Below, one piece after another: positions 1 to 64,000 of a stretch of DNA of 64,000 nt. A model generated the notes under the pieces. The model was not told the DNA's origin, searched no databases, and saw nothing but the letters and a program-made list of their open reading frames with translations. Position 1 is the stretch's first letter, and each line of letters starts with the position of its first letter. Where the stretch lies: positions 3,162,001-3,226,000 of the forward strand of contig NZ_CP009517.1 in assembly GCF_000970305.1 (NCBI RefSeq). Direction: 5' to 3'. The position numbers were made by a program, and so were the translations under genes. This DNA comes from Methanosarcina barkeri 3 (lineage in GTDB: Archaea > Halobacteriota > Methanosarcinia > Methanosarcinales > Methanosarcinaceae).

Positions 1-1
1 C

Positions 2-469
2 TGTGACCTCTGGTCCAACGAGTCAGTTGAGTATCATGGTGAATTTGGCGGTACAACTGTCCAGTGCTGGTCCGAAACTCTTGCATATGACTGTGCTCTA
101 ATGAACGTTGCCCTCGAATCGGGTAATGAAAAGATCTTGAGAGACATGTTCATGGCTTCCGATCTGTATAGAGACGCACAGGGCTATGTACTCGCATACC
201 CTAACGCCTATAGAGTCGGGCAGGCAATTGTAAAGAACGGAGACGATATATACCTTCGCGCTAAGAACGCTGCAATTGAATGCATTAACATCGTAGAAGA
301 AGGAGCAAAGAAGAAACTTGAACTTTCCAGGTTTGAAGCTAAAGCCCTTTCAGATGCAAAAGCAGCTTTTGAGGGTCTTACTGACGACAAGGACCAGTTC
401 ATGAGCGATTGTCTCACAAAGTATAAACAGGAAGTTAAAGTCTTCAAGCCGGAGAACTACGGCCTCTAA
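2..469 (+). CDS. mtaB: Methanol:corrinoid methyltransferase subunit MtaB (3' part)
   Basis: The reading frame is open from base 2, so the gene enters from outside the window and only about 155 C-terminal residues are visible, ending in KPENYGL. MtaB is the zinc enzyme that moves the methyl group of methanol onto the corrinoid of MtaC, the first step of methylotrophic methanogenesis in the cytoplasm. The visible part contains the conserved stretch WSNESVEYHGEFGG and a C-terminal helical region characteristic of MtaB. The first in-frame ATG (101) is internal and not the start. The mtaA gene lies convergently 600 bp downstream, which supports a methanol-catabolism locus. The usual partner mtaC would lie upstream, outside the window. 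Recognition is from family memory, and the sequence match is strong. Confidence 0.93.
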   Translation, partial: CDLWSNESVEYHGEFGGTTVQCWSETLAYDCALMNVALESGNEKILRDMFMASDLYRDAQGYVLAYPNAYRVGQAIVKNGDDIYLRAKNAAIECINIVEEGAKKKLELSRFEAKALSDAKAAFEGLTDDKDQFMSDCLTKYKQEVKVFKPENYGL

Positions 470-789
470 TCAGGGCAATTCTCCTTTTCCTTTTTTAAAA
501 TCCCGATTGTAGTTTATATTTTCCTTAATAAATATATAGAATTTTTAGTACTGAAGACTCATTTAGCACTTGCAACGATTTTTATTAAGCAGAATTAATT
601 GAATGAATACCAAAGTTGTGGTTTTAAACACTAACACTTAGTTTACTCTAGCTAAAACTTAGTTTATTACTCTAGATTTATAATTATGCAGGGCATGAGA
701 AACCGGTCGAAACAATTCCATCAGGAAAGAATGATCAGAAGTAGTCTGCTAGAGAAAGGCGAGTCGGATCCCATACTTCCAGAATGAGA

Positions 790-917
790 CACAAACTTCC
801 AGATAAAACACAAACTTCCAGATAAAACACAAACTTCCAGATAAAACACAAACTTCCAGATAAAACACAAACTTCCAGATAAAACACAAACTTCCAGATA
901 AAACACAAACTTCTAGA
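790..917. repeat. 19-bp tandem repeat between mtaB and mtaA
   Basis: Six full copies and one partial copy of the 19-bp unit CACAAACTTCCAGATAAAA stand head to tail with almost no divergence. They occupy the 590-bp space between the convergent 3' ends of mtaB and mtaA. Because 19 is not a multiple of three, every frame opens artificially here. I see no gene in 470-1062. The region may carry the transcription ends of both genes. Confidence 0.9.
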
Positions 918-1062
918 ACACGATATAAGCGGCAAAATTGAGATATAAAAATTGGAAATAGTGACAAAAATAGTATAAAATAGTAATAAAAGTAATGAAG
1001 ATAGTAAAGTTTGTAAAAATTAGCTGGTAAATTAATTAAACTCGTTTTACTTCTACGAATCT

Positions 1063-2082
1063 TCAAGCGTAGTACTCGTCTCTTGCCTCGACCATAGCTT
1101 TAATGTGGGAAAGAGGAGTCATAGGTGCAATTCCGCAGCCAGGTGCCAGTACATCTACACCTTCTGAAATAGCTTTTTTCGATTCTTCTTTTATCTTATC
1201 GATCGGACCCGGAAGCAAAACAAACGGGCTGGATATATTCCCTACGAGCCTTGCTCTGTCCCCAAGTACTTCCTTAGCCTTTTTAATACTACCAACCTTT
1301 TCTTCAACGCTCAAACCTTCGAAACCACAATCTGCCATATAGTCAAGGATCGGACCCACATTTCCACAGATATGCAGAACCGTGACCGAATCTACGTTTG
1401 AGGAAAACTTCTGCAGCCTTGACTGAAGCTCATTTTTAAAAGAATCCGGACTCATCAGGTCAGGAGATGCTACAGGATCGGCAATGGAGATAACATCCGC
1501 CCCCGCAATGACCATTGAATTTGCGTACGCTATTGTAGCATCGGTTGCAAAATCCAGCACCCGATGTAATAGATCGGGCTTTTTAATAGACCATTTCATA
1601 AAGGACTTTACACTCGCCAGATCGGAGGCAAGAGTAACTGGTCCTTCCATTCCTCCTATAATAGGTACATCCGATCCTACTCTTTCCCTTATAATTTTTA
1701 TCGAATCAAGTACAGCCCGGATCCTGCCCATATCAAGCAGGTTCTCAGGCATTTCCATGCCCTCGAGGTCCTTGGGATAAGGATGTGCAGTAACTGACGG
1801 CTGCCTGTTTTTAGTTCCCATATTAACCTCACAACCCATAGCCTCGGCGAGTACAGTCAGGCAATATGGAACTCTTACAGCTTCAAGCCCGCTGAGCTCA
1901 TAGTTTGCAATCGCGAGCTTTGCCATTTGTTCAGGGTCAGAATGAGCCTCCGGCCAGGGAGCCCCTACTTCGTCCATTAATTCAACAATTCCTGTCTGAG
2001 TTACAGAACAGACTGGTACTTTATCAACTTCTTTACCTTCAAGCGCGTTTAAAAGTCTCTCTTTGAGTGTCATTTCATTCAT
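1063..2082 (-). CDS. mtaA: Methylcobamide:CoM methyltransferase MtaA
   Basis: This 339-residue protein of the uroporphyrinogen-decarboxylase fold transfers the methyl group from methyl-MtaC (or free methylcobamide) to coenzyme M, making methyl-CoM for methyl-CoM reductase. The zinc and thiolate-activating ligands are visible: H237 and C239 in LHICGN, and C316 in APGCGIAP. Length and these positions fit MtaA of Methanosarcina. The paralogue MtbA (methylamine pathway) is the main alternative, but the long stretch TQTGIVELMDEVG and linkage to mtaB favour MtaA. The ATG at 2082 has a GGGGAGAT ribosome-binding site. It is convergent with mtaB, and a MITE-like element lies 30 bp upstream of its start. 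Confidence 0.9.
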   Translation of the reverse strand: MNEMTLKERLLNALEGKEVDKVPVCSVTQTGIVELMDEVGAPWPEAHSDPEQMAKLAIANYELSGLEAVRVPYCLTVLAEAMGCEVNMGTKNRQPSVTAHPYPKDLEGMEMPENLLDMGRIRAVLDSIKIIRERVGSDVPIIGGMEGPVTLASDLASVKSFMKWSIKKPDLLHRVLDFATDATIAYANSMVIAGADVISIADPVASPDLMSPDSFKNELQSRLQKFSSNVDSVTVLHICGNVGPILDYMADCGFEGLSVEEKVGSIKKAKEVLGDRARLVGNISSPFVLLPGPIDKIKEESKKAISEGVDVLAPGCGIAPMTPLSHIKAMVEARDEYYA

Positions 2083-2113
2083 GATTATCTCCCCATGTAA
2101 AGTTTCAATTTGT

Positions 2114-2203
2114 AGAGAATTACGATAAACTTCTAAATCAAGAAATTACTCATATACTGTTTATAAGCAACCGGCCATAAACTGGGGTTTATTGAAATTC
2201 TCT
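2114..2203. repeat. MITE-like element, about 90 bp, with 17-bp terminal inverted repeats
   Basis: The left end AGAGAATTACGATAAAC (2114-2130) and the reverse complement of the right end (2187-2203, AGAGAATTTCAATAAAC) match at 15 of 17 positions. The same termini and nearly the same length recur at 19789-19880, and the right 41 bp recurs alone at 12409-12449. It carries no coding capacity. It lies upstream of mtaA, within the probable leader or promoter region of that gene. Confidence 0.6.
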
Positions 2204-2439
2204 GTAAGTTTTTAACCTTTTGAGTTTTCTACTACATTCTCGTATGCTATTGATCTTTAAGATCGATAACTTATAGTTTTCTAACCCTTTGAGGCATATC
2301 CAAATATTAAAAATTCCCATAAAAGGCAAGTAATCACCTTCGGGAAAACCAAATCCCTGTGCCCAGATTGACTAATATAATCTAGGTTTTATGCTATATC
2401 ATTGTTTGGGAATCCATAAACTGAAGAAGAACCTCAAAG

Positions 2440-2690
2440 AAAAAATTGTACTATAAAGCAGCAAATGGAAAGAACAAGTAGGTAAAGTAAAAGAGTAAAA
2501 CAAAAAAGAAGAAGGCAAAATAAAAGAATAAAATAAAAATAAGAAGGTAAAGCAAAAAATAAAACAAAAATAAGAAGGCAAAATAAAAGAATAAAACAAA
2601 ATAATAAAGAGAAAAAGCAAAGCCAGAAATTGCCCAAAATAGTAGAAATAGAAATTGCCCAAAATAGTAGAAATAGAAATTGCAGATAAA
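2440..2690. repeat. Purine-rich low-complexity repeats upstream of the macrodomain gene
   Basis: The region is strongly A/G biased on the plus strand, with imperfect AAGAAGGCAAAATAAAAG units and two exact 25-bp copies containing GAAATTGCCCAAAATAGTAG near 2629-2680. Long minus-strand reading frames here are artefacts of the bias (Phe/Leu-only peptides). Apart from the MITE at 2114-2203 I see no gene in 2083-2754. Confidence 0.7.
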
Positions 2691-2754
2691 CACAGACAGT
2701 ACACCGGAAAATAAATCGGACAATATATAAAGAAGCGAAGCAAAAGGGCAGATT

Positions 2755-3285
2755 ATGGTACGCATTTCTGAAAGTTTAACAGTAATTCAGGAGGATATTG
2801 TAAAGCTAAAAGTAGATGCAATCGTAAATGCTGCAAACTCGACTCTTCTTGGGGGTGGAGGAGTCGATGGCTCTATTCATAGAGCCGCAGGGCCAGGACT
2901 GCTTGAAGAATGTAAGGGTTTGAAAGGTTGTGCTACAGGAGAAGCAAAAATTACAAAGGGATATTGCCTGCCTGCAAAATGGGTAATACATACTGTCGGG
3001 CCGGTATGGCAGGGAGGTCAAAAAGGAGAGGACGGTTTACTGGCTTCCTGCTACAGAGAAAGCCTTGAACTTGCAGGAGAATATGCCATAAAAACCATTG
3101 CTTTTCCAGCTATAAGTACAGGAGCATATAACTTTCCTTCAGAACGAGCTGCAGGAATTGCAGTTTCCGAAATAGCTAAGTTCCTTCAGGAAAATGAATT
3201 GCCTGAAAAAGTTTTTCTTGTTTGTTTCAACAAAGAAACCTGCAAGTATCTTCAGGAAGCAGTTTTAGGAGTCACTAAGGTTTAA
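2755..3285 (+). CDS. Macrodomain protein, probable O-acetyl-ADP-ribose deacetylase
   Basis: This 176-residue protein is a single macrodomain of the MacroD/YmdB type, which binds ADP-ribose and removes acetyl or ADP-ribosyl groups. Visible motifs are [19 protein letters not shown] near residues 27-45 (the Asn and Asp of the active loop), [18 protein letters not shown] and the phosphate loop [11 protein letters not shown] near 118-128. Length is normal for a stand-alone macrodomain. The ATG at 2755 follows AAGGGCAG, a modest ribosome-binding site. It stands alone, with repeat-rich DNA on both sides. The exact substrate (O-acetyl-ADP-ribose or ADP-ribosylated protein) cannot be told from sequence. 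Confidence 0.9.
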
Positions 3286-3886
3286 CTTCAATTTAGAAAA
3301 ATTGATTTTAGGTTTGATTAATCTTAGTTTTAATTAGTTTTAGGTCTTAATTAGTTTTAGGTTTTGATTAGTTTAGGTTTTAATTAAATTTAGATTCTAT
3401 TAGATTTTATTTAGAGTTTGCATATCTATTTTTCATTAACAGTTTATTTATATTACAAATTGTCCGCAGAATCCATGAGATATTTTTTAAAAAATATTTA
3501 AAAAATAGACTAAAAATTATTCCCCCATGCTTAATTATTGAGGATCGTTTATATACAATGTTAGGAAATTAGATTCTAAACAAAAATTAATAATGATAAT
3601 AGATTTCGAGTTGGATGTATACTAAACTTGGCGATTAACACTAAAAAATAGTTACCAATTTGAAAAAGAATTTTAAATTGTGAGTTAGAGGAAAGACTCA
3701 TAAAAAATGAGAAGTTAGAGAAAGCAGAGCAAAATATTATAAAGGTTTGATAAAAAGACTAATATTCAAGTTTTAGATCTTTGGGCTTTCAGGAACAGAA
3801 TCAAAAAGTGCTAAAACAAAGTCAGGAAAGTGCAGAAACAAAGTCAGGAAGCATAGGAACAGGATTAGAGAAAAGAACCGGAGGAG
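3286..3886. other. Intergenic region upstream of the TPR gene
   Basis: About 600 bp with no supportable gene. 3300-3380 contains imperfect repeats of TTAGTTTTAGGTTTTAATTAG. 3800-3850 contains two GAACAG/GTCAGGAA units (AAAGTCAGGAAAGTGCAG, AAAGTCAGGAAGCATAG). The region is A+T-rich and probably holds the promoter of the TPR gene, but I cannot place a TATA box with confidence. Confidence 0.5.
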
Positions 3887-6800
3887 TTGGTTATCAATCA
3901 CGATGAAGCTTTTCAAAGAGGACTTGGCCTGATTAAACAAAAAAGGTACGAAAAATCAATTAATGTTTTCAATAAGATTGTAGACAAAGATCCAGGTCAC
4001 ATAGGAGCTCTTTTTAATAGAGGACTCGCCCTGCTAAAAATAAAAAAACCAGCAGATGCCCTCGACTCCTTTGACCAGATCCTGCACTTTGAGCCCGAAA
4101 ATTTCGATGCTCTCTACAAAAAAGGAATCGCTCTGGCCACTCTTGAAAAGTTTGAAGCAGCCCTAGAAGCTTATGACAACGCACTTGAAATAAATCCAGA
4201 CAGTACAAAAATATGGTACCATAAAGGAATAGCGCTTGCCGAACTGGAAAAAACCGGGGCTTCAATTCTTTGTTTTGAGAAAGCACTTGAACTTGAGCCT
4301 GAATGTGGGATAGCCTGGTATGCCCAAGGCACTGTAGCTGGAAAAGCCAGAAGTTACGAAGAAGCCCTGGAATGTTTTGAACACGCACTTAAGATCAATC
4401 CGAAAAATACAGACGCTTGCTATGCAAAAGGCCTGGTTCTTGCAAAGCTTGAGAAGTATGGAGAAGCGCTGGAATGCTTTAATTTTCTGATTCGGGAAAA
4501 CTCCAGATATAAAGAGGCCTGGAAACAAAAATACTCTTTGCTGATAAAGCTTGGAAAAACGGAAGAAGCTCTGGAATGCGTTGATGCATTTTTAAGGAAA
4601 TTTCCTGTCAACGAGACTGCTCTCTATCAGAAAGGTATTCTTTTAAATGAACTTTCCCATTACGAAGATGCCGAGAAAACTTTTTCGAAAATCTTGAAAA
4701 TAAATCCGGGAAATAAAGAAATCTGGCTCAAAAAAGGTCTTGCTCTTATCCAGCTACTCAGGCTCAATGATGCCATAAAAGCTTTCGAAGAGGCAATCAG
4801 ACTGGACCCCACATATTATGAGGCATGGAATTACAAATGCCTTGCTCTGATGAAGCTTGAGGTTTATGAAGAAGCCCTTGAAGCCTTTGACTCTGTGCTT
4901 GAAATCTATCCTGATATGAAGGAAATTTGGTATAACAGAGCTCTTGCTCTTGCGAAACTGCAGCGTTTTGGGGAAGCTGCACAGTCTTTCTCAAGAACTG
5001 CCGAACTGGACCCTTCATATGGAGACGCCCTGTACCAGCAGGGGCGTTTTCTTGCTATGGAAGGAAAATATGACGAAGCGCTCGATGCCTTCAATTCCGT
5101 GCTTGAACAGAACCCAGAACTTGTTAAGGCCCAAAAGTTCAGGCGCACTATGCTGATCAAGTTAGGCCGTACCGAAGAGGCTCTTGAATCTCTTACACGA
5201 AGCCTCGAAAAAGAACCCGAAAACCACGAGCTCTGGCTCCAGAAAGGATTAATTCTCCTTGACAGTGGAAAATTCGAGTCTTCCCTGAAAGCTCTTGAGA
5301 AAGTTGCTGAACTCAAGCCCGATAACGAAGCCTGCTGGATGAATAAGGGCTTTGCACTCTATTCTTTAGAACACTATCAAGAATCTCTTGAAGCCTTTGA
5401 AGAAGGTCTGCGTTTGAACCCGTATCTTGAGAAAGGCTGGAATAATAAAGGAATAGTACTCGGAAAGCTTGGAAAAACGGAAGAAGCTCTTGAGGCTTTT
5501 GGAAAAGCTGTGAGCCTCAATCCTGACTTTGAAGACGCCTGGAGAAATAGAGGGCTAACATTACTGGCTGCCGACAAATATGAAAAAGCCAGTGAAGCCT
5601 TTGATGAAGCTCTTAAAATCAACCCTGTAGACCTTGATTCCATTTACAATAGAGGAACGGCTCTGCTAAAGCTAGGAAGAACGAAAACTGCCCTGGAATG
5701 CTTTGACAAAGTACTGTCTCTTAATCCGGATTATCCCGATTTATTATATAGCCTTGCAGCTACCCAGGCTGAACTCGGAAAGCAGGAAGAAGCCCTGGAA
5801 ACCTTTGAAAGACTAGCTGCTAAAAGTCCCGAAGATCCGGAAATCCAGTTCAGGAAAGGGAAATTTGCAATGAAGATTGGAAAGTATGAGACTGCGCTTC
5901 AGGCTTTTGATCAGGTACTCAGTGAGAGTCCAGAGTCCAGGGAAGCCTGGTATAGAAAAGGGCTTGCCCTGATAAAACTGGAACGTTTTGAAGAGGCTAT
6001 AAGAGCTTTTGATGAAGTAATTGCAAAAAATCTAGGTTATAGAGAAGTAAATAATTCTGACTATAATGAGATAAAAAATCTCAATCTTGATGAAAAAAAT
6101 CTCAATCTTGATGAAGAAAATCTCAATCCTGAAGATATAAATAACCCCAAACGCGATGAGATAGAGAATCCTGATTACAAGGAAGAGAATTCTAACTATG
6201 AGGACGCCCGTACTTACAAAGGATTTGCGCAAATGCAGCTTGAAAGGTACCTTCCTGCCCTGGAAACTTTTGAGAGTGCTCTTGAAGAAAAGCCGGATTC
6301 CGATATTCTCTGGTATTACAAAGGCCTTAGCCTTTACAGGATAAATATGTTAGAGGAAGCAGTATATGCCTTTGAGTCTGCAGTTCGCCTTAATCCAGAA
6401 ATGCAAGAAGCCCTCGAGTATAGAGCCATCTGTCTATTTGAAACCGAACAATACAAAGCTGCCCTTGAAGCTTTTGATTCTGTACTTGAAAGAAATCGGG
6501 AGAGCTTTTCCGCACTTCATAAAAAAGCTATTTGCTTCCTGCAGTTAAAGAATTATAAATCCGGAGCTGAAACCCTCTCCAGAGTACTGGAACTTGACCC
6601 TGACGATAAAGAAGTAAAGTTTGAGTTGGGAATTGCCAGTTTTGAATCCGGAGAGTACGATAAAGCCCTTTCTCTTTTTGAAGAAGTAAGTAAAGGCTCA
6701 GATAAAGGCTCTTTTGTATACTGCCCTGAACGAAACTTATCTGAGAGAAATATCTCTGAAAAAAATACCTCTGAAATAAATACCTTTGAAAGAAATACCT

Positions 6801-9748
6801 TTGAAAGAAATATCTCTGAAAAAAACTCATTTGAACAAAAGAACTCTGAAGAAAAGTTCTCTGCATTCTACTGGAAAGGACTTGCACTTATCAGGTTGGA
6901 AGATTACGAAAAAGCATTGGAGGTATTCTCAAGACTTACCGAAGAGAATCTCCTGTTTGTAGAGGCCTGGTATTTGAAAGGAATATCCCGTTCAAAGCTG
7001 AAGCAGTATGAGGAAGCGATAAAAGACTTTAAGAAAGTCCTTGAGCTTGATCCTGCTTATCGGGATACCTGTTATCAGTTGGGGGTTTCCTGTCTCGAAC
7101 TTGGGAGCTTTGAGGAAGCTATAAGAGTTTTTGAAGCTGTACTTAAAACAAATTCTGAAAACTTTGATGCCCTTTACATGAGGAGCCTGGCTTTATTGAG
7201 ATTGGGGAAATATGAAGAATCAGCTTCAGGTTTCAGGGAAGTTCTCAAAAGAAATCCATCCGATACTGAAGCTCTTGCACACCTGAGCACAGCTTGCTTC
7301 AAGCAGGGATTTTATGAAGAAGCCCTTGGACTCTTTGATCAGGTTTTACGGGAAAATCCGGAGCGAAAGACTATCCTTTTCAGGAAAGGAGTTGCTTTAA
7401 AAGCGCTTGGAGAAGTAGATAGAGCTTTGACTATGTATGATTCTGTCCTTAAATTGAAACCTGACTGTACTTATGCCCTTGAGCAAAAAGCTTATACTCA
7501 TTTCGAGCTTGAGGAATATCCGGAGGCCATTGAAGCATTTAAAACAGCGCTGGAATATTGCCCGAAAAAAGAAAATCTGTATTACTACATGGGTATTGCT
7601 TTCTTCAGGCTCGGGAACCTTGAAGAAGCCTCAAAATCCTTTGAAAACGCTCTTGAACTTGGCTGCCAGCAGCCCGAAATTCTTTATTATGCAGGAATCT
7701 CCCACTTTGAAAACAGAGAATACGAAAAAGCAGTGGAAATCTTTGATGTTATCCTTAGTTCCGGAGCAGTGGATCTCGAAATTCTGTACAAAAAAGCCAT
7801 GGCCCTCTTCGAACTTGGAAAGCCGGAAGAAATGGTTTCTACAGTTGACACTCTTCTCGAACTTGAAGCTGAGAACTTTAACATTAAGGATACTGGAGAG
7901 TTTGAAGAAGAAAACTATGAAAAAAGGGCAGGAGAAGAAAATGCAGGAGAAATTCCAGCTTTCGGGAACACAAAGGCTTTTGAAGAACTCTTCGAGAAGT
8001 TTGCATTCTCATTGATAGAGCTTGGAAGGTATGAAGAAGCCCTTCTGCCCCTTGGAAAACTTACAGCAAGTGATTCGGCTTCAAAAGAGGCCCTCTACGG
8101 TAAAGGTGTGGTGCTTCAGGAACTCGGCAGACCTGAGGAAGCTCTTGAGATATTTTCAGAACTTCTTTCCTTTTATCCTGCCTTTGAAAAGGCCTGGTAC
8201 AGGAGAGGGCTTATTTTATTCTCTCTTGGATACTATGTTGAAGCCCTGGAGTCCTTCGAACAGGCTGTCCTGAGAGATCAGACGGAATCTCCTGAAGAAA
8301 TTAACGAATTAAGCCTGGATGAAATTGAGAGAGAAAAAACAAAAGAAGACCTTGAGTTAGAGGATAAGTTAAGGTTAGAAGATAAGTCAGGACTAAAAGA
8401 CAAATTTGTATTAAAGGAGAAATTAAATGACGCTGAAATCGAAGATGTCTGGATGAAAATAGGGCTTTCCCAGCTCAACCTGGAATGTTATGAAGCTGCC
8501 GTTGAGACATTGGAGAAAGTTCTTGAAGTAAAACCCGAAGCTGCCGAGATCTGGTATGTAGCAGGGCTTGCTCTAAGAGGGCTTGATCAGGATGAACAAG
8601 CCGTTGAAGCTTTTGAAAAGGCCGTAGAACTCGATCCGTCTCTGGAAGCTGCCTGGGAACAGATAGGGCTATCCCTCCTTAGATTAAATATGTATGAGGA
8701 AGCAAGCCAGGCTTTCAGTTCTGCTCTAATCCTGAACCCTGACAACGCAAACATTCTCTACAGCCTATCAGTGGCGAGTTTCAAGCTCCAGAACTTTGAG
8801 GACGCGGCTCAGAGTCTCGAAAGAGTACTCCTGTACGCCCCTGATTTCCAGGATTATACTGAAGCCTGTTATATGCTCGGGATTGCCAGAATGGAGCTTC
8901 AGGAATATGAAAAAGCTCTTGAAGCTTTTGATATAATACTGCAACAGGATCCTGCTCATAGAGAAGCCCTATACTACAGTGGGCTTGTGCTTTTCAATCT
9001 TGAGGAATACGAAGCTGCTGCCGAGGCCTTTGGAGTACTGCTGGAAGCTTCACCCGAAGATCCTGAAAGTTTGAACTACCTTGGGCTCTGCCTGTTGGAA
9101 CTCGAAAGCCCGGAGGCAGCCCTGAAAGCCTTTGAAAAAGCTGCCCTTTTCAATCCGAAGAATGAAGAAGTCCTGTACAATGCAGCCATGACTCTTATCA
9201 AGCTTGATAGGCCTCAGGAATCTATCGACTATTTTGACCGCATCCTTGACATTTCTCCGGAGAATATCAATATCCTGAACTGCAAAGGAACCGCATTCTG
9301 CAAGCTTGAAATGTACAGGGAAGCCCTGAAAGCCTTTGACCTCGCACTGGAAAAAGACCCTGAAAACATCAAGGCAATTTATGGTGTGGGAGTTGTCTGC
9401 TTCAAACAGAAACTCTATGAAACTGCCTGCCGGGCATTTGGCGAAGCTCTTGCTCTTAACCCCTGGCACGAGCAGTCCTTAAAATATCTAGGCATTTCTC
9501 TTGCAAGAATAGAAGAGTACGAAGATGCACTGAGAGCCTTTGACAGACTGCTCAGGATAAAACCTCACGATGTTCAGTCCATGAATTACAGAGGAGTTAT
9601 CCTGGGAAAACTGGGAAGATATACTGAGGCCATAAACACCTTCAATGAAATCTTGCGCCTCTGTCCCGACATGGCAGATGCACAAAGGAAACTTGAAGCC
9701 TTGAAATGTATTGAAAACAAAGAGGACTCCAGTGATGATCTTTACTAA
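3887..9748 (+). CDS. Giant tetratricopeptide-repeat protein
   Basis: This 1953-residue protein is made almost entirely of 34-residue TPR units, roughly fifty, recognisable from the W/Y..KG.AL..L..YEEAL.AFD.AL...P pattern. TPR superhelices are protein-protein scaffolds; no catalytic domain, signal peptide or membrane segment is seen, so it is probably cytoplasmic. Four acidic low-complexity inserts interrupt the array, near residues 720-770 (NLNLDE units), 945-990 (five-residue SERNI/FERNT units), 1330-1365 and 1468-1514 (KDKL-type units). They are encoded by in-frame DNA minisatellites. The start is weakly defined: TTG 3887 has GGAGG only two bases upstream, which is too close, and no in-frame ATG lies nearby. 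The binding partner is unknown. Confidence 0.88.
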   Translation: MVINHDEAFQRGLGLIKQKRYEKSINVFNKIVDKDPGHIGALFNRGLALLKIKKPADALDSFDQILHFEPENFDALYKKGIALATLEKFEAALEAYDNALEINPDSTKIWYHKGIALAELEKTGASILCFEKALELEPECGIAWYAQGTVAGKARSYEEALECFEHALKINPKNTDACYAKGLVLAKLEKYGEALECFNFLIRENSRYKEAWKQKYSLLIKLGKTEEALECVDAFLRKFPVNETALYQKGILLNELSHYEDAEKTFSKILKINPGNKEIWLKKGLALIQLLRLNDAIKAFEEAIRLDPTYYEAWNYKCLALMKLEVYEEALEAFDSVLEIYPDMKEIWYNRALALAKLQRFGEAAQSFSRTAELDPSYGDALYQQGRFLAMEGKYDEALDAFNSVLEQNPELVKAQKFRRTMLIKLGRTEEALESLTRSLEKEPENHELWLQKGLILLDSGKFESSLKALEKVAELKPDNEACWMNKGFALYSLEHYQESLEAFEEGLRLNPYLEKGWNNKGIVLGKLGKTEEALEAFGKAVSLNPDFEDAWRNRGLTLLAADKYEKASEAFDEALKINPVDLDSIYNRGTALLKLGRTKTALECFDKVLSLNPDYPDLLYSLAATQAELGKQEEALETFERLAAKSPEDPEIQFRKGKFAMKIGKYETALQAFDQVLSESPESREAWYRKGLALIKLERFEEAIRAFDEVIAKNLGYREVNNSDYNEIKNLNLDEKNLNLDEENLNPEDINNPKRDEIENPDYKEENSNYEDARTYKGFAQMQLERYLPALETFESALEEKPDSDILWYYKGLSLYRINMLEEAVYAFESAVRLNPEMQEALEYRAICLFETEQYKAALEAFDSVLERNRESFSALHKKAICFLQLKNYKSGAETLSRVLELDPDDKEVKFELGIASFESGEYDKALSLFEEVSKGSDKGSFVYCPERNLSERNISEKNTSEINTFERNTFERNISEKNSFEQKNSEEKFSAFYWKGLALIRLEDYEKALEVFSRLTEENLLFVEAWYLKGISRSKLKQYEEAIKDFKKVLELDPAYRDTCYQLGVSCLELGSFEEAIRVFEAVLKTNSENFDALYMRSLALLRLGKYEESASGFREVLKRNPSDTEALAHLSTACFKQGFYEEALGLFDQVLRENPERKTILFRKGVALKALGEVDRALTMYDSVLKLKPDCTYALEQKAYTHFELEEYPEAIEAFKTALEYCPKKENLYYYMGIAFFRLGNLEEASKSFENALELGCQQPEILYYAGISHFENREYEKAVEIFDVILSSGAVDLEILYKKAMALFELGKPEEMVSTVDTLLELEAENFNIKDTGEFEEENYEKRAGEENAGEIPAFGNTKAFEELFEKFAFSLIELGRYEEALLPLGKLTASDSASKEALYGKGVVLQELGRPEEALEIFSELLSFYPAFEKAWYRRGLILFSLGYYVEALESFEQAVLRDQTESPEEINELSLDEIEREKTKEDLELEDKLRLEDKSGLKDKFVLKEKLNDAEIEDVWMKIGLSQLNLECYEAAVETLEKVLEVKPEAAEIWYVAGLALRGLDQDEQAVEAFEKAVELDPSLEAAWEQIGLSLLRLNMYEEASQAFSSALILNPDNANILYSLSVASFKLQNFEDAAQSLERVLLYAPDFQDYTEACYMLGIARMELQEYEKALEAFDIILQQDPAHREALYYSGLVLFNLEEYEAAAEAFGVLLEASPEDPESLNYLGLCLLELESPEAALKAFEKAALFNPKNEEVLYNAAMTLIKLDRPQESIDYFDRILDISPENINILNCKGTAFCKLEMYREALKAFDLALEKDPENIKAIYGVGVVCFKQKLYETACRAFGEALALNPWHEQSLKYLGISLARIEEYEDALRAFDRLLRIKPHDVQSMNYRGVILGKLGRYTEAINTFNEILRLCPDMADAQRKLEALKCIENKEDSSDDLY

Positions 9749-9820
9749 GGCCTCTAAGGTTTCTGTATGAGGAAAAGTTCCTGAAAAAAGGAAAAATTTC
9801 TCATATGTTTTGTAAGATTT

Positions 9821-9905
9821 TTCAATATAGCAGATCCTTCAATATAGCAGATCCTTCAATATAGCAGATTCTTCAATATAGCAGATTCTTCAATATAGCA
9901 GATCC
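9821..9905. repeat. 17-bp tandem repeat after the TPR gene
   Basis: Five consecutive copies of TTCAATATAGCAGATCC, with T/C variation near the end, fill the gap between the TPR gene and the convergent acyltransferase gene. Confidence 0.9.
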
Positions 9906-9947
9906 CAAAAATCAAGATTCGTTTTCAGGATCGCGAATTTGGAATAG

Positions 9948-11036
9948 TTAATCAAATTTCTGATTCCGAAAGATGTTCCTGAAAATCTTACTGAATGAGA
10001 ATAACATTGATTTTGGGATGAGCTTACTTAATAGTAAAAATAATTTCTGTCTAAAGAAATCGATAATCAAACACGAGACAACGACACTGAGTCCTGAAAA
10101 CAACATATGACGAACAAAGAGAGAACTATAGTAATAATCAGTACAATGCAGGATCCTGGAGTACAACACACCTAACACAAACGGATGATTTGATATAAGA
10201 TATATACCGAAAACAGATGTTGCTATAAAATTTATTGTTTGGGATTGAATTTTAATATTTTTGAATACCATAAAAAGGCAAAAGGCTCCTAATTCTACAA
10301 AAATAAAATTATAGTTCCAGGGATCAGTAAAGAAGTACTCGGGAGTTCCATATGTTCTAATAAACGTGACTCCGGAGAATATTAAAAAACTACAAACAAG
10401 ATACCCAAATAAGAAATAAGTCAGGTTCTTTACCGGGAAATCATACTTTTTTATGTATGCACCTACACAATAAAGGAAAAAGAAATTATATAGACTGTAC
10501 CCTATATCATCAGTAAAATAGGTAAAATTGATTGAGGGTAAGATTACAAAAAAAATTGCAGAAACCAGAATTAATTTCTTATGATCTTTTTTATTTATAT
10601 TTTGAATAACTACGTTTATGAACGGAGAAAAAAGGTACAGAACGATATAAACCGTCACAAACCAGTATGTACCTGTAATTATCGGGAAAAAAGCTTGCAA
10701 TATTGTAGATGTGTTCACAGATTCAAGTCCGGTAAACCAGAATATTGATGAAATAGTTACCGAATAAAAAATAACCTGCGCCCATAAATCAATAATTTTT
10801 TTGAATTTAAATTTTCCATTAATTTGATAGTATCCGGTTATAAGTATAAAACAATCTACTGCAATGATAAAAAGGCTTTCCAGCCCATATGCGAAGCAAT
10901 AATTTGAGTCCGAAGGTATCAGTGTATGAAGCGCCCCTCCATACTTAAAATAGTGGAGACATATAATCATTGAGATTAAAATGATCCTTAGCAGTTCGAA
11001 ATTTGAGTCGCGAGTGGCAGTTTCATTGGATGACAT
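9948..11036 (-). CDS. Acyltransferase-3 family integral membrane protein
   Basis: This 362-residue protein has about ten hydrophobic segments and an N-terminal RDSNFELLRIILISMIICLHY, the hallmark start of the acyltransferase-3 family (membrane enzymes that put O-acetyl or other acyl groups on surface sugars); the conserved His of the first helix is H23. The family length is typical. The ATG at 11036 has no obvious strong ribosome-binding site. It sits at the edge of a cluster with two secreted GH16-fold proteins and a processive glycosyltransferase, so decoration of an extracellular polysaccharide is a reasonable inference. The acceptor is unknown. Confidence 0.82.
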   Translation of the reverse strand: MSSNETATRDSNFELLRIILISMIICLHYFKYGGALHTLIPSDSNYCFAYGLESLFIIAVDCFILITGYYQINGKFKFKKIIDLWAQVIFYSVTISSIFWFTGLESVNTSTILQAFFPIITGTYWFVTVYIVLYLFSPFINVVIQNINKKDHKKLILVSAIFFVILPSINFTYFTDDIGYSLYNFFFLYCVGAYIKKYDFPVKNLTYFLFGYLVCSFLIFSGVTFIRTYGTPEYFFTDPWNYNFIFVELGAFCLFMVFKNIKIQSQTINFIATSVFGIYLISNHPFVLGVLYSRILHCTDYYYSSLFVRHMLFSGLSVVVSCLIIDFFRQKLFLLLSKLIPKSMLFSFSKIFRNIFRNQKFD

Positions 11037-11620
11037 AAATATCGCTTAACTATTGTCTTATTCTTTGTACCGGAGTTACCAGTGCCATAGGTGAAATAAA
11101 GATTAAACAAAAAAGAAAAACTACTGATAATAAAGCTATTAAATAAGATCTTTTAGTAACTATCATATAAATTACCGATTATATTTTGTTTATTATTCAT
11201 ATAAAAATATTAATGCTAGATACATAATGATGATTATTAAACATTTCCTTATCAATATTGCATGCAAGTTAGTACAGCTGGTAGAAAATGCCAGTGATGA
11301 AGGGAGGTTTTTGGAAATCAGTTAATTTTAAAGACTTCTCTGATTCTTTAAATCGAAGATTGCTTTTCGATTTGGAAGGACTACTTAAAAGGAATGAATA
11401 CCGAATATAAACTTGATTTTCCACAACGAATATTTCAAATATTATATCTTAAAGTCCATGTTTAGAAGAAAGTTATCGTAAAAGTACCTGGCTAGAACAT
11501 AAATTATTTAAATTCGGAAAGGGTTACCATAAAATTCGTAAAAGGGGAATATAAATTACCCGCTCTAAAAAATGAAGGGCTAGTTTTTGAAATAGTTTAT
11601 TAAAATACGTAGAGGGTAAA
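11037..11620. other. Intergenic region, divergent promoters
   Basis: About 580 bp of A+T-rich DNA between the divergent acyltransferase and GH16-like genes. I see no reading frame or RNA gene that I would support. TATA-like stretches (for example near 11175-11190) are too common to assign. Confidence 0.4.
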
Positions 11621-12328
11621 ATGAAAACGGTCAAATATTTAATGTGCCTGTTTGTTCTGTTGATTGTATCGATTTCGGCTCTTCCATCAGGAGTAAACAC
11701 ATACCCTTCACATCAACTACTTAACTGGAAAGGACAAAGTTGGGATTTGACATCAGGTTACGCAAATCCTGGTAATAACTACTGGAATAATACAGGTGCA
11801 TGGATAGATGGTCAAGATAGGTTGCACTTAACAACTGTAAATAATAACGGCAGATGGGAAAGTACAATGTTAAGTAGTCAGGATCGATATCGTTATGGTA
11901 CTTTCACATGGACTGTAGCTTCACCTGTTTTCACTTTTGACGAAAATAGTGTTATAGGTCTCTGTACTTATTTAGATGATTCTCACGAGTTAAATATTAT
12001 AAACTCAAGATGGAGTGAAACTAATGGAGATCAACTTTGGTATAATATAGAACCTTCTAAAATTGAAGGAAATAGCAAAGGGTACACGGTTCCATCGAGC
12101 ATTATCTGCACAAATATAACTTATAGAATTGAATGGAAACCAACTTATGTGAGATTCACGTCCATGCAGGCAGACGGAACAGTTATAGCAGACTATAATA
12201 ATACAAATGTTTCTGCAATCCCGCAAGAGCCTGAAAATGTCATAATGAATTTGTGGTTACTGGCTCCTCCATCCGATGGAGAAAATATTGAACTTATAAT
12301 CAGTAACTTCACATTAACTAACGATTGA
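11621..12328 (+). CDS. Secreted GH16-fold protein lacking the catalytic acids
   Basis: The 235-residue protein has a signal peptide (hydrophobic residues 8-21) and a concanavalin-A-like beta-sandwich similar along its length to the product of 15625-16335 (shared NYWN, LHLT, RYGTFTWTV, EWKPTYVRF and MNLWL positions). In GH16 glycosidases the active strand reads E-x-D-x-E. The paralogue has EIDIE, but here the strand reads ELNIIN near residue 124, so the Asp and second Glu are gone. It may therefore bind rather than cut a polysaccharide. The ATG has a GAGGG ribosome-binding site 5 bp upstream. It is monocistronic. The function as a lectin is inference. Confidence 0.75.
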   Translation: MKTVKYLMCLFVLLIVSISALPSGVNTYPSHQLLNWKGQSWDLTSGYANPGNNYWNNTGAWIDGQDRLHLTTVNNNGRWESTMLSSQDRYRYGTFTWTVASPVFTFDENSVIGLCTYLDDSHELNIINSRWSETNGDQLWYNIEPSKIEGNSKGYTVPSSIICTNITYRIEWKPTYVRFTSMQADGTVIADYNNTNVSAIPQEPENVIMNLWLLAPPSDGENIELIISNFTLTND

Positions 12329-12408
12329 ATTATAAAGTAGCTTTTAAGCCACTAAAATCTTTCTTTATAACTATGTAGGATAAATTACTACCTTCTCGTA
12401 TATACTTT

Positions 12409-12449
12409 GGAGAATTTCGATAAACCTAAGTTTATGGCTGGTTGCTTAT
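12409..12449. repeat. Solo end of the MITE-like element
   Basis: These 41 bp match the reverse complement of 2163-2203 at about 36 of 41 positions, beginning GGAGAATTTCGATAAAC. No second terminus is found within 100 bp on either side, so this is a single-ended or truncated copy. It lies between two genes. Confidence 0.6.
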
Positions 12450-12568
12450 TATTCTTATGCAAATTCCAAAAAACGTGCCACAAGTATTGCAGTTAACACA
12501 ACATAGTTATAAAACAGATGAGACTAAAAAGTAAACAGCGGTAAAGCTATGATGTTATTAACGCTGTA

Positions 12569-13624
12569 TTAATCGTCTTCGTTAAACTCATTTATAAGAA
12601 TCTGATTTTTGAAAGAATATCTGGGAGTCTGGAATGCCATGGAGTTGCTGTTAATTTTTCTATTGTATTTATAATTGAGTACTTGATCAAACGTCAACAA
12701 GAAGTCAATAGCTTTATCCAGAGCTTCCCTGCTCAACCGCGGAACCTTTTCAAGCGCTGCTATGTATTCTTCCTCATTGAAGCCTTGTTTCCTTGCCTGA
12801 GAACGAAAAAGATTATAATCCACAGGTTCATCTTCAAAAAAGAACTGTCCTGCGTAAATGTCGCCAATGTGCCGGTCATCTATCACAATTGGAGCAGCCA
12901 TGTCCCACATATTGTTTTTGCACCTGTAAATTTTAAACTCTCCAGGGAGAGAGGCTTTGGATAGTTTTATGTTGCACTCTACACAGTACTTGCAGGTTTC
13001 GGGACAAACCCTATGAAATTTAGTACAGATATCCTGCCATCCGACACCTACTAAAACATTGCCTTTGAGGTCATTCAGACCCAGGGAGATAGGGACATGC
13101 TTATAGAAATCACTCATGAGGTACTCGACCTTCCGAATATCAATGATATCAACAAGCTCCAGGTTAGCCATTTCCCAATCAGGAGAACAGATATTTTTTA
13201 ATCTCAGCTTAATGCACTGTTTACTCCTACGTAGCATTGTCTCTACGTATCTTCTCACGGTAATGTATTTACTTATGCCAAATTCGCCAGGAAACATACT
13301 GTATTTATCAAATTCAGGATGTGTCTTTTCACGAGTCCATACAGGAATTGTCCAGTTTAGTTTTAACAATCCTTTTCGATTCTTCTGTAAAACGTTTGTT
13401 TTGTATATGTCTTTTGACAATTTTAGAGTAACATCAGCCGAAACCACAACTGAGACAAACGTTTGCAGGTATCGCGGCAGCAACATACTCCAGTTACCTA
13501 ACTGATTAAACACGTAATAAGTGAAAATCAAATGCAGGTCACGAGGCAATATTATATGCCAGCTATTGAAGAGATTAACTGTGTAAGAAGTGAAAAGTGT
13601 ATGCAGGTATTGCATCAATGACAT
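12569..13624 (-). CDS. PocR-domain sensor protein
   Basis: The C-terminal half (about residues 165-335) is a PocR ligand-binding domain, the PAS-related sensory module of bacterial and archaeal regulators; the cysteine cluster CPETCKYCVEC, the C.N.MWDMAAPI strand and GDIYAGQFF are characteristic. The domain is thought to sense small organic ligands. The first 60 residues are odd: two or three degenerate 22-residue repeats of the pattern YLHTLFTSY...LLPR, encoded by DNA repeats, so the true start could be further in. No HTH, kinase or GGDEF output domain is visible. It starts 15 bp after the glycosyltransferase gene and is probably co-transcribed with it, which suggests sensing linked to polysaccharide synthesis. 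Confidence 0.75.
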   Translation of the reverse strand: MSLMQYLHTLFTSYTVNLFNSWHIILPRDLHLIFTYYVFNQLGNWSMLLPRYLQTFVSVVVSADVTLKLSKDIYKTNVLQKNRKGLLKLNWTIPVWTREKTHPEFDKYSMFPGEFGISKYITVRRYVETMLRRSKQCIKLRLKNICSPDWEMANLELVDIIDIRKVEYLMSDFYKHVPISLGLNDLKGNVLVGVGWQDICTKFHRVCPETCKYCVECNIKLSKASLPGEFKIYRCKNNMWDMAAPIVIDDRHIGDIYAGQFFFEDEPVDYNLFRSQARKQGFNEEEYIAALEKVPRLSREALDKAIDFLLTFDQVLNYKYNRKINSNSMAFQTPRYSFKNQILINEFNEDD

Positions 13625-13639
13625 ATTACCACTCTTGAA

Positions 13640-14737
13640 TTACCACTCTTGGTTCGGCTTGAAGAGAAACAAGTAGTATGCATAGATTAGCTGAGCAATT
13701 GTGAACCATGCATAGAATAATTGAGGAATAAATGTCATCCTTACGAGATAGTCCCAAATACTGGGATTCTGCACATATCGCAGCGTATAAACACAGTCAA
13801 CGTACATTATACCCATTACCATCAAAAACATCCTATTTGGAAGATAAACACCCCTGATTATGTCACAAAAAGCGTAATACAGCAGAATAACCTGAAAAGA
13901 CAACATAATCCAGAAGAGTCCGGCGTTCAGGATGTCTTTTCTGGTGCTTTTATTCCATCCGTGCTCCCACAATGTATCAAGCCCGCCGCGAAGCCAGCGG
14001 ACCCTTTGTTTCCATAACTCTCTTAGCTTTAACGGGACATCTGTCCAGGCATGCATTCCAAAACCTGCAGCTGTGTGGTAACCAAGTTCTTTTAGAGTTA
14101 CTGTCAACTCGTAGTCTTCAGTAATGTTATGAATATCATATAAAGTGCAGTCAAGTTTTCCGGTAGCTATACGTCTTTCCATAACTGCTTTTATTGCTTC
14201 TACCTTATATACAGTACACATCCCGTGAGCGACTTTAATTCCCCTATCCTGACTAACTCGACTTCTGTCGAACTCTGCATATTCGACATATTGCCAGTGA
14301 TATACCAGCTTTTCAAAAAACCCGTTAGTTATCTGTTTAACTACGCCTGCACGAGAGCACACTGCACCAAGCAAAGGATCCAGTTGAAATTCGATTAATG
14401 CTTGCTCAACAAGATCAGGAGCTACGATTGTATCGCCGTCGACTGATAACACATAGTCATATGAACTCAGATCGACACTTTTATAAGCGGTATTCAGTGC
14501 CCCAGATTTTTTGAATTTATTTCCAACAGTTTCTATTAAACTTACGCGGTTATCAATGGCAGCTATACTTCTCACTATACTAACCGTATCATCCGTACTG
14601 TTATCACTTATTACAACAATATCGACTTTGACTGTTTGAGTAAGAATGGATTCAATGGTCGAGCGGATTATATCAGCCTCATTATGAGCTGGCACAAACG
14701 CAATGACATTGTTCCGTGTAGGCAGAACGATTGTCAT
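13640..14737 (-). CDS. Processive family-2 glycosyltransferase
   Basis: This 365-residue protein has a GT-A domain with VPAHNEAD (about residue 15), the DGD metal site near 109, the TEDYELT acceptor/base motif near 206 and the QRVRW (QxxRW) motif near 242, followed by three or four membrane segments to the C-terminus. This set defines processive inverting GT2 enzymes of the hyaluronan, chitin and poly-N-acetylglucosamine synthase type, which build and extrude a beta-linked polysaccharide. It begins at ATG 14737 with a strong GGGGGAATT ribosome-binding site. The PocR gene follows. In this genus an envelope polymer such as methanochondroitin is a possible product, but nothing here fixes the sugar. 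Confidence 0.87.
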   Translation of the reverse strand: MTIVLPTRNNVIAFVPAHNEADIIRSTIESILTQTVKVDIVVISDNSTDDTVSIVRSIAAIDNRVSLIETVGNKFKKSGALNTAYKSVDLSSYDYVLSVDGDTIVAPDLVEQALIEFQLDPLLGAVCSRAGVVKQITNGFFEKLVYHWQYVEYAEFDRSRVSQDRGIKVAHGMCTVYKVEAIKAVMERRIATGKLDCTLYDIHNITEDYELTVTLKELGYHTAAGFGMHAWTDVPLKLRELWKQRVRWLRGGLDTLWEHGWNKSTRKDILNAGLFWIMLSFQVILLYYAFCDIIRGVYLPNRMFLMVMGIMYVDCVYTLRYVQNPSIWDYLVRMTFIPQLFYAWFTIAQLIYAYYLFLFKPNQEW

Positions 14738-15624
14738 TTCGCAATTCCCCCTAATTACTTACTGCTAATAAACTTCAAGTAAAATTATAATCCACCATAA
14801 TAATAAAAAATAAGATTAAAATTATATCATTTAGGTTATTATGACCTCATTTTTCAATTAATTGGCAGGATATAGCGGAACAAATTTACTTCAAGTATAT
14901 ATAATTAGCAGAATACTGCTGTATAGTGGAGAAAAATTGCAGTTCTGTATAATTAAAAATACAAAAATCTTGAATTTTATTGAAGAGAGCTTTTAATTGT
15001 TACATGGCAATATCGAAAAATGTCTCCTAAAAACGAAGTTATGGCATTTATAGTAACTATTAACCAGAAAAGTCTGTTTTTGTGTATAACAATTTTAATG
15101 AATTATTTCCTGAGAGCTTATCTTAAAATTAAACTTGATTCTACATCTGGAATAAAATTTACTTATTTGAACTGAAAAACAGTAGAGCATCAAGCCTTTA
15201 AACGTCAAGTATAAACTCAAACCATGACGCTTATTTTATTAATATATATTGAATAAGTACCTTACGTGGAAAAACTTAAGGTCAATATGTATTTTATTCG
15301 AAAAATTTACGTTCTGAGTTTAAAGCTATAATCATGCCTGCTATAATCATGCCTATAATTGCTGCAAGAAAAATCACCTTTTATAGTCCATCTAATAGTT
15401 GCATCATTTAGCCTCTTGACTATAAATTACCCATTGTCCAATTGTGGAAACGATTTGGATTTTAAGGTAACTTCTGAGAGCATATCAAAAATCAGACTTG
15501 GCCTTACAATACTACATAGATTCCCGAATATTCCTCAAACAAAAGAGCAGACGGACACTTGCTAAGTAAAAAAGATTCTTGTTATTCCATTTAAATTAAA
15601 AAAGAAAAGAGGCTTTCGCCTCAG
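14738..15624. other. Intergenic region upstream of the glycosyltransferase
   Basis: Nearly 900 bp between two minus-strand genes. It is A+T-rich without a codon-biased frame; the short plus-strand ORF at 15359-15565 has no ribosome-binding site and no family resemblance, so I leave it out. The promoter of the glycosyltransferase operon must lie here. ATAATAATAAAAAATAAG near 14800 is a candidate A+T-rich promoter region only. Confidence 0.4.
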
Positions 15625-16335
15625 TTAAGATGGTACGTAACTAAAGTCAGATAAAACCATCTCTGCATTCTGTCCATTTTTCGGTGCCAGGTGATTCATA
15701 AGCCACATCTGCATCGCAACTCCGCCTTCTACATGTGGAATGCTTGTCCGGTCCGTACAGTTCCAATCGGATATGACAGTTCCGTTAGATAGTTTTGCGG
15801 TGAAGTGGACATACGTTGGCTCCCAATCGAACATGTATGTCACGTTTGTAGCGTACTGGTAAGGAGAGTCATAAGTTATTGCACTCTGGTATGCGTTTGG
15901 CTGGACACTATAACTAAGTCTATCACTGTATATCCAGCCCCACTTAGTAACTTCAATATCTATCTCATTAGTATCATTATGGCGGAAGAACATAGCAGCT
16001 ACAATGTTCGGATCGAGATTCATTATTGGTGATGAGACCTTCCACGTGTAAACACCGTAAGTATAGTCAGCGGATGTTGTATCAACCTCTGTTGAATACC
16101 ACTTATCTCCGACTTTCTGAATTGTCAGGTGTAGTTTCTGGTTTTCATCAACCCAAACATTGTTACTTGAACTGTTCCAATAGTTACCACCGGGATTACC
16201 AGTTCCACTTCTTACCCACCACTCTTTACCACACCAATTTAGATAGGTGCCTGCGGCGGCGATGTTTGCGATCATAAGCAAGCCTAATGAACTTAACATT
16301 ACAAGCTGTAAATATTTTTTGTTCATATAACTCAT
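15625..16335 (-). CDS. Secreted GH16-family protein with intact catalytic motif
   Basis: This 236-residue protein has a signal peptide (hydrophobic core LVMLSSLGLLMIANIAAAG) followed by a GH16 laminarinase/kappa-carrageenase-type jelly roll. The catalytic strand NEIDIEVTKWG near residue 123 carries the E-x-D-x-E nucleophile and acid/base pair, so endo-glycosidase activity on a beta-linked polysaccharide is plausible. It is a paralogue of the product of 11621-12328, in which this motif is lost. The start is ATG 16335 or 16326; neither has a clear ribosome-binding site. A role in trimming the envelope polymer made by the neighbouring GT2 is inference. Confidence 0.82.
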   Translation of the reverse strand: MSYMNKKYLQLVMLSSLGLLMIANIAAAGTYLNWCGKEWWVRSGTGNPGGNYWNSSSNNVWVDENQKLHLTIQKVGDKWYSTEVDTTSADYTYGVYTWKVSSPIMNLDPNIVAAMFFRHNDTNEIDIEVTKWGWIYSDRLSYSVQPNAYQSAITYDSPYQYATNVTYMFDWEPTYVHFTAKLSNGTVISDWNCTDRTSIPHVEGGVAMQMWLMNHLAPKNGQNAEMVLSDFSYVPS

Positions 16336-16876
16336 GAAATTAATAGCGGAAATCTTTGAAAAATTTTCTTATTTGTTACTAAATAGAAAAGTTGAAGTAT
16401 TTTTAAAATAATATATAAGTTCATAAGGTTCGAGCCTTAATATAATGAGTAATTTGAAAACCAAGATTATTTAACTTTAAGATAGTAGCTAAGAGAAAAA
16501 ATGTATCCAATTACCAGGAACCCCACAATTTACGGCATGATCAATAATTTATTTGTAAACTAACTGTTTACTGGGTTTCGCCTCCTAAAGCTATGTTTTC
16601 CTACCTTAAAGATAAGCTTAGTAAGTTGGAAAATGTATAGGAATGCCAGAAAATTTAGATAAAATTCTTTACGTTCCCCAGTCTCAAAATATAGCCTTTC
16701 CTCAAAATGTATCTACTTCCAGGTTGTAGAGCTCTCACTTAATACTTGTGTCTCACTTTGTTCGTTTTTATCTGATTATTCACTAATAAGAGTATAATTT
16801 TTACAGGTTACTGAATACATATTTTAAATAATAGAGATAATTATTTATAAACAATCAGTTCTGTATTTATGTTGTT
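16336..16876. other. Intergenic region, divergent
   Basis: 540 bp between the divergent GH16 and DUF1232 genes. TTTTAAAATAATATATAAG near 16391-16409 resembles a TATA element but its direction is ambiguous. No gene seen. Confidence 0.35.
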
Positions 16877-17152
16877 ATGTTGAAGCTAAAAGAAATAAAG
16901 AATAATGCAAAAAAGTACATCGAACTATGTAAGCTTATATATAAAGATCCTCGAACTCCCAAAACTGCAAAGATATTATTATGGATCGCCATAGGTTATG
17001 CATTATCACCAATTGATTTAATACCGGATTTCATTCCTGTAATTGGTAATCTTGATGACATGATAATTGTCCCTGTACTTTTATACATTGCAATAAGGTC
17101 AGTACCCAAAGATGTGTATATAGAAAATTATGTTCAGATTTTAAGAAAGTAA
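16877..17152 (+). CDS. DUF1232 (YkvA-like) small membrane protein
   Basis: This 91-residue protein carries the DUF1232 signature SPIDLIPDFIPVIGNLDDMI near residues 41-60, flanked by two hydrophobic segments. The family occurs in bacteria and archaea as small membrane proteins of unknown function. Length is typical. It stands alone between intergenic stretches, and the ATG at 16877 has only a weak upstream purine run. The family assignment is firm but no role can be inferred from context. Confidence 0.85.
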   Translation: MLKLKEIKNNAKKYIELCKLIYKDPRTPKTAKILLWIAIGYALSPIDLIPDFIPVIGNLDDMIIVPVLLYIAIRSVPKDVYIENYVQILRK

Positions 17153-17471
17153 GTTTTTAGCCAGAAAAATGGTGTTTTTAGGTTTTAGTTTTTAAAATTC
17201 TATTCAGGCTCGTTCAGGCACGGACTGTAAAATTTGTTGATATTTTAACCAGAGACAGCTTGAGTTTTAACTCAAACAAATAAAAAAGCTTTTTTCAGAC
17301 TTGTTTTGCTGAACATTTGTTCCTAAAAGTATATGCCCGTTTGAAGAGAAACAATACTTAACTTTGACAAATGTATTTTTGAAGCCGATACGAGTCTGGT
17401 AGAACAACAGGATTTCGATTAAACGGGATCAGATTATATTTTGATATTGGGGGTACGAGGGAATGTTACTG

Positions 17472-17873
17472 ATGGATATAATAACCTGGGAGCCGAAAGA
17501 CTCCTTGAAAGTTGCGGAACTATATGCGAATTACGAATACTCAAAGGATATTAAAATAATAGATGAGTGGACTGACCTCACCGGTTACCGCACGTTTATA
17601 ATTTACGAAACTGAAGACGAAAAAACGTATGCAGCTTCCGTCTTTCCTTTCATGGGGTTGTGCAGGTTCGAGACCTTTCCGGTTATGAAACTGGACAAGT
17701 TTATGCAGCTTGCCCAAAAACTTGCCGAGAAAGCCGGAGAAGAAAAGCCAGGTGCTGAGCAGGGAGAAGGCGGAAAAACCTCAGAAGAGATTTTTCAGCA
17801 GATAGAGAACCTTGAAAAGAGAATTGAACGCCTTGAACACCATTCTTTTGTTCAACAGGAAGATGTAACGTGA
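17472..17873 (+). CDS. DUF3303-like protein with C-terminal coiled coil
   Basis: About 133 residues: an N-terminal alpha-beta domain of the ferredoxin-like DUF3303 kind (TWEPKD at the start, then a conserved-looking RTFIIYET and TYAASVFPFMGLCRFETFPV), then a helix and a charged linker, ending in a short heptad-like coiled coil with ENLEKRIERLEHH. I place the start at ATG 17472 rather than 17463 because GAGGG at 17457-17461 is properly spaced only for the second ATG. No partner is adjacent. Function is unknown, and the family name is a moderate-confidence call. Confidence 0.65.
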   Translation: MDIITWEPKDSLKVAELYANYEYSKDIKIIDEWTDLTGYRTFIIYETEDEKTYAASVFPFMGLCRFETFPVMKLDKFMQLAQKLAEKAGEEKPGAEQGEGGKTSEEIFQQIENLEKRIERLEHHSFVQQEDVT

Positions 17874-18018
17874 AACTTAAACCCCACAAGAAGATCTATA
17901 TTCAAATCAAAAACTTAGTTTCAACATAAATACTCAGTCCCAACGTAAAGACATGGTTCAGACATCGAAACCACGTCTGAAACCAAATTTTAGTCCTGTT
18001 GAGAGTTTTATCTCAGAT

Positions 18019-18558
18019 TCATTTTTCAAGCGCATTTTCAAATTTTTCCTCATTCATGCGGTAGATGTTCCACCCATTTACAGAACTTCCTCCAAGGTGT
18101 TCGTAGAATTTCCTGGCAGGGTTCCAGTCAAGGACTGCCCATTCCATTCTCCCGCAGTTTCTTTCTTTTGCAAGCTTTACACAATGTAGAAACATTGCTT
18201 TCCCAATCCCTTTTCCCCGAAACTCGGGTTTTAAGAAAATGTCTTCGATATAGAGTCCCGGCTTTCCTACAAAAGTAGAGAAATTGTGGAAAAAAACAGT
18301 AAACCCGGCAGGAACCCCGCCCAGCTCGGCAAAGAAAACCTCGGCATAGGGCCTTTTTCCGAATATGCCCTCAGCCAGGTTTTCTTCCGTCGCCATGACA
18401 AGGTGGGAAAGATTCTCAAACCTGGCAATGCCTTTGACAAACTCAAGAATCAAGGGAACATCTTCAATTTCTGCAGCGCGGATTTTCAAGTCTGGTTTTA
18501 TTCCGTCCTCTAAAGACTTTATTTTATCTTCTGTAAGTTTCATTTCAGGCTCTGACAT
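18019..18558 (-). CDS. GNAT-family N-acetyltransferase
   Basis: This 179-residue protein ends in a complete GNAT domain: IRAAEIEDVPLILEFV, the central FHNFSTFVGKPGLYIEDIFLKPEFRGKGIGKAMF acetyl-CoA loop (R/Q-x-x-G-x-G/A about residue 115), and a C-terminal ARKFYEHLGG strand. It resembles the diamine (spermidine/spermine) acetyltransferase-like subgroup. A roughly 20-residue acidic extension precedes the domain. It is divergent from the DUF2156 gene, 200 bp away. The substrate is unknown. Confidence 0.85.
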   Translation of the reverse strand: MSEPEMKLTEDKIKSLEDGIKPDLKIRAAEIEDVPLILEFVKGIARFENLSHLVMATEENLAEGIFGKRPYAEVFFAELGGVPAGFTVFFHNFSTFVGKPGLYIEDIFLKPEFRGKGIGKAMFLHCVKLAKERNCGRMEWAVLDWNPARKFYEHLGGSSVNGWNIYRMNEEKFENALEK

Positions 18559-18758
18559 TTTCCGATTCCTTTATTAAATTGATAGATATAGATAATTTCA
18601 TAGATTTAATGAAACTGAATATATTAAACTAAGTGTATGAAATTGAATGTATGAGACTGAGTTTATTTTGAGTCCCACTCTTAATGTATGTAATTTTTAC
18701 TAGTCTGAGAGTTTCAACAAAAATAATTATAAAGCAATAAGTATGAAGTAAAAAAGTC

Positions 18759-19682
18759 TTGTTTAAAATGCTTGGTAAAAAAGATTTCAAACCGGTCATG
18801 CTTGCAGATCGAGCTTTTTTCGAGCGCCATTACGCACTCTATCCGCAAACCCACAGTGACAACACTTTCACAAGCATGGTCTGCTGGAACCATTTTATGC
18901 ATTACCAGTATGCATACGTGAAAGGGAATGTAATTCTATCGTGCACTGCTGCAGGAGTGACCCGGCTACACCCGCCTATCGGCCCTCACGATCCTACGCT
19001 CATGCGGGAGGTAGTACGGCTGGCGATGGAAATAGGCGATGATAATAAGCCCCTCACCCTTATCGACCCTGAGACTGCACAGTGGATGAAGAAAACCAAT
19101 CCTGACCTTATGCTAGTTCCGGATCTGAACCATTTTGAGTACGTGTACCGGGCTCTCGACCTTGCTGAGCTTCCAGGAAAGAAGTACCTCAAAATTCGTA
19201 GCCAGGTTAACAAATTCAGGAAGAATTACCGGCACACGGTTGAGCCAATAACCCCTGAAAACCGGGAAGAAATAACGGAGTTTCTCATAAAGTGGTGTGA
19301 GAGCAAAAAATGCGAGGAGAATTTCACTCTTGCCCACGAAATAGAAGCTGTATCCTACGCGATCGAACACTTAACTGAACTGCACCTGAGAGGCCTTTTG
19401 ATAAGGGTCGGTTCACAAGTATGTGCCATTTCTCTTTTTGAGTGTCTAAACACTGATATGGCAGTGATTCATTTTGAGAAAGGGCTGCCGGAATATCAGG
19501 GAATATACAAGGCAATTAATTCCGAAACTGCAGCGCTTCTTGTCAATGAAGTGGAATACATCAACAGGGAAAGCGATCTTGGCATCAGTGGACTTCGAAA
19601 GGCAAAGCTTAGATATCACCCGCACCATATGGTAGAGGTTTATTCGCTTAACCGACGAACCTGTTTTCCAGTAATCAAATAA
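18759..19682 (+). CDS. DUF2156 family protein (GNAT-like lysyl-transferase fold)
   Basis: The 307 residues match the DUF2156 pattern, related to the C-terminal catalytic domain of bacterial phosphatidylglycerol lysyltransferase: PQTHSDNTFTSMVCWN early, then EYVYRALDLAELPGKKY in the middle and the double-GNAT C-terminal ending with LRKAKLRYHPH. There are no membrane segments, unlike full-length MprF, so it is probably soluble. Start is TTG 18759 or, three codons later, ATG 18768; neither has a good ribosome-binding site. What it transfers in archaea is not known. Confidence 0.8.
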   Translation: MFKMLGKKDFKPVMLADRAFFERHYALYPQTHSDNTFTSMVCWNHFMHYQYAYVKGNVILSCTAAGVTRLHPPIGPHDPTLMREVVRLAMEIGDDNKPLTLIDPETAQWMKKTNPDLMLVPDLNHFEYVYRALDLAELPGKKYLKIRSQVNKFRKNYRHTVEPITPENREEITEFLIKWCESKKCEENFTLAHEIEAVSYAIEHLTELHLRGLLIRVGSQVCAISLFECLNTDMAVIHFEKGLPEYQGIYKAINSETAALLVNEVEYINRESDLGISGLRKAKLRYHPHHMVEVYSLNRRTCFPVIK

Positions 19683-19788
19683 TAGTATATGTACTGCTTT
19701 CAAGTACTGCCTCCAACATTGATAAAAGACGGAAAAAGTTAGAACATTTGAATACTAAATTTAAAAATTGCTCACAGAATTTTATTAC

Positions 19789-19880
19789 GGAATATTTTAA
19801 TAAACCTAATTTTTCGATAAATTCTTTACTATACTAAATATAAAGGACTCGCCAAAAATTGATGTTTATCGAAATTCTCC
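19789..19880. repeat. MITE-like element, second copy
   Basis: 92 bp with terminal inverted repeats: the left end GGAATATTTTAATAAAC (19789-19805) against the reverse complement of the right end, GGAGAATTTCGATAAAC (19864-19880), 13 of 17 matching. The right terminus is identical over 17 bp to the start of the solo end at 12409, and the length matches the 2114-2203 element. The interior is not related. It lies between the convergent DUF2156 and 224-codon genes, in a 340-bp gap with no other feature. Confidence 0.5.
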
Positions 19881-20021
19881 TTAACAAATGACCATTAAAT
19901 TTCACTCTACGCCTATTTCCAGGCATGTCTCAAAGGTATAGATTTTTCTCAATTTTTTCGGTGCTACATTTTGGTTTTCAGTAAATAGTTTTTAAAATGG
20001 TATGGTGAATAAGTTTAAAAA

Positions 20022-20633
20022 TTAATAGTAAATGTCTTTTAGCGCCTCCTCATTTTTAGCCTCTGCAAGCGTTCTCAAGGCATCAAGCTGTTCCTGTTCA
20101 GAACTGATATAGTAAACGTCATATCCGAGCCTGTCAAGCTGCCGTAGATACTCTGTTGGAAACGCAGGCTCTATCGTTACAGCATGGGTAAACGCATATC
20201 GGTCACCGACAACGGTTCTTAGAAGGCTTCGTCCGTATCTATCGTCCAATGCTGCAATCTTAGGTTTTAGAGCAGTAACATCCTCTATCATCCTTCCTAT
20301 GGCCTCAAAGTCAAATGCAGGGCCCCAACATGCGAGTGTAAAACATTGTGCTATGCGATCGACTCCGACTTTTTTTGCCAGACAAACTGACGTATAATTG
20401 CGAATTCCATCACCTTCCGGCACGCTAGGCACAAAGAACATCTCATTCTGATTCAGCCAGAAGAAATCAGAGATATTCCTCGAAAACAGTTCATTAATCA
20501 CTTCGTCAAACAGCCAACGCGGTGTGAGAGACCATGCAACCCGCCACATATTATCAGTAACTGTCACAGGTTCGTTTTTGGTTAGCTCTAGCTCGGGATA
20601 TTCTCCCAATATTTGTTTTTTAATGTCATTGAC
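20022..20633 (-). CDS. Hypothetical protein, unrecognised
   Basis: I do not recognise this protein. From ATG 20633 it has about 203 residues; the frame runs open to 20696. It is a soluble alpha/beta-looking sequence with SLTPRWLFDEVINELF and a C-terminal acidic helix (EEALKDIYY). I choose 20633 because the extra N-terminal residues of the longer frame are a degenerate second copy of the first thirty codons (QYPKLALIKDKF against EYPELELTKNEP), so the upstream part looks like a duplicated gene start rather than protein. It has no operon partner. Confidence 0.55.
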   Translation of the reverse strand, partial: VNDIKKQILGEYPELELTKNEPVTVTDNMWRVAWSLTPRWLFDEVINELFSRNISDFFWLNQNEMFFVPSVPEGDGIRNYTSVCLAKKVGVDRIAQCFTLACWGPAFDFEAIGRMIEDVTALKPKIAALDDRYGRSLLRTVVGDRYAFTHAVTIEPAFPTEYLRQLDRLGYDVYYISSEQEQLDALRTLAEAKNEEALKDIYY

Positions 20634-20730
20634 CATATTATCGATAACTATCATGAATTTGTCTTTGATTAGCGCTAGCTTGGGATATTGTCCCAATATT
20701 CATTGCTAAAGACCATTGACTATATTTATA
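20577..20730. repeat. Duplicated 5' end of the preceding gene
   Basis: Two diverged copies of about 66 bp, near 20577-20642 and 20661-20730, share GGGATATTSTCCCAATATT and TGACYATATTAT-like blocks. The inner copy is the gene start, and the outer copy extends into upstream DNA. Confidence 0.55.
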
Positions 20731-20939
20731 TGATTAAGCCAATTTTTCGATGATGATTATTATCAAGTGTTTGCATAAAAGTGACTTATACTACTGAATC
20801 CATAGCCTGCAATATCGATATTATGTATCAGGAACATGGCAGCCATGAGAACATATATCAAGCTTCTGGAAACCGGTTGACCAGACAAACTTACCAGCTC
20901 AAAAATGATAAATAGGAAGAAATTTGGCTCTTCGCTATT

Positions 20940-21017
20940 TTGAGTGGGTAACTTATATTTAGCTTCCAAACGTTGATTTTGAGTGGGTAACTTATATTTA
21001 GCTTCCAGACGTTGAAG
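20940..21017. repeat. 39-bp tandem duplication
   Basis: Two adjacent 39-bp copies beginning TTGAGTGGGTAACTTATATT differ at about three positions. The unit is 13 codons; on the minus strand the frame reads QRLEAKYKLPTQN twice within an open frame at 20763-21023. That frame shows no family and has no ribosome-binding site, so I do not call it a gene; it may be the remains of one. I see nothing else in 20731-21258. Confidence 0.6.
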
Positions 21018-21258
21018 TAGCATATCTAAAACTTAGAAGCATTTATGCTTTTGAAAATCGCATTCAAGCTTGATGTTTTCATACCTGATCGGATTAATTA
21101 TAACAAAATAATTATCTTTAACCATACAAAACAGCAAAGAGCCTTATTTGAAAAATTTTTGTTTTTACTCTTTAAAAGATAAAAAGAAAGTTAAAGGATA
21201 GCTGAAAACATTAGTATGAGTTGAAAAAAGACTTAAACGAGAAAAAATTGGAAAAAAA

Positions 21259-22545
21259 TCATTTTTCGATTTTCTTTTTCTCAAAAGCTTCCTTTACAAT
21301 TTTTAAGGCACAGAGATCTCCACACATAGAACAGGTATCGCTTTCAGTTCTTCGAGCATCCCGGATTTTACGGGCTCTATTGCCATCAATTGCCAGTTCA
21401 AACTGTTTTTCCCAGTTAAGGTCCCTGCGAGCATAGGCCATGGAAAGATCCTTTTCCCAGGCGCGTTCTCTCGGGCCTTCCTTTATAAGGTCAATAGTGT
21501 GGGCTGCAACCTTTGTTACGAGCAGGCCTTCTTTTATATCCTCAAGGGTTGGAAGGGCAAGATGCTCGGAAGGTGTAACCATGCAGAGGAAGTCCGTACC
21601 ATGCATTCCTGCAACTGCTCCTCCGATAGCGCCTGTGATGTGATCGAAGCCTGGTGCGATATCGGTTACAAGTGGGCCCAGGAGATAAAGAGGAGCCTCA
21701 TTGCAGAGTTCTTTCATACCTCTTACGCTCAGTTCGATTTCATTTAAAGGCACATGGCCAGGACCTTCCACAAAGGTCTGGACATTGGCAGCCCTTGACC
21801 GCTTTACGAGTTCACCCAGTGTAATAAATTCCATAAATTTCGGGCGATCAGAGGCATCGGCAATGCAGCCCGGACGCATGCCGTCCCCAAGGCTCAGGGT
21901 CATATCATATTCTTTTGCAATTTCAAGGAGATAGTCAAATTCGGCATAGAAGGGGTTGTCTTCTCCATTATGCAACATCCAGGCAAGGGTAAAAGAGCCC
22001 CCACGGCTCACGACATTCATTATCCTGTCGCTCTGGCGCAGTCGCTCAAGGGAATTTAAATTAACTCCTGCATGCACGGTCACAAAGTCCACACCCTGTT
22101 TTGCGTGCTTCCGGACAGCGTTGAACAAATCATCCGAAGTCATTTCCACGACAATTTTCCTGGAAGCTGCAGCCTGGTAGATTGGAACAGTCCCGACTGG
22201 AATGTTAACGGATTTCAGGATACGGGTGCGAATTTCGTCCAGATTTCCGCCTGTGGAAAGGTCCATTACGGCATGAGCACCGAAAGCTTCTGCAGCCTTT
22301 GCTTTTTCGATTTCGGCATCAATATCTATACAGTCCCTTGATGTTCCGACATTGGCATTGATCTTTGTGCTCATATATTTGCCAATGCCTATAGGAAGGG
22401 TTTCTCGCCTGTTATTTACGGGGATAGCGATTAACCCCTTTGCCACGCAGGAGCGGACAGTCTCAGGGTCTATTCCTTCAGCTTTTGCCACGGTTTCTAT
22501 AGAGGGAGTGATGATTCCCTTCTTTGCATCTTCCATCAGTGTCAT
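21259..22545 (-). CDS. thiC: Phosphomethylpyrimidine synthase ThiC
   Basis: The 428-residue protein is ThiC, a radical-SAM enzyme that rearranges aminoimidazole ribotide to hydroxymethylpyrimidine phosphate for thiamine synthesis. Visible hallmarks are the barrel motifs [10 protein letters not shown] and MEFITLGEL, and the C-terminal cluster motif [11 protein letters not shown] (CX2CX4C, about residues 405-412) that binds the 4Fe-4S cluster. Length is usual for the archaeal form, which lacks the bacterial N-terminal extension. The ATG at 22545 has GGAG eight bases upstream. No TPP-riboswitch core was recognised upstream and no other thi gene is adjacent. Confidence 0.94.
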
Positions 22546-22903
22546 TGTTACTCCAGACTGCAGGTTTATGAGACAATTATAATTATATTATTAACAAATA
22601 TCAATGAAAACATGCCAAATAACAGCAATATCATGGACTGCAAATAGCCAGGATATCATAAGCATATTATAAGGTTGACTAGAATAATAAGGATAAAGAT
22701 AAATCCAGTACTTCCATCTTGCGGACTAGAACAGATGGTGAACTCATATATATCTTTTCACGTCTGGTAAGTCATGAAACATGTATAAGCAGACAAATAT
22801 ATAAATAATGTGTGCATAGTATTTAGAGCATATGTAGAAAGAAAAACATGGAAACTGTTTTTAAAGTAAAGGCTTTTACAGCTTACCGGTATAATTGAAC
22901 CTG

Positions 22904-22986
22904 ACCAGTGAAATTAACTGAAATTAACCAGTGAAATTAACTGAAATTAACCAGTAAGATTAACTGAAATTAACCAGTAAGATTAA
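22904..22986. repeat. 23-bp tandem repeat between thiC and topA
   Basis: Three full units and one partial of ACCAGTGAAATTAACTGAAA plus TTA, with GTGAAA changing to GTAAGA in later copies. They lie in the 600-bp divergent promoter region of thiC and topA. No gene is seen in 22546-23145; a TATATATCTTTT stretch near 22746 is a possible promoter element. Confidence 0.85.
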
Positions 22987-23145
22987 GCCGATTCATATAA
23001 AAGAAACGAGAAAAAGAAGGGAAATCTTTCAGATACATTTCCTAATTCATTTCGTTATGCATTCCTTACACATTTCCTATACATTTCTTATTAATACTAT
23101 TTTAGATTCCATTACAACCTCAAGAACAGAATCAGGGTATTTTAT

Positions 23146-25689
23146 ATGACAATTGTCGCATTTGCAGAAAAGAATAAGGCAGCAGCCCAGATTGCAAGCA
23201 TCCTGGGCGAGGGGGAAGTTGAGAAGATAACAGTTGAAGGGCTGCCAGCATACGAATTTAAGTGGAAAGGTGAAGAGTGGCTGGTAATGGGACTTTCCGG
23301 GCATATTATGAATTATGACTTTCCGGAGCAGTATAATAAATGGAATGAAGTCAATCCGGGTGTGCTTCTTGGAGTAGACCCGCAAAAACTTGTAACACGA
23401 GCTGATTACGCTGCCGCAGTAAAAAAGCTGGCAAAAAGGGCAAACAAGATTGTCCTTGCCTGCGACTATGATAGGGAAGGAGAAAACATAGGATTTGAAG
23501 CAAAAACACTCTCAGAGGAAGTAACAAATGTCCCGATTGAAAGGGCACGTTTTTCGTCTCTCTCCCCAAAGGAGGTAAAAAAAGCTTTTGAAAGCCTGAT
23601 AGATCCGGACTATAACATGGCAATGGCTGCAGAAGCCAGACAGATTCTGGATCTCAAAATGGGGGCGGCTTTTACTCGCTTTGTCACACTTTCGGTCAGA
23701 GAGAGAGCAAGAACAAAGGACATACTTTCTATTGGTCCCTGCCAGACTCCTACCTGTGGGTTTGTATACGAAAGGGAAAAGGCAATCAGGTCTTTTCAGG
23801 CAAAAGATTTCTGGAAAATAACTGCAATTTTCTCGGCAGAAAGTGGAAAAGAAGGAGACGATTTCGAAGGTACTCACAGGGCAGGAAATATTCACGATAA
23901 AGAAAAAGCCGCTGAGATATTCAAACGGCTAAAAGGAGCAAAAGAAGGGTTAGTTGCAAAAAAAGCAGTAAAAGAAACAAAAACCAGCCCTCCTAATCCA
24001 TTAAATACTACCGAATTCCTTAAAAGGGCTTCCAAGTTTCTCGGGATAAGCCCTGAGCTTGCCCTTGAGGTCGCAGAACAACTTTACCTTGCAGGGTTTA
24101 CCAGCTATCCCAGGACTGAGACAAACAAATACGCAGACGACTTTGATTTCAAGTCTCTTGTCTTTGATTTTGCACGTCAGAAGGAATACAAACCTTTTGC
24201 AGAATCTATCCTCATAGCCCCAATTATCCCGAAAAACGGGGAAAAAGATGCGCATGACCACCCTCCTATCCACCCGATCAGAGCGGCTTCAAGAGGAGAG
24301 ATTAGCTCTGCTGTAAATATCCCTCAGGCTCCTGAAGTCTACGACCTTATAGCAAGGCACTTCCTGGCAAATCTCATGCCTGCAGCAGTTTTTGAGAAAA
24401 CTCATCTCCACCTGCTCGTACAGGAAGAGCCTTTTGACTCTTCAGGCACCGTACTCAAGGACTCGGGCTGGCTCGAAGCTTATCCCTTCGAAAATAAAAA
24501 GGATAAACTGCTCCCGTTTGTAGAAGAAGGCCAGAAAGTGGGCATAAAAAAACTTAGCAATACAAAGTCCAAAACCAGCCCTCCAAAAAAATTAACCGAA
24601 GCCGAACTTCTGACCCTTATGGACAAAAACAGAATCGGAACAAAGGCAACGGCTCCTACACATATTGAAACAAATAAGAAGCGAGGGTATCTTGAGACAA
24701 AGGGAAAAACAATTTCTATCCTCGATACAGGTTTTACCCTTATGGAAGGGCTTTCTCTGACCGTTCCGATTCTAGTAAGGCCGGAAATAAGGGCAAAGAT
24801 CGAAGCCCTTATTCAGGAAGTAGAGGACGGAAAAAAAGAATTTGAAGCTGCCCTTGACGAAGGTACAGCCCTGATCAAGGAGATGTATGCCCAGCTTGAA
24901 GCAAATAAAAAGGATTTAACTTCAAGCATAGCAGGCACAATCAAGGATGAAGCCGCCCTCGAAGACAAGAAAAACTATATCGGAACCTGTAAAGCCTGCG
25001 GGCACGTGCTCAGGATTGTGCAAACGGACTCAGGCCGCTTTGTGGGCTGCACAGGCTATCCTGACTGCAGAAACTCATATCCTCTGCCAAAATCCGGGGC
25101 TTTGACCGTACTCAGAAGCAAAGAATGTAAAAAGGAAGGGGTAGCTGTCCTGAAAGTAGGAAATAAGTATAACTGGGCTGTTGGCATAGGTCCCTGCTTT
25201 ACCTGTGACCTTGAAAAAGAATGCTATCCTCCGGAAACGGTCGGTCCCTGTCCTGAATGTGACGGAAGCATGTTCCTGATAACTTTTAAAGACACCCGAT
25301 TTCTGGGCTGCACGAAACGCTGCGGGTACACTCATTCAGTCCCAAAAACCGGAAAACTGACCCTACTTGACAAGACCTGTGAAACCTGCGGCTGGAAGCT
25401 GTTCAGGCTAAAAGAAGAAGGTGACAGCCCTGAGGAAGAGTTCTGCGTAAACCGGCGCTGCGCAGAAGGCAGAAAATACTGGAAAAAGCCAGGCAAAGGA
25501 GCCGAAACCAGGATCAAGGAAAAAGCTTCTTTAAGCCGCTCTGCAGCAAGTTCAGCAGAAAATCCGACAGTAAGTTCAGCGACAAATTCAGCAACAAGCC
25601 CAGCAACAAGATTAACAGTAACTCCGACAGCAGAAAAGAATTCGAAAGTATTGACTGCAGGCCTGAAAAAGAATAAGGAAAAAACCTGA
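23146..25689 (+). CDS. topA: DNA topoisomerase I (type IA)
   Basis: An 847-residue type IA topoisomerase that relaxes negative supercoils by cutting one strand. Domains in order: Toprim (residues 1-140, with the acidic ACDYDREGEN near 104-113), the gate and active-site region with the catalytic Tyr in SYPRTET near residue 321, and three C-terminal zinc modules between about 614 and 780 (CKACG...CTGYPDC, CPECD...CTKRC, CETCG...CVNRRC). The last 60 residues are a Ser/Ala/Thr-rich and Lys-rich tail. The ATG at 23146 has weak CAGGG upstream. It is divergent from thiC and monocistronic. Confidence 0.95.
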   Translation: MTIVAFAEKNKAAAQIASILGEGEVEKITVEGLPAYEFKWKGEEWLVMGLSGHIMNYDFPEQYNKWNEVNPGVLLGVDPQKLVTRADYAAAVKKLAKRANKIVLACDYDREGENIGFEAKTLSEEVTNVPIERARFSSLSPKEVKKAFESLIDPDYNMAMAAEARQILDLKMGAAFTRFVTLSVRERARTKDILSIGPCQTPTCGFVYEREKAIRSFQAKDFWKITAIFSAESGKEGDDFEGTHRAGNIHDKEKAAEIFKRLKGAKEGLVAKKAVKETKTSPPNPLNTTEFLKRASKFLGISPELALEVAEQLYLAGFTSYPRTETNKYADDFDFKSLVFDFARQKEYKPFAESILIAPIIPKNGEKDAHDHPPIHPIRAASRGEISSAVNIPQAPEVYDLIARHFLANLMPAAVFEKTHLHLLVQEEPFDSSGTVLKDSGWLEAYPFENKKDKLLPFVEEGQKVGIKKLSNTKSKTSPPKKLTEAELLTLMDKNRIGTKATAPTHIETNKKRGYLETKGKTISILDTGFTLMEGLSLTVPILVRPEIRAKIEALIQEVEDGKKEFEAALDEGTALIKEMYAQLEANKKDLTSSIAGTIKDEAALEDKKNYIGTCKACGHVLRIVQTDSGRFVGCTGYPDCRNSYPLPKSGALTVLRSKECKKEGVAVLKVGNKYNWAVGIGPCFTCDLEKECYPPETVGPCPECDGSMFLITFKDTRFLGCTKRCGYTHSVPKTGKLTLLDKTCETCGWKLFRLKEEGDSPEEEFCVNRRCAEGRKYWKKPGKGAETRIKEKASLSRSAASSAENPTVSSATNSATSPATRLTVTPTAEKNSKVLTAGLKKNKEKT

Positions 25690-25930
25690 AACTCGACAAT
25701 TAGAGAAATCCAATTTTCTTTTCGTTCAATTGCTGCCCCAATCTCCTTCCAGGGGTACAGGATCCTTTTCACTCGTTTTACTCGAAGAGCTGATTTAATG
25801 AGGATACTAAATGAAAAAGGGCCAAATTATAAAGTTTCAGAGTTTCACCCTTTTTTCTGTGATTCGAGAGTTTTGAGTGAGTCCTTTGCACTTATATTGG
25901 TTACACAACCTAAAATTAAAAAGAGTTTTA

Positions 25931-26013
25931 GGAAACAGTTACAACAGTAAAGAAGAACAATTACAGCAGCAAAGAACAATTACAACAGTAAAGAACAATT
26001 ACAACAGTAAGAA
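25931..26013. repeat. 19-bp tandem repeat between topA and the eS1 gene
   Basis: About four imperfect copies of AACAATTACAACAGTAAAG lie in the 410-bp gap between the convergent topA and eS1 genes. No gene is seen in that gap. Confidence 0.8.
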
Positions 26014-26102
26014 TAAGAAATTTGTAACTAAAAAGAACTAAGAAAAGAGATAAGGAAATCCTTTCGGATTTCCCCTGCCTCTTGATACTAAACCAAACTG
26101 AA

Positions 26103-27427
<1,325 letters not shown>

Positions 27428-28936
27428 TTAAAGGAAGCGGATGCCTTTCGGCATTTCGCCTACTCTTTTTCTGAATTCCTCTGGCCAGTTTGCAGGGTCA
27501 AGCCCTTTTTGCGCAAGGAAGACCGCAGCCCATCTCTCAAGCCCGACTCCTGAACAGCCTGACCAGAGTTCTTCTCCGGACTGGAGTTTTACATTGAAGC
27601 CTTTGGGATACTTGTCCCCGTTAATGCTCACATTCTGGAATTCGAGCCATTCTCCATCCGGCCCGCGATAAGGCAGGCAGGCTTCGTAATCGGTTGTCCC
27701 GACAGTGTTTTCTTCGGCAAGCCCGAGCAGTCCTTCCTGTGCCATAAACCAGGGGGTAACTCTTGCTTTTCTCCACTCGATGTCCAATATATCATTGAAG
27801 ATATGCATATAGCGGTCATGCAGTTCTTCTGCGCACTTTAATACCTCTTCCTTTGTGCCTATCCAGACAATTTCGATCCTGTGAAACTCGTCTACCCTTT
27901 CGATTCCGTGAATTCCACCGCTCTCATATCTGTGAGAGGTACCTGACCTGTCAAAGACCTTTACGGGAATTTCCTCGTTCGGAAGAGTTTCCCCTGTTAC
28001 ATACATCCAGAAAGGCGGGCACTGGGCATAGCACATGCCTCCGATTGGCTCTGCGATTTTTTCTTTAATCAGTTTTGTGGGTACTTCGTGAGTAACCTTG
28101 TAGTAATCAGCAACCTCTTCCCAGTAATCTGGGTCCCTTGTCTGCGGAGGACATACATAATATATCTCAGGGTAGACGCCCTTTGCATGCCCGGACTTCA
28201 TCCAGACTTCCCAGGTGACCAGTTTTGGAAAAATCATTTCCCTGTATCCGAGAGGTCCAAGAAGTTCTTCAAGGACAATTTTCTCGAAAGTCCGGAAGAT
28301 CCTTGTGGACTGAGGCCCGTGGATCCACTGACCGCGGCTTGCCCCACGCTTGAGCCAGCCTTCTTTCATCATGGCCTGGGTAGGGTCTTCCTTGAAGGGA
28401 TGCTCCATTGGCTCTCTCTGCCAGAGCAGGTTCCAGTGCTCAGCCTTTGCCCCATATTGGGCAGCCTCGATTTTCTCTTCGAGGAGCGTGAGAATCCTGT
28501 CCGGCACCCGATTCTTCATCTCAGCTTCTCCGACCTCAAGCTCGAGCTCAATCCCGCCTTCAATGTTTTCCATACTTTTTATATAAGGCACCTTGAGCAT
28601 CCTGAGCTCATGGTCAGCCGGCACCTTAATGATGAAAGACTCAACCTCGATTCCACGAATCCCAATCTTGAATTTCTTACCTAGTGCCTCAGAAAGCTGT
28701 TTCCTCAGCCGGAAAATTGCATCGTGCACTCTAACATACCTGCCGGACTGGAGCGAAAGCTCGATCCTGTCCTCCCCGAGCTTCCATTCCGTAACCTTTG
28801 CTCCCTGCCCTTCAGGCGCCCCTCGGGTAAGAAGGGTACCGTTTGCCTCTTCAAAAAGCGCAGCTATAACATCCTTTGCAGGAGTGGGGTCTGCACTTGT
28901 TTTAAAGTAAGCTTTAAGATTGAACTGTAATTTCAA
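27428..28936 (-). CDS. serS: Methanogen-type seryl-tRNA synthetase
   Basis: The 502-residue enzyme charges tRNA-Ser and is the rare archaeal class II SerRS found only in methanogens. The active-site zinc ligands fall at the positions known for the Methanosarcina barkeri enzyme: C306 (in MCYAQC) and E355 (in HRIEI), with the third Cys in [12 protein letters not shown] near 461. The atypical N-terminal tRNA-binding domain fills residues 1-165. The start is TTG 28936 (TTG AAA TTA), with AGAGG ten bases upstream. No neighbour on the same strand is close enough for an operon. Confidence 0.96.
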
Positions 28937-29150
28937 AGTTTGAGCCTCTTTTACTTGGTATGGAATAAGGTATTGTGAATAGAGGTAATGACGTAAACAG
29001 AGTCTAAAATTCTTTTTCTGATATAAATGCTTATTCTATAGCGAATATTTATAACTCGGATGAGAAGACCAAGTCTTAACACATTATAATATACTTTGAT
29101 AGTAGACACCTTAAGTTCAGACGCAGAATAGGGAATATCGAATAGGGCAA

Positions 29151-29304
29151 TATGTCTATTATCCGATTATGTCTATTATCCGATTATGTCTATTATCCGA
29201 TTATGTCTATTATCCGATTATGTCTATTATCCGATTATGTCTATTATCCGATTATGTCTATTATCCGATTATGTCTATTATCCGATTATGTCTATTGTCC
29301 GATT
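29151..29304. repeat. 17-bp tandem repeat upstream of serS
   Basis: Nine near-identical copies of TATGTCTATTATCCGAT; only the last differs (TTGTCC for TTATCC). It occupies the 600-bp gap between serS and the decayed nucleotidyltransferase. The low divergence suggests recent expansion. No gene is seen in 28937-29553. Confidence 0.92.
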
Positions 29305-29553
29305 TCTGGAGCTGAAACTTTAACCTTGTGACGGGAAGGAACTAACCAAAAACTTGACCCCGGCTACGTTTACGGTCATGTAGTGACCGACCTTTCCGAA
29401 AAAAATGGAAGCGGAAAAAGGAGTACAAATTTGTAATACAGCAGATTATATTATGCAAAGGACACAGTACTTTATACGCGGGAAGATCGCTCAAAACGTA
29501 GATTAACTTAAAAATGGGTGGAAACAAGTATTGCAGGATATAAAGGAACATAT

Positions 29554-29843
29554 ATGGATGTTAACCAGATCCGGCTCCTTATTTTAGAAAGAAAGGACAA
29601 AATAAAAGAAGAGTTCAAAGCTGAAGTCCTGGGCGTTTTCGGCTCGTACGCACGTGACAAAGAAAAAAAGAAAGTGATATTGACGTCCTTGTGAGGTTTG
29701 GAGAAGGAACTACCCTCTTACACCTTGTGGGACTTGGATATTATCTTGAGGATTTATTTGGAGTTCCAGTTGATGTTGTTTCAGAGAGAGCTCTCCACCC
29801 GATGATGAAAGATGACGTGTTAAAAGAGCTGGTACCGGTATAA
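29554..29843 (+). pseudogene. MNT-type nucleotidyltransferase broken by a frameshift
   Basis: The frame from ATG 29554 encodes an MNT-family nucleotidyltransferase (minimal antitoxin type) up to VFGSYARDKEKK, then shifts by one base within a poly-A run at about 29662-29672. The downstream frame continues with ESDIDVLVRFGEGT and VPVDVVSERALHP to TAA 29841. Joined, it would give about 96 residues with an intact GSYAR...SDIDV catalytic motif. The first frame alone stops at 29694. The cause is a one-base deletion, a sequencing error or a slippery site; I favour decay because the neighbours are also broken. A second full-length relative follows at 29898. Confidence 0.75.
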
Positions 29844-29897
29844 GGCAGACCGTTCGTGCAGGTACCCAGCAATGAAAGAATAAGGAAGAAAATAAAA

Positions 29898-30206
29898 ATG
29901 CCTTCCCAACAACTTAAAAATGCTGACCATTTCATAAGAATACTCAGGCAACACCTGCCTGAGATCAGAGAAAAATACAGCGTGAGCTATCTCGGAATTT
30001 TCGGGTCATACGTTCGTGGGGAACAAACAAGTGAAAGCGACCTTGATGTTCTGGTGGAATTTGATGAAACACCTGGCCTTCTGAAATATATTGAGCTTGA
30101 GTATTACCTTAGTGATCTGTTAGGAGTAAAAGTAGACCTGGTAACCAGAACCGGTCTCAAGCCAAATGTTGGAAAACATATTCTCAATGAAGTGGTTTCT
30201 TTATGA
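29898..30206 (+). CDS. MNT-type nucleotidyltransferase (MntA-like)
   Basis: About 102 residues from ATG 29898, which has AAGGAAG nine bases upstream; the longer frame to 29856 has no such site. The core motif FGSYVRGEQTSESDLDVLVEF is the nucleotidyltransferase GS-x10-12-DxD catalytic signature, followed by VKVDLVTRTGLKP, as in MntA. MntA proteins neutralise a HEPN-domain RNase toxin by transferring AMP to it. The stop overlaps the ATG of a truncated HEPN-like frame at 30203 (ATGA), so the antitoxin now appears to lack its toxin. Confidence 0.83.
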   Translation: MPSQQLKNADHFIRILRQHLPEIREKYSVSYLGIFGSYVRGEQTSESDLDVLVEFDETPGLLKYIELEYYLSDLLGVKVDLVTRTGLKPNVGKHILNEVVSL

Positions 30207-30304
30207 CTTACAGAAGAGATGAGAGAGATTTAAAGCCCCATTTTTCGGGCATTTTTAATGAAGATATCCGAATACCCGGTATCAAAAAGAACTCGTATGC
30301 CTGA
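30203..30304 (+). pseudogene. Truncated start of a HEPN toxin partner
   Basis: ATG 30203 overlaps the stop of the nucleotidyltransferase gene, the classical layout of the MntA/HEPN pair. About eleven residues (MTYRRDERDLK) look like the start of a HEPN-like gene; the rest to TGA 30302 is read through the opposite strand of an MBL-fold gene fragment. The HEPN catalytic R-x4-6-H motif is absent. I interpret it as the scar of a deletion. Confidence 0.5.
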
Positions 30305-30391
30305 ATCCTCCAGCAGAAAAGACAAACCAGGCTCGGCAAAGAAATACCTGTCAATAAGGGTGTTGTTATCAACAAGGACGGTGAGATTCAT
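30230..30391 (-). pseudogene. N-terminal fragment of an MBL-fold metallohydrolase
   Basis: From ATG 30391 the minus strand encodes 53 residues starting MNLTVLVDNNTLID, with AEPGLSFLLED and IRVLFDTGYSDIFIKNA, the standard opening of the small metallo-beta-lactamase-fold hydrolases related to the methanopterin-pathway phosphoribosyl enzymes. The frame ends at TAA 30230, before the HxHxDH metal site. The break coincides with the break in the HEPN frame on the other strand, so one rearrangement probably fused the two truncated genes. Confidence 0.7.
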
Positions 30392-31059
30392 AAAGTGTTT
30401 ATTTTAGTTGCGGGGTATAATAGTATTATTATCAAATACTTGAAAAAAATATTTAGAGTTGAGTTTAGTACTGCGCGTGGTGTTGTAGGAAAATAAAAGT
30501 TGGGACTAAGTCTGGAACGAATACTCCGCTCAACCGAGGCCTTGGCTCACCTGTGATTTTGTAGACACATTGGACAAAACCCAAGCTCTGGAAGTCAAAG
30601 CTAAGTAATAATGAGCTAAGGAGTCAGCTATACTGAAACTTCAATAAACGAAGCAGAATTCATTTTACAGCCGGAATAGGCTAAATGTATCAGTTACTAA
30701 AGCAAGGTCCAAATGCTTGTTTTTCCTGCAGAGACCCTTGCTTGATTCTCTCTAGAGATCCTGAAAAATAAGAAAGTTGCTGGGGCTCAGACAATGTTTA
30801 ACCTAGTGGAGTTTTGTCGGTGGAGGAAAGAGAGATTTTGAAATGAAGTTAAGTTATGGTGGGAGACTTCAGGGTGATGGGATCAGGGAAAAATAATAAA
30901 ATCGAATAAAAAAGTGTTGTTTAAAAGATTCAAAATGAGATTTTACAGTATTAAGTCTTTTTCATTCGCTGAATTCACTTAAGAGGAAATAACATATCTG
31001 ATCCGGTTATATCGAAAAATCATAGAATTATTTTTTGAGATAGCTACTAATGAAAACAG
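30392..31059. other. Intergenic boundary of the island
   Basis: 670 bp with no supportable gene. The composition becomes more A+T-rich after about 30,900, where the island begins. No attachment-site repeat or tRNA was recognised here. Confidence 0.4.
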
Positions 31060-31563
31060 ATGAATAACTTTAATTATGAGAAATATAATTCAGATTTTGA
31101 TCGCATGCTTAACTCAGATGTTGAAGTGACAAAAGCAAGATTAGAAGAAGTACCCCAAATAAAATCCATTGCAGATAAGAATAAAAACTTAATTGGATTT
31201 ATTCTAAGAGGTTCGCTAGTCGAATCGATTGAAAAAGAAAATTTGGTCGTGTTAAAGTACAAAAAAATTATAATTGGATTTATAAACTATCATCATAGAA
31301 AAGATTCTCAGACTACTTTATATGAAATATGTGTTGATGAAAATAATCGGAACAAAGGTTATGGTAAAATATTGATTAATTACCTACTTCAAGAGGCAAA
31401 ATCTCAAAAGAAAAAAACATTATTATTGAATTGCCCAATTGATGGCATTGCACATTCATTTTACTTGAGATGCGGTTTCAAAATAAAGAGTACACGCACC
31501 CATACGAAAAATGGGAAAAAACTGGTAACTTGGGTGTATAAACTCGATGATAACAATACGTAA
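31060..31563 (+). CDS. GNAT-family acetyltransferase at the head of the island
   Basis: 167 residues with a GNAT domain: TKARLEEVPQIKSIA at the start, a central IIGFINYHH strand, then LYEICVDENNRNKGYGKILINYLL, whose NRNKGYGK is the R/N-x-x-G-x-G acetyl-CoA loop (about residues 103-110), and the C-terminal GIAHSFYLRCGFK. The acetyl acceptor is unknown. It precedes the TGT-like gene by 50 bp on the same strand and is probably co-transcribed with it. If the neighbour inserts a deazaguanine base into DNA, this enzyme could acylate that base; that is inference only. Confidence 0.83.
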   Translation: MNNFNYEKYNSDFDRMLNSDVEVTKARLEEVPQIKSIADKNKNLIGFILRGSLVESIEKENLVVLKYKKIIIGFINYHHRKDSQTTLYEICVDENNRNKGYGKILINYLLQEAKSQKKKTLLLNCPIDGIAHSFYLRCGFKIKSTRTHTKNGKKLVTWVYKLDDNNT

Positions 31564-31612
31564 AAAAGTTTCCAAAAAGCAGTAGATCACTAATTTCTGG
31601 TTAGGTGATAAT

Positions 31613-32578
31613 GTGGAGTTCTTTGTATCTATGTCTGCTCATCCTGGTTTGATTAAGAAGATGAGAGATTCACTTAAAGATTTTGAAAAAATAAAATGGC
31701 CACTCAAAAACGTATTATATACACCAGTTTTTTCAACCAAAAAAACCAGTGAGGCAATAAAAGATTTGAAAGACAATGATGGTAGTAAAATAATGTTTGA
31801 TTCAGGTGGCTTTTTTGTCCAACAAGGAAAAATAACCACTCAAGAACTTTTCAGTAAATTAACAGATTTTTATTCGCAAAATGAATGGGGAGATTACTAT
31901 GTTTTGCCTGATAGCCCCCCAGTAAATGGAGACTCAGACCTTATCGTAGAATATAAGGTGAGAGATACAATTACTAACGCAAAAATATTTCATGATCAAC
32001 TAAAAGAAAATATTCAGAAAAAATGTATTCCTGTAGTTCAAGGGCATAATAAAGAACAGATATTTCGATGTGTAAGAGAATACTCAGATTTGAATGTTTC
32101 TAGAATTGGTTTTGGTAGTTTTGGAACATGTGGGAGTAATAACGGTATAAATTTCTTGACAAGTAAATCAATGGAAAATGTAGAATATATGATGAATCTG
32201 CTAAAAGATTATTCTCTAGAAGTTCATGCTTTTGGGGTAGGAGGAACATCAAGCTTATCAAAGTTGTGTGAGGCAGGTTTTACATCATTTGATAGTGCTG
32301 GCTGGAAAAGAGCAGCTGCATATGGAGATGTGTTATTTCCCTTTCATAGTACACACAATATAACTCATAGATCATCTGAAAAGAGCTGTAGTATATTAAG
32401 CAGAAATAACTTTGAGAAAGTAAAAACCGAATCAAATCATGCTTGTTATTTTTGTGAAGATTTTAATAAACTTCAGAGCCAGGTGTATTATCGATACTTA
32501 CATAACATGATTGCAATATTTGATACTGTTGAGTTCTTAAAAAAATATCCTATATCATCACATAATGATATCCCATGA
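31613..32578 (+). CDS. TGT-fold transglycosylase resembling DNA-modifying DpdA
   Basis: This 321-residue protein has the tRNA-guanine-transglycosylase barrel landmarks: DSGGFF near residues 63-68 (matching the DSGGFQ base-binding Asp loop), HAFGVGG near 204-210 (YLMGVG in TGT), FDSAGWKRAA near 226 (FDCVxPTR, carrying the nucleophile Asp), and a reduced zinc site C-x2-C near 278-281 with His in LHNM. It lacks the C-terminal PUA region of archaeal tRNA archaeosine TGTs and has a divergent zinc site, as in DpdA/TgtA5, which exchange guanine for preQ0 in DNA. Its location beside a BREX-like operon supports a DNA target. It starts at GTG 31613 with TAGGTGAT upstream. The alternative is a divergent tRNA enzyme. 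Confidence 0.72.
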   Translation: MEFFVSMSAHPGLIKKMRDSLKDFEKIKWPLKNVLYTPVFSTKKTSEAIKDLKDNDGSKIMFDSGGFFVQQGKITTQELFSKLTDFYSQNEWGDYYVLPDSPPVNGDSDLIVEYKVRDTITNAKIFHDQLKENIQKKCIPVVQGHNKEQIFRCVREYSDLNVSRIGFGSFGTCGSNNGINFLTSKSMENVEYMMNLLKDYSLEVHAFGVGGTSSLSKLCEAGFTSFDSAGWKRAAAYGDVLFPFHSTHNITHRSSEKSCSILSRNNFEKVKTESNHACYFCEDFNKLQSQVYYRYLHNMIAIFDTVEFLKKYPISSHNDIP

Positions 32579-32775
32579 TTTCCTAAGCGAGTATTTATCC
32601 ATTATCCGCCTCCGATCAATTTTTTGGTACTTATTAGCTATCTTTTCACTATATTTGGCTAACTATAATATTTAGGGATAAATTGGATGATAGAGTAGAT
32701 GAACTCTTAATCTTTAAGATATTTTAAGATATCTGCAATTAAGAATATAATTCAAATAAATATTAATTAGTATAT

Positions 32776-32797
32776 AAAGCATATTTCTATGCTTTTT
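32776..32797 (+). terminator. Hairpin plus T-run after the TGT-like gene
   Basis: Seven-base stem AAAGCAT/ATGCTTT (32776-32782 and 32789-32795) with a six-base loop, running into TTTTT. It lies 200 bp after the stop and separates the two transcription units of the island. I see no gene in the 570-bp gap 32579-33149. Confidence 0.45.
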
Positions 32798-32903
32798 ATA
32801 TAAAGTATTTCCCTAAATGTTCCTTAATATAAATTTTTTTCCTTTGATAGTGTTTTTTACTTCATTTTATTCTCTTTATGGACTAACTATATTATATTAA
32901 TTC

Positions 32904-32916
32904 TTAATATATAAAA
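32904..32916 (+). promoter_or_regulatory. Candidate TATA box of the seven-gene operon
   Basis: TTAATATATAAAA lies 234 bp upstream of the first start codon. Transcription would begin near 32,940 and give a leader of about 210 bases. AATATAAACATAAAA near 33053 is a nearer alternative. Both are guesses from sequence in very A+T-rich DNA. Confidence 0.3.
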
Positions 32917-33149
32917 AGGTATTTATGCACTCCGTTATTAAGAAATTATTATAGATAAACTTAAGTTTATATTCATATTTTTAGGCTCACCTAAGGGAAA
33001 ATCGACAATTTACAGCTTTAACTTCAAAGCTTCAGGCTTGCTAAAATTAACGCAATATAAACATAAAAAAAGCATAAACACTTATGATTTTGATCCTAAG
33101 TTTGTAGTTCTACTATTAAGTGACGATTCCAACATAAAGAGATGCTTCC

Positions 33150-33959
33150 ATGAGTGATTTTCATCTTGATATAAGTGTAGTACCAAAGAATATATTTGAG
33201 TTTATTGAAATTGCTGCTGACTTATCAAGTTTAGACGATTCAAAATTATCGAAAGAATCGGAGGAAAAATTAGAGAATTATAAAAAAAGACAATCTCACC
33301 TTACAGCAATGGTCAAAAAAGTGGGAATAACTTCTAAAGAATTAAAATTAACTGAATTAGGAGAAAAGTTATATAAAATAATGTATGACGATGAAACTCT
33401 TTTTTATAATATTTTGCATTATTTACTTTACACTCAGTATTATTTTGAGAAAAGAAATCACGCTTCTTGGGTATACAATAAATTTGTAGATATTCTCTAC
33501 GAGAACAGAGAAATTGACGAAATGCGTATAAGTGATTTCAATGAAAACTTCGCTCTAAAAATAGTAAACCTAGCCAGAGAAGAACTAAATCAAGAGGGAA
33601 TATCTTTTAGAGGTCGAAGTATATCACCTCTAATTTCATGGGTTGGCTCACTTAATCCAAGCTGTATAAATCATGAAAATAAAAAAATATCGTTTAAACT
33701 AAGAAACTTTTGTCAGCCACAGTTGTTTTTGTTAGCTATTGATTATGCTTTCAAAAAGAGAAAAGCAGAATATGGATCTCTTATACTTATAACAGATAAT
33801 ACGATAGCTGACATCTGTAAGATATGCTTAATAGATCCTGAATCTTTTGATTCTTGTTTTGATTTGTGTAAAAAAAGTTTTGATTTCGTTGATTTCTCAA
33901 TTGGATGGGAAAAACATATTCGATTAAATAGAGAACCTAAGATAGATGATTTTATATGA
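33150..33959 (+). CDS. Unrecognised 269-residue first gene of the island operon
   Basis: I do not recognise the family. The N-terminal 100 residues look all-helical with a winged-helix flavour (TSKELKLTELGEKLYKIMYDD); the middle has HASWVYNKFVDILYENREI and REELNQEGISFRGRSISPLISWVGSLNP; the C-terminus has LILITDNTIADICKICLIDP. The general layout (helical N-terminus, conserved Trp/Arg middle, small C-terminal domain) recalls DUF4007-type proteins that accompany DNA-modification defence systems, but I cannot confirm that. It starts the operon; its TGA overlaps the next ATG by four bases (ATGA). Possible roles are regulator or DNA-binding adaptor. Confidence 0.7.
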   Translation: MSDFHLDISVVPKNIFEFIEIAADLSSLDDSKLSKESEEKLENYKKRQSHLTAMVKKVGITSKELKLTELGEKLYKIMYDDETLFYNILHYLLYTQYYFEKRNHASWVYNKFVDILYENREIDEMRISDFNENFALKIVNLAREELNQEGISFRGRSISPLISWVGSLNPSCINHENKKISFKLRNFCQPQLFLLAIDYAFKKRKAEYGSLILITDNTIADICKICLIDPESFDSCFDLCKKSFDFVDFSIGWEKHIRLNREPKIDDFI

Positions 33960-34447
33960 ATTTTATTTCAATCCATAATAAAATTAAAGGTAGCGTTTCT
34001 GAAGATTGGCTTACGGATTCTCAAAAAAATATTTTGACAAATATATTGGACAACAAGATACATGATCTTATTAACGTTTATGGGCCTGATGGTGTTGGAA
34101 AAACTTTTTTGGGTTGGGCACTACAAAAGCGCAATTATGCTACATACTTTTCTGATATTGAAAATGTAATAGAAGGATGTCATATTGCTGTAATCGACAA
34201 TGGGAACTCCTCTTTTGAAGAATACAAAACCATTTTAAAAATTATGGAACTAAAAAGAATAAAGCGTGTAATATATTTAAGTAGGAATAAACTTGACGCA
34301 AAAGTTTATTCACTAAATCTTGCTCTCACAGCCACTGATATAGAAAAAGTGGTAAAAAACATTAATAGTGTTGGTTTAAACATTTACGATTTGGATTGTG
34401 ATAACCTATGGGTCTTAATATTTAAAAAGTGTAGGTGTTATATTTGA
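33956..34447 (+). CDS. Small P-loop NTPase
   Basis: The 163-residue protein has one clear Walker A motif, GPDGVGKTFLGWAL near residues 43-56, and a plausible Walker B strand IEGCHIAVIDNGN near 72-84. It is too short for a complete AAA+ module with lid, so it may be an accessory ATPase or a partner of the large ATPase that follows. The start overlaps the previous stop (ATGA), and its own stop overlaps the likely TTG start of the next gene. The pair of a small and a large P-loop protein in a row is a useful signature of this operon. Confidence 0.75.
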   Translation: MNFISIHNKIKGSVSEDWLTDSQKNILTNILDNKIHDLINVYGPDGVGKTFLGWALQKRNYATYFSDIENVIEGCHIAVIDNGNSSFEEYKTILKIMELKRIKRVIYLSRNKLDAKVYSLNLALTATDIEKVVKNINSVGLNIYDLDCDNLWVLIFKKCRCYI

Positions 34448-37400
34448 ATACTGATACTAAATATTTTGAAACAATTATAGATAAAAGAGAGTGCATTGCC
34501 ACATTTTCTGCTGATGATTTAATAAAAGTTCCTAGCCAAGTGGACTCTTCATACAATAGGCATATATTCACCCACATTTCCATAGGCGAAACTGATGAAT
34601 ATGAAAAAAAATTAGTCCAAAAATTAAATGAAGGAGTATCATTAGTTGGTTATATTTCTGCCCCTTATGGCTATGGGAAAACAACGACTGCAATTCACGC
34701 ATGGATTACATGTCAAGATAAGCAAATAATGACAGTTCCACCTTTCACTTGCAATTCATTAAAAGGTATAATGGACGCTACATATGGTTGGATAAAGTAC
34801 AAATTTGGGATGGAATCTCCAGATTACGTAGTAGACATAGAGGGAATATACCGAAAATATGCAGATCTTTCCATAGATAGTTTAGCTAAAAAAGACTGCG
34901 AAGATGTTGGTATTCCTTTCGAACAAGCAAGAAAATCTATTGAAAATAAGATATCAAGTGGAATTCTTAATCTTAGAATTACCCCTGAAATATTAACACA
35001 TTTCTTAGACTCTTGCATGGACACAGTATTAAAAGCAGGTTTTAAAGGCCTTATTATTTTTGCAGATGAATTTCAGACTTATTTTGATCAGAAAAATTTT
35101 GCAACAAATGAGATTACAAATGAATGGAGAGAATTAATTTGGAATATAATTAATAAAAACAAAAAGTATGGAATAATATTCATTATCCCAGAAGAGAAGG
35201 AAAGTACAATTAATGAGCGAGCCGGAGATATAATTCAGCGATTAAGAGAGCAAAGATTAGTAATAAATCTTAAGAATGTTTATGACAGAAAATTCCCTGC
35301 ATATTTAATGGAAGAATATGCTAAAAAATTTAAATTCGACCCTTCAAAACTAGTAGATAAGTACACATTATCTTCTGTTGGCCAAATTGTCACTGACAAA
35401 GATCTTGGGAATGGTCCAAGAACAGTAGTTAATATTTTCAAATTAATATTTCAGCACTATAACAATACAAGTCAACAATATACGGTAATAAACTTAATCA
35501 ACAGTTATTTAGATGGAAACATTGTACATGATGGACCAGATCAAAAGATAGTTTCCTCAGTAAAAAAAGCTTTATCTTCTGATAGGGTTAAATCCGAAAA
35601 CGATAGGAGTGTAATAAAATTATTGGCTGCTTTCCCCAGAGGTTGTCCACTAGAAGTATTAGATATTTATGGTCTTCATAACAATTTCGTTAACTTAGAA
35701 AAATCACTACTAGGCGATGTTATTAAGAACCTTGCTGAAGGACCAACACTAAAGGATTTATCCAACCAATCAGATGGAGAAGTATCAAAAGTAGATGAAT
35801 TAATTAAAAAGTTTAGAGATCAGTATGATAGAAATGATATTTGTGCAGAAGCTGCAGAGAAGGCATTTATAAAGTATATATTTGCTGAAATATTTGGAGA
35901 AAGAAAAGGCGGACTGATTGGTTTTGCAGGCCTTAATAATATATATCCTACACGTTACGGGTACAAAGAATGTATAATTACTGGAAGTTTTGATGAAAAA
36001 TATCCATATAGGACTTTACACCTTACAATATCTATAAAAGAAAATAAGAATAACGAAAATAAAAATATAAAAGAAAATAAAAAACATCCAATTGTCAACC
36101 CGAATGAAGACATAGATCTTGGATTCTATTTGAATTACTTAGACTATGGTCAGCATGAGATTATAAAATATGATACAAATAGAATTTTAATTGTTTTAGA
36201 CTTGAATAAGAAAATTGCGAGAAATGGGCAATTTCCTAACGACTTAAGGAAATTACAAGATTTTATAAGCCCAGAAGAAATCACTCCCTTACTTTCTTTG
36301 AGCCTTACAAGCTATATAGATAAATTCTTAGAAGATGCCGATATTAAACAGAACGAGAAAGGTCAACTTGAGTATTTGAAGCAAAATTTAATAAAACATT
36401 CAATAATATCTTTATTTGATGAAAAATTAAAAGACACAAGTGGATACAACATAAAAAGAACTGGGAAGAAATTAATTGAAGATCTGTTTTCGAATGTTTG
36501 TGAATCATTATATCCATCTTATAAAACTTTTATTCATTCTAATCAGTGGCGAGAATCAATTACACGCTACATGAGTGCATTAAGTTGTATAAAAGTATCC
36601 CAGAGAAGGGGTCATGAGGAACTACAAGGCGAAAAAGCAGATATTGCAGCACTTTTTGGATATACTAAATTACATGCAGGATTTGAATTATTGTTAGGGG
36701 TTTGGAAGGAAAATCTTCTTTATTCGGATTGGGAGAAAGGAAAAACTGCAGTTATAAAATTTTTGATACATCCGCTTGAAAAAGAAATTCTGGGTTTTAT
36801 TGAAAATAACGAGAGTATATCTTTGGATGATGTATTTAAAATCGGAAAAAATCTCGGATATACAGAAGAAGAATCCGATGTTGCATTAGATCTTTTAGCT
36901 AATCGGCAACTTATATGCGAAAACAATTCTATATTCTCAAAATATACAGCCGATTTGTCAGCTGACGAGCTTCTATTTGAAATAGAAGAATTAGAAACAT
37001 TATATCATGATTTAAAGGATATTGATTTGACCTTAGACGATAAGGAGATAATCACTAAATTAGAGAAGTATGAAGAAAAAGCGAAGAATTCAGAAGACTA
37101 CGAAATTCTTTATGAAATTAAATGGGAGCTTAAATCAATAAGAGATACATTAAAAAATAAACAAAAAATTTTGGAGAACAGTTTAAATAATAATTTAACC
37201 GGACTGACCAAAAAAATTGATGAAATTGTTCGTCAAAGCATGCCTAAAGAACTGAACGAAAATCCACAAGGTGTAGTGGGTTTTGTCCAACCTATAGTGG
37301 AAAGTAAAATCCGTATTTCTGCCCAATACAAGTCATTGAAAGAAAAATTCACTAAACTAAATGATGACATTAAAAAGATACAAAAGTTACCAAGAAATTC

Positions 37401-38325
37401 AATTGATGATCTTAAAGAATTGGATACAAAAAATAGAGGTTATAAAAGTCAACTTGAGGAGCTACAAAAAGATAAAAATCAGTTGACTAAATATATGAAA
37501 GGATATGTTAAATGGTTGAATATACTTGAAAAAAGTAACCAAGTTTACACGAATGTCTCTGAATATAACGAAAAAATTGAACCTATAGATGAATTTAGCC
37601 GTGTTCAGGAATATATTAAGGACGTTTCTTATAAATTTGCAGAACATAAAAATGAATTTTTATTAGATTTTGAAAATTATGAAACTAAAATAGAAGAAAT
37701 TGAAGAAAGTTATATGGCAAAAGAAAAACAACAAAACAGTTTATTTGATACAAAAAAAGAGAAGTATGAAGCTTTATTGAGAAATATTGGATTTAGTGGA
37801 AGATTAAGTTCGCGACTTCAAAAAAGTGATATTGAAGGATCTCACAGGGATTTGTACAAGGAAATTGAGCATCAATTTAATGAGAGTTTAAGCAAAAAGA
37901 TTACAGAAATCGAGGAAAGTAGAACGAACATTCTTCACGCAAAACGGATAAGGGGTCTCAACGTTGACAATTTGTTAATAGAAGTAGAGGGCATCAAAAA
38001 CAGTATTGAACCACTTAAAGAAATAAGTATAGAAAGCATAAAAAATGAAGATAAATTCGAAGATAGCATAAATAATATTAAAGAGTTGTTTGTAAAATAT
38101 GAGGAATTTAAAGGAAATAAAATAAAATTAATTAATCAAGCAAAAGATGCAGAAAATGAATTAAGTAAAAAAGTACTAGAATTTGTGAAAAAAAGAAGGG
38201 ACCTAAGTTTAGAAGATCTGTTAACAGATTTTGATTGCAGTATAGAAGATATGGAAGATTCTCTTTTAGAGTTATTTAAATGTAATCAAATAAAGATCTC
38301 AGTATCAACGAGGTTTCGAGATTGA
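34444..38325 (+). CDS. Large BrxC-like P-loop ATPase with C-terminal coiled coil
   Basis: About 1293 residues from TTG 34444 (TTGA overlap with the previous stop; GTG 34435 is possible). An N-terminal ATPase domain has Walker A APYGYGKTTTAIHAW near residues 73-87 and Walker B GLIIFADEFQTYFD near 200-213; the middle part carries helical and KAP/STAND-like regions; from about residue 840 to 1230 it is a long coiled coil, ending in a winged-helix-like DLSLEDLLTDFDCSIEDM. Size, domain order and neighbouring PglZ are those of BrxC/PglY ATPases of BREX phage defence or the large ATPase (DpdH-like) of Dpd islands. It probably drives DNA or protein remodelling in the complex. Strongly A+T-rich codon use suggests transfer. 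Confidence 0.72.
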   Translation: MNTDTKYFETIIDKRECIATFSADDLIKVPSQVDSSYNRHIFTHISIGETDEYEKKLVQKLNEGVSLVGYISAPYGYGKTTTAIHAWITCQDKQIMTVPPFTCNSLKGIMDATYGWIKYKFGMESPDYVVDIEGIYRKYADLSIDSLAKKDCEDVGIPFEQARKSIENKISSGILNLRITPEILTHFLDSCMDTVLKAGFKGLIIFADEFQTYFDQKNFATNEITNEWRELIWNIINKNKKYGIIFIIPEEKESTINERAGDIIQRLREQRLVINLKNVYDRKFPAYLMEEYAKKFKFDPSKLVDKYTLSSVGQIVTDKDLGNGPRTVVNIFKLIFQHYNNTSQQYTVINLINSYLDGNIVHDGPDQKIVSSVKKALSSDRVKSENDRSVIKLLAAFPRGCPLEVLDIYGLHNNFVNLEKSLLGDVIKNLAEGPTLKDLSNQSDGEVSKVDELIKKFRDQYDRNDICAEAAEKAFIKYIFAEIFGERKGGLIGFAGLNNIYPTRYGYKECIITGSFDEKYPYRTLHLTISIKENKNNENKNIKENKKHPIVNPNEDIDLGFYLNYLDYGQHEIIKYDTNRILIVLDLNKKIARNGQFPNDLRKLQDFISPEEITPLLSLSLTSYIDKFLEDADIKQNEKGQLEYLKQNLIKHSIISLFDEKLKDTSGYNIKRTGKKLIEDLFSNVCESLYPSYKTFIHSNQWRESITRYMSALSCIKVSQRRGHEELQGEKADIAALFGYTKLHAGFELLLGVWKENLLYSDWEKGKTAVIKFLIHPLEKEILGFIENNESISLDDVFKIGKNLGYTEEESDVALDLLANRQLICENNSIFSKYTADLSADELLFEIEELETLYHDLKDIDLTLDDKEIITKLEKYEEKAKNSEDYEILYEIKWELKSIRDTLKNKQKILENSLNNNLTGLTKKIDEIVRQSMPKELNENPQGVVGFVQPIVESKIRISAQYKSLKEKFTKLNDDIKKIQKLPRNSIDDLKELDTKNRGYKSQLEELQKDKNQLTKYMKGYVKWLNILEKSNQVYTNVSEYNEKIEPIDEFSRVQEYIKDVSYKFAEHKNEFLLDFENYETKIEEIEESYMAKEKQQNSLFDTKKEKYEALLRNIGFSGRLSSRLQKSDIEGSHRDLYKEIEHQFNESLSKKITEIEESRTNILHAKRIRGLNVDNLLIEVEGIKNSIEPLKEISIESIKNEDKFEDSINNIKELFVKYEEFKGNKIKLINQAKDAENELSKKVLEFVKKRRDLSLEDLLTDFDCSIEDMEDSLLELFKCNQIKISVSTRFRD

Positions 38326-39383
38326 AGTTAAGTGAACTGGATAACCTATTATCCAAAACTCCAGTTTATTTGTCCCTCGATAGCTTAGTCTCATTATGTT
38401 ATTTAGATAACATTACAATATTCCATAATAGGAGAGATTTCTGGAGAAAGATAGATCAATTAGAGCCCCTGAAGTTATGTAGGTATGTAATACTCGACGA
38501 TCCAGATTATCGGTTACCGTATGTAAGGCTTAAACACAATCCTTTCACAAATAATCTGAATTCAATATTATCAAAAAAATACGAAGAAATTCAGAGGCTA
38601 ATGTTGACTCAAAAAGATCTTTCTCAAGAAATATTATTTAGATCAAATGCTGAAATTGTCGTATTAATTTTGATTGATGGTTTATCTTACATTGATTGTC
38701 TAAAGTATAGTCCAGAACCTTGTATCGTAAATGGAACCACGACAACAGAGTCAGGATTTACAAATATAGTATATGGAAGTGAGAATCGCCCTCTATCATT
38801 TAAGTTATATGATAAGGGGTACATGAGAAGATTCGGTTTTACTTATTGGGAAAGAGAAAACAATGAACTTACTAATAAGCTTTTCAAAGGCTTTAATGAG
38901 GTTATTAAAGTCAGTTCCTTTGAAGACGTCATAAAGCATGTTCGCTCTATGGAACTAAAACCACACACGTTTCTACAAATTATAAGGAATGGGTTAGACA
39001 GGTATGCGCACAATATGCATGATAAACCACTAAAAGAGCAGGAAATCGAACAAATTTTTAAAGATGTTTTTGAGCTCAAAGAAACATTTGAATCTAAAGG
39101 AATAACAGCTAATATATTTGTTACATCAGATCATGGATTACTGTGGAAATACGAACATGAGTTTAAAGTAATCGAACCTTATAATGAAAGCCCAAGATAC
39201 TTGAAAGGGTTGCATAAAATCGAAGGTCATTCAGTAATCTCAAAACTGAATGAACATTACAATACTCTTTTAGCTTATCCTTACATACTTCGAAGCTTCA
39301 GAAATAATGAATGGGGCATACATGGGGGAATTTCATTTGAAGAATCAATAACACCATTTATAGAATATAAGGTGGATAAATGA
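38322..39383 (+). CDS. Short PglZ-like alkaline-phosphatase-fold protein
   Basis: The 353 residues show the PglZ/alkaline-phosphatase superfamily landmarks: the metal-binding Asp in VLILIDGLSYID near 114-124, a Thr-rich nucleophile loop TTTTESGFTNIVYG near 138-151, DHG in FVTSDHGLLW near 266-275 and the terminal GIHGGISFEESITPF near 331-345. PglZ is a core BREX subunit, here much shorter than the roughly 800-residue bacterial form, as if only the catalytic domain is kept. It starts at TTG 38322 overlapping the previous TGA (TTGA) and its own stop overlaps the next ATG (ATGA). The phosphatase substrate is unknown. Confidence 0.8.
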   Translation: MKLSELDNLLSKTPVYLSLDSLVSLCYLDNITIFHNRRDFWRKIDQLEPLKLCRYVILDDPDYRLPYVRLKHNPFTNNLNSILSKKYEEIQRLMLTQKDLSQEILFRSNAEIVVLILIDGLSYIDCLKYSPEPCIVNGTTTTESGFTNIVYGSENRPLSFKLYDKGYMRRFGFTYWERENNELTNKLFKGFNEVIKVSSFEDVIKHVRSMELKPHTFLQIIRNGLDRYAHNMHDKPLKEQEIEQIFKDVFELKETFESKGITANIFVTSDHGLLWKYEHEFKVIEPYNESPRYLKGLHKIEGHSVISKLNEHYNTLLAYPYILRSFRNNEWGIHGGISFEESITPFIEYKVDK

Positions 39384-40567
39384 ACAATCTATTTATTGGT
39401 AAAGACAAAAAAACAGATGAAGATGCTTTCATTGATGCAAGTAAGTCAAGAGCAATTTTAATATGCGGAAAAAGAGGCAGCGGAAAAAGCTATACTTTAG
39501 GAAATTTAGCTGAAGAGCTACAGTCTAACTGTAAGGATGCCTTGTGTTTAATTATAGACCCAATGGGTATATACTGGACAATGTGCAACCCAAACTATGA
39601 TCAGGAGAATGTTCTATGGGAGTGGGGCTTATCTCCAAGAGGACTTAATGTAAAAATATTGGTTCCTGGAGACCCAAAAAACAGATATGGTGATGAAGTA
39701 GTAAATGTAATGGAAGAGCATGGAGTTCAGTTTCAGTCGATCAGTTTGAATCCCTCTGACATATCTCCTGACGGATGGTGCGACTTATTTAATCTAAGCA
39801 TTAATGATGCAATGGGAATAGTCCTTTATAGAGCTGTTCAGGGATTAAAAAAGCAGTACAAAAATGATTTTTATATTAAGGATATTATAAATTCTATAGA
39901 GTATGATCCAAAAGCTAATGATAAAAGCCGCGAAGCACTGCTAAATAGGCTTGAAATGGCTAATTCATGGGGCTTATTTGGAGATACATACACAAATACA
40001 TGGGATTCTTTTGATACAAATTCTGTAAATATTGTTGATTTAAGCGTATTAGATCCTGGACGTTACGGAACCCGAAATTTAGTTGTCTCTATATTTTGTA
40101 GGGACCTCTTCACAAAGAGAACGGAAGCAAGAAGAAGAGAAGAGTTAGGATTGAGTACAAGTACTCCAAAAGTATGGCTAATGATTGATGAGGCTCATCA
40201 GTTTGCACCTTCTGGGAAGTCTACATTATCAAAAGAACTACTAGTAAGGTGGGTAAAAGAAGGAAGACAACCTGGATTATCCTTAGTAGTAGCTACCCAA
40301 CAACCATCCGCAATTGACCATGAGGTTCTATCTCAATGCGACATAGTTATTTCACACAAGATAACTACGAAAGAAGATGTCGATGCATTAAATAAATTGA
40401 GTCAAGACTACATGGGAGGCGAATTAAAAACATACATTCGCAATATTAAAGGTAACGGGGAGGCTGTAATGGTTGATGATGAAAATGAAAAAGTAAGTAT
40501 GATACAAATTAGGCCCCGGAAATGTAAGCATGGAGGCGGGGAACATAAAGAAAAAAACAAATATTAA
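39380..40567 (+). CDS. HerA-like ATPase
   Basis: 395 residues of the HerA/FtsK (DUF87) P-loop class: Walker A GKRGSGKSYTLGNLAEEL near 30-47, Walker B VWLMIDEAHQFAP near 264-276, and sensor region LSLVVATQQPSAID near 300-313, followed by SQCDIVISHKIT. HerA hexamers translocate DNA and usually pair with a nuclease (NurA, Sir2 or others); none is next to it here. It ends with an unusual charged tail (KCKHGGGEHKEKNKY). The 3' end overlaps the next gene by 38 bp, so the translation is coupled. It may be the motor of the system. Confidence 0.87.
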   Translation: MNNLFIGKDKKTDEDAFIDASKSRAILICGKRGSGKSYTLGNLAEELQSNCKDALCLIIDPMGIYWTMCNPNYDQENVLWEWGLSPRGLNVKILVPGDPKNRYGDEVVNVMEEHGVQFQSISLNPSDISPDGWCDLFNLSINDAMGIVLYRAVQGLKKQYKNDFYIKDIINSIEYDPKANDKSREALLNRLEMANSWGLFGDTYTNTWDSFDTNSVNIVDLSVLDPGRYGTRNLVVSIFCRDLFTKRTEARRREELGLSTSTPKVWLMIDEAHQFAPSGKSTLSKELLVRWVKEGRQPGLSLVVATQQPSAIDHEVLSQCDIVISHKITTKEDVDALNKLSQDYMGGELKTYIRNIKGNGEAVMVDDENEKVSMIQIRPRKCKHGGGEHKEKNKY

Positions 40568-41513
40568 GGAAAAAATAGGAATTACTGCTCTTGTTCCTCC
40601 GGAAATAATATACAGTTGCAACAAAGTTCCGGTTGATGTTAACAATTTTGTAACATATTCTACACTCCAGCCTAGAAACAAACTTTGTGCGTGGTGTGCA
40701 ATATGGAGAGAAGCGATAATTAAAAAAGAGATTGATATTGATCGTCTTGTGGTAGTAGCGGGTGGAGACTGTAACAATGCACTAATAGACGGGGAAAGAG
40801 TTTCTTTCAGCGGTATCCCGACAGGATATTTTTTTTATCCATTTGATGGAGATTCTAATTATATGAAAACACAATTAGAATCATTATGCCTCTTCTTAGG
40901 AGGACTTTACGACAACTCGATCTTTCGACGAATCCTGCAATTAAAGAAAAAAGCCTTAGAAATTGATTTGATGCGTCTAAACGATGAAATATCTTCATCT
41001 ACATGTTTTGAGAAACTTATCTCGTGTAGTGATTTTCAAAGTGATTTAAATAATTTTGAAAAAAAACTTGATGAAACGCTTCAGAAAAATGAAAAAGTAG
41101 AATATACAAACCGAATAGCAATGCTAGGCCTTCCTCCCATATATAATGATTTTCATGAAACTGCAGCTTCTTTTGGGTTACATATTGTATATGATGAATT
41201 ACCATATGAGTTTGTTAGAATTACAGGAACTTCAATAGAGGAGTTAGCTAAAAACTATTCCACTTACACATTTGCTAGAAATCTAAAATACAGGATAAAT
41301 TTTCTAAAAAGAGAATTGTCAAAAAGAGATGTGGATGGTATTGTTCACTATACGCAGTTTTCTTGTCACCATAATCTTGAGGATGATATTATCCGTAACG
41401 TAGTTGACAAACCAGTGTTAACAATACAAGGAGACATGCCTTCTAGAACTCCTGAGCAGGTAAAATTGCGTCTTGAAGCATTTTCTGAAATGTTGAAAGG
41501 TGAAGTACATTGA
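40530..41513 (+). CDS. 2-Hydroxyacyl-CoA dehydratase-like (HgdB/double-cubane) Fe-S protein
   Basis: The 327-residue protein matches the HgdB/BcrB superfamily: PPEIIYSCNKVPVDVN near the N-terminus, a Cys pair KLCAWC near 50-55, GGDCNNA near 77-83, and the C-terminal DGIVHYTQFSCHHNLEDD near 270-285 with GDMPSRTPEQVKLRLEAF. The Cys residues are those that hold the reductase Fe-S cluster. These proteins accept ATP-driven low-potential electrons from a BadF/HgdC partner, and the next gene encodes exactly that. Its place inside a defence-like operon, rather than beside a CoA transferase, is unusual. ATG 40530 overlaps the preceding gene. The substrate is unknown. Confidence 0.82.
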   Translation: MEAGNIKKKTNIKEKIGITALVPPEIIYSCNKVPVDVNNFVTYSTLQPRNKLCAWCAIWREAIIKKEIDIDRLVVVAGGDCNNALIDGERVSFSGIPTGYFFYPFDGDSNYMKTQLESLCLFLGGLYDNSIFRRILQLKKKALEIDLMRLNDEISSSTCFEKLISCSDFQSDLNNFEKKLDETLQKNEKVEYTNRIAMLGLPPIYNDFHETAASFGLHIVYDELPYEFVRITGTSIEELAKNYSTYTFARNLKYRINFLKRELSKRDVDGIVHYTQFSCHHNLEDDIIRNVVDKPVLTIQGDMPSRTPEQVKLRLEAFSEMLKGEVH

Positions 41514-42226
41514 TAGGATTCGATGTAGGTAGTCGAACTGCTAAACTTGTTAGATTTGATGACGATAATATATCTGATTATAAAATAATTAATAGTATGA
41601 ATTGGGAAAAACTATTTGATACTCTTAACTTAAAAGATGTTAGTAGTGTTTGTACCACAGGTTATTTTAGAAAAAGTATACCTAACAGTTGGAACATAAC
41701 AGAAATAACTGCTTCGATATTTGGGGCTAAATACTATTACCCTAAGGCAGATGTTATAGTAGATATTGGAGGTCAGGATACTAAAGTAATTGATATACGA
41801 AATAATTCATTTAAGCTTAATGATAAATGTAGTGCAGGTACAGGCGCTTTTCTAGAATTTGTTGCAAAATATTTTGACCTAGAAGTGGAAGAACTTGAAA
41901 AATTACATAAAGAATCTGAAAAGCCAATTACATTAAATCAAACCTGTGGAATTTTTGCATTATCTGAAATGATTTCACAAGTTGTAAACCACGAAAAAAT
42001 AGAAAATGTAATTTCAGGAATGCATTATTCCTTCGCACATCGGATATCTCACATGGTTCCTGAATGTAGATCTGTTGTGTTAGTCGGTGGTGTAGTTAAG
42101 AATAAAGGTATAGTTGATGCTTTGTCAAATATACTCAATTGTGAAATATTGATTCCACCAGATCCTCAAATTATCAATGCTTTAGGAGCCGCAAGGTACG
42201 CTCAACAGTTAAGAAGTAAAAGTTAA
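41510..42226 (+). CDS. BadF/HgdC-type ATPase activator
   Basis: 238 residues of the ASKHA-fold activator family (archerase): the phosphate loop GFDVGSRTAKLV at residues 3-14, DIGGQDTKVI near 85-94, the Cys of DKCSAGTGAF near 107, the second Cys of NQTCGIFALSEMISQ near 146, and VVLVGGVVKNKGI near 190. Two Cys, one per monomer pair position, hold the 4Fe-4S cluster at the dimer interface, so it should hydrolyse ATP to push an electron to the preceding HgdB-like protein. The start TTG 41510 overlaps the previous TGA (TTGA). It is the last gene of the operon. Confidence 0.88.
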   Translation: MIGFDVGSRTAKLVRFDDDNISDYKIINSMNWEKLFDTLNLKDVSSVCTTGYFRKSIPNSWNITEITASIFGAKYYYPKADVIVDIGGQDTKVIDIRNNSFKLNDKCSAGTGAFLEFVAKYFDLEVEELEKLHKESEKPITLNQTCGIFALSEMISQVVNHEKIENVISGMHYSFAHRISHMVPECRSVVLVGGVVKNKGIVDALSNILNCEILIPPDPQIINALGAARYAQQLRSKS

Positions 42227-42354
42227 CGCCTTTTTATTATATATTATACATTTTAAATTTATCAGAATGAAAATTCATCACCCATCGTCACAACCCTTTC
42301 ACTCTTCCCTCTCCTCAAAAAAACCCTGTAAACAAAATCCTCCCCATAAATTCT

Positions 42355-42668
42355 CCTCATTCCTCCCTCTTCCTCACCTGCACCCTCACAACTTTCTCAT
42401 CCTGATCCAGGAAAACTCAAACCACCCCTTCACATCAACCAGTTCCTCAACAGATATTCTCAGTAAACTCCAGATCCCCTCCTTAAGCTTTTAACAAGTA
42501 TCTTAGGAATTCCCGGTCGCTATCAAAAATTTTTCATTCAGGGTCCGGTTTGAGAATTTCACGATCTAGAGATTCTATCGCGAATCGGTTTGGGAAGGAT
42601 CAAAAACTGAAAACGGCAGGTGGGGAGAGAGGAGCCGTACGTGCGAAAAATATATTTTTACAGAAATA
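42355..42668 (+). repeat. Dispersed 320-bp direct repeat, copy 1
   Basis: This stretch aligns with 43150-43474 over about 320 bp, with high identity in the core CTTAAGCTTTTAACAAGTAT, GGTCCGGTTTGAGAATTTC and GATCTAGAGATTCT blocks and ends at AATATATTTTTACAGAAAT. It lies right after the island operon and is non-coding; the 75-codon open frame over it is Pro/Ser-rich artefact. It may mark the island border. Confidence 0.8.
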
Positions 42669-42873
42669 TTCAGACCGTTTTGACTTTTATTCGATTGTGA
42701 GTCAGCATGAACGTTAATAATTAATTTACCTATAATTCACAGACCTCAAACTCAGTCAAGAAACTTCTGAAAGTAGATTTTAGTCACAAATAATTTACCT
42801 GAGTAAGTTAGATTAGACGTAAAGAAACTAAAAATGTAAACTTTTAAAATCTCGCGCCATTGGTGCGAGAAAT

Positions 42874-43077
42874 TTGCTACAAAACAAATGGAAATTATGC
42901 TTAAAAACAGATACTACTGAATTCGCCTGTAAAAGAGAAAGAGAGGATTTTTATGTAATTTTTTCAGAGCCAATTGGAGTTGCTGAGTACAAAATCGTTT
43001 CTACCCTGCCAGAAAAACTCAAAGGAAAATTGCCCTCTCCTGAAGAAATTTCGAAATTCCTGGAGGAAATAAAGTAA
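42874..43077 (+). CDS. Small hypothetical protein between repeat copies
   Basis: 67 residues from TTG 42874, with no obvious ribosome-binding site and so an uncertain start. A beta-rich N-terminus (FYVIFSEPIGVAEYKIVSTLP) is followed by an amphipathic helix. I recognise no family. Codon use is compatible with a real gene, but it may be a fragment. It sits between two copies of the 320-bp repeat. Confidence 0.35.
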   Translation: MLQNKWKLCLKTDTTEFACKREREDFYVIFSEPIGVAEYKIVSTLPEKLKGKLPSPEEISKFLEEIK

Positions 43078-43149
43078 AGAAGTAAGTTTTTCCATTTCAA
43101 TCAAAACATAACCCTCCTCTAAAACCAAAATAAGAAAATACCACCAAAT

Positions 43150-43474
43150 CTTCCCCTCTCCTCCTCTTCCTCTCCTGCATCCTTAGAATATTCTTAAAAC
43201 CCCGATCCTGGCAAGTTCAAACGACCTCCTTCACATCACCCAGTTCCTCAACAGATATTCCCAGTAAATTCCAAAACCCCCTCCTTAAGCTTTTAACAAG
43301 TATCTCAGGAATTCCCGATCGCCATCAAAAATTTTGCATTCAGGGGTCCGGTTTGAGAATTTCACGATCTAGAGATTCTGTCGCGAATCGGTTTGGTGAA
43401 GGATCAAAAACTAAAAAACGGTAGGTGGGGAAAAGGGGAGCAGTACGCACCGGAAATATATTTTTACAGAAATA
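43150..43474 (+). repeat. Dispersed 320-bp direct repeat, copy 2
   Basis: Same orientation as copy 1, with small indels (for example CAGGGGTCC against CAGGGTCC). The end AATATATTTTTACAGAAAT lies about 140 bp before the HicB-like gene at 43617, so it may contribute a promoter; the A+T-rich end resembles a TATA element. Confidence 0.8.
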
Positions 43475-43616
43475 GATCTGAAGATCTCTATGAAATCAGC
43501 TTTTCCATATAATCCTCTTCCTGAAAACAGACCTGCAAAGAGTAAACGAGAAAGTTAACACAGCTATAAATAAAATCATTGGAATATGATTTATATCTGA
43601 AAGACGAGGTCAATCA

Positions 43617-43835
43617 ATGAGAGAATTTACTGTAGTTATTGAACAGGACGAAGATGGAGTCTATGTAGCTTCTGTGCCTGAACTTCCAGGATGTCATACA
43701 CAGGCAGAGAGTCTTGACGAATTAAACAGAAGAATAAAAGAAGCAATTGAGCTGTACCTTGAGGTTGAAGCCGAAGAGGGAGAAAAGGAACATCTTGATT
43801 TTGTCGGGATACAGAAGGTCAAAGTTGAGGTTTGA
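43617..43835 (+). CDS. HicB-family antitoxin-like protein, orphan
   Basis: 72 residues with the HicB half-RNase-H fold signature: REFTVVIEQDEDGVYVASVPELPGCHTQAES, then an amphipathic helix EAIELYLEVEAE. HicB proteins bind and silence the HicA mRNA interferase. There is no HicA beside it on this strand; the next gene is the opposite-strand hicA at 43927. No C-terminal HTH is seen. The ATG at 43617 follows GACGAGGTCA, a usable ribosome-binding site. Confidence 0.85.
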   Translation: MREFTVVIEQDEDGVYVASVPELPGCHTQAESLDELNRRIKEAIELYLEVEAEEGEKEHLDFVGIQKVKVEV

Positions 43836-43926
43836 ATAGATAAAATAGTGCCTCTTCTCAGCAAAAAGGTAGAAGAGACAAAATTAGAAAATAGGATCTC
43901 TAAAGAGTTCTGGATATACGAAAGAA

Positions 43927-44154
43927 TTACAGAAGCCTGATAAATTCTTCATCAGTCATTCCTGCTTGCCGGATAATTGATTTTAAGGTTCCTGCCGGAA
44001 TTTCCGGATGGTCGGGGACGATAACAATGCGTGTTTCACTAGGAGTTATTTTTTTCATTTTTATGTGGCTTCCCTTCTGCGATACTACCTGAAACCCCTG
44101 GCTGCTGAGTGCTCTGATAACTTCACGAGCTGACTGGGTGGGAAGTTTTGGCAT
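43927..44154 (-). CDS. hicA: HicA-family mRNA interferase toxin
   Basis: 75 residues with the HicA double-stranded RNA-binding-like fold: PTQSAREVIRALSSQGFQVVSQKGSHIKMKK, where the His of GSH is the catalytic residue, and VIVPDHPEIPAGTLKSIIRQAG near the C-terminus. It cuts mRNA when not bound by HicB. The ATG at 44154 follows AGAGGT and lies 32 bp inside the upstream hicB, so the two are co-translated. The order antitoxin then toxin differs from the common E. coli order but is frequent in archaea. Confidence 0.92.
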   Translation of the reverse strand: MPKLPTQSAREVIRALSSQGFQVVSQKGSHIKMKKITPSETRIVIVPDHPEIPAGTLKSIIRQAGMTDEEFIRLL

Positions 44155-44368
44155 GGGAAGAGACCTCTACCGTTGTGGTAAAAACCTGGCCGGCTGCGGG
44201 AATCTGAGCGTCTTCGTCTTCGAGATAGAGTTCAATTGCTTCTTTTAAGTTCTCAATGGCTTCTTCAATTGTTTCTCCCTGGCTTGCAATATCAAGTTCG
44301 GGACACCATGAAACATACCACTTTCCTTCTTTATGAACTACGGCTGAAAACCTGTACGTTTCTACCAT
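44123..44368 (-). CDS. hicB: HicB-family antitoxin
   Basis: 81 residues: FSAVVHKEGKWYVSWCPELDIASQGETIEEAIENLKEAIELYLEDED, the HicB RNase-H-like antitoxin core, plus a short Ser/Ala tail. It overlaps hicA by 32 bp and precedes it in the operon, so it should both repress the operon and neutralise the toxin. The ATG at 44368 has no very strong ribosome-binding site; 44369-44684 upstream holds no gene, though 44505-44545 resembles a decayed end of the 320-bp repeat. Confidence 0.92.
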   Translation of the reverse strand: MVETYRFSAVVHKEGKWYVSWCPELDIASQGETIEEAIENLKEAIELYLEDEDAQIPAAGQVFTTTVEVSSHAKTSHPVSS

Positions 44369-44684
44369 AATTAACAGATTTCCGCATTGCTATAAATGTT
44401 TATCTTGCTGATGCCGGCTCAAAAATTCTGATGCAGATCAGTCTTTTGCTATGAGATGTTTTAGAGGAAACTTACAGGAAACTTGAACTTGCCGGGGGCT
44501 GAGAAAGAGGAGGGGCCTGACTTATAAAATATATTTCTTAAAAAATTCACTTCTGAAGAACTTGCCAGTGGCAGCCTTGCATGAAAAAACAAGAGCAAAA
44601 GAAAATAAGAGCAAAAGAATTATCAAATGTATTGAAGGTATCTTAATTTTCGGCTTTTGCCTGGAAAGGCAGCCAATGACACCT

Positions 44685-44984
44685 TTATATCTTTTCTTTT
44701 TCCTTATTCAGCGCATCTATTTTTGCCTGTATCTCATCCTTCTGCTGCTTGTACCTTATTTTGATTTCTTTAACCTCTTTGTAGACAAGCATGCTTTCGT
44801 CACTTATTCCTTTCATTGACTCTATATGTATTACGAGTTCATCTATCCCTTCGTCCAGTAGCGGTTCTACTTCCCGCCATTCTGCATACTTAGCCTCTAA
44901 TTCTTCCTTACTTTTGTCGTCAAGATCAAAGATCTCATCCCAGAGGTCCATAATCTGGCTTTCTATCTCTTCTTTTGTAGACAT
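44685..44984 (-). CDS. Small coiled-coil protein
   Basis: 99 residues, almost all helical and highly charged (EIESQIMDLWDEIFDLDDKSKEELEAKYAEWREVEPLLDE then a Lys/Glu/Ile heptad region). No conserved catalytic motif and no known family come to mind. The ATG at 44984 has GGAGAG seven bases upstream. It sits in the toxin-antitoxin zone but is monocistronic. It might be a structural or regulatory protein. Confidence 0.65.
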   Translation of the reverse strand: MSTKEEIESQIMDLWDEIFDLDDKSKEELEAKYAEWREVEPLLDEGIDELVIHIESMKGISDESMLVYKEVKEIKIRYKQQKDEIQAKIDALNKEKEKI

Positions 44985-45154
44985 TATCTTCTCTCCGGTT
45001 CGGTAAATCTCTGTATGGGAGCATTCTACTGATTCCCTTTAGAATCCCTTTAAGTAACTTTTTTCTGGCAGCCGTCAAGCCAGCTTTTTAACCAGTGAAA
45101 TAGAATCAATAGTATTTTTATTTGCATAAATGATAAATTTGTCGTGGGGAAAAA

Positions 45155-45290
45155 TCTCAGGTATTTCCGGTTCTATTAAGAATTATCGATTCTGTGGCCC
45201 TGTTTGAGGATTTTTATGATTTTGGAAAAAACGTAGGTCGGGGAGGAAAAAGGAGCAGTACGCGCGAAAGTATATTTTTACAGAAATATT
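45155..45290 (+). repeat. Dispersed repeat, partial copy 3
   Basis: Only the last approximately 135 bp of the repeat is retained, diverged: GGTCGGGGAGGAAAAAGGAG, CAGTACGCGCGAAAG, TATATTTTTACAGAAATATT. Same orientation as copies 1 and 2. It lies downstream of the second hicBA operon. Confidence 0.65.
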
Positions 45291-45420
45291 TAGTCGGCTT
45301 TTTAAAGATGTGTATTCTGCCTTGTTTCGTTTGAAGTAATGAAAATTCCGTACCAGTAAATAAAATCTTGCATAAAATTAAGCTGTTCAAAAGAGTCACT
45401 TTCAAAAAAGTCACTTAAAA

Positions 45421-45636
45421 CTAAAGATGATCAAGCAACTCCTCAAGTGAAACATCAGCCTGCTTCAAAATTGTATTTAAAGTAGATTTTTTGACAGGAT
45501 CGTGAAGAGGAACCGTGAGCAAGTTTGACCCTTTTTGTAAAATCACATGGCTACCTTTTTGCCTGACAACAACAAAACCCAGTTTTCCAAGAGCTCTTAT
45601 GGGCTTTTTTCCGGAAACAGAAGGCAATTTAGCCAA
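45421..45636 (-). CDS. hicA: HicA-family mRNA interferase toxin
   Basis: About 71 residues from TTG 45636, chosen because GGAGG lies six bases upstream and the start then overlaps the hicB stop by eight bases; the longer frame to 45663 has no such site. Core: SGKKPIRALGKLGFVVVRQKGSHVILQKG with catalytic His, then LTVPLHDPVKKSTLNTILKQADVS. It is a second, independent HicA, diverged from the one at 43927. Confidence 0.9.
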   Translation of the reverse strand: MAKLPSVSGKKPIRALGKLGFVVVRQKGSHVILQKGSNLLTVPLHDPVKKSTLNTILKQADVSLEELLDHL

Positions 45637-45835
45637 CAGAGACCTCCACTGTGGCAATTTCACCTAACACCTGAGCTTGCTCTCTAGTCACTTCCAGAAC
45701 AAGCTGAATAGCTTCCCTAATGTTTTCAAGTGCTTCTTCTTTAGTATTTCCTTCACTAATAGCCGCAGGAATTTCGAGACACTGAGCGGTATAGCCTCCA
45801 TCATCAGATTCTTCAAGTTTAATTGTGAACTGCAT
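45629..45835 (-). CDS. hicB: HicB-family antitoxin
   Basis: 68 residues: FTIKLEESDDGGYTAQCLEIPAAISEGNTKEEALENIREAIQLVLEVTREQ, a compact HicB RNase-H-like core without a DNA-binding tail. It precedes and overlaps the hicA gene by eight bases, forming the second complete HicBA pair of this zone. It diverges from the orphan hicB-like gene at 45954. Confidence 0.9.
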   Translation of the reverse strand: MQFTIKLEESDDGGYTAQCLEIPAAISEGNTKEEALENIREAIQLVLEVTREQAQVLGEIATVEVSVG

Positions 45836-45953
45836 AGGTACTAATTGGTGATTTTGTTATAATATACTTCTTGATTCCAAAATTCGCATCGCTTACTCCA
45901 ATCCTTAATCTCTGGAGAATCGAAATTGAAAATAATTATTGTATGGAGTGAGG

Positions 45954-46124
45954 ATGAGTCTGGTGAGAGAATTCACTGTCGTTATTGAACAGAACGAAGA
46001 CGGAATTTACGTAGCCTCTGTACCTGAACTTCCTGGATGCCATACACAGGCAGAGACACTTGATGAAGTAAACATAAGAATAAAAGAAGCAATCGAACTC
46101 TACTTTGAAGTTAAGCCTAAATAA
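45954..46124 (+). CDS. Orphan HicB-like protein, short
   Basis: About 56 residues from ATG 45954 (GGAGTGAGG immediately upstream; GTG 45963 is an alternative). REFTVVIEQNEDGIYVASVPELPGCHTQAE is nearly the same as in the orphan HicB at 43617, but the protein ends after YFEVKPK without the rest, so it is a shortened paralogue. No hicA follows on this strand. Possibly inactive or an extra antitoxin. Confidence 0.75.
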   Translation: MSLVREFTVVIEQNEDGIYVASVPELPGCHTQAETLDEVNIRIKEAIELYFEVKPK

Positions 46125-46144
46125 GAGACAAAAAGCGGTAGCGG

Positions 46145-46786
46145 TTATTCTCTCCCTTCTCTCCCCACATCCACCAGCCTCTCGTTTGCGGTAAGGATCT
46201 CAACTCCGAGTTCACTGAAATCTTTGTCATGGGTTACGAAAACCAAATTTTTTGCACGGCATACCTGGGCAAAGAGAAGGTCATTGAAATCATATTTTCC
46301 TTGCTCGAACATGTCCATGACTTCAGGAAGGTCTATAGCTTCCATTTCGGGGTCGCAGGCAAGGGTGCTTTTTAGAATCTTTCTCACATTGTAGGCTATA
46401 TCCTGGGCAATTACCCGAAATGCCAGAGAGTTTCGAAATTCCTTGAACCTCGTAAATTCGGTCTGCTGCTTGAACTCAATTCTGGAGAAGGCGTTTATGA
46501 ATTCTGAAATTATCATGCAGTTTATGTATATTGTGCCGTCGGAATTCCTTATTTCTTTCAAAGCCTTTGAATAAGCGTCCGACCGCTGGTCAGACCAGCC
46601 AATTGGACCGTAGATGTACAGCCAGATGTTAGTGTCAAAGAAGTAGCTTTTACCTTCGGGAAAATCATATTCCTCTATGGAATGCACCTTTACAGGAACA
46701 GGCTTTGAGGGTCTGAGTCCTCCGGCAAGAAGCCTTGGACGGCGCCTGACAGGAAAAACGGTTGCCTGGTGAACGCTCTTACGCAT
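46145..46786 (-). CDS. PIN-domain ribonuclease toxin-like protein
   Basis: About 213 residues from ATG 46786, overlapping the upstream gene by eight bases; the longer frame to 46927 runs antisense-like through that gene and is not used. A 45-residue basic leader precedes a PIN domain: SYFFDTNIWLYIYG (first Asp near residue 47), MIISEFINAF (Glu), KYDFNDLLFAQVCRAKNLVFVTHDKDF (two Asp). These four acids form the magnesium nuclease site. PIN proteins with a small upstream partner are typical VapC-like RNases. The partner here is a STAS-like protein rather than a usual VapB. Confidence 0.82.
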   Translation of the reverse strand: MRKSVHQATVFPVRRRPRLLAGGLRPSKPVPVKVHSIEEYDFPEGKSYFFDTNIWLYIYGPIGWSDQRSDAYSKALKEIRNSDGTIYINCMIISEFINAFSRIEFKQQTEFTRFKEFRNSLAFRVIAQDIAYNVRKILKSTLACDPEMEAIDLPEVMDMFEQGKYDFNDLLFAQVCRAKNLVFVTHDKDFSELGVEILTANERLVDVGREGRE

Positions 46787-47153
46787 CCTCTTCTCCTCCA
46801 AGCACATCCTTGAGTGCCTTTCTGCAGAGATACGCATGTTCGAAATAGGTTTTTGCCCGCTCGATAACCCTCTTAAGGATAATCTCATCTTCTTCAGAGA
46901 TATCCGTGAATAAGAGGCTGCTCTCAATCTGTTCTGCAGGAAAACAACCGTAAAGCTGCCCTATTGCCGAGTTCAGAAAGGCAGGCGTCAGCTCATTCAC
47001 ATCTGCAAAAGATACTTCGATCTTCTTATCTTCACAGAGCGCTGCCGTAATAATATCGTAAACTTTTTGCCCGTCACAGGCGGCAACACAGCAGTTTTCC
47101 CCGACAGTTTCAAAAACATTAATCTTTACTCTTTCTTCCGTAAGTATCCCCAT
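46779..47153 (-). CDS. STAS-like DUF4325 protein
   Basis: 124 residues: IKINVFETVG-like N-terminus, then EVSFADVNELTPAFLNSAIGQLYGCFP, the STAS-like DUF4325 signature, and a helical C-terminus rich in acids. DUF4325 proteins occur with kinases, methylases and toxins and may act as antitoxins or switch proteins. The stop overlaps the PIN gene start by eight bases, so the two are a translation-coupled pair, consistent with an antitoxin role. ATG 47153 has GGGGATA-type context only. Confidence 0.72.
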   Translation of the reverse strand: MGILTEERVKINVFETVGENCCVAACDGQKVYDIITAALCEDKKIEVSFADVNELTPAFLNSAIGQLYGCFPAEQIESSLLFTDISEEDEIILKRVIERAKTYFEHAYLCRKALKDVLGGEEDA

Positions 47154-47265
47154 ATGCTTATACTCATAATGGTTTAAAAAGATCAGGGTTCTGACCTATG
47201 TCTCACTCTTGAGACATAGATTGCGCACTCAGAAGTACTAATTAGTACTAATTTATAGTCCATTG

Positions 47266-47721
47266 TTAGCTTACCTTTTTAAAGAAGAGCCAGCCTTTTT
47301 CACCTTTTCCGTACTTTGTCCGAACCAGAACGTAAATTCCTTTCAACTCTTCACCTTCAAGTGCCACGACAATTTCCTTTTCCTCACGTTTCAAAAGATC
47401 AAAAGTTCCTCTATCCCAGATCTCAACTTTGCCGGCCCCATACTCTCCAGCAGGGATTTCCCCCTCAAAATTGGCATATGTCAGTGGATGGTCCTCAGTC
47501 TCGATAGCAAGCCTTCTGGTACCTGCCTCCTTCGGAGGTTCCTTTGGCACAGCCCAGCTTTTTAAAACTCCGTCCATTTCCAGGCGAAAATCATAATGAA
47601 GCTTACGAGCATCATGGCGTTGAACCACAAATATTGGTTTGTCAGGGCTTTTTTTAAAGCCGATAGACGACGGTTCAGGTGTTTTTTGAAAGTGTCTTTT
47701 TTTCATATATTCTTCAAGCAT
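47266..47721 (-). CDS. Stand-alone LigD-type 3'-phosphoesterase
   Basis: 151 residues matching the PE domain of bacterial DNA ligase D: FVVQRHDARKLHYDFRLEMDGVLKSWAVPKE near residues 32-62, with the metal-binding His/Asp pair, and IPAGEYGAGKVEIWDRGTF with the second His/Asp-equivalent region. It trims 3' phosphates and ribonucleotides at DNA ends. Unlike bacterial LigD it is not fused to ligase or polymerase domains, which is normal for several archaeal PE proteins. Start ATG 47721 or 47706. No ku or ligase gene is adjacent. Confidence 0.92.
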   Translation of the reverse strand: MLEEYMKKRHFQKTPEPSSIGFKKSPDKPIFVVQRHDARKLHYDFRLEMDGVLKSWAVPKEPPKEAGTRRLAIETEDHPLTYANFEGEIPAGEYGAGKVEIWDRGTFDLLKREEKEIVVALEGEELKGIYVLVRTKYGKGEKGWLFFKKVS

Positions 47722-47865
47722 GGAGGATCAATAGAAAATATGATTTTGATGAGATAAAGGTTAATTGTCAGTTAACTTAGTTATGGCAGGCTAACCCAGA
47801 AGGAACGGTAGAAGTAAGAAAAAAATGATAAAAAACAATTGCGTAAAAAACAAAGAGAATAAAGT

Positions 47866-48141
47866 TTATTTTCTACTTCTAGCCAGAGCATAGTCCGAAT
47901 AGATTTTCAGAAACTCTTTGTCAGTTTGCAGGAGCACGGTTTCAAACATCGCTACATGGATTTTTTCTTTTCTGGCAATATCAAGCAGGATTTTACGAAT
48001 TTCTTCACTTTTTGTCAGATTTGCCATTTGCTCATAAACGTTGATAGCATCCAGCTCTGCAATCATGGCAGCTCTAAGGATCTCTTTATCAAGGTCTTCA
48101 GGTCTGGTTTTTTCAAGCTCTACAAGTGCCTCCGAAAACAG
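47866..48141 (-). CDS. Ferritin-like/rubrerythrin-family protein without a normal start codon
   Basis: The recognisable protein reads FSEALVELEKTRPEDLDKEILRAAMIAELDAINVYEQMA, ending in a short tail with Ser-Arg-Lys; it belongs to the small ferritin-like proteins that accompany encapsulins, with Glu/ExxH iron ligands (E at AELDAINVYEQ and EKIH). The in-frame ATG (48066) lies well inside the homologous region. Upstream, the frame is open only to a stop at 48154-48156, with a strong AAGGGGG-TGGAG ribosome-binding site, and the first usable codon is CTG at 48141. Either CTG is the start or the real ATG was lost by mutation. No encapsulin gene is adjacent. Confidence 0.6.
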   Translation of the reverse strand: MFSEALVELEKTRPEDLDKEILRAAMIAELDAINVYEQMANLTKSEEIRKILLDIARKEKIHVAMFETVLLQTDKEFLKIYSDYALARSRK

Positions 48142-48568
48142 GTCTCCACCCCCTTAAAATGTGCTTATAAGGTATTGAAGGACAAGAGTAATGTTTCTTT
48201 CTATTGGGAATAATAGCTTCAAGATATAGTTTGTAAAAATAAGATTAATGAAATAAAAATTAAGTAGATGAAACTAAAGATTTAAAGATATATAACAATA
48301 AAATTATTTATATTCATAAATGCATCCTGGTAAGAAGAAAATTTAAGACCATTTTAGTAATAGATACCTGATTTTGGCTTTATGTGGGAAAAAATAGTCA
48401 ATAAGATATAATAAAAAATTATATTCGGTTGGAAAAAGACTTATAGACAAATCTCATAAATAGTCCTATAATTCAGTTATAAAATAATGATAAAGATATA
48501 CATCCCGGCAAGCTCCGAAAAAGCTTATACAGGCTCGCCAGGAGAGAATCTCACAGAGGCCAGAGATC
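48142..48568. other. Intergenic region, divergent
   Basis: About 430 bp of A+T-rich DNA between the ferritin-like gene and the protease gene. I see no gene. GATATATAACAATAAAATTATTTATA near 48286-48312 may contain a promoter. Confidence 0.35.
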
Positions 48569-50806
48569 TTGAAAAGAGTAAAACTTTCCTTACTTAAAAA
48601 AATAAAACCTTTTCTGGTTGTGTTTATGATTTTGATTTTGTGCCTGTCAAGCAGCCCAAGTTTTGCCGACGAAAATGCCGAAGACCCTGAAATATCACAA
48701 AACTGCACGCATTCTGACGAGTCCGTGGTTGAACCCGTGATTAAAACGGCCCCAATGAACCCTGACTTTCTGGAAGACCAGCAGCCTGACTCAGTTGAAG
48801 CTTTTTCTTTTGTGGGTAGTTACGGACAGATTTCAGGAACCGGATATAAACCGTCACCTGTTGACCTGTCAGGGCTTGCAAGCTCTGAAGAAAGACCTTT
48901 GTTGGGTGCTTCAGGTTCAGATCTTCCGGCTGTTTATGATCTGCGCAAGGAAGGAAAAGTAACAGCCGTAAGGAATCAGGGAAAGGACGGGAGCTGCTGG
49001 GCCTTTTCAAGTATCGCTTCCCTCGAGTCTTATATCCTGGAAAAAGAAGGAAAAAGCTATGACTTTTCTGAGAACAACATGAAAAACATTGTCTCAAATA
49101 GCTATTCACAGGGGTTTGATCTTACACCTGATAATGGTGGCAATGCATTCATATCAACAGCATATCTTTCTCGCTGGAGCGGGCCTGTAAATGATTCTGA
49201 GGACCCTTATAACGATTCATCTACTTATTCACCCACAGGGCTTTCTGTACAGAAACATGTACAAGAGACACTATTTCTGCCTAAAAAGTCCGAATTCCTG
49301 GATAACGAGGTTATCAAGAATGCAATTATGGATTACGGGGCTGTGTACACAACAATGTACTGGAATCCTGGGTATTATCAGCAAAGAAACTATGCCTATC
49401 GATACCCAGGGAGCCTGTCGGTCAATCATGCTGTAACCATTGTAGGATGGAATGATTCTTTTGATAGGAATTCATTTACGCAGGTTCCTCCAGGAGACGG
49501 GGCTTTTATAGCGAAAAATAGCTGGGGCGATACCTGGGGAGAGGACGGGTACTTTTATATTTCCTACTACGACACAAAACTCGGATACAGTGAAAATGCC
49601 ATATTCACAGCTGAAAGTCAAAATAACTATGACCATGTCTATCAGTATGACCCACTGGGATGGATAGTATCAAAAGAATATGAAGGAAGCCTGGTTGCCT
49701 GGGGAGGTAATGTTTTCTCCTCGGAAAGGAATGAAAACCTCAGAGCCATAGGGTTCTATACTACGGATCTTAATACAGCTTACGAGATATACATATATAA
49801 AAATCCTGTTTCCGGGCCTGTGAATTCTGGACAGGGATACCTTGTACAGGAAAGTGGCAGATACTCTTTCCCAGGATACCATACACATGTACTGAATTCG
49901 GCAGTGCCAATAAATGCCGGAGAGAAATTTTCAATAGTTATTAGATTCACCAATCCTTCGGATTCAGGTCCTCTTGCAGTCGAAGAGCCGATAGCCCGTT
50001 ACAGCAGTAAAGCCCAGGCCAATCCCGGAGAAAGTTATGTGAGCCCTAATGGCGTCAAGTGGGAGGATATATCAAGAAATTCGGAAGCAAATCTCTGCAT
50101 TAAAGCTTTCACAACCAGTTACATACTTCCTGAGGCGGGTTTTACTTCAAATGTTACAACAGGAATGTATCCTCTTACAGTCCAGTTCACAGATCTTTCC
50201 AGCAATGCTTTATCCTGGAGGTGGGATCTGAACGGGGATGGAACAATCGACTCAATAGCTCAGAATCCAGTCTATACCTACAGGTCTTACGGGACTTATA
50301 CTGTTTCTCTGAATATCGGAAATAGTAAAGGGTCTAACACCGAGACTAAAACTGATTATATAAAAGTGGTCCCTCTTTCAATTAACTCAGCCAGCCCAGT
50401 AGAGAATGTAGCAACCTACAAAGGAGAAAAGCAGGAGTTCAGTGTCAGTACAAATTATGCCTGCAATATAAGCTGGTATCTTAATGGAGAAAGTAGGGGT
50501 TCCGAATCCAGCGTTAAAGATAGTTCACACACGGAAGTCATCCGTTCTCCAGGCTTTTATAATATCACAGCAATTGCCCGAACCCGAGACGAAAACGTTG
50601 CACATAGCTGGAACTGGACAGTCCGCACATGGAATCCCTGGGATAGCTCGGCTTCCCAGGAAGGGGAAAACATAAGCACTGAAGAGCTTCAGGAAGCTAT
50701 TCATATCTACCGCAATGGTCTACAGATACCTGAAACCGGAGCAGAACTCACGGGTGAGAGGCTTAAAGAACTGATACAGCTCTGGCGAGAAGGTTCAAGA
50801 GATTGA
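48569..50806 (+). CDS. Secreted papain-like (C1A) cysteine protease with PKD domain
   Basis: 745 residues with a signal peptide (KKIKPFLVVFMILILCLSS, cleavage near Ala-33), a pro-like segment, then a C1A peptidase domain: catalytic Cys in GSCWAFSS near 142, His in VNHAVTIVGWND near 287 and Asn in AKNSWGDTWGEDGYFY near 317. A beta-rich domain (355-515) follows, then a PKD domain (about 523-600) with WRWDLNGDGTIDS, another Ig-like region and a C-terminal helical pair (EELQEAIHIYRNG, GERLKELIQLWREG). It is probably an extracellular protease. The start TTG 48569 is weakly supported. Similar proteins are frequent in Methanosarcina. Confidence 0.88.
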   Translation: MKRVKLSLLKKIKPFLVVFMILILCLSSSPSFADENAEDPEISQNCTHSDESVVEPVIKTAPMNPDFLEDQQPDSVEAFSFVGSYGQISGTGYKPSPVDLSGLASSEERPLLGASGSDLPAVYDLRKEGKVTAVRNQGKDGSCWAFSSIASLESYILEKEGKSYDFSENNMKNIVSNSYSQGFDLTPDNGGNAFISTAYLSRWSGPVNDSEDPYNDSSTYSPTGLSVQKHVQETLFLPKKSEFLDNEVIKNAIMDYGAVYTTMYWNPGYYQQRNYAYRYPGSLSVNHAVTIVGWNDSFDRNSFTQVPPGDGAFIAKNSWGDTWGEDGYFYISYYDTKLGYSENAIFTAESQNNYDHVYQYDPLGWIVSKEYEGSLVAWGGNVFSSERNENLRAIGFYTTDLNTAYEIYIYKNPVSGPVNSGQGYLVQESGRYSFPGYHTHVLNSAVPINAGEKFSIVIRFTNPSDSGPLAVEEPIARYSSKAQANPGESYVSPNGVKWEDISRNSEANLCIKAFTTSYILPEAGFTSNVTTGMYPLTVQFTDLSSNALSWRWDLNGDGTIDSIAQNPVYTYRSYGTYTVSLNIGNSKGSNTETKTDYIKVVPLSINSASPVENVATYKGEKQEFSVSTNYACNISWYLNGESRGSESSVKDSSHTEVIRSPGFYNITAIARTRDENVAHSWNWTVRTWNPWDSSASQEGENISTEELQEAIHIYRNGLQIPETGAELTGERLKELIQLWREGSRD

Positions 50807-50876
50807 TGGCTTCTATAAAAATGTAATTTAAAGACAAAAAAGTAAAGCAAAAAGGTAAAACGGAAAAAAAGAGAGA

Positions 50877-51017
50877 AGGAAAAAACAAAGGAAAAACAAA
50901 GGAAAAACAAAGGAAAAACAAAGGAAAAACAAAGGAAAAACAAAGGAAAAACAAAGGAAAAACAAAGGAAAAACAAAGGAAAAACAAAGGAAAAACAAAG
51001 GAAAAACAAAGGAAAAA
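50877..51017. repeat. 11-bp tandem repeat after the protease gene
   Basis: About twelve copies of AAAGGAAAAAC fill the gap between the convergent protease and pcc1 genes. The long minus-strand frames across it (Phe/Leu-only) are artefacts. Confidence 0.9.
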
Positions 51018-51101
51018 AGGATAGAGAACAAAAAAGAGTAAAGGAAAGAAAATAAAGAAAAACAAAGGAAAGAGATAAAGAAAAATAAGGAAAAATTAGC
51101 T

Positions 51102-51350
51102 TTATCGTACTTTATCTTCTTTTTCCATAGCCTCTTCGATTCCTTCTCCAATTTTAACATTCATGAGAAAGTCATCAACTGTTGCCAGGAGAGAGCCAAT
51201 TTTTTCAGAATGAAACCGAACAGCAACTTTATCATCATGAATTTCACTTTCCATGCTTCTAAGGTTATCCGGAGAAAGAGCTTGTAAAATTTTTGCAGCG
51301 GATTTTCTTGATTTGGGATCTGGAAATTCAATCGTACCTGTAATTTTCAT
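51102..51350 (-). CDS. pcc1: KEOPS complex subunit Pcc1
   Basis: About 82 residues from ATG 51350, where GGGAGTG is suitably placed (the ATG at 51362 lacks this). Content: MKITGTIEFPDPKSRKSAAKIL, VAVRFHSEKIGSLLATVDDF, the small alpha/beta fold of Pcc1. Pcc1 dimerises and joins Kae1, Bud32 and Cgi121 in the KEOPS complex that makes threonylcarbamoyl-adenosine on tRNA. It follows the RecJ-like gene by about 40 bp, a conserved archaeal pairing. Confidence 0.85.
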   Translation of the reverse strand: MKITGTIEFPDPKSRKSAAKILQALSPDNLRSMESEIHDDKVAVRFHSEKIGSLLATVDDFLMNVKIGEGIEEAMEKEDKVR

Positions 51351-51392
51351 AAACACTCCCATCGCTTTTCCAACTTATTATCTTTATCTTTT

Positions 51393-52724
51393 TTAGTTTT
51401 TCGTTTTAGTCTTCTTGAGCTGGTCACCTATGATTCGGTCTGCAATGCTCAGGAACTCCTCGGCACTCCCAAGAGGAATTGTAGCCCCGGAAGCTACATT
51501 ATGTCCGCCTCCTCTTCCACCAACTGAACTTGCAGCTTCCCTCAGGGCAAAAGCAAGATCAAGGCCCTTTGAGACAAGCTCACGGGTGCCTCTTGCCGAG
51601 ACCTTCAAGATTCCTTCGGATTCATTTATGCAAACGAAGGGAAGCTCGGGATGAAGGTAACGGACTACCGTGCTTGCAAGGTTTCCGGTAGAAAGGGCAT
51701 CAGCAGTAATAACATACCATAGATTTTCTCCTTTGCGAATTTTTTCTACATTTTCCCTGACATTCAGTGTAAGTTTCTTTTCATATTCGCTTTTAAAAGA
51801 AAGGGCTTCACTGACAATCTCCTGGTCTTTCAGACAAAGAGAAATAGCCAGCCCGTAGATTTTCTGCTTTCCACATGTATTAAGAATAGAAATAAAATCG
51901 TAAACGTTTCTTACAAGCTCCCGATTCAGCAGCAAAACTTCTCCTATAACGGCTTCGATAGCCTCCGGGCTTGCTTGCCTGACAAGTTTCAGAGCGACAG
52001 CATTGGCCAGTCTTGAAACTTCCTCCTCAGACAGATTTTCAATCTTTCCTGAAAGCCTGAGCTGGTTCAAAAATTCCGTAACTTTTTCAGGGTAACCGGT
52101 TATATCCAGAAAGGGTTCAGTACTGTATGCAAGTACGTCTATGAGGTCTCCATCTCCTACTTTGAGTCCCTTCCTAATAGATACAACCCCTGTTTTTAAG
52201 GCTTCTTCCAGAATGAAAGCATTGGCCGTGTGAAAGAGTTGCTTATCTCCGATTGCACCTGCAAGAGCCAGTCCTGCAAGGTCAACGTTATCAGCTGCCA
52301 GTTCTCTCGCTACCAGGTAGCAGGTGCCAGAAGCCGAGAGATCAGTTGCCCCGTCGATTCCAACCAGATGGGCATTTACAACAGCTTTTGCCGGAGATTG
52401 CCCCACAGGCTGGTGGTGATCGAGCACTATAACATCAGCTGCCACCTTACCAATAAGTTCAGGCTGCCCGCTGCCCATATCGCAAAAGATAACAAGTTCA
52501 TCCCTGGAGATGCTCCTATTAATGTCTTCAATCACAGCTTCATCCAGCCTTCCAGCTATCGAAAGCTGGAAACAAATATCTGCTCGCAACAGGGCCTGTG
52601 CCATTATCCCGGCTGAAGTCAGCCCATCAGCATCATTATGTGAGACTACGCGCACAAATCTGTATTTCCGGATTTTTTCGGCTGCGTTTTTTGCAAGATT
52701 TATCAGTTTCTCAAGCTCGCTCAA
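51393..52724 (-). CDS. Archaeal RecJ-like DHH phosphoesterase
   Basis: 443 residues of the DHH superfamily: SHNDADGLTSAGI near residues 29-41 (motif I), CDMGS near 80-84, LDHHQPVG near 100-107 (DHH motif) and the DHHA1 end GGRGGGHNVASGATIP near 407-422. These bind two manganese ions. Archaeal RecJ-like proteins associate with replication (GINS-associated nuclease) or degrade RNA. It starts at TTG 52724, with GAGTGATGG upstream, and forms an operon with pcc1. The precise role, exonuclease or CDC45-like, cannot be settled from sequence. Confidence 0.88.
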   Translation of the reverse strand: MSELEKLINLAKNAAEKIRKYRFVRVVSHNDADGLTSAGIMAQALLRADICFQLSIAGRLDEAVIEDINRSISRDELVIFCDMGSGQPELIGKVAADVIVLDHHQPVGQSPAKAVVNAHLVGIDGATDLSASGTCYLVARELAADNVDLAGLALAGAIGDKQLFHTANAFILEEALKTGVVSIRKGLKVGDGDLIDVLAYSTEPFLDITGYPEKVTEFLNQLRLSGKIENLSEEEVSRLANAVALKLVRQASPEAIEAVIGEVLLLNRELVRNVYDFISILNTCGKQKIYGLAISLCLKDQEIVSEALSFKSEYEKKLTLNVRENVEKIRKGENLWYVITADALSTGNLASTVVRYLHPELPFVCINESEGILKVSARGTRELVSKGLDLAFALREAASSVGGRGGGHNVASGATIPLGSAEEFLSIADRIIGDQLKKTKTKN

Positions 52725-53078
52725 AATCCATCACTCAAAAAATTCAGTAATAAAATCAAAAGTATCGGTTTGAAAATCAAATAATACATATTGTCAGAGA
52801 ATAAAGGATGTCAGTCTATACTGCTTGATAATATAAAACTTTGTATATTCGGTAACTAAAGGGTTTTTACATCACAGATAGAAGGTTTTGAATCTATTTA
52901 ACTTTTTAAAAATGGAAAACAGAAAACACATTTCCTTTTAAGTAAATTATTAATATTGTTTCTTCTTAAATCTCAAAAACAGGTTATTCAACTCGTATTT
53001 TCTACCAGCGCAGGTTCTGGAACGTCTGCTTCTATTTTGTATGATAGATCATGTAGATAATTCTTCAAGGTTGTTCAA
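52725..53078. other. Intergenic region
   Basis: About 350 bp upstream of the RecJ-like gene and downstream of the membrane-protein gene. No gene or repeat is seen; an A+T-rich stretch near 52820-52870 may hold the recJ-pcc1 promoter. Confidence 0.35.
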
Positions 53079-53516
53079 TCACAAAGACGAAATCTTAAAT
53101 TTATATACGAACTTCATACCACAAGAGAACAATGCCAATCCAATTCCAACATAAAAGAACCCTATGTCAAAAGCTGGCAGAAGACTAAATTTACGGATAG
53201 TAACTCCACCTAATATCATTACCACCATAACCAGGTATGATTTTCTATCAAAAAATTCCGTAACAAACATTTTCTTTCTATTATCTTTACTTATTCGAGT
53301 CGTGTGCTTTTCAACTAATTTAGAGAAAATGAAAAAATAAAATACCGAGAATACCGAAGCAGCTAAAAAAACACTAAAAATATATCTCCCCTGACTTATA
53401 AAATATGGTAATCCAGTCTCTATTACCATTGTTCCAGCAAACATCCAAACTATGCCTGCAATCAAAATTAAATATTTATTAGGAATCAATGATTTCTGTT
53501 TTAGGTTGTTGCTCAT
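53079..53516 (-). CDS. Four-helix membrane protein, unrecognised family
   Basis: 145 residues with four hydrophobic segments (YLILIAGIVWMFAGTMVIE, YIFSVFLAASVFSVFYFFIF, YLVMVVMILGGVTI, FDIGFFYVGIGLALFSCG), and a conserved-looking NKYLILIAGIVW entry and FDRKSYLVMVVMI. I do not recognise the family name, although similar small proteins are found in many prokaryotes. It stands alone. Function unknown. Confidence 0.72.
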   Translation of the reverse strand: MSNNLKQKSLIPNKYLILIAGIVWMFAGTMVIETGLPYFISQGRYIFSVFLAASVFSVFYFFIFSKLVEKHTTRISKDNRKKMFVTEFFDRKSYLVMVVMILGGVTIRKFSLLPAFDIGFFYVGIGLALFSCGMKFVYKFKISSL

Positions 53517-53730
53517 ATTGACTACTTAACCTGTATTCATGACATAAAAACTTATAGTATTATGGTCTGTAGAAACTTACGTTTTAACTGAAACTGCGTA
53601 TAAACACATATGCACGTGGACAATCAATCTTCATTTGTCTGTGCCTATTTTGTAGTTTTTGTAACCAAATAATGGCATTTCAACAGCAAACTCCAGCTAC
53701 TGAAACGACAGATACTGCATCGATTATTTC

Positions 53731-53840
53731 TGTGATTTCCGTGATTTCTGTGATTTCCGTGATTTCTGTGATTTCCGTGATTTCTGTGATTTCCGTGATT
53801 TCCGTGATTTCCGTGATTTTCGCGATTTCTGTGATTTCCG
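53731..53840. repeat. 9-bp tandem repeat
   Basis: About twelve copies of GTGATTTCY (Y = T or C), with alternating TCT/TCC versions suggesting an 18-bp higher-order unit. Encodes a spurious Ile-Ser-Val repeat on the plus strand. It lies in the 470-bp gap between two minus-strand genes, with nothing else supportable. Confidence 0.9.
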
Positions 53841-53989
53841 AATTTCCGCAATTTTCGTGGCTGTAAATCCGGATACAGTCACTCTACGAACGGCTGCATT
53901 TTCCGTGTTACAGAACTTTACATGACTTAAAAATAATAATTTACGTCATAAACTGTAGTCGTTTTCTTATTATGTGTTTATTTGAAAAT

Positions 53990-55327
53990 CTATGTACTGG
54001 AACTTGCAGCTTTTCTCAGAACTTCTGTCGCAAAAGGTGCTTTTTCGTCGGTGCAACTCATTAGTTCTGCAGCGTAATCACAATATTTCCTGTAGAAACT
54101 AAGCTCATCTCTCATCCCAGGCAAATCTAGATTTCCTATATTCTGGACTTCTTTTAATGCTTCTGCAAGGTATTGAACAGCTTTTTGAAGCTGTTTTTTG
54201 CCCTTGGAGTTTTCAATTACGGCTTTAGCTTCTTCCAGGTACTTGTTCACTTCTTCTTTAGCGTCCTGTCTTTTGAAAATTATTGAATAGAATGAACGAT
54301 AAAAAGGAAGGCAAAACTGAGCAGGATTATCACAAGACGCTTCCTTTGCTGCGGTTTCGAAATATTTTATTGCATTTTCTAATTCTTTTTTGTAATTTTC
54401 CTCGGTCTCAGCCTTGGAAGCCATGAATATTGAAACTCTTCCAAGAGAATGATTTGAGTAGGATCTTACAGAATTGTTTTGATCGTTGGTCAGTTTAAGT
54501 AAGTCATTGCGTACCTTTTGCTTATCTGAAAAATAGGAAAACGCAGAACCAAGAGCATATGCAGCACTGGACCTAACTTCATGGTCTTTATTATTAGTCA
54601 GTCTAAGTACATTATTCAAAGCCTGTCGTTTATCTGTCACCTGAGAAAATGCAGATTCAAGAGCTAAGGTAGCACTTATCCTCACGAAAATGTTTTCATC
54701 GTTGATCAGTCTATGCATGTCACTCCATGCCTGTTGTTTATCCGGTACTTGAGAAAACGCAGAACCAAGAGCTTCGGCAGCACTAGACCTCACTAGCCAG
54801 TTTTCATCATTAGTTAGTCTAAATAAATCATTCCATGCCTGTTGCTTATCCGGCACTTGAGTAAATGCAGAATCAAGAGCTTTGGAAGCACTAGACCTGA
54901 CATCATGATCCTTATCAGTAATCAGTTTAAGTAAATCGTTCCATGCCTGTTGCTTATCTGGTACGTCAGAAAATGCAGAATCAAGAGTTATGACAGCACT
55001 AGACCTGACATCATGATCCTTATCAGTGATCAGTTTAAGTAAGTCATTCCATGCCTGTTGTTTATCTGGTACGTCACTGGTCAATCTAAGTAAATCGTTA
55101 TATGCCTGCTGCTTATCCGGCACTTGAGTAAATGCAAAATCAAGAGCTTTGACAGCACTATCCCTTACATAACTGTCTTCATCACTGGTCAATCTATGCA
55201 AGTCATTCCATGCCTGTTGTTTATCCGGCATGAAAGAGAAGAAATTCTTTAATTCCTCTAGTGCGTGCATACGCTCCTTGGGGTCACTGCTTAGACATTG
55301 ATTGTGAATTTTCTTTTGGTCGACCAA
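53990..55327 (-). CDS. HEAT-repeat protein
   Basis: 445 residues. Residues 20-300 are about nine degenerate HEAT-type repeats with the pattern PDKQQAWNDLLKLTxDxDxxVRSSAAxALGSAF, very similar at DNA level; residues 300-440 form a different helical domain (NAIKYFETAAKEA, YLEEAKAVIENSKGKKQLQKAVQYL). HEAT repeats are protein-binding scaffolds. One repeat is incomplete (PDKQQAYNDLLRLTSDV followed directly by PDKQQAWNDLLKLIT), consistent with unequal exchange. Start TTG 55327. Such proteins are common in Methanosarcina, and no partner is linked here. Confidence 0.85.
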   Translation of the reverse strand: MVDQKKIHNQCLSSDPKERMHALEELKNFFSFMPDKQQAWNDLHRLTSDEDSYVRDSAVKALDFAFTQVPDKQQAYNDLLRLTSDVPDKQQAWNDLLKLITDKDHDVRSSAVITLDSAFSDVPDKQQAWNDLLKLITDKDHDVRSSASKALDSAFTQVPDKQQAWNDLFRLTNDENWLVRSSAAEALGSAFSQVPDKQQAWSDMHRLINDENIFVRISATLALESAFSQVTDKRQALNNVLRLTNNKDHEVRSSAAYALGSAFSYFSDKQKVRNDLLKLTNDQNNSVRSYSNHSLGRVSIFMASKAETEENYKKELENAIKYFETAAKEASCDNPAQFCLPFYRSFYSIIFKRQDAKEEVNKYLEEAKAVIENSKGKKQLQKAVQYLAEALKEVQNIGNLDLPGMRDELSFYRKYCDYAAELMSCTDEKAPFATEVLRKAASSST

Positions 55328-55670
55328 CTGCCAAACACCATAAATATAATAAAAGTCAATGTTTAAAAATTTTCCTGCCTGGCTTTATAGAATAGAGGGC
55401 TTAGATAATTTATATGCTTTCTTCGCCAATTTATATACTTTCTTCACCGACGACTACATATGTAAATCAATTGAACATAGTTTAAATGGTGCTTTAACAG
55501 AAACTAGAGTGGGGAAATCTATGCTCTCGAGATAATATCCTATAGATCTAAAGGTTATTATTTAAGAATGTAGGTGATATAAAACATATATCCCGAAGAT
55601 CCCGCAGGGATCAACTTAATTAGTTAGAAAATGTATAGTATAAAACGGCAGGGTATCCTGTAAACTTTGA
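55328..55670. other. Intergenic region upstream of the tRNA gene
   Basis: About 340 bp without a gene. GAAAATGTATAGTATAAAA at about 55627-55645 is a plausible tRNA promoter, ending 26 bp upstream of the mature 5' end. Two near copies of CGCCAATTTATATRCTTTCTTC-like sequence occur at 55410-55450. Confidence 0.35.
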
Positions 55671-55742
55671 ACATCAGTAGTGTAGCGGTCATCACCGGGC
55701 GTTGCCAACGCTCGAACCCGGGTTCGAATCCCGGCTGATGTA
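55671..55742 (+). tRNA. tRNA-Gly (GCC)
   Basis: A 72-nt cloverleaf: acceptor ACATCAG pairs fully with CTGATGT, discriminator A; D arm with GTGT...TCAC; anticodon stem GGGCG/CGCTC with loop TTGCCAA, anticodon GCC; four-base variable loop; T stem CCGGG/CCCGG with loop TTCGAAT. No encoded CCA and no intron. The first pair is A-U, unusual because archaeal tRNA-Gly normally starts with G1-C72. The anticodon (positions 34-36) lies at about 55703-55705. Confidence 0.9.
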
Positions 55743-55744
55743 TT

Positions 55745-55800
55745 TCCCGAGTCCCATCGCCCGAGTCCCATCACCCGAATTCCGTCACCCGAGTCCCGTC
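55745..55800. repeat. 14-bp tandem repeat downstream of the tRNA gene
   Basis: Four degenerate copies of CCCGAGTCCCATCR stand directly behind the tRNA. They share CCCG with the T arm, perhaps by chance. Confidence 0.75.
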
Positions 55801-55814
55801 TCGGGAGGACGGGG
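55794..55814 (+). terminator. Hairpin after the tRNA gene
   Basis: CCCGTC (55795-55800) pairs with GACGGG (55808-55813) around a short loop and is followed by CCCTTTTCG. It may be a transcription end for the tRNA-Gly gene, though archaeal termination often needs only a T run. Confidence 0.3.
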
Positions 55815-55924
55815 CCCTTTTCGCTCACTCCGTTCGCTCAAGAGGGCTGAGTTATAGGCTAGATAAATTGATTTTTAACTCACTCAGAAACCTATTTACC
55901 CAAATTTTGCATCAGGTCACTTAG

Positions 55925-56170
55925 TAAATGTGATCACAAGCCTTTTTTAAAAAAAAGTTTGATCAAAAATCCCTAGTAACAGTGTGATCACAACCCTTTT
56001 AAAAAATGCTTGAGCACATACCTTCTCAGAAAAGCTTTGATCGAAAACGAGATAACGTTTAGATTTGAAAAACTTATCCCCAAACCCTATAGGCGTGATC
56101 ACAAGCCTTTTTTAAAAAGGCTTGAGCGAAAATAGTGCATGAAATTCTTCCCCTGGTAACGGCGTGATCA
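55925..56170. repeat. Palindromic repeats with GTGATCAC and AAGCCTTTTTT
   Basis: Three to four imperfect units, each with GTGATCACAAGCCTTTT, a run of A, and CTTGATC/CTTGAGC-type end. Each unit is partly self-complementary (AAGCCTTTTTTAAAAAGGCTT at about 56110-56130 is a near-perfect palindrome). No coding capacity. Located between the tRNA and the surface-protein operon, 500 bp without a gene. Confidence 0.6.
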
Positions 56171-56302
56171 ACCGGCGCAACGGTTGCGGGTCAGCGGTTG
56201 AGGCACGTAAGAAAATAGGAAACTGCTTGAAAACAAAATTAAAAAAGATAAGCAGCTTTGAAGGCTGCTTAAAGTTAAAACTTATTTTAAATTGAGTATT
56301 TT

Positions 56303-57442
56303 TTACCTTCTTCTCAGAATCCGATATACAGCACCAATGACTCCGATTGCTACTGCGGACTCAAAACCCGGAATAGAACTCTTGCCAGAAGGTTTCTCTT
56401 CATCAGCTGCAGGGTTCGATACATTTTTTTCTGTGGTTGGAGTAGTGGTGTCTGTTTCTTTTGAAGGTTTCAGTTCCGTACTTTTACTGGGTACTACAAT
56501 TGTGAAGGGTCCGAAACCCGGAGTCTTGGACTCAAAGAAGACATAGGTGTCGTCACCACCAACCACTTTGGTTTCAAGTTTGCTCCAGGCTTTGTTATTA
56601 TAGTTCCAGAGAGTTACAGACGTATTATCAGCTCCGCAATTCTTAAGCCAGTTCTTTTCAACTCTGAAGCCTACAACTGCGTTTGCGATATTATTTGAAT
56701 TTGCAATTCCTCCGGAACCTACCCAGATGTTCACGTTCTTATAAATCGTACCTTCCGGCAGGCTCGAAACCAGCTTAGACTGTTCTTTCAGCATTTCGAC
56801 AATAGTAGTTACTTTTCCCATAGTCTTTTTGGCATCAAACTCCACATATCTTATGCAGGTTGCACCCTGTGGGAACTCGAATCTTACGCGCTCCCCGGAG
56901 TTAACAGATTTCTTAGACAGTTCTTTGGCCGCGACATTGCTCTGAGGCTCGGCAGAAGCGCCGCCTCCACCGCCTCCGCCGCCTCCGCCGCCTCCACCAG
57001 AATCGTCGTCGTCATCTTCTGGGGGGGGGACGTTATTACTGACAGTGATGGAACAGTCTGCAGGAAGGATCGTAGATTCGGTTTTATTGATGTCTCTTAG
57101 AAGTCCTACAATTTTGTACGTACCGGTCGTTTCCGGAGCTTTCAGGGTGTAACTGAAACTCGTTTCAGTCATGAGCAGGAAAGAAACTTCGTTGCCATCA
57201 TTTACAGTTACAGCTCTTTCAGGCAGGGTAGAACTAACAAGTGTAAAGCCAGCAGGAAGCTTTTCAAGTACCTGCCCGGCAGCACCATAATTAGCTACAT
57301 TGACTGTTACCTTGAACTCCTGATTGGGACTAACTGAAATAGAAGAGAAAGTCCTTTCTGCACTGCATGCAGAAGCCGGAACAGTAACTAAAGTTAGGGC
57401 CAGGAGCAGTATAACAACAAATTTTAACTCAGGCCATTTCAT
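56303..57442 (-). CDS. Exported PGF-pre-PGF domain protein with PGF-CTERM anchor
   Basis: About 379 residues from ATG 57442 (the upstream stop overlaps: ATGA), with signal peptide, an N-terminal DUF11-like beta domain (about 35-135), an Asp-rich and then 12-13 Gly linker near 150-170, the PGF-pre-PGF domain (RFEFPQGATCIRYVEFDAKKTMG ... GFGPFTIV, about 185-325), a Ser/Thr/Pro-rich linker and the end IPGFESAVAIGVIGAVYRILRRR, a PGF-CTERM signal for archaeosortase processing and lipid attachment. It is a cell-surface protein. It is the last gene of a four-gene operon. Confidence 0.87.
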   Translation of the reverse strand: MKWPELKFVVILLLALTLVTVPASACSAERTFSSISVSPNQEFKVTVNVANYGAAGQVLEKLPAGFTLVSSTLPERAVTVNDGNEVSFLLMTETSFSYTLKAPETTGTYKIVGLLRDINKTESTILPADCSITVSNNVPPPEDDDDDSGGGGGGGGGGGGGASAEPQSNVAAKELSKKSVNSGERVRFEFPQGATCIRYVEFDAKKTMGKVTTIVEMLKEQSKLVSSLPEGTIYKNVNIWVGSGGIANSNNIANAVVGFRVEKNWLKNCGADNTSVTLWNYNNKAWSKLETKVVGGDDTYVFFESKTPGFGPFTIVVPSKSTELKPSKETDTTTPTTEKNVSNPAADEEKPSGKSSIPGFESAVAIGVIGAVYRILRRR

Positions 57443-58263
57443 ATCCGATCCCACCCATCAGCAAAATACGCACCCAGAACTGCATATTTGATTCCGCTGG
57501 ATACATTGTTATTGTGTACAAGAGTCGCAATTTCCTCAGGAGAGAAGACCCCGTCAGAACCTCCAAACGTTGTTGCGAGTTGATTTTCTTTTAGTATAGT
57601 TATAGAAATTCTATCCTTATCTACAACACTGTTTCCCGAAGGGTTCGAAGCTCTGAATTCGAACTTGAACTCACCTGGTATAGTACTGACTATATTATAG
57701 GTATACTGATCTCCAGTTCCTAAATTCAATGGAACCACGCCATGTTCTATGGATGTGAGGTCGAGGGTCACTGATTTGATTCCAGAGTCATCTACAACCT
57801 TTGCCGTGACAGTCGAGAAATCCTTTCCATCACTCAGGATGTATATTGGGGATGCGGATAAACTTTGTATTTCAGGAGGTATAAAGTCTCCATTAAATGT
57901 CAGGTCAAGTTTAACTGGCACATCTCCGTGCTTATAGACCACGGAAACAGGTTCGGATTCAACACCTCCCAGCTTGAAGGTTATAGCTTTTCCGTTATCC
58001 TTCTCGGTACTGTTAATTGCTATCTTGTACTCTCCAATCTCTTTAATAGTGTTAGAGCCAACAAGCTTTGAATCTATGTATGCAGAGATTACGAGTCCGG
58101 GACCTGCATGTGCAGCATCTCCTTTCAGATTTCCTTCAAACGCACTGGGGATAGAAGGAATAGTAGAAGAACTGCTGGCAGATGCGGCCGGAACAAGGAA
58201 CATGCCAAGTACCAGAATAACCAGGCATAATAAAATTCTTAAATGTTTGTCCTTGATCGTCAT
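57439..58263 (-). CDS. Exported protein of the surface operon
   Basis: About 274 residues from ATG 58263, preceded by AAGGTGA (the ATG at 58287 lacks this). Signal peptide to about Ala-30, a carboxypeptidase-regulatory-like beta domain (about 40-120; VISAYIDSKLVGSNTIKEIGEYKIAI), an Ig-like domain and a C-terminal GGSDGVFSPEEIATLV, a calcium-hand-like segment. It is secreted and lacks a membrane anchor, so it may associate with the anchored partner encoded next. Its TGA overlaps the following ATG by four bases. Its role is unknown. Confidence 0.75.
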   Translation of the reverse strand: MTIKDKHLRILLCLVILVLGMFLVPAASASSSSTIPSIPSAFEGNLKGDAAHAGPGLVISAYIDSKLVGSNTIKEIGEYKIAINSTEKDNGKAITFKLGGVESEPVSVVYKHGDVPVKLDLTFNGDFIPPEIQSLSASPIYILSDGKDFSTVTAKVVDDSGIKSVTLDLTSIEHGVVPLNLGTGDQYTYNIVSTIPGEFKFEFRASNPSGNSVVDKDRISITILKENQLATTFGGSDGVFSPEEIATLVHNNNVSSGIKYAVLGAYFADGWDRI

Positions 58264-58318
58264 CGTGTCACCTTGAAATTTTACCATTAGTTATGTAGAC
58301 TTTTTTCGAAAAAGGCCT

Positions 58319-59155
58319 TCAGGGATTCCTTCTAGATCCCCTCCCGAAATTTGATCCGAAAACAAGCAGAAGTATGCCTGTAACCGCATAGACAATAAGG
58401 AAACCTGGAGCACTTTCTGATTTAAGTGAACTTTTGGAAGAATCTGCTGCCTCTTTAGCCTCCGAACTTTCGCTTGAACTTTTCGAAGCTACCATGTTCG
58501 GTTCAGGGATTGAACTTTCAACAGCGTCAGCTTCGGAATCCTTTAAGGAAGTTTCATGTTCTTTATTATCTGTCAAAGATTCTGAACTCGTTTTTAAGTT
58601 CGAGTTACTATTCGAGTTGCTGTTAGAGTTGCTGTTTGAATTGCTGTTTGAATTGCTGTTTGAATTGCTGTTTGAATTGCTGTTTGAATTGCTGTTTGAA
58701 TTGCTGTTTGAATTGCTATCTGAATTACTATTTGAATTACTATTTGAATTACTATTTGAATTACTTTTAGCAACCTCGGAATAGACTGCCTTACCATCAG
58801 GTAGCTCAAGGGTAACTATTACTCCGGATTCCCAGGCAACACTGCTTGCAGCATCTTTTCCGTCCACTTTAAAAGTAATCATTTTTCCTTCATCTTCAGC
58901 TGTACCAGGAATAAAGAGAGAGTAATTTCCTGAGGAAGTATTTGCGAGAAACTCTGTTCCATTAAGGTAAGCTGCAACAACAGTTCCGTCAGGAGCAGGC
59001 TTGCCATCAATGAGAGTAACTCCTGTTACTGTCATTGGAAGCATCGGGGGGGATGGAGGGACGTCTGCTGCTGCAATACACTCCTGGGAGAAAGCCAGGA
59101 AAAACAACAGTAGTACAGATATTCCCAAAAAGCCATTTTTTAATTTGTTATTCAT
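58319..59155 (-). CDS. Exported Asn/Ser-repeat protein with C-terminal anchor
   Basis: About 278 residues from ATG 59155, with TTGGAGGT upstream (nine codons later than the longest frame). Signal peptide to about Ala-30, one beta domain (TVTGVTLIDGKPAPDGTVVAAYLNG), then more than 20 Asn-Ser dipeptides from about residue 140 to 185 encoded by a 12-bp DNA repeat (58610-58770), an acidic Ser-rich stretch and the end APGFLIVYAVTGILLLVFGSNFGRGSRR, a PGF-type C-terminal anchor. It is a cell-surface protein whose linker length probably varies between strains. Confidence 0.82.
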   Translation of the reverse strand: MNNKLKNGFLGISVLLLFFLAFSQECIAAADVPPSPPMLPMTVTGVTLIDGKPAPDGTVVAAYLNGTEFLANTSSGNYSLFIPGTAEDEGKMITFKVDGKDAASSVAWESGVIVTLELPDGKAVYSEVAKSNSNSNSNSNSNSNSDSNSNSNSNSNSNSNSNSNSNSNSNSNSNSNSNSNSNSNSNLKTSSESLTDNKEHETSLKDSEADAVESSIPEPNMVASKSSSESSEAKEAADSSKSSLKSESAPGFLIVYAVTGILLLVFGSNFGRGSRRNP

Positions 59156-59241
59156 TGTAGACCTCCAATTAGATGTGAACACAACAAAAAGAAAAAGAAC
59201 TATTCAGCCTTAAGAGACTGAACAGTCAATTGTTTTCGAAA

Positions 59242-62200
59242 TTACATACCTTCCATACCCGAGTAGTCGGACATAATATCCGGTTTGTACGAGTTTTCAA
59301 TGGATGCATATGTACCCTTATCCTTCATGAAGATCCAGTAACCCTGTCCTGGAACCATGCAGAAATCGGTCTGAAGTGCTCCAACTGGTCTCGGATCATC
59401 ACTACTCAGATACTGCATAGTACTTTCATTGCCCATGAGATCTGAAACGCTAGGAATTATGCCACCCCAACCTTCACCGGGATCATAAGTCATGAGGTTA
59501 GAGAACCTGTAGTCTCCTAGAGCCTCAAAATCATTGAGCGAAGACAGAGTTGTGGACCAGGGTGCATAATACGAAGATGTATGCCCTATCATGTTCCATC
59601 CGGCACAGAGCTCAAGAGAAGCAGGCGCATAAGGACTGGTACTGTTAGATGACATTCCCTTGAACTTGACATTGGTCATGAGAGGCTCTGCGGTATAGAC
59701 CCAGTAACCCTTACACGGTTCAATGTCATCAGGGAATTGCCAGCATGACCCGTCCCAGTAGATTACTGTGCTGTCCTTGCCAAAGACATCTTCAGAACAG
59801 TCATCTACAAGTGCCTTCGGCACGGATTTCAGGTTCCAGCCATCCTCAAGCGTGAGAGTCATATCTTCATATGTCCTTACAGGTCCACACACTGAGAATT
59901 TAGAGTTATAATTGCTGGCGTTGTCCCGAGCAATTACAGCCACCCAGTAGTCTTTGCCGTAAATGAGGTCTTTTCCGTCGATTGCCTCAATACACAGGCT
60001 TGTAACGCTTGAATTTTCAAGTTTCTGGTTTGGAGTCTGTGTCCCGTCTGTGTGAGTCTCTAATCCGGTTGTGTTTACTATTTGCATGTCCTCAATACAG
60101 CCTGGCTTAGATGAGCTGATATAAACCTCATAAGGCATATCGGCAAGATCCTTGTCAGTGCTTGCATCCCAGCTAACCATCAGCCCTGGATAATCATTTA
60201 CATACTGCCAGAAAGTTTGACCAAGTGCATCTTCAACATTCAGGTTTGCCACACAAGCCGGAGCAACACTGTCAACTGAGAAAGAATGCGTATCAGGCTG
60301 GTAAGTTTTGCCACTTGTACAGTCGGTGATAATTACTGTCCAGTTTTTGTTCGTTCCATCTTTTACTGAAGCTGTTACTGAATAGTTGTCTTCACCGAGA
60401 GTGAAGTCACCAAGATCGCAACTTGCATCATCATCGCAACATGCCAGGTCCTCATCTTTCTGGTTACAGCTTGCATCTACTTCCTTGCCGTCAATGAGAA
60501 GCTTGTAGTTGAAAGGTAGACCTGCCCCTTCCCCATTCTGTCCTTGAACAGTGAAGGTAAATGTCGGTTTTGCTGGAACATATCCGCCACTCGGAGACTC
60601 GAGATTGACTACAAACCCGTCAAGGCTAACATAGAAATCCCGAACTTCACTTGTAGCTTTGTTTCCAGCTCCGTCTTCAACATAAACCGACCAGTTATGA
60701 GCACCGTCATCAAGTTCAAGTTCCTTAACTATGGATTCTCCGGATTTTGCACTCCCGGAAAACTCATTCCAAGGATAAGAATATCCAGAAAAGTTTTCAG
60801 CAAGTTGTCCATCTATATACAGCTGGTATGAGAGGTCAAGATCACTATATTGAGTAGCTAAATCATCATTACAAGTGAAGTTGAACTCAGTAGCACCTAT
60901 TAACTCTTTGTAGCAATCTTGAGGGGAAGTAAGTGTTACACTGGGACATTTAGTATCCACATATAGAGACCGAGATCCGGTTGTGTGTGTGTTTCCGTAA
61001 CTGTCCCTGGTTTTAATTTCCCATGTGTGCTTACCATCACTCAAATCATACTCAAATTGCTTATATTGCCCAGAGGTTATAACCCCGCTACTCTTCTGAA
61101 CGCCATTGAGATAGAAAGTATAGGTAAGTTGACCTCCAGACTGACCGTATGTGTCGTATGCAGTGAAGTTAAAGTCGACACATTTTTTGGCAGCAAATTC
61201 GGAGCTAGGGGTAACTACCGATATATACGGGTCTCCAACGTCAAACTCGTCAGGGAAAGACTCGTCGCCCAGCAGATTACCATCATCGTCAAAACCAGAT
61301 ACGTCTATATCCAGCGGACCACTTATATCCTCTGGAATATCAAAGTCATAAGCAAAGGTATCATCATCTATTTCTGTCATCGGATAATCAGTCACGAAAT
61401 CGGCGCCTACCAGGTTTGCATTACTAGCTCCTGGCAAACTATCGCCAATCGATATATTGGCATGATCAACAGGCATACTGAAATTCGCGAGGATACGTAT
61501 AACGTCTCCAGGCCTGAGAGTGCCGGTTCCGTTATGTGTGACAAAGATGTCTAAGTAACCGTGAGGATCAAACACAAATGCGTTAGGATCTGCTAAAGGT
61601 TTACCATCCAGCAGCATAGCTCCGGTTGCATCAGATGCGTTTATGTCTACACTGAGATTACCTCTTATTATGTCCAGTGGAATGGCATAATTATAAGTAA
61701 AGGAGTTATCATCGACATCCAGTGGGTCCATCAACGCATTAACTAATGGTGAACCAGTTTTGTTGGTAATCAATATGCTGGCATTAGCAACCGATTCATT
61801 GAAATTGACCATGACATTTACAATATCTCCCGGTATAACATTGGTTTTGTTGTAGGTGACACTAATGTTTGAATCGCCTTCAGGATCAAGTTCAAATGCA
61901 TCAGAATCTGAAAGGAATTCATCGGCACCCAGCATATTAGTCCCAGTGGCGTCAAATGGAGATATCTTTACACCCAAAGGACCATCATTTAGTATAGCCT
62001 CTGGAATCTCATAATCAAAACCAAAGGAATCAGCATCTATTTTTGTCATCAGCGCCTCAGTCCCTAAATCTGAACCAGAGTCATTGGTAAATGATATATT
62101 GGCGTGATCGACAGAGTTATTGAAATCGGCCATGATATTTACAACGTCTCCAGGCCTGAAAGGACCGGTTTCGTTGTAAGTAACATTAGCACTCATATTT

Positions 62201-62298
62201 CCTATATCAAAATGTATTGGTTCTGCAAATGCGCATCCTATCCCTGATAAAAGGAATATAATGAATATCGCACTTAATTGTATCAATCTTTGTTTCAT
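59242..62298 (-). CDS. Large secreted surface protein with Ig-like repeats
   Basis: 1018 residues with a signal peptide (LIQLSAIFIIFLLSGIGCAFA). Three related approximately 100-residue modules come first (FRPGDVVNIMADF near 48, VIPGDIVNVMVNF near 155, LRPGDVIRILANF near 265), followed by three to four Ig/FN3-like modules (SPSVTLTSPQDC, FVVNLESPSGGYVPAKPTF, and a FN3 module near 690-790) and a C-terminal beta domain with repeated ELCAGWNMIGHTS/LEDGWNLKSVP motifs. No C-terminal membrane anchor is seen. It is the first gene of the operon; the ATG follows TAGGTG. Probably an adhesin or S-layer-associated protein. Confidence 0.83.
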   Translation of the reverse strand: MKQRLIQLSAIFIIFLLSGIGCAFAEPIHFDIGNMSANVTYNETGPFRPGDVVNIMADFNNSVDHANISFTNDSGSDLGTEALMTKIDADSFGFDYEIPEAILNDGPLGVKISPFDATGTNMLGADEFLSDSDAFELDPEGDSNISVTYNKTNVIPGDIVNVMVNFNESVANASILITNKTGSPLVNALMDPLDVDDNSFTYNYAIPLDIIRGNLSVDINASDATGAMLLDGKPLADPNAFVFDPHGYLDIFVTHNGTGTLRPGDVIRILANFSMPVDHANISIGDSLPGASNANLVGADFVTDYPMTEIDDDTFAYDFDIPEDISGPLDIDVSGFDDDGNLLGDESFPDEFDVGDPYISVVTPSSEFAAKKCVDFNFTAYDTYGQSGGQLTYTFYLNGVQKSSGVITSGQYKQFEYDLSDGKHTWEIKTRDSYGNTHTTGSRSLYVDTKCPSVTLTSPQDCYKELIGATEFNFTCNDDLATQYSDLDLSYQLYIDGQLAENFSGYSYPWNEFSGSAKSGESIVKELELDDGAHNWSVYVEDGAGNKATSEVRDFYVSLDGFVVNLESPSGGYVPAKPTFTFTVQGQNGEGAGLPFNYKLLIDGKEVDASCNQKDEDLACCDDDASCDLGDFTLGEDNYSVTASVKDGTNKNWTVIITDCTSGKTYQPDTHSFSVDSVAPACVANLNVEDALGQTFWQYVNDYPGLMVSWDASTDKDLADMPYEVYISSSKPGCIEDMQIVNTTGLETHTDGTQTPNQKLENSSVTSLCIEAIDGKDLIYGKDYWVAVIARDNASNYNSKFSVCGPVRTYEDMTLTLEDGWNLKSVPKALVDDCSEDVFGKDSTVIYWDGSCWQFPDDIEPCKGYWVYTAEPLMTNVKFKGMSSNSTSPYAPASLELCAGWNMIGHTSSYYAPWSTTLSSLNDFEALGDYRFSNLMTYDPGEGWGGIIPSVSDLMGNESTMQYLSSDDPRPVGALQTDFCMVPGQGYWIFMKDKGTYASIENSYKPDIMSDYSGMEGM

Positions 62299-63239
62299 AT
62301 TTTACACCTAGATTCCGCAAATATCCAATTTTTCGTCCAGTTTAAACATCATAGATCTTTGTTAATAATATTAGTAAGTAAGATATAGCAGATCCCAGCT
62401 ATTTAAACGATTTAGACAAACAGTAAATTAATATATACATAGTTAGAGGTTTTTAGTTTAAATAAATTAATACTGTCTGTTTACTGTAAATTAGATTTTA
62501 CCCCTATTTGGTAACCCAACCCCCTCTATATAATTAAATTGATATTTAAACTGATATTTTTGTTTGTTCGGTTGACAAGAAACCCAACGCTTCTCCGAAC
62601 TCATTTTTGGTAGAAGTGGGGTAACATTTAATCCTGATGCGGCAAGTATTAACTTTTTTGTTCTTGCTGCTCAGGGAAGCTGATAGTCCTGTTTTTGTGT
62701 CAGTGTTGACAGACAACCCTAAACATTAGACACGTACCCGCTATCGAAAGGCGAAGATTTATTATGAGCTAAACTTTTACTTACTGCAATCTTTTAATTT
62801 TAATGCTGGGCACATATCTTTGTATATTATCTTAGGATGATAATATAGCTAAGATTACACTATAACTGATATAAATCTTTCTGACAGAATAGAATAATTA
62901 AATTTAATTAGTGCTAAAAAAGAATCTCATGTATATTAATAGAAACTTTTTGAATTTTATATAGGATTAAGGATTTTTTTTAGAAATATTAGATTATTTT
63001 TGTTCTTATTTGCATTTTTAACTACTTTAATTGCGTAAAAATAGAACCTATGTGTAGAAGATTTATAGATTAAAAGATTTTGTTTTGAAAAACATTTAAG
63101 AAACTTTTCAAGTTGGGAACAAAGAAACCCACTGAACTAAAGAAGTAACATTATTTTTATTAAAATCAAAGCTGACAAACTTAAAGTGTGAAAAATACAT
63201 AGCTTAATAAAAACATTTTTATGCGAAAAGGATGGGGGT
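62299..63239. other. Long divergent intergenic region
   Basis: 940 bp of very A+T-rich DNA upstream of the surface operon and of the coiled-coil gene. No gene or RNA is recognised. TTAATATATACATAG near 62420-62435 is a plausible promoter element for the surface operon. Confidence 0.4.
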
Positions 63240-64000
63240 ATTAAAATTCGATACACTTTCCAGAACTCTACTGAATTTCCAGTTCAAAGAGACTTTATTC
63301 AGGATATGCAGGCTTTTATAGCGATTTCGAAGGAAGTTATACCTCTGGAAAAATCAGCTATTACAATAAAAGATGAAAATCGAGAAAAGTTGGCAGCCTT
63401 TGAAGAAAGGGTTGAAGAAATAGACCTGTTTGATAAAGAAATGAGGAACTGTGTTGAAACCCACACAGCCGGAGTAGATGTAGCTGAACTTCTTGAGATC
63501 AAAGAGAAAATTCTTGAGACCTCTTCAAGTCTGGCATTGACAAAGAAAAACGAAAAATTTGCCGAACTCGACAAAGAGAACAAACTGGACTTAATGGAAA
63601 TGCAGCAGCTTGATACAAGGATACTTTCAGTCCTTGGCCCCTTTTTTGAAGACAGCATCTACGGAGCCCAAAATATGTGTTATGCTTTCATAGAAGATAA
63701 AGCGCTGAGGGGGAAACAGGTGGGCCTTGTTGACAACCTGCAATACGAGTTTGACCTTTTTTTCACACAAGACACCTTGAAGGTAAAAGACCTGGAAAAC
63801 CTGACTTTGCCTATATGGTCTAAGAGCGGGATTTTATCCAGAGAGGAGAAAGTAAAGAAACTCGATGTATCCGACTTCTATATAAAGAACATTAAGTCTG
63901 AGAAAAATAGCCTGGAAGCCGTACTTGAAGACAAGGATAAGGAAAACAGGTTCAACATTTCTTCGGATGAGAAAACTTTCCTAGTTATGCATAGGAATTA
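63240..64000 (+). CDS. Coiled-coil protein, 3' end outside the window
   Basis: The plus strand is open from about 63240 to the window end (over 253 codons): IRYTFQNSTEFPVQRDFIQ, then a helical EERVEEIDLFDKEMRN... region and LQYEFDLFFTQDTLKVKDLENLT. Codon use is that of a real gene. No family is recognised. No ATG lies near the natural N-terminus: the first is 63306, while the start that keeps IRYTFQNST would be ATT 63240 with GGGGG directly before it. It could also be a DUF of a methanogen-only family. It is probably cytoplasmic. Confidence 0.7.
   Translation, partial: MKIRYTFQNSTEFPVQRDFIQDMQAFIAISKEVIPLEKSAITIKDENREKLAAFEERVEEIDLFDKEMRNCVETHTAGVDVAELLEIKEKILETSSSLALTKKNEKFAELDKENKLDLMEMQQLDTRILSVLGPFFEDSIYGAQNMCYAFIEDKALRGKQVGLVDNLQYEFDLFFTQDTLKVKDLENLTLPIWSKSGILSREEKVKKLDVSDFYIKNIKSEKNSLEAVLEDKDKENRFNISSDEKTFLVMHRN

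What the first reader, a model, noticed from the sequence alone, without database searches (positions are those of the whole stretch)
31060..42226. BREX-like operon combined with a DpdA-like TGT: a candidate new DNA-modification/defence system
The sequence shows a GNAT protein, a PUA-less TGT-fold protein, a small P-loop NTPase, a roughly 1290-residue BrxC-like ATPase with coiled coil, a short PglZ-like protein, a HerA-like ATPase and an HgdB/HgdC-type pair in one A+T-rich block. BrxC and PglZ are core BREX components, and DpdA-type TGTs insert 7-deazaguanine (preQ0) into DNA; both facts are established. I know of no described system with this combination, in which a deazaguanine exchange enzyme would replace the BREX methyltransferase. 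Methanosarcina makes preQ0 for archaeosine tRNA, which would explain the lack of queC/D/E genes. The whole reading is inference.
Basis: partly seen in the sequence, partly recalled or inferred. Interest (0 to 1): 0.93.

Follow-up and report, generated by a model that had tools for sequence, protein, structure and literature searches.

The report
BREX-related island with alternative preQ0 reductase
A methane-making archaeon carries a recently described kind of antiviral gene cluster that probably marks its own DNA with an altered guanine, and in this copy the usual enzyme for making that base (QueF) seems to be replaced by an unrelated iron-sulfur enzyme that other archaea appear to use for making queuosine.

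Summary
Observation confirmed: 31060-42226 is an A+T-rich island of nine genes. Seven (GNAT, TGT, BrxA-like, small NTPase, BrxC-like, short PglZ, HerA) match the BREX-Related Capture (BRC) system published in January 2026 (PMC12839542), so the BREX-plus-TGT combination is no longer new. The last two, an HgdB-type Fe-S protein and its ATP-driven activase, are the new part. All five other archaeal BRC loci found carry a QueF-family gene (preQ0 to preQ1 reductase), which the paper does not mention; this genome has none, and the pair sits where one sister locus has queF. Elsewhere the same subfamily tracks the queuosine pathway: among 150 class genomes it occurs in exactly the 19 with QueA plus this one; among 54 QueA-positive Thermoplasmatota-phylum genomes it never co-occurs with QueF (0 of 10 versus 27 of 44). 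It lies beside queA-tgt in several genomes. I conclude it most likely replaces QueF as an ATP-driven preQ0 reductase, so the self mark would be preQ1 in DNA, perhaps acylated by the GNAT. Gene content and distribution are shown; reductase activity, DNA target, GNAT substrate and restriction are inferred. Verdict: new variant of a known kind, plus a candidate missing enzyme of archaeal queuosine synthesis.

The parts
31060..31563 (+). GNAT acetyltransferase; proposed to acylate the aminomethyl group of preQ1 (inferred)
   Evidence: Pfam GNAT; same subfamily in L026 (39%) and fused to TGT in L033 (34%)
31613..32578 (+). PUA-less TGT-fold transglycosylase, DpdA-like; proposed to put the deazaguanine into DNA
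   Evidence: invariant D63, D100, D227 and H-x-C-x2-C-x15-H in six BRC TGTs; fold match to TGTs
33150..33959 (+). BrxA-position protein (DUF4007-like by position)
   Evidence: 19-25% identity to the same gene in five sister loci; no Pfam hit
33956..34447 (+). small P-loop NTPase (BrxB/STAND position) with intact Walker A
   Evidence: sequence; homologs in L024, L025, L035
34435..38325 (+). BrxC-like AAA+ ATPase with coiled coil
   Evidence: 24-27% identity over full length to five homologs, one of which passes Pfam BrxC_BrxD (L034, 27.3 bits)
38322..39383 (+). short PglZ, putative effector
   Evidence: profile match to a PglZ structure E 0.017; conserved DGLS, DHG, GG-S motifs
39380..40567 (+). 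HerA-like DNA translocase
   Evidence: 56-61% identity in sister loci
40530..41513 (+). HGD-D (HgdB/BcrB/DCCP superfamily) Fe-S protein; proposed preQ0 reductase replacing QueF
   Evidence: distribution; tree
41510..42226 (+). HgdC/BcrA-type ATP-dependent activase for the HGD-D protein
   Evidence: motifs NDKCSAGTG and NQTCGIFALSE

Best explanation
A BREX-Related Capture (BRC) type antiviral island whose self mark is built from preQ0, the archaeosine precursor. The HGD-D protein and its ATP-driven activase reduce the nitrile of preQ0 to the aminomethyl group of preQ1, the job QueF is predicted to do in sister loci. The TGT-fold enzyme exchanges guanine in host DNA for preQ1 (or for preQ0 that is reduced afterwards). 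The GNAT may acylate the exposed amine. The BrxA/B/C-like, PglZ and HerA proteins sense and restrict unmarked DNA. Shown: gene content, operon structure, family assignment, conserved motifs, QueF-family genes in sister loci, and the distribution of the pair with QueA and apart from QueF. Inferred: reductase activity, DNA as target, GNAT substrate, restriction.
For: Same gene set as BRC. QueF-family gene (PF14489 above cut-off) in all five other archaeal BRC loci: L025, L035, L026 at 97-113 bits, L034 and L024 at 57-62 bits. No QueF in the window genome; one HGD-D only; the pair follows HerA, where L026 has queF. In 150 class genomes HGD-D is in exactly the 19 with QueA plus this one. In 54 QueA-positive Thermoplasmatota-phylum genomes, QueF is in 0 of 10 with HGD-D and 27 of 44 without. 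Pair or HGD-D beside queA-tgt in L007-L010, L014, L019, L021, L077. Window HGD-D nests in the queuosine-linked clade. Related Fe-S enzymes reduce acetylene, hydrazine and azide (PMC11971306); preQ1 in DNA is known (PMC6884629).
Against: No activity has been shown. Only one BRC locus with the pair is known. The genome samples are related to one another, so the statistics overstate independence; restricted to the four close homologs in Thermoplasmatota the exclusion from QueF is not significant (p 0.11). 17 QueA-positive genomes there have neither enzyme. No member of the superfamily is known to me to reduce a nitrile to an amine. TGT could still act on tRNA.
Confidence: 0.58

Rival explanations
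1. The HGD-D/activase pair is a passenger or acts in ordinary CoA-thioester or aromatic metabolism, and the self mark is preQ0 itself, as the BRC paper suggests.
For: The superfamily's known roles are CoA-thioester dehydration and aromatic reduction; only one BRC locus has the pair.
Against: Gene overlaps of 38 and 4 bases tie the pair to the operon; exact match with QueA in the class; position beside queA-tgt; sister loci carry QueF-family genes.
Confidence: 0.17
2. The pair is an epoxyqueuosine reductase (a QueG/QueH substitute), not a QueF substitute.
For: Genomic context shows pathway membership, not the step.
Against: queH lies in the same cluster as HGD-D in L077; a published survey shows QueH with QueA and TGT in some Methanosarcinales (PMC8204110). 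The window genome lacks QueA, so it should make no epoxyqueuosine. The step missing in HGD-D genomes is QueF.
Confidence: 0.07
3. The TGT modifies tRNA or another RNA and the island is not a DNA-marking system; the BREX-like core works by abortive or sensor-type action.
For: TGT fold matches tRNA TGTs best in the PDB; no DNA-target evidence exists here.
Against: No PUA domain; DpdA and phage TGT profiles score above archaeosine TGT; conserved linkage to BrxC/PglZ/HerA proteins; preQ0 pathway genes beside the BRC locus on a plasmid.
Confidence: 0.15

Closest known systems
BREX-Related Capture (BRC) system (Rakesh and Krishnan 2026, PMC12839542)
   Same: PglZ, BrxC-like ATPase, small STAND NTPase, BrxA-like protein, HerA, GNAT and TGT in one locus
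   Different: Adds an HGD-D/activase pair; no such gene, and no QueF or preQ1, is mentioned in the paper. The paper proposes preQ0 as the mark.
Dpd 7-deazaguanine DNA modification system
   Same: DpdA-like TGT proposed to insert deazaguanine into DNA
   Different: None of the window island's proteins matched DpdB or DpdC; restriction part is BREX-like; predicted mark is preQ1 or a derivative
Type 4 BREX (phosphorothioate)
   Same: Precedent for a BREX core with a non-methyl DNA mark (PMC12839542)
   Different: Different mark chemistry; no PAPS reductase among the island's proteins
QueF (preQ0 reductase)
   Same: Proposed same reaction and same genomic slot in sister BRC loci and in queuosine genomes
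   Different: Unrelated family: Fe-S, ATP-dependent, two proteins, against NADPH-dependent T-fold QueF
HadBC-HadI, class I benzoyl-CoA reductase, double-cubane cluster protein (DCCP) and its reductase
   Same: Fold and activase partner
   Different: Shorter protein, 13-19% identity, no CoA pathway context; proposed substrate is a nitrile base

Membership tests
BRC system | PglZ, BrxC-like ATPase, small NTPase, BrxA-like protein and universal HerA in one locus | tested here: met
   same order in L024, L025, L035, L034
BRC system | GNAT and TGT (in a subset of loci) | tested here: met
BRC system | BrxC-like protein is DUF6079 and BrxA-like protein is DUF4007 | tested here: inconclusive
   Neither Pfam family detected in the window or in the relatives scanned; the paper assigned the domains partly by structure
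Canonical BREX | site-specific methyltransferase (BrxX/PglX) with BrxL or helicase | tested here: not met
   no such gene among the island's ORFs
Dpd system | DpdA-type TGT | tested here: met
   DpdA profile 26.6 bits, far below the 200-bit equivalog cut-off: a relative, not DpdA itself
Dpd system | DpdB, DpdC and the Dpd restriction genes | tested here: not met
   none among the island's proteins
QueF family (by homology) | PF14489 T-fold with catalytic Cys and Asp | tested here: not met
   no PF14489 match in the genome; HGD-D is unrelated
QueF-type preQ0 reductase (by function) | follows QueA and excludes QueF across genomes | tested here: met
   samples are phylogenetically related
QueF-type preQ0 reductase (by function) | converts preQ0 to preQ1 | not testable with these tools
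   needs an anaerobic assay or queF complementation
HAD/BCR/DCCP superfamily | HGD-D fold with cysteine ligands and an ATP-dependent activase partner | tested here: met
   the type of cluster cannot be tested here

The most novel reading that the evidence does not exclude
An ATP-driven Fe-S enzyme of the HgdB/benzoyl-CoA-reductase superfamily is a nitrile reductase that makes preQ1. It replaces QueF in archaeal queuosine synthesis, and in this island it makes an aminomethyl-deazaguanine DNA mark, acylated by the GNAT, that a BREX-like complex reads as self.
Probability: 0.4. Interest if true: 0.88.

Novelty: new variant of a known kind. Interest (0 to 1): 0.72.

Why it matters
It gives the BRC system a concrete, testable chemistry: a preQ1-type rather than a preQ0 mark, with QueF or a substitute encoded in or beside the operon, which the founding paper does not report. 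It also offers a candidate for a missing step: archaea with QueA and TGT but without QueF have no stated route to preQ1 in the papers I could read. A second, unrelated preQ0 reductase from the Birch-type Fe-S superfamily would add a new reaction to that superfamily, and an example of a defence island recruiting a tRNA-modification enzyme.

Tried and rejected
The TGT had no relative in viral contigs or phages and neither had HGD-D, so a viral origin gains no support there. No Rfam family lies in 28000-45000, so no known preQ1 riboswitch. PDB profile searches with the BrxC-like and BrxA-like alignments gave only coiled-coil or chance hits. I considered that the pair is an ANME core-metabolism gene and rejected it, because it tracks QueA and avoids QueF. 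QueF in G432 and G408 looked like counter-examples, but both lie on virus-like contigs (L080, L087). The weak TGT hits in G254 and G244 are not BRC loci by BLAST of their neighbours. Thermoplasmatota could be sampled only after one of its loci had been given a genome handle.

Full report
Observation. The nine ORFs are present at the stated places, with one correction: 33150-33959 is the BrxA-position protein and the small P-loop NTPase is 33956-34447. From 33150 to 42226 each gene overlaps the next by 4 to 38 bases, including HerA with HGD-D and HGD-D with the activase. G+C falls to 28-37% against about 38-49% outside. The genome is one contig of 4.56 Mb. In the phylum samples none of the listed genomes of the same genus had the TGT or the BrxC-like protein, so the island is patchy.

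Identity of the core. The gene set equals the BREX-Related Capture system described in January 2026 from 45 taxa: PglZ, BrxC-like ATPase, STAND NTPase, BrxA-like DUF4007, HerA, GNAT and TGT (PMC12839542). Loci with the same core order were found in three other genomes (L024, L025, L035), in part in L026 (its contig starts within the BrxC-like gene), on a Haloplanus plasmid with queC, queE and a gene annotated as 6-pyruvoyl tetrahydropterin synthase (queD type) beside it (L034), and in part on an Oscillatoria plasmid, where GNAT and TGT are one protein (L033). The BrxC-like proteins align over full length at 24-27% identity, and the L034 one passes the Pfam BrxC_BrxD cut-off. Pfam DUF6079 and DUF4007 were not detected in the window or in the relatives scanned, so membership rests on synteny, composition and homology.

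The TGT. It lacks a PUA domain. Its best profile hits are a phage TGT family (44.5 bits) and DpdA (26.6 bits), with archaeosine TGT far weaker (13 bits). Six BRC TGTs keep D63, D100 and D227 and an H-x-C-x2-C-x15-H motif; that these correspond to the catalytic aspartates and zinc site of TGTs is from my knowledge of the family. The predicted model (mean pLDDT 78.5) matches solved TGTs at TM 0.6-0.7. The genome also encodes a TgtA-like protein of 495 aa and an ArcS-like protein of 641 aa, so preQ0 should be available without queC/D/E in the island.

QueF in sister loci. The published description does not mention QueF or preQ1 (0 occurrences). Yet every other archaeal BRC locus found here has a PF14489 protein above the cut-off of 27.3 bits: overlapping or just upstream of TGT in L025 and L035 (113 bits each), between HerA and GNAT in L026 (97 bits), after GNAT in L034 (62 bits) and convergent with GNAT in L024 (57 bits). 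The first three keep the Cys, PDF, HE and E-L-K/R-S-L-K motifs of true QueF; the last two lack HE. In a 100-genome phylum sample only five genomes had QueF, all in one other family, so this is not background.

The HGD-D/activase pair. The window genome has no QueF and a single HGD-D protein. The pair follows HerA, where L026 has queF. It belongs to the HAD/BCR/DCCP superfamily: the model matches HadBC, DCCP and BzdNO with TM about 0.67-0.76, the activase is closest to HadI and DCCP reductase, and four cysteines of HGD-D are invariant in the subfamily.

Distribution. A scan of one genome per species returned 16 further HGD-D loci at 54-58% identity, from ANME-2, Methanoperedenaceae and other Methanosarcinales MAGs, Methanomassiliicoccales and Thermoplasmata. 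In L007, L009, L010, L014, L019 and L021 the pair lies beside queA and bacterial-type tgt; in L008 HGD-D lies beside queA-tgt without an adjacent activase, and in L013 beside a queA-like ORF (Pfam check of queA and tgt on L014). In L077 the cluster is queH, tgt, queA, HGD-D, activase. In 150 genomes of the class, QueA is in 19 and HGD-D in the same 19 plus the window genome. QueF is in three: the BRC locus L026 and two virus-like contigs. In 243 genomes of the Thermoplasmatota phylum HGD-D is in 10 (four at 50-59% identity, six at about 30%), all QueA-positive, where 54 of 243 are; QueF is in none of the 10 and in 27 of the other 44 (Fisher p 1.5e-7 and 7e-4). The genomes are related to one another, so these p-values are optimistic, and with the four close homologs alone the exclusion is not significant (p 0.11). 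The independent support comes from two phyla, from adjacency, and from the swap inside BRC. In the tree the window protein falls inside the queuosine-linked clade, sister to L008 and L013 (95/84), and the 30% group is separate at 100/100. The simplest reading is that the island recruited a queuosine-pathway enzyme.

Mechanism. preQ0 from the archaeosine pathway would be reduced to preQ1 by the pair with ATP-driven electrons. DCCPs of the same superfamily reduce acetylene, hydrazine and azide (PMC11971306), so a nitrile is plausible but not shown. TGT would place the base in DNA. There is precedent: halovirus HVTV-1 DNA has preQ1 at about 30% of G and the virus encodes a QueF-type protein (PMC6884629). 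The aminomethyl group would be a natural GNAT acceptor, and the GNAT-TGT fusion in L033 supports a shared product. The BREX-like core and HerA would act on unmarked DNA, as proposed for BRC. Everything after gene content and distribution is inference.

Limits. No chemistry was tested. 17 QueA-positive Thermoplasmatota genomes have neither enzyme. Only one BRC locus with the pair is known to me. Literature searches covered open-access PMC only; no report of this replacement was found, but a subscription paper or preprint could exist. A published survey noted QueA, QueH and TGT in DPANN and Methanosarcinales without mentioning QueF (PMC8204110).

Noticed in passing
L080:643-18952 (G432:C66): Virus-like contig in a MAG of the window's order: family A DNA polymerase, clamp, clamp loader, SbcC-like protein, with QueC, QueE, GTP cyclohydrolase, a phage-DpdA-like TGT (phrog_887, 134.6 bits) and QueF. 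Candidate virus with deazaguanine DNA.
   Followed up: partly
L087:10175-12906 (G408:C187): Another virus-like contig with a weak QueF-family gene, an ORF that resembles a COG1738 preQ0 transporter, and an ORF that may be DpdA-like, by eye.
   Followed up: no
L036:8757-16331 (G254:C3): A distant TGT-like gene (28% identity) followed by a large unknown protein of 1413 aa and a HerA-like ATPase: possibly a different TGT-HerA locus.
   Followed up: no
window 42427-42668 and 43228-43474: A repeat of about 240 bases, 81-98% identical by segment, in two copies about 800 bases apart just downstream of the island.
   Followed up: partly
L025:15778-16143, L034:13247-13618, L035:6100-6453: A small conserved protein of about 120 aa (SLSLSxIDSxR..DEKQxDGKSGE) flanks the BRC locus in three archaeal loci; function unknown.
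   Followed up: no
L034:10986-13007 (Haloplanus plasmid NZ_CP098519.1): queC, queE and a queD-type gene lie directly beside a BRC locus on a plasmid, so the preQ0 supply travels with the system.
   Followed up: partly
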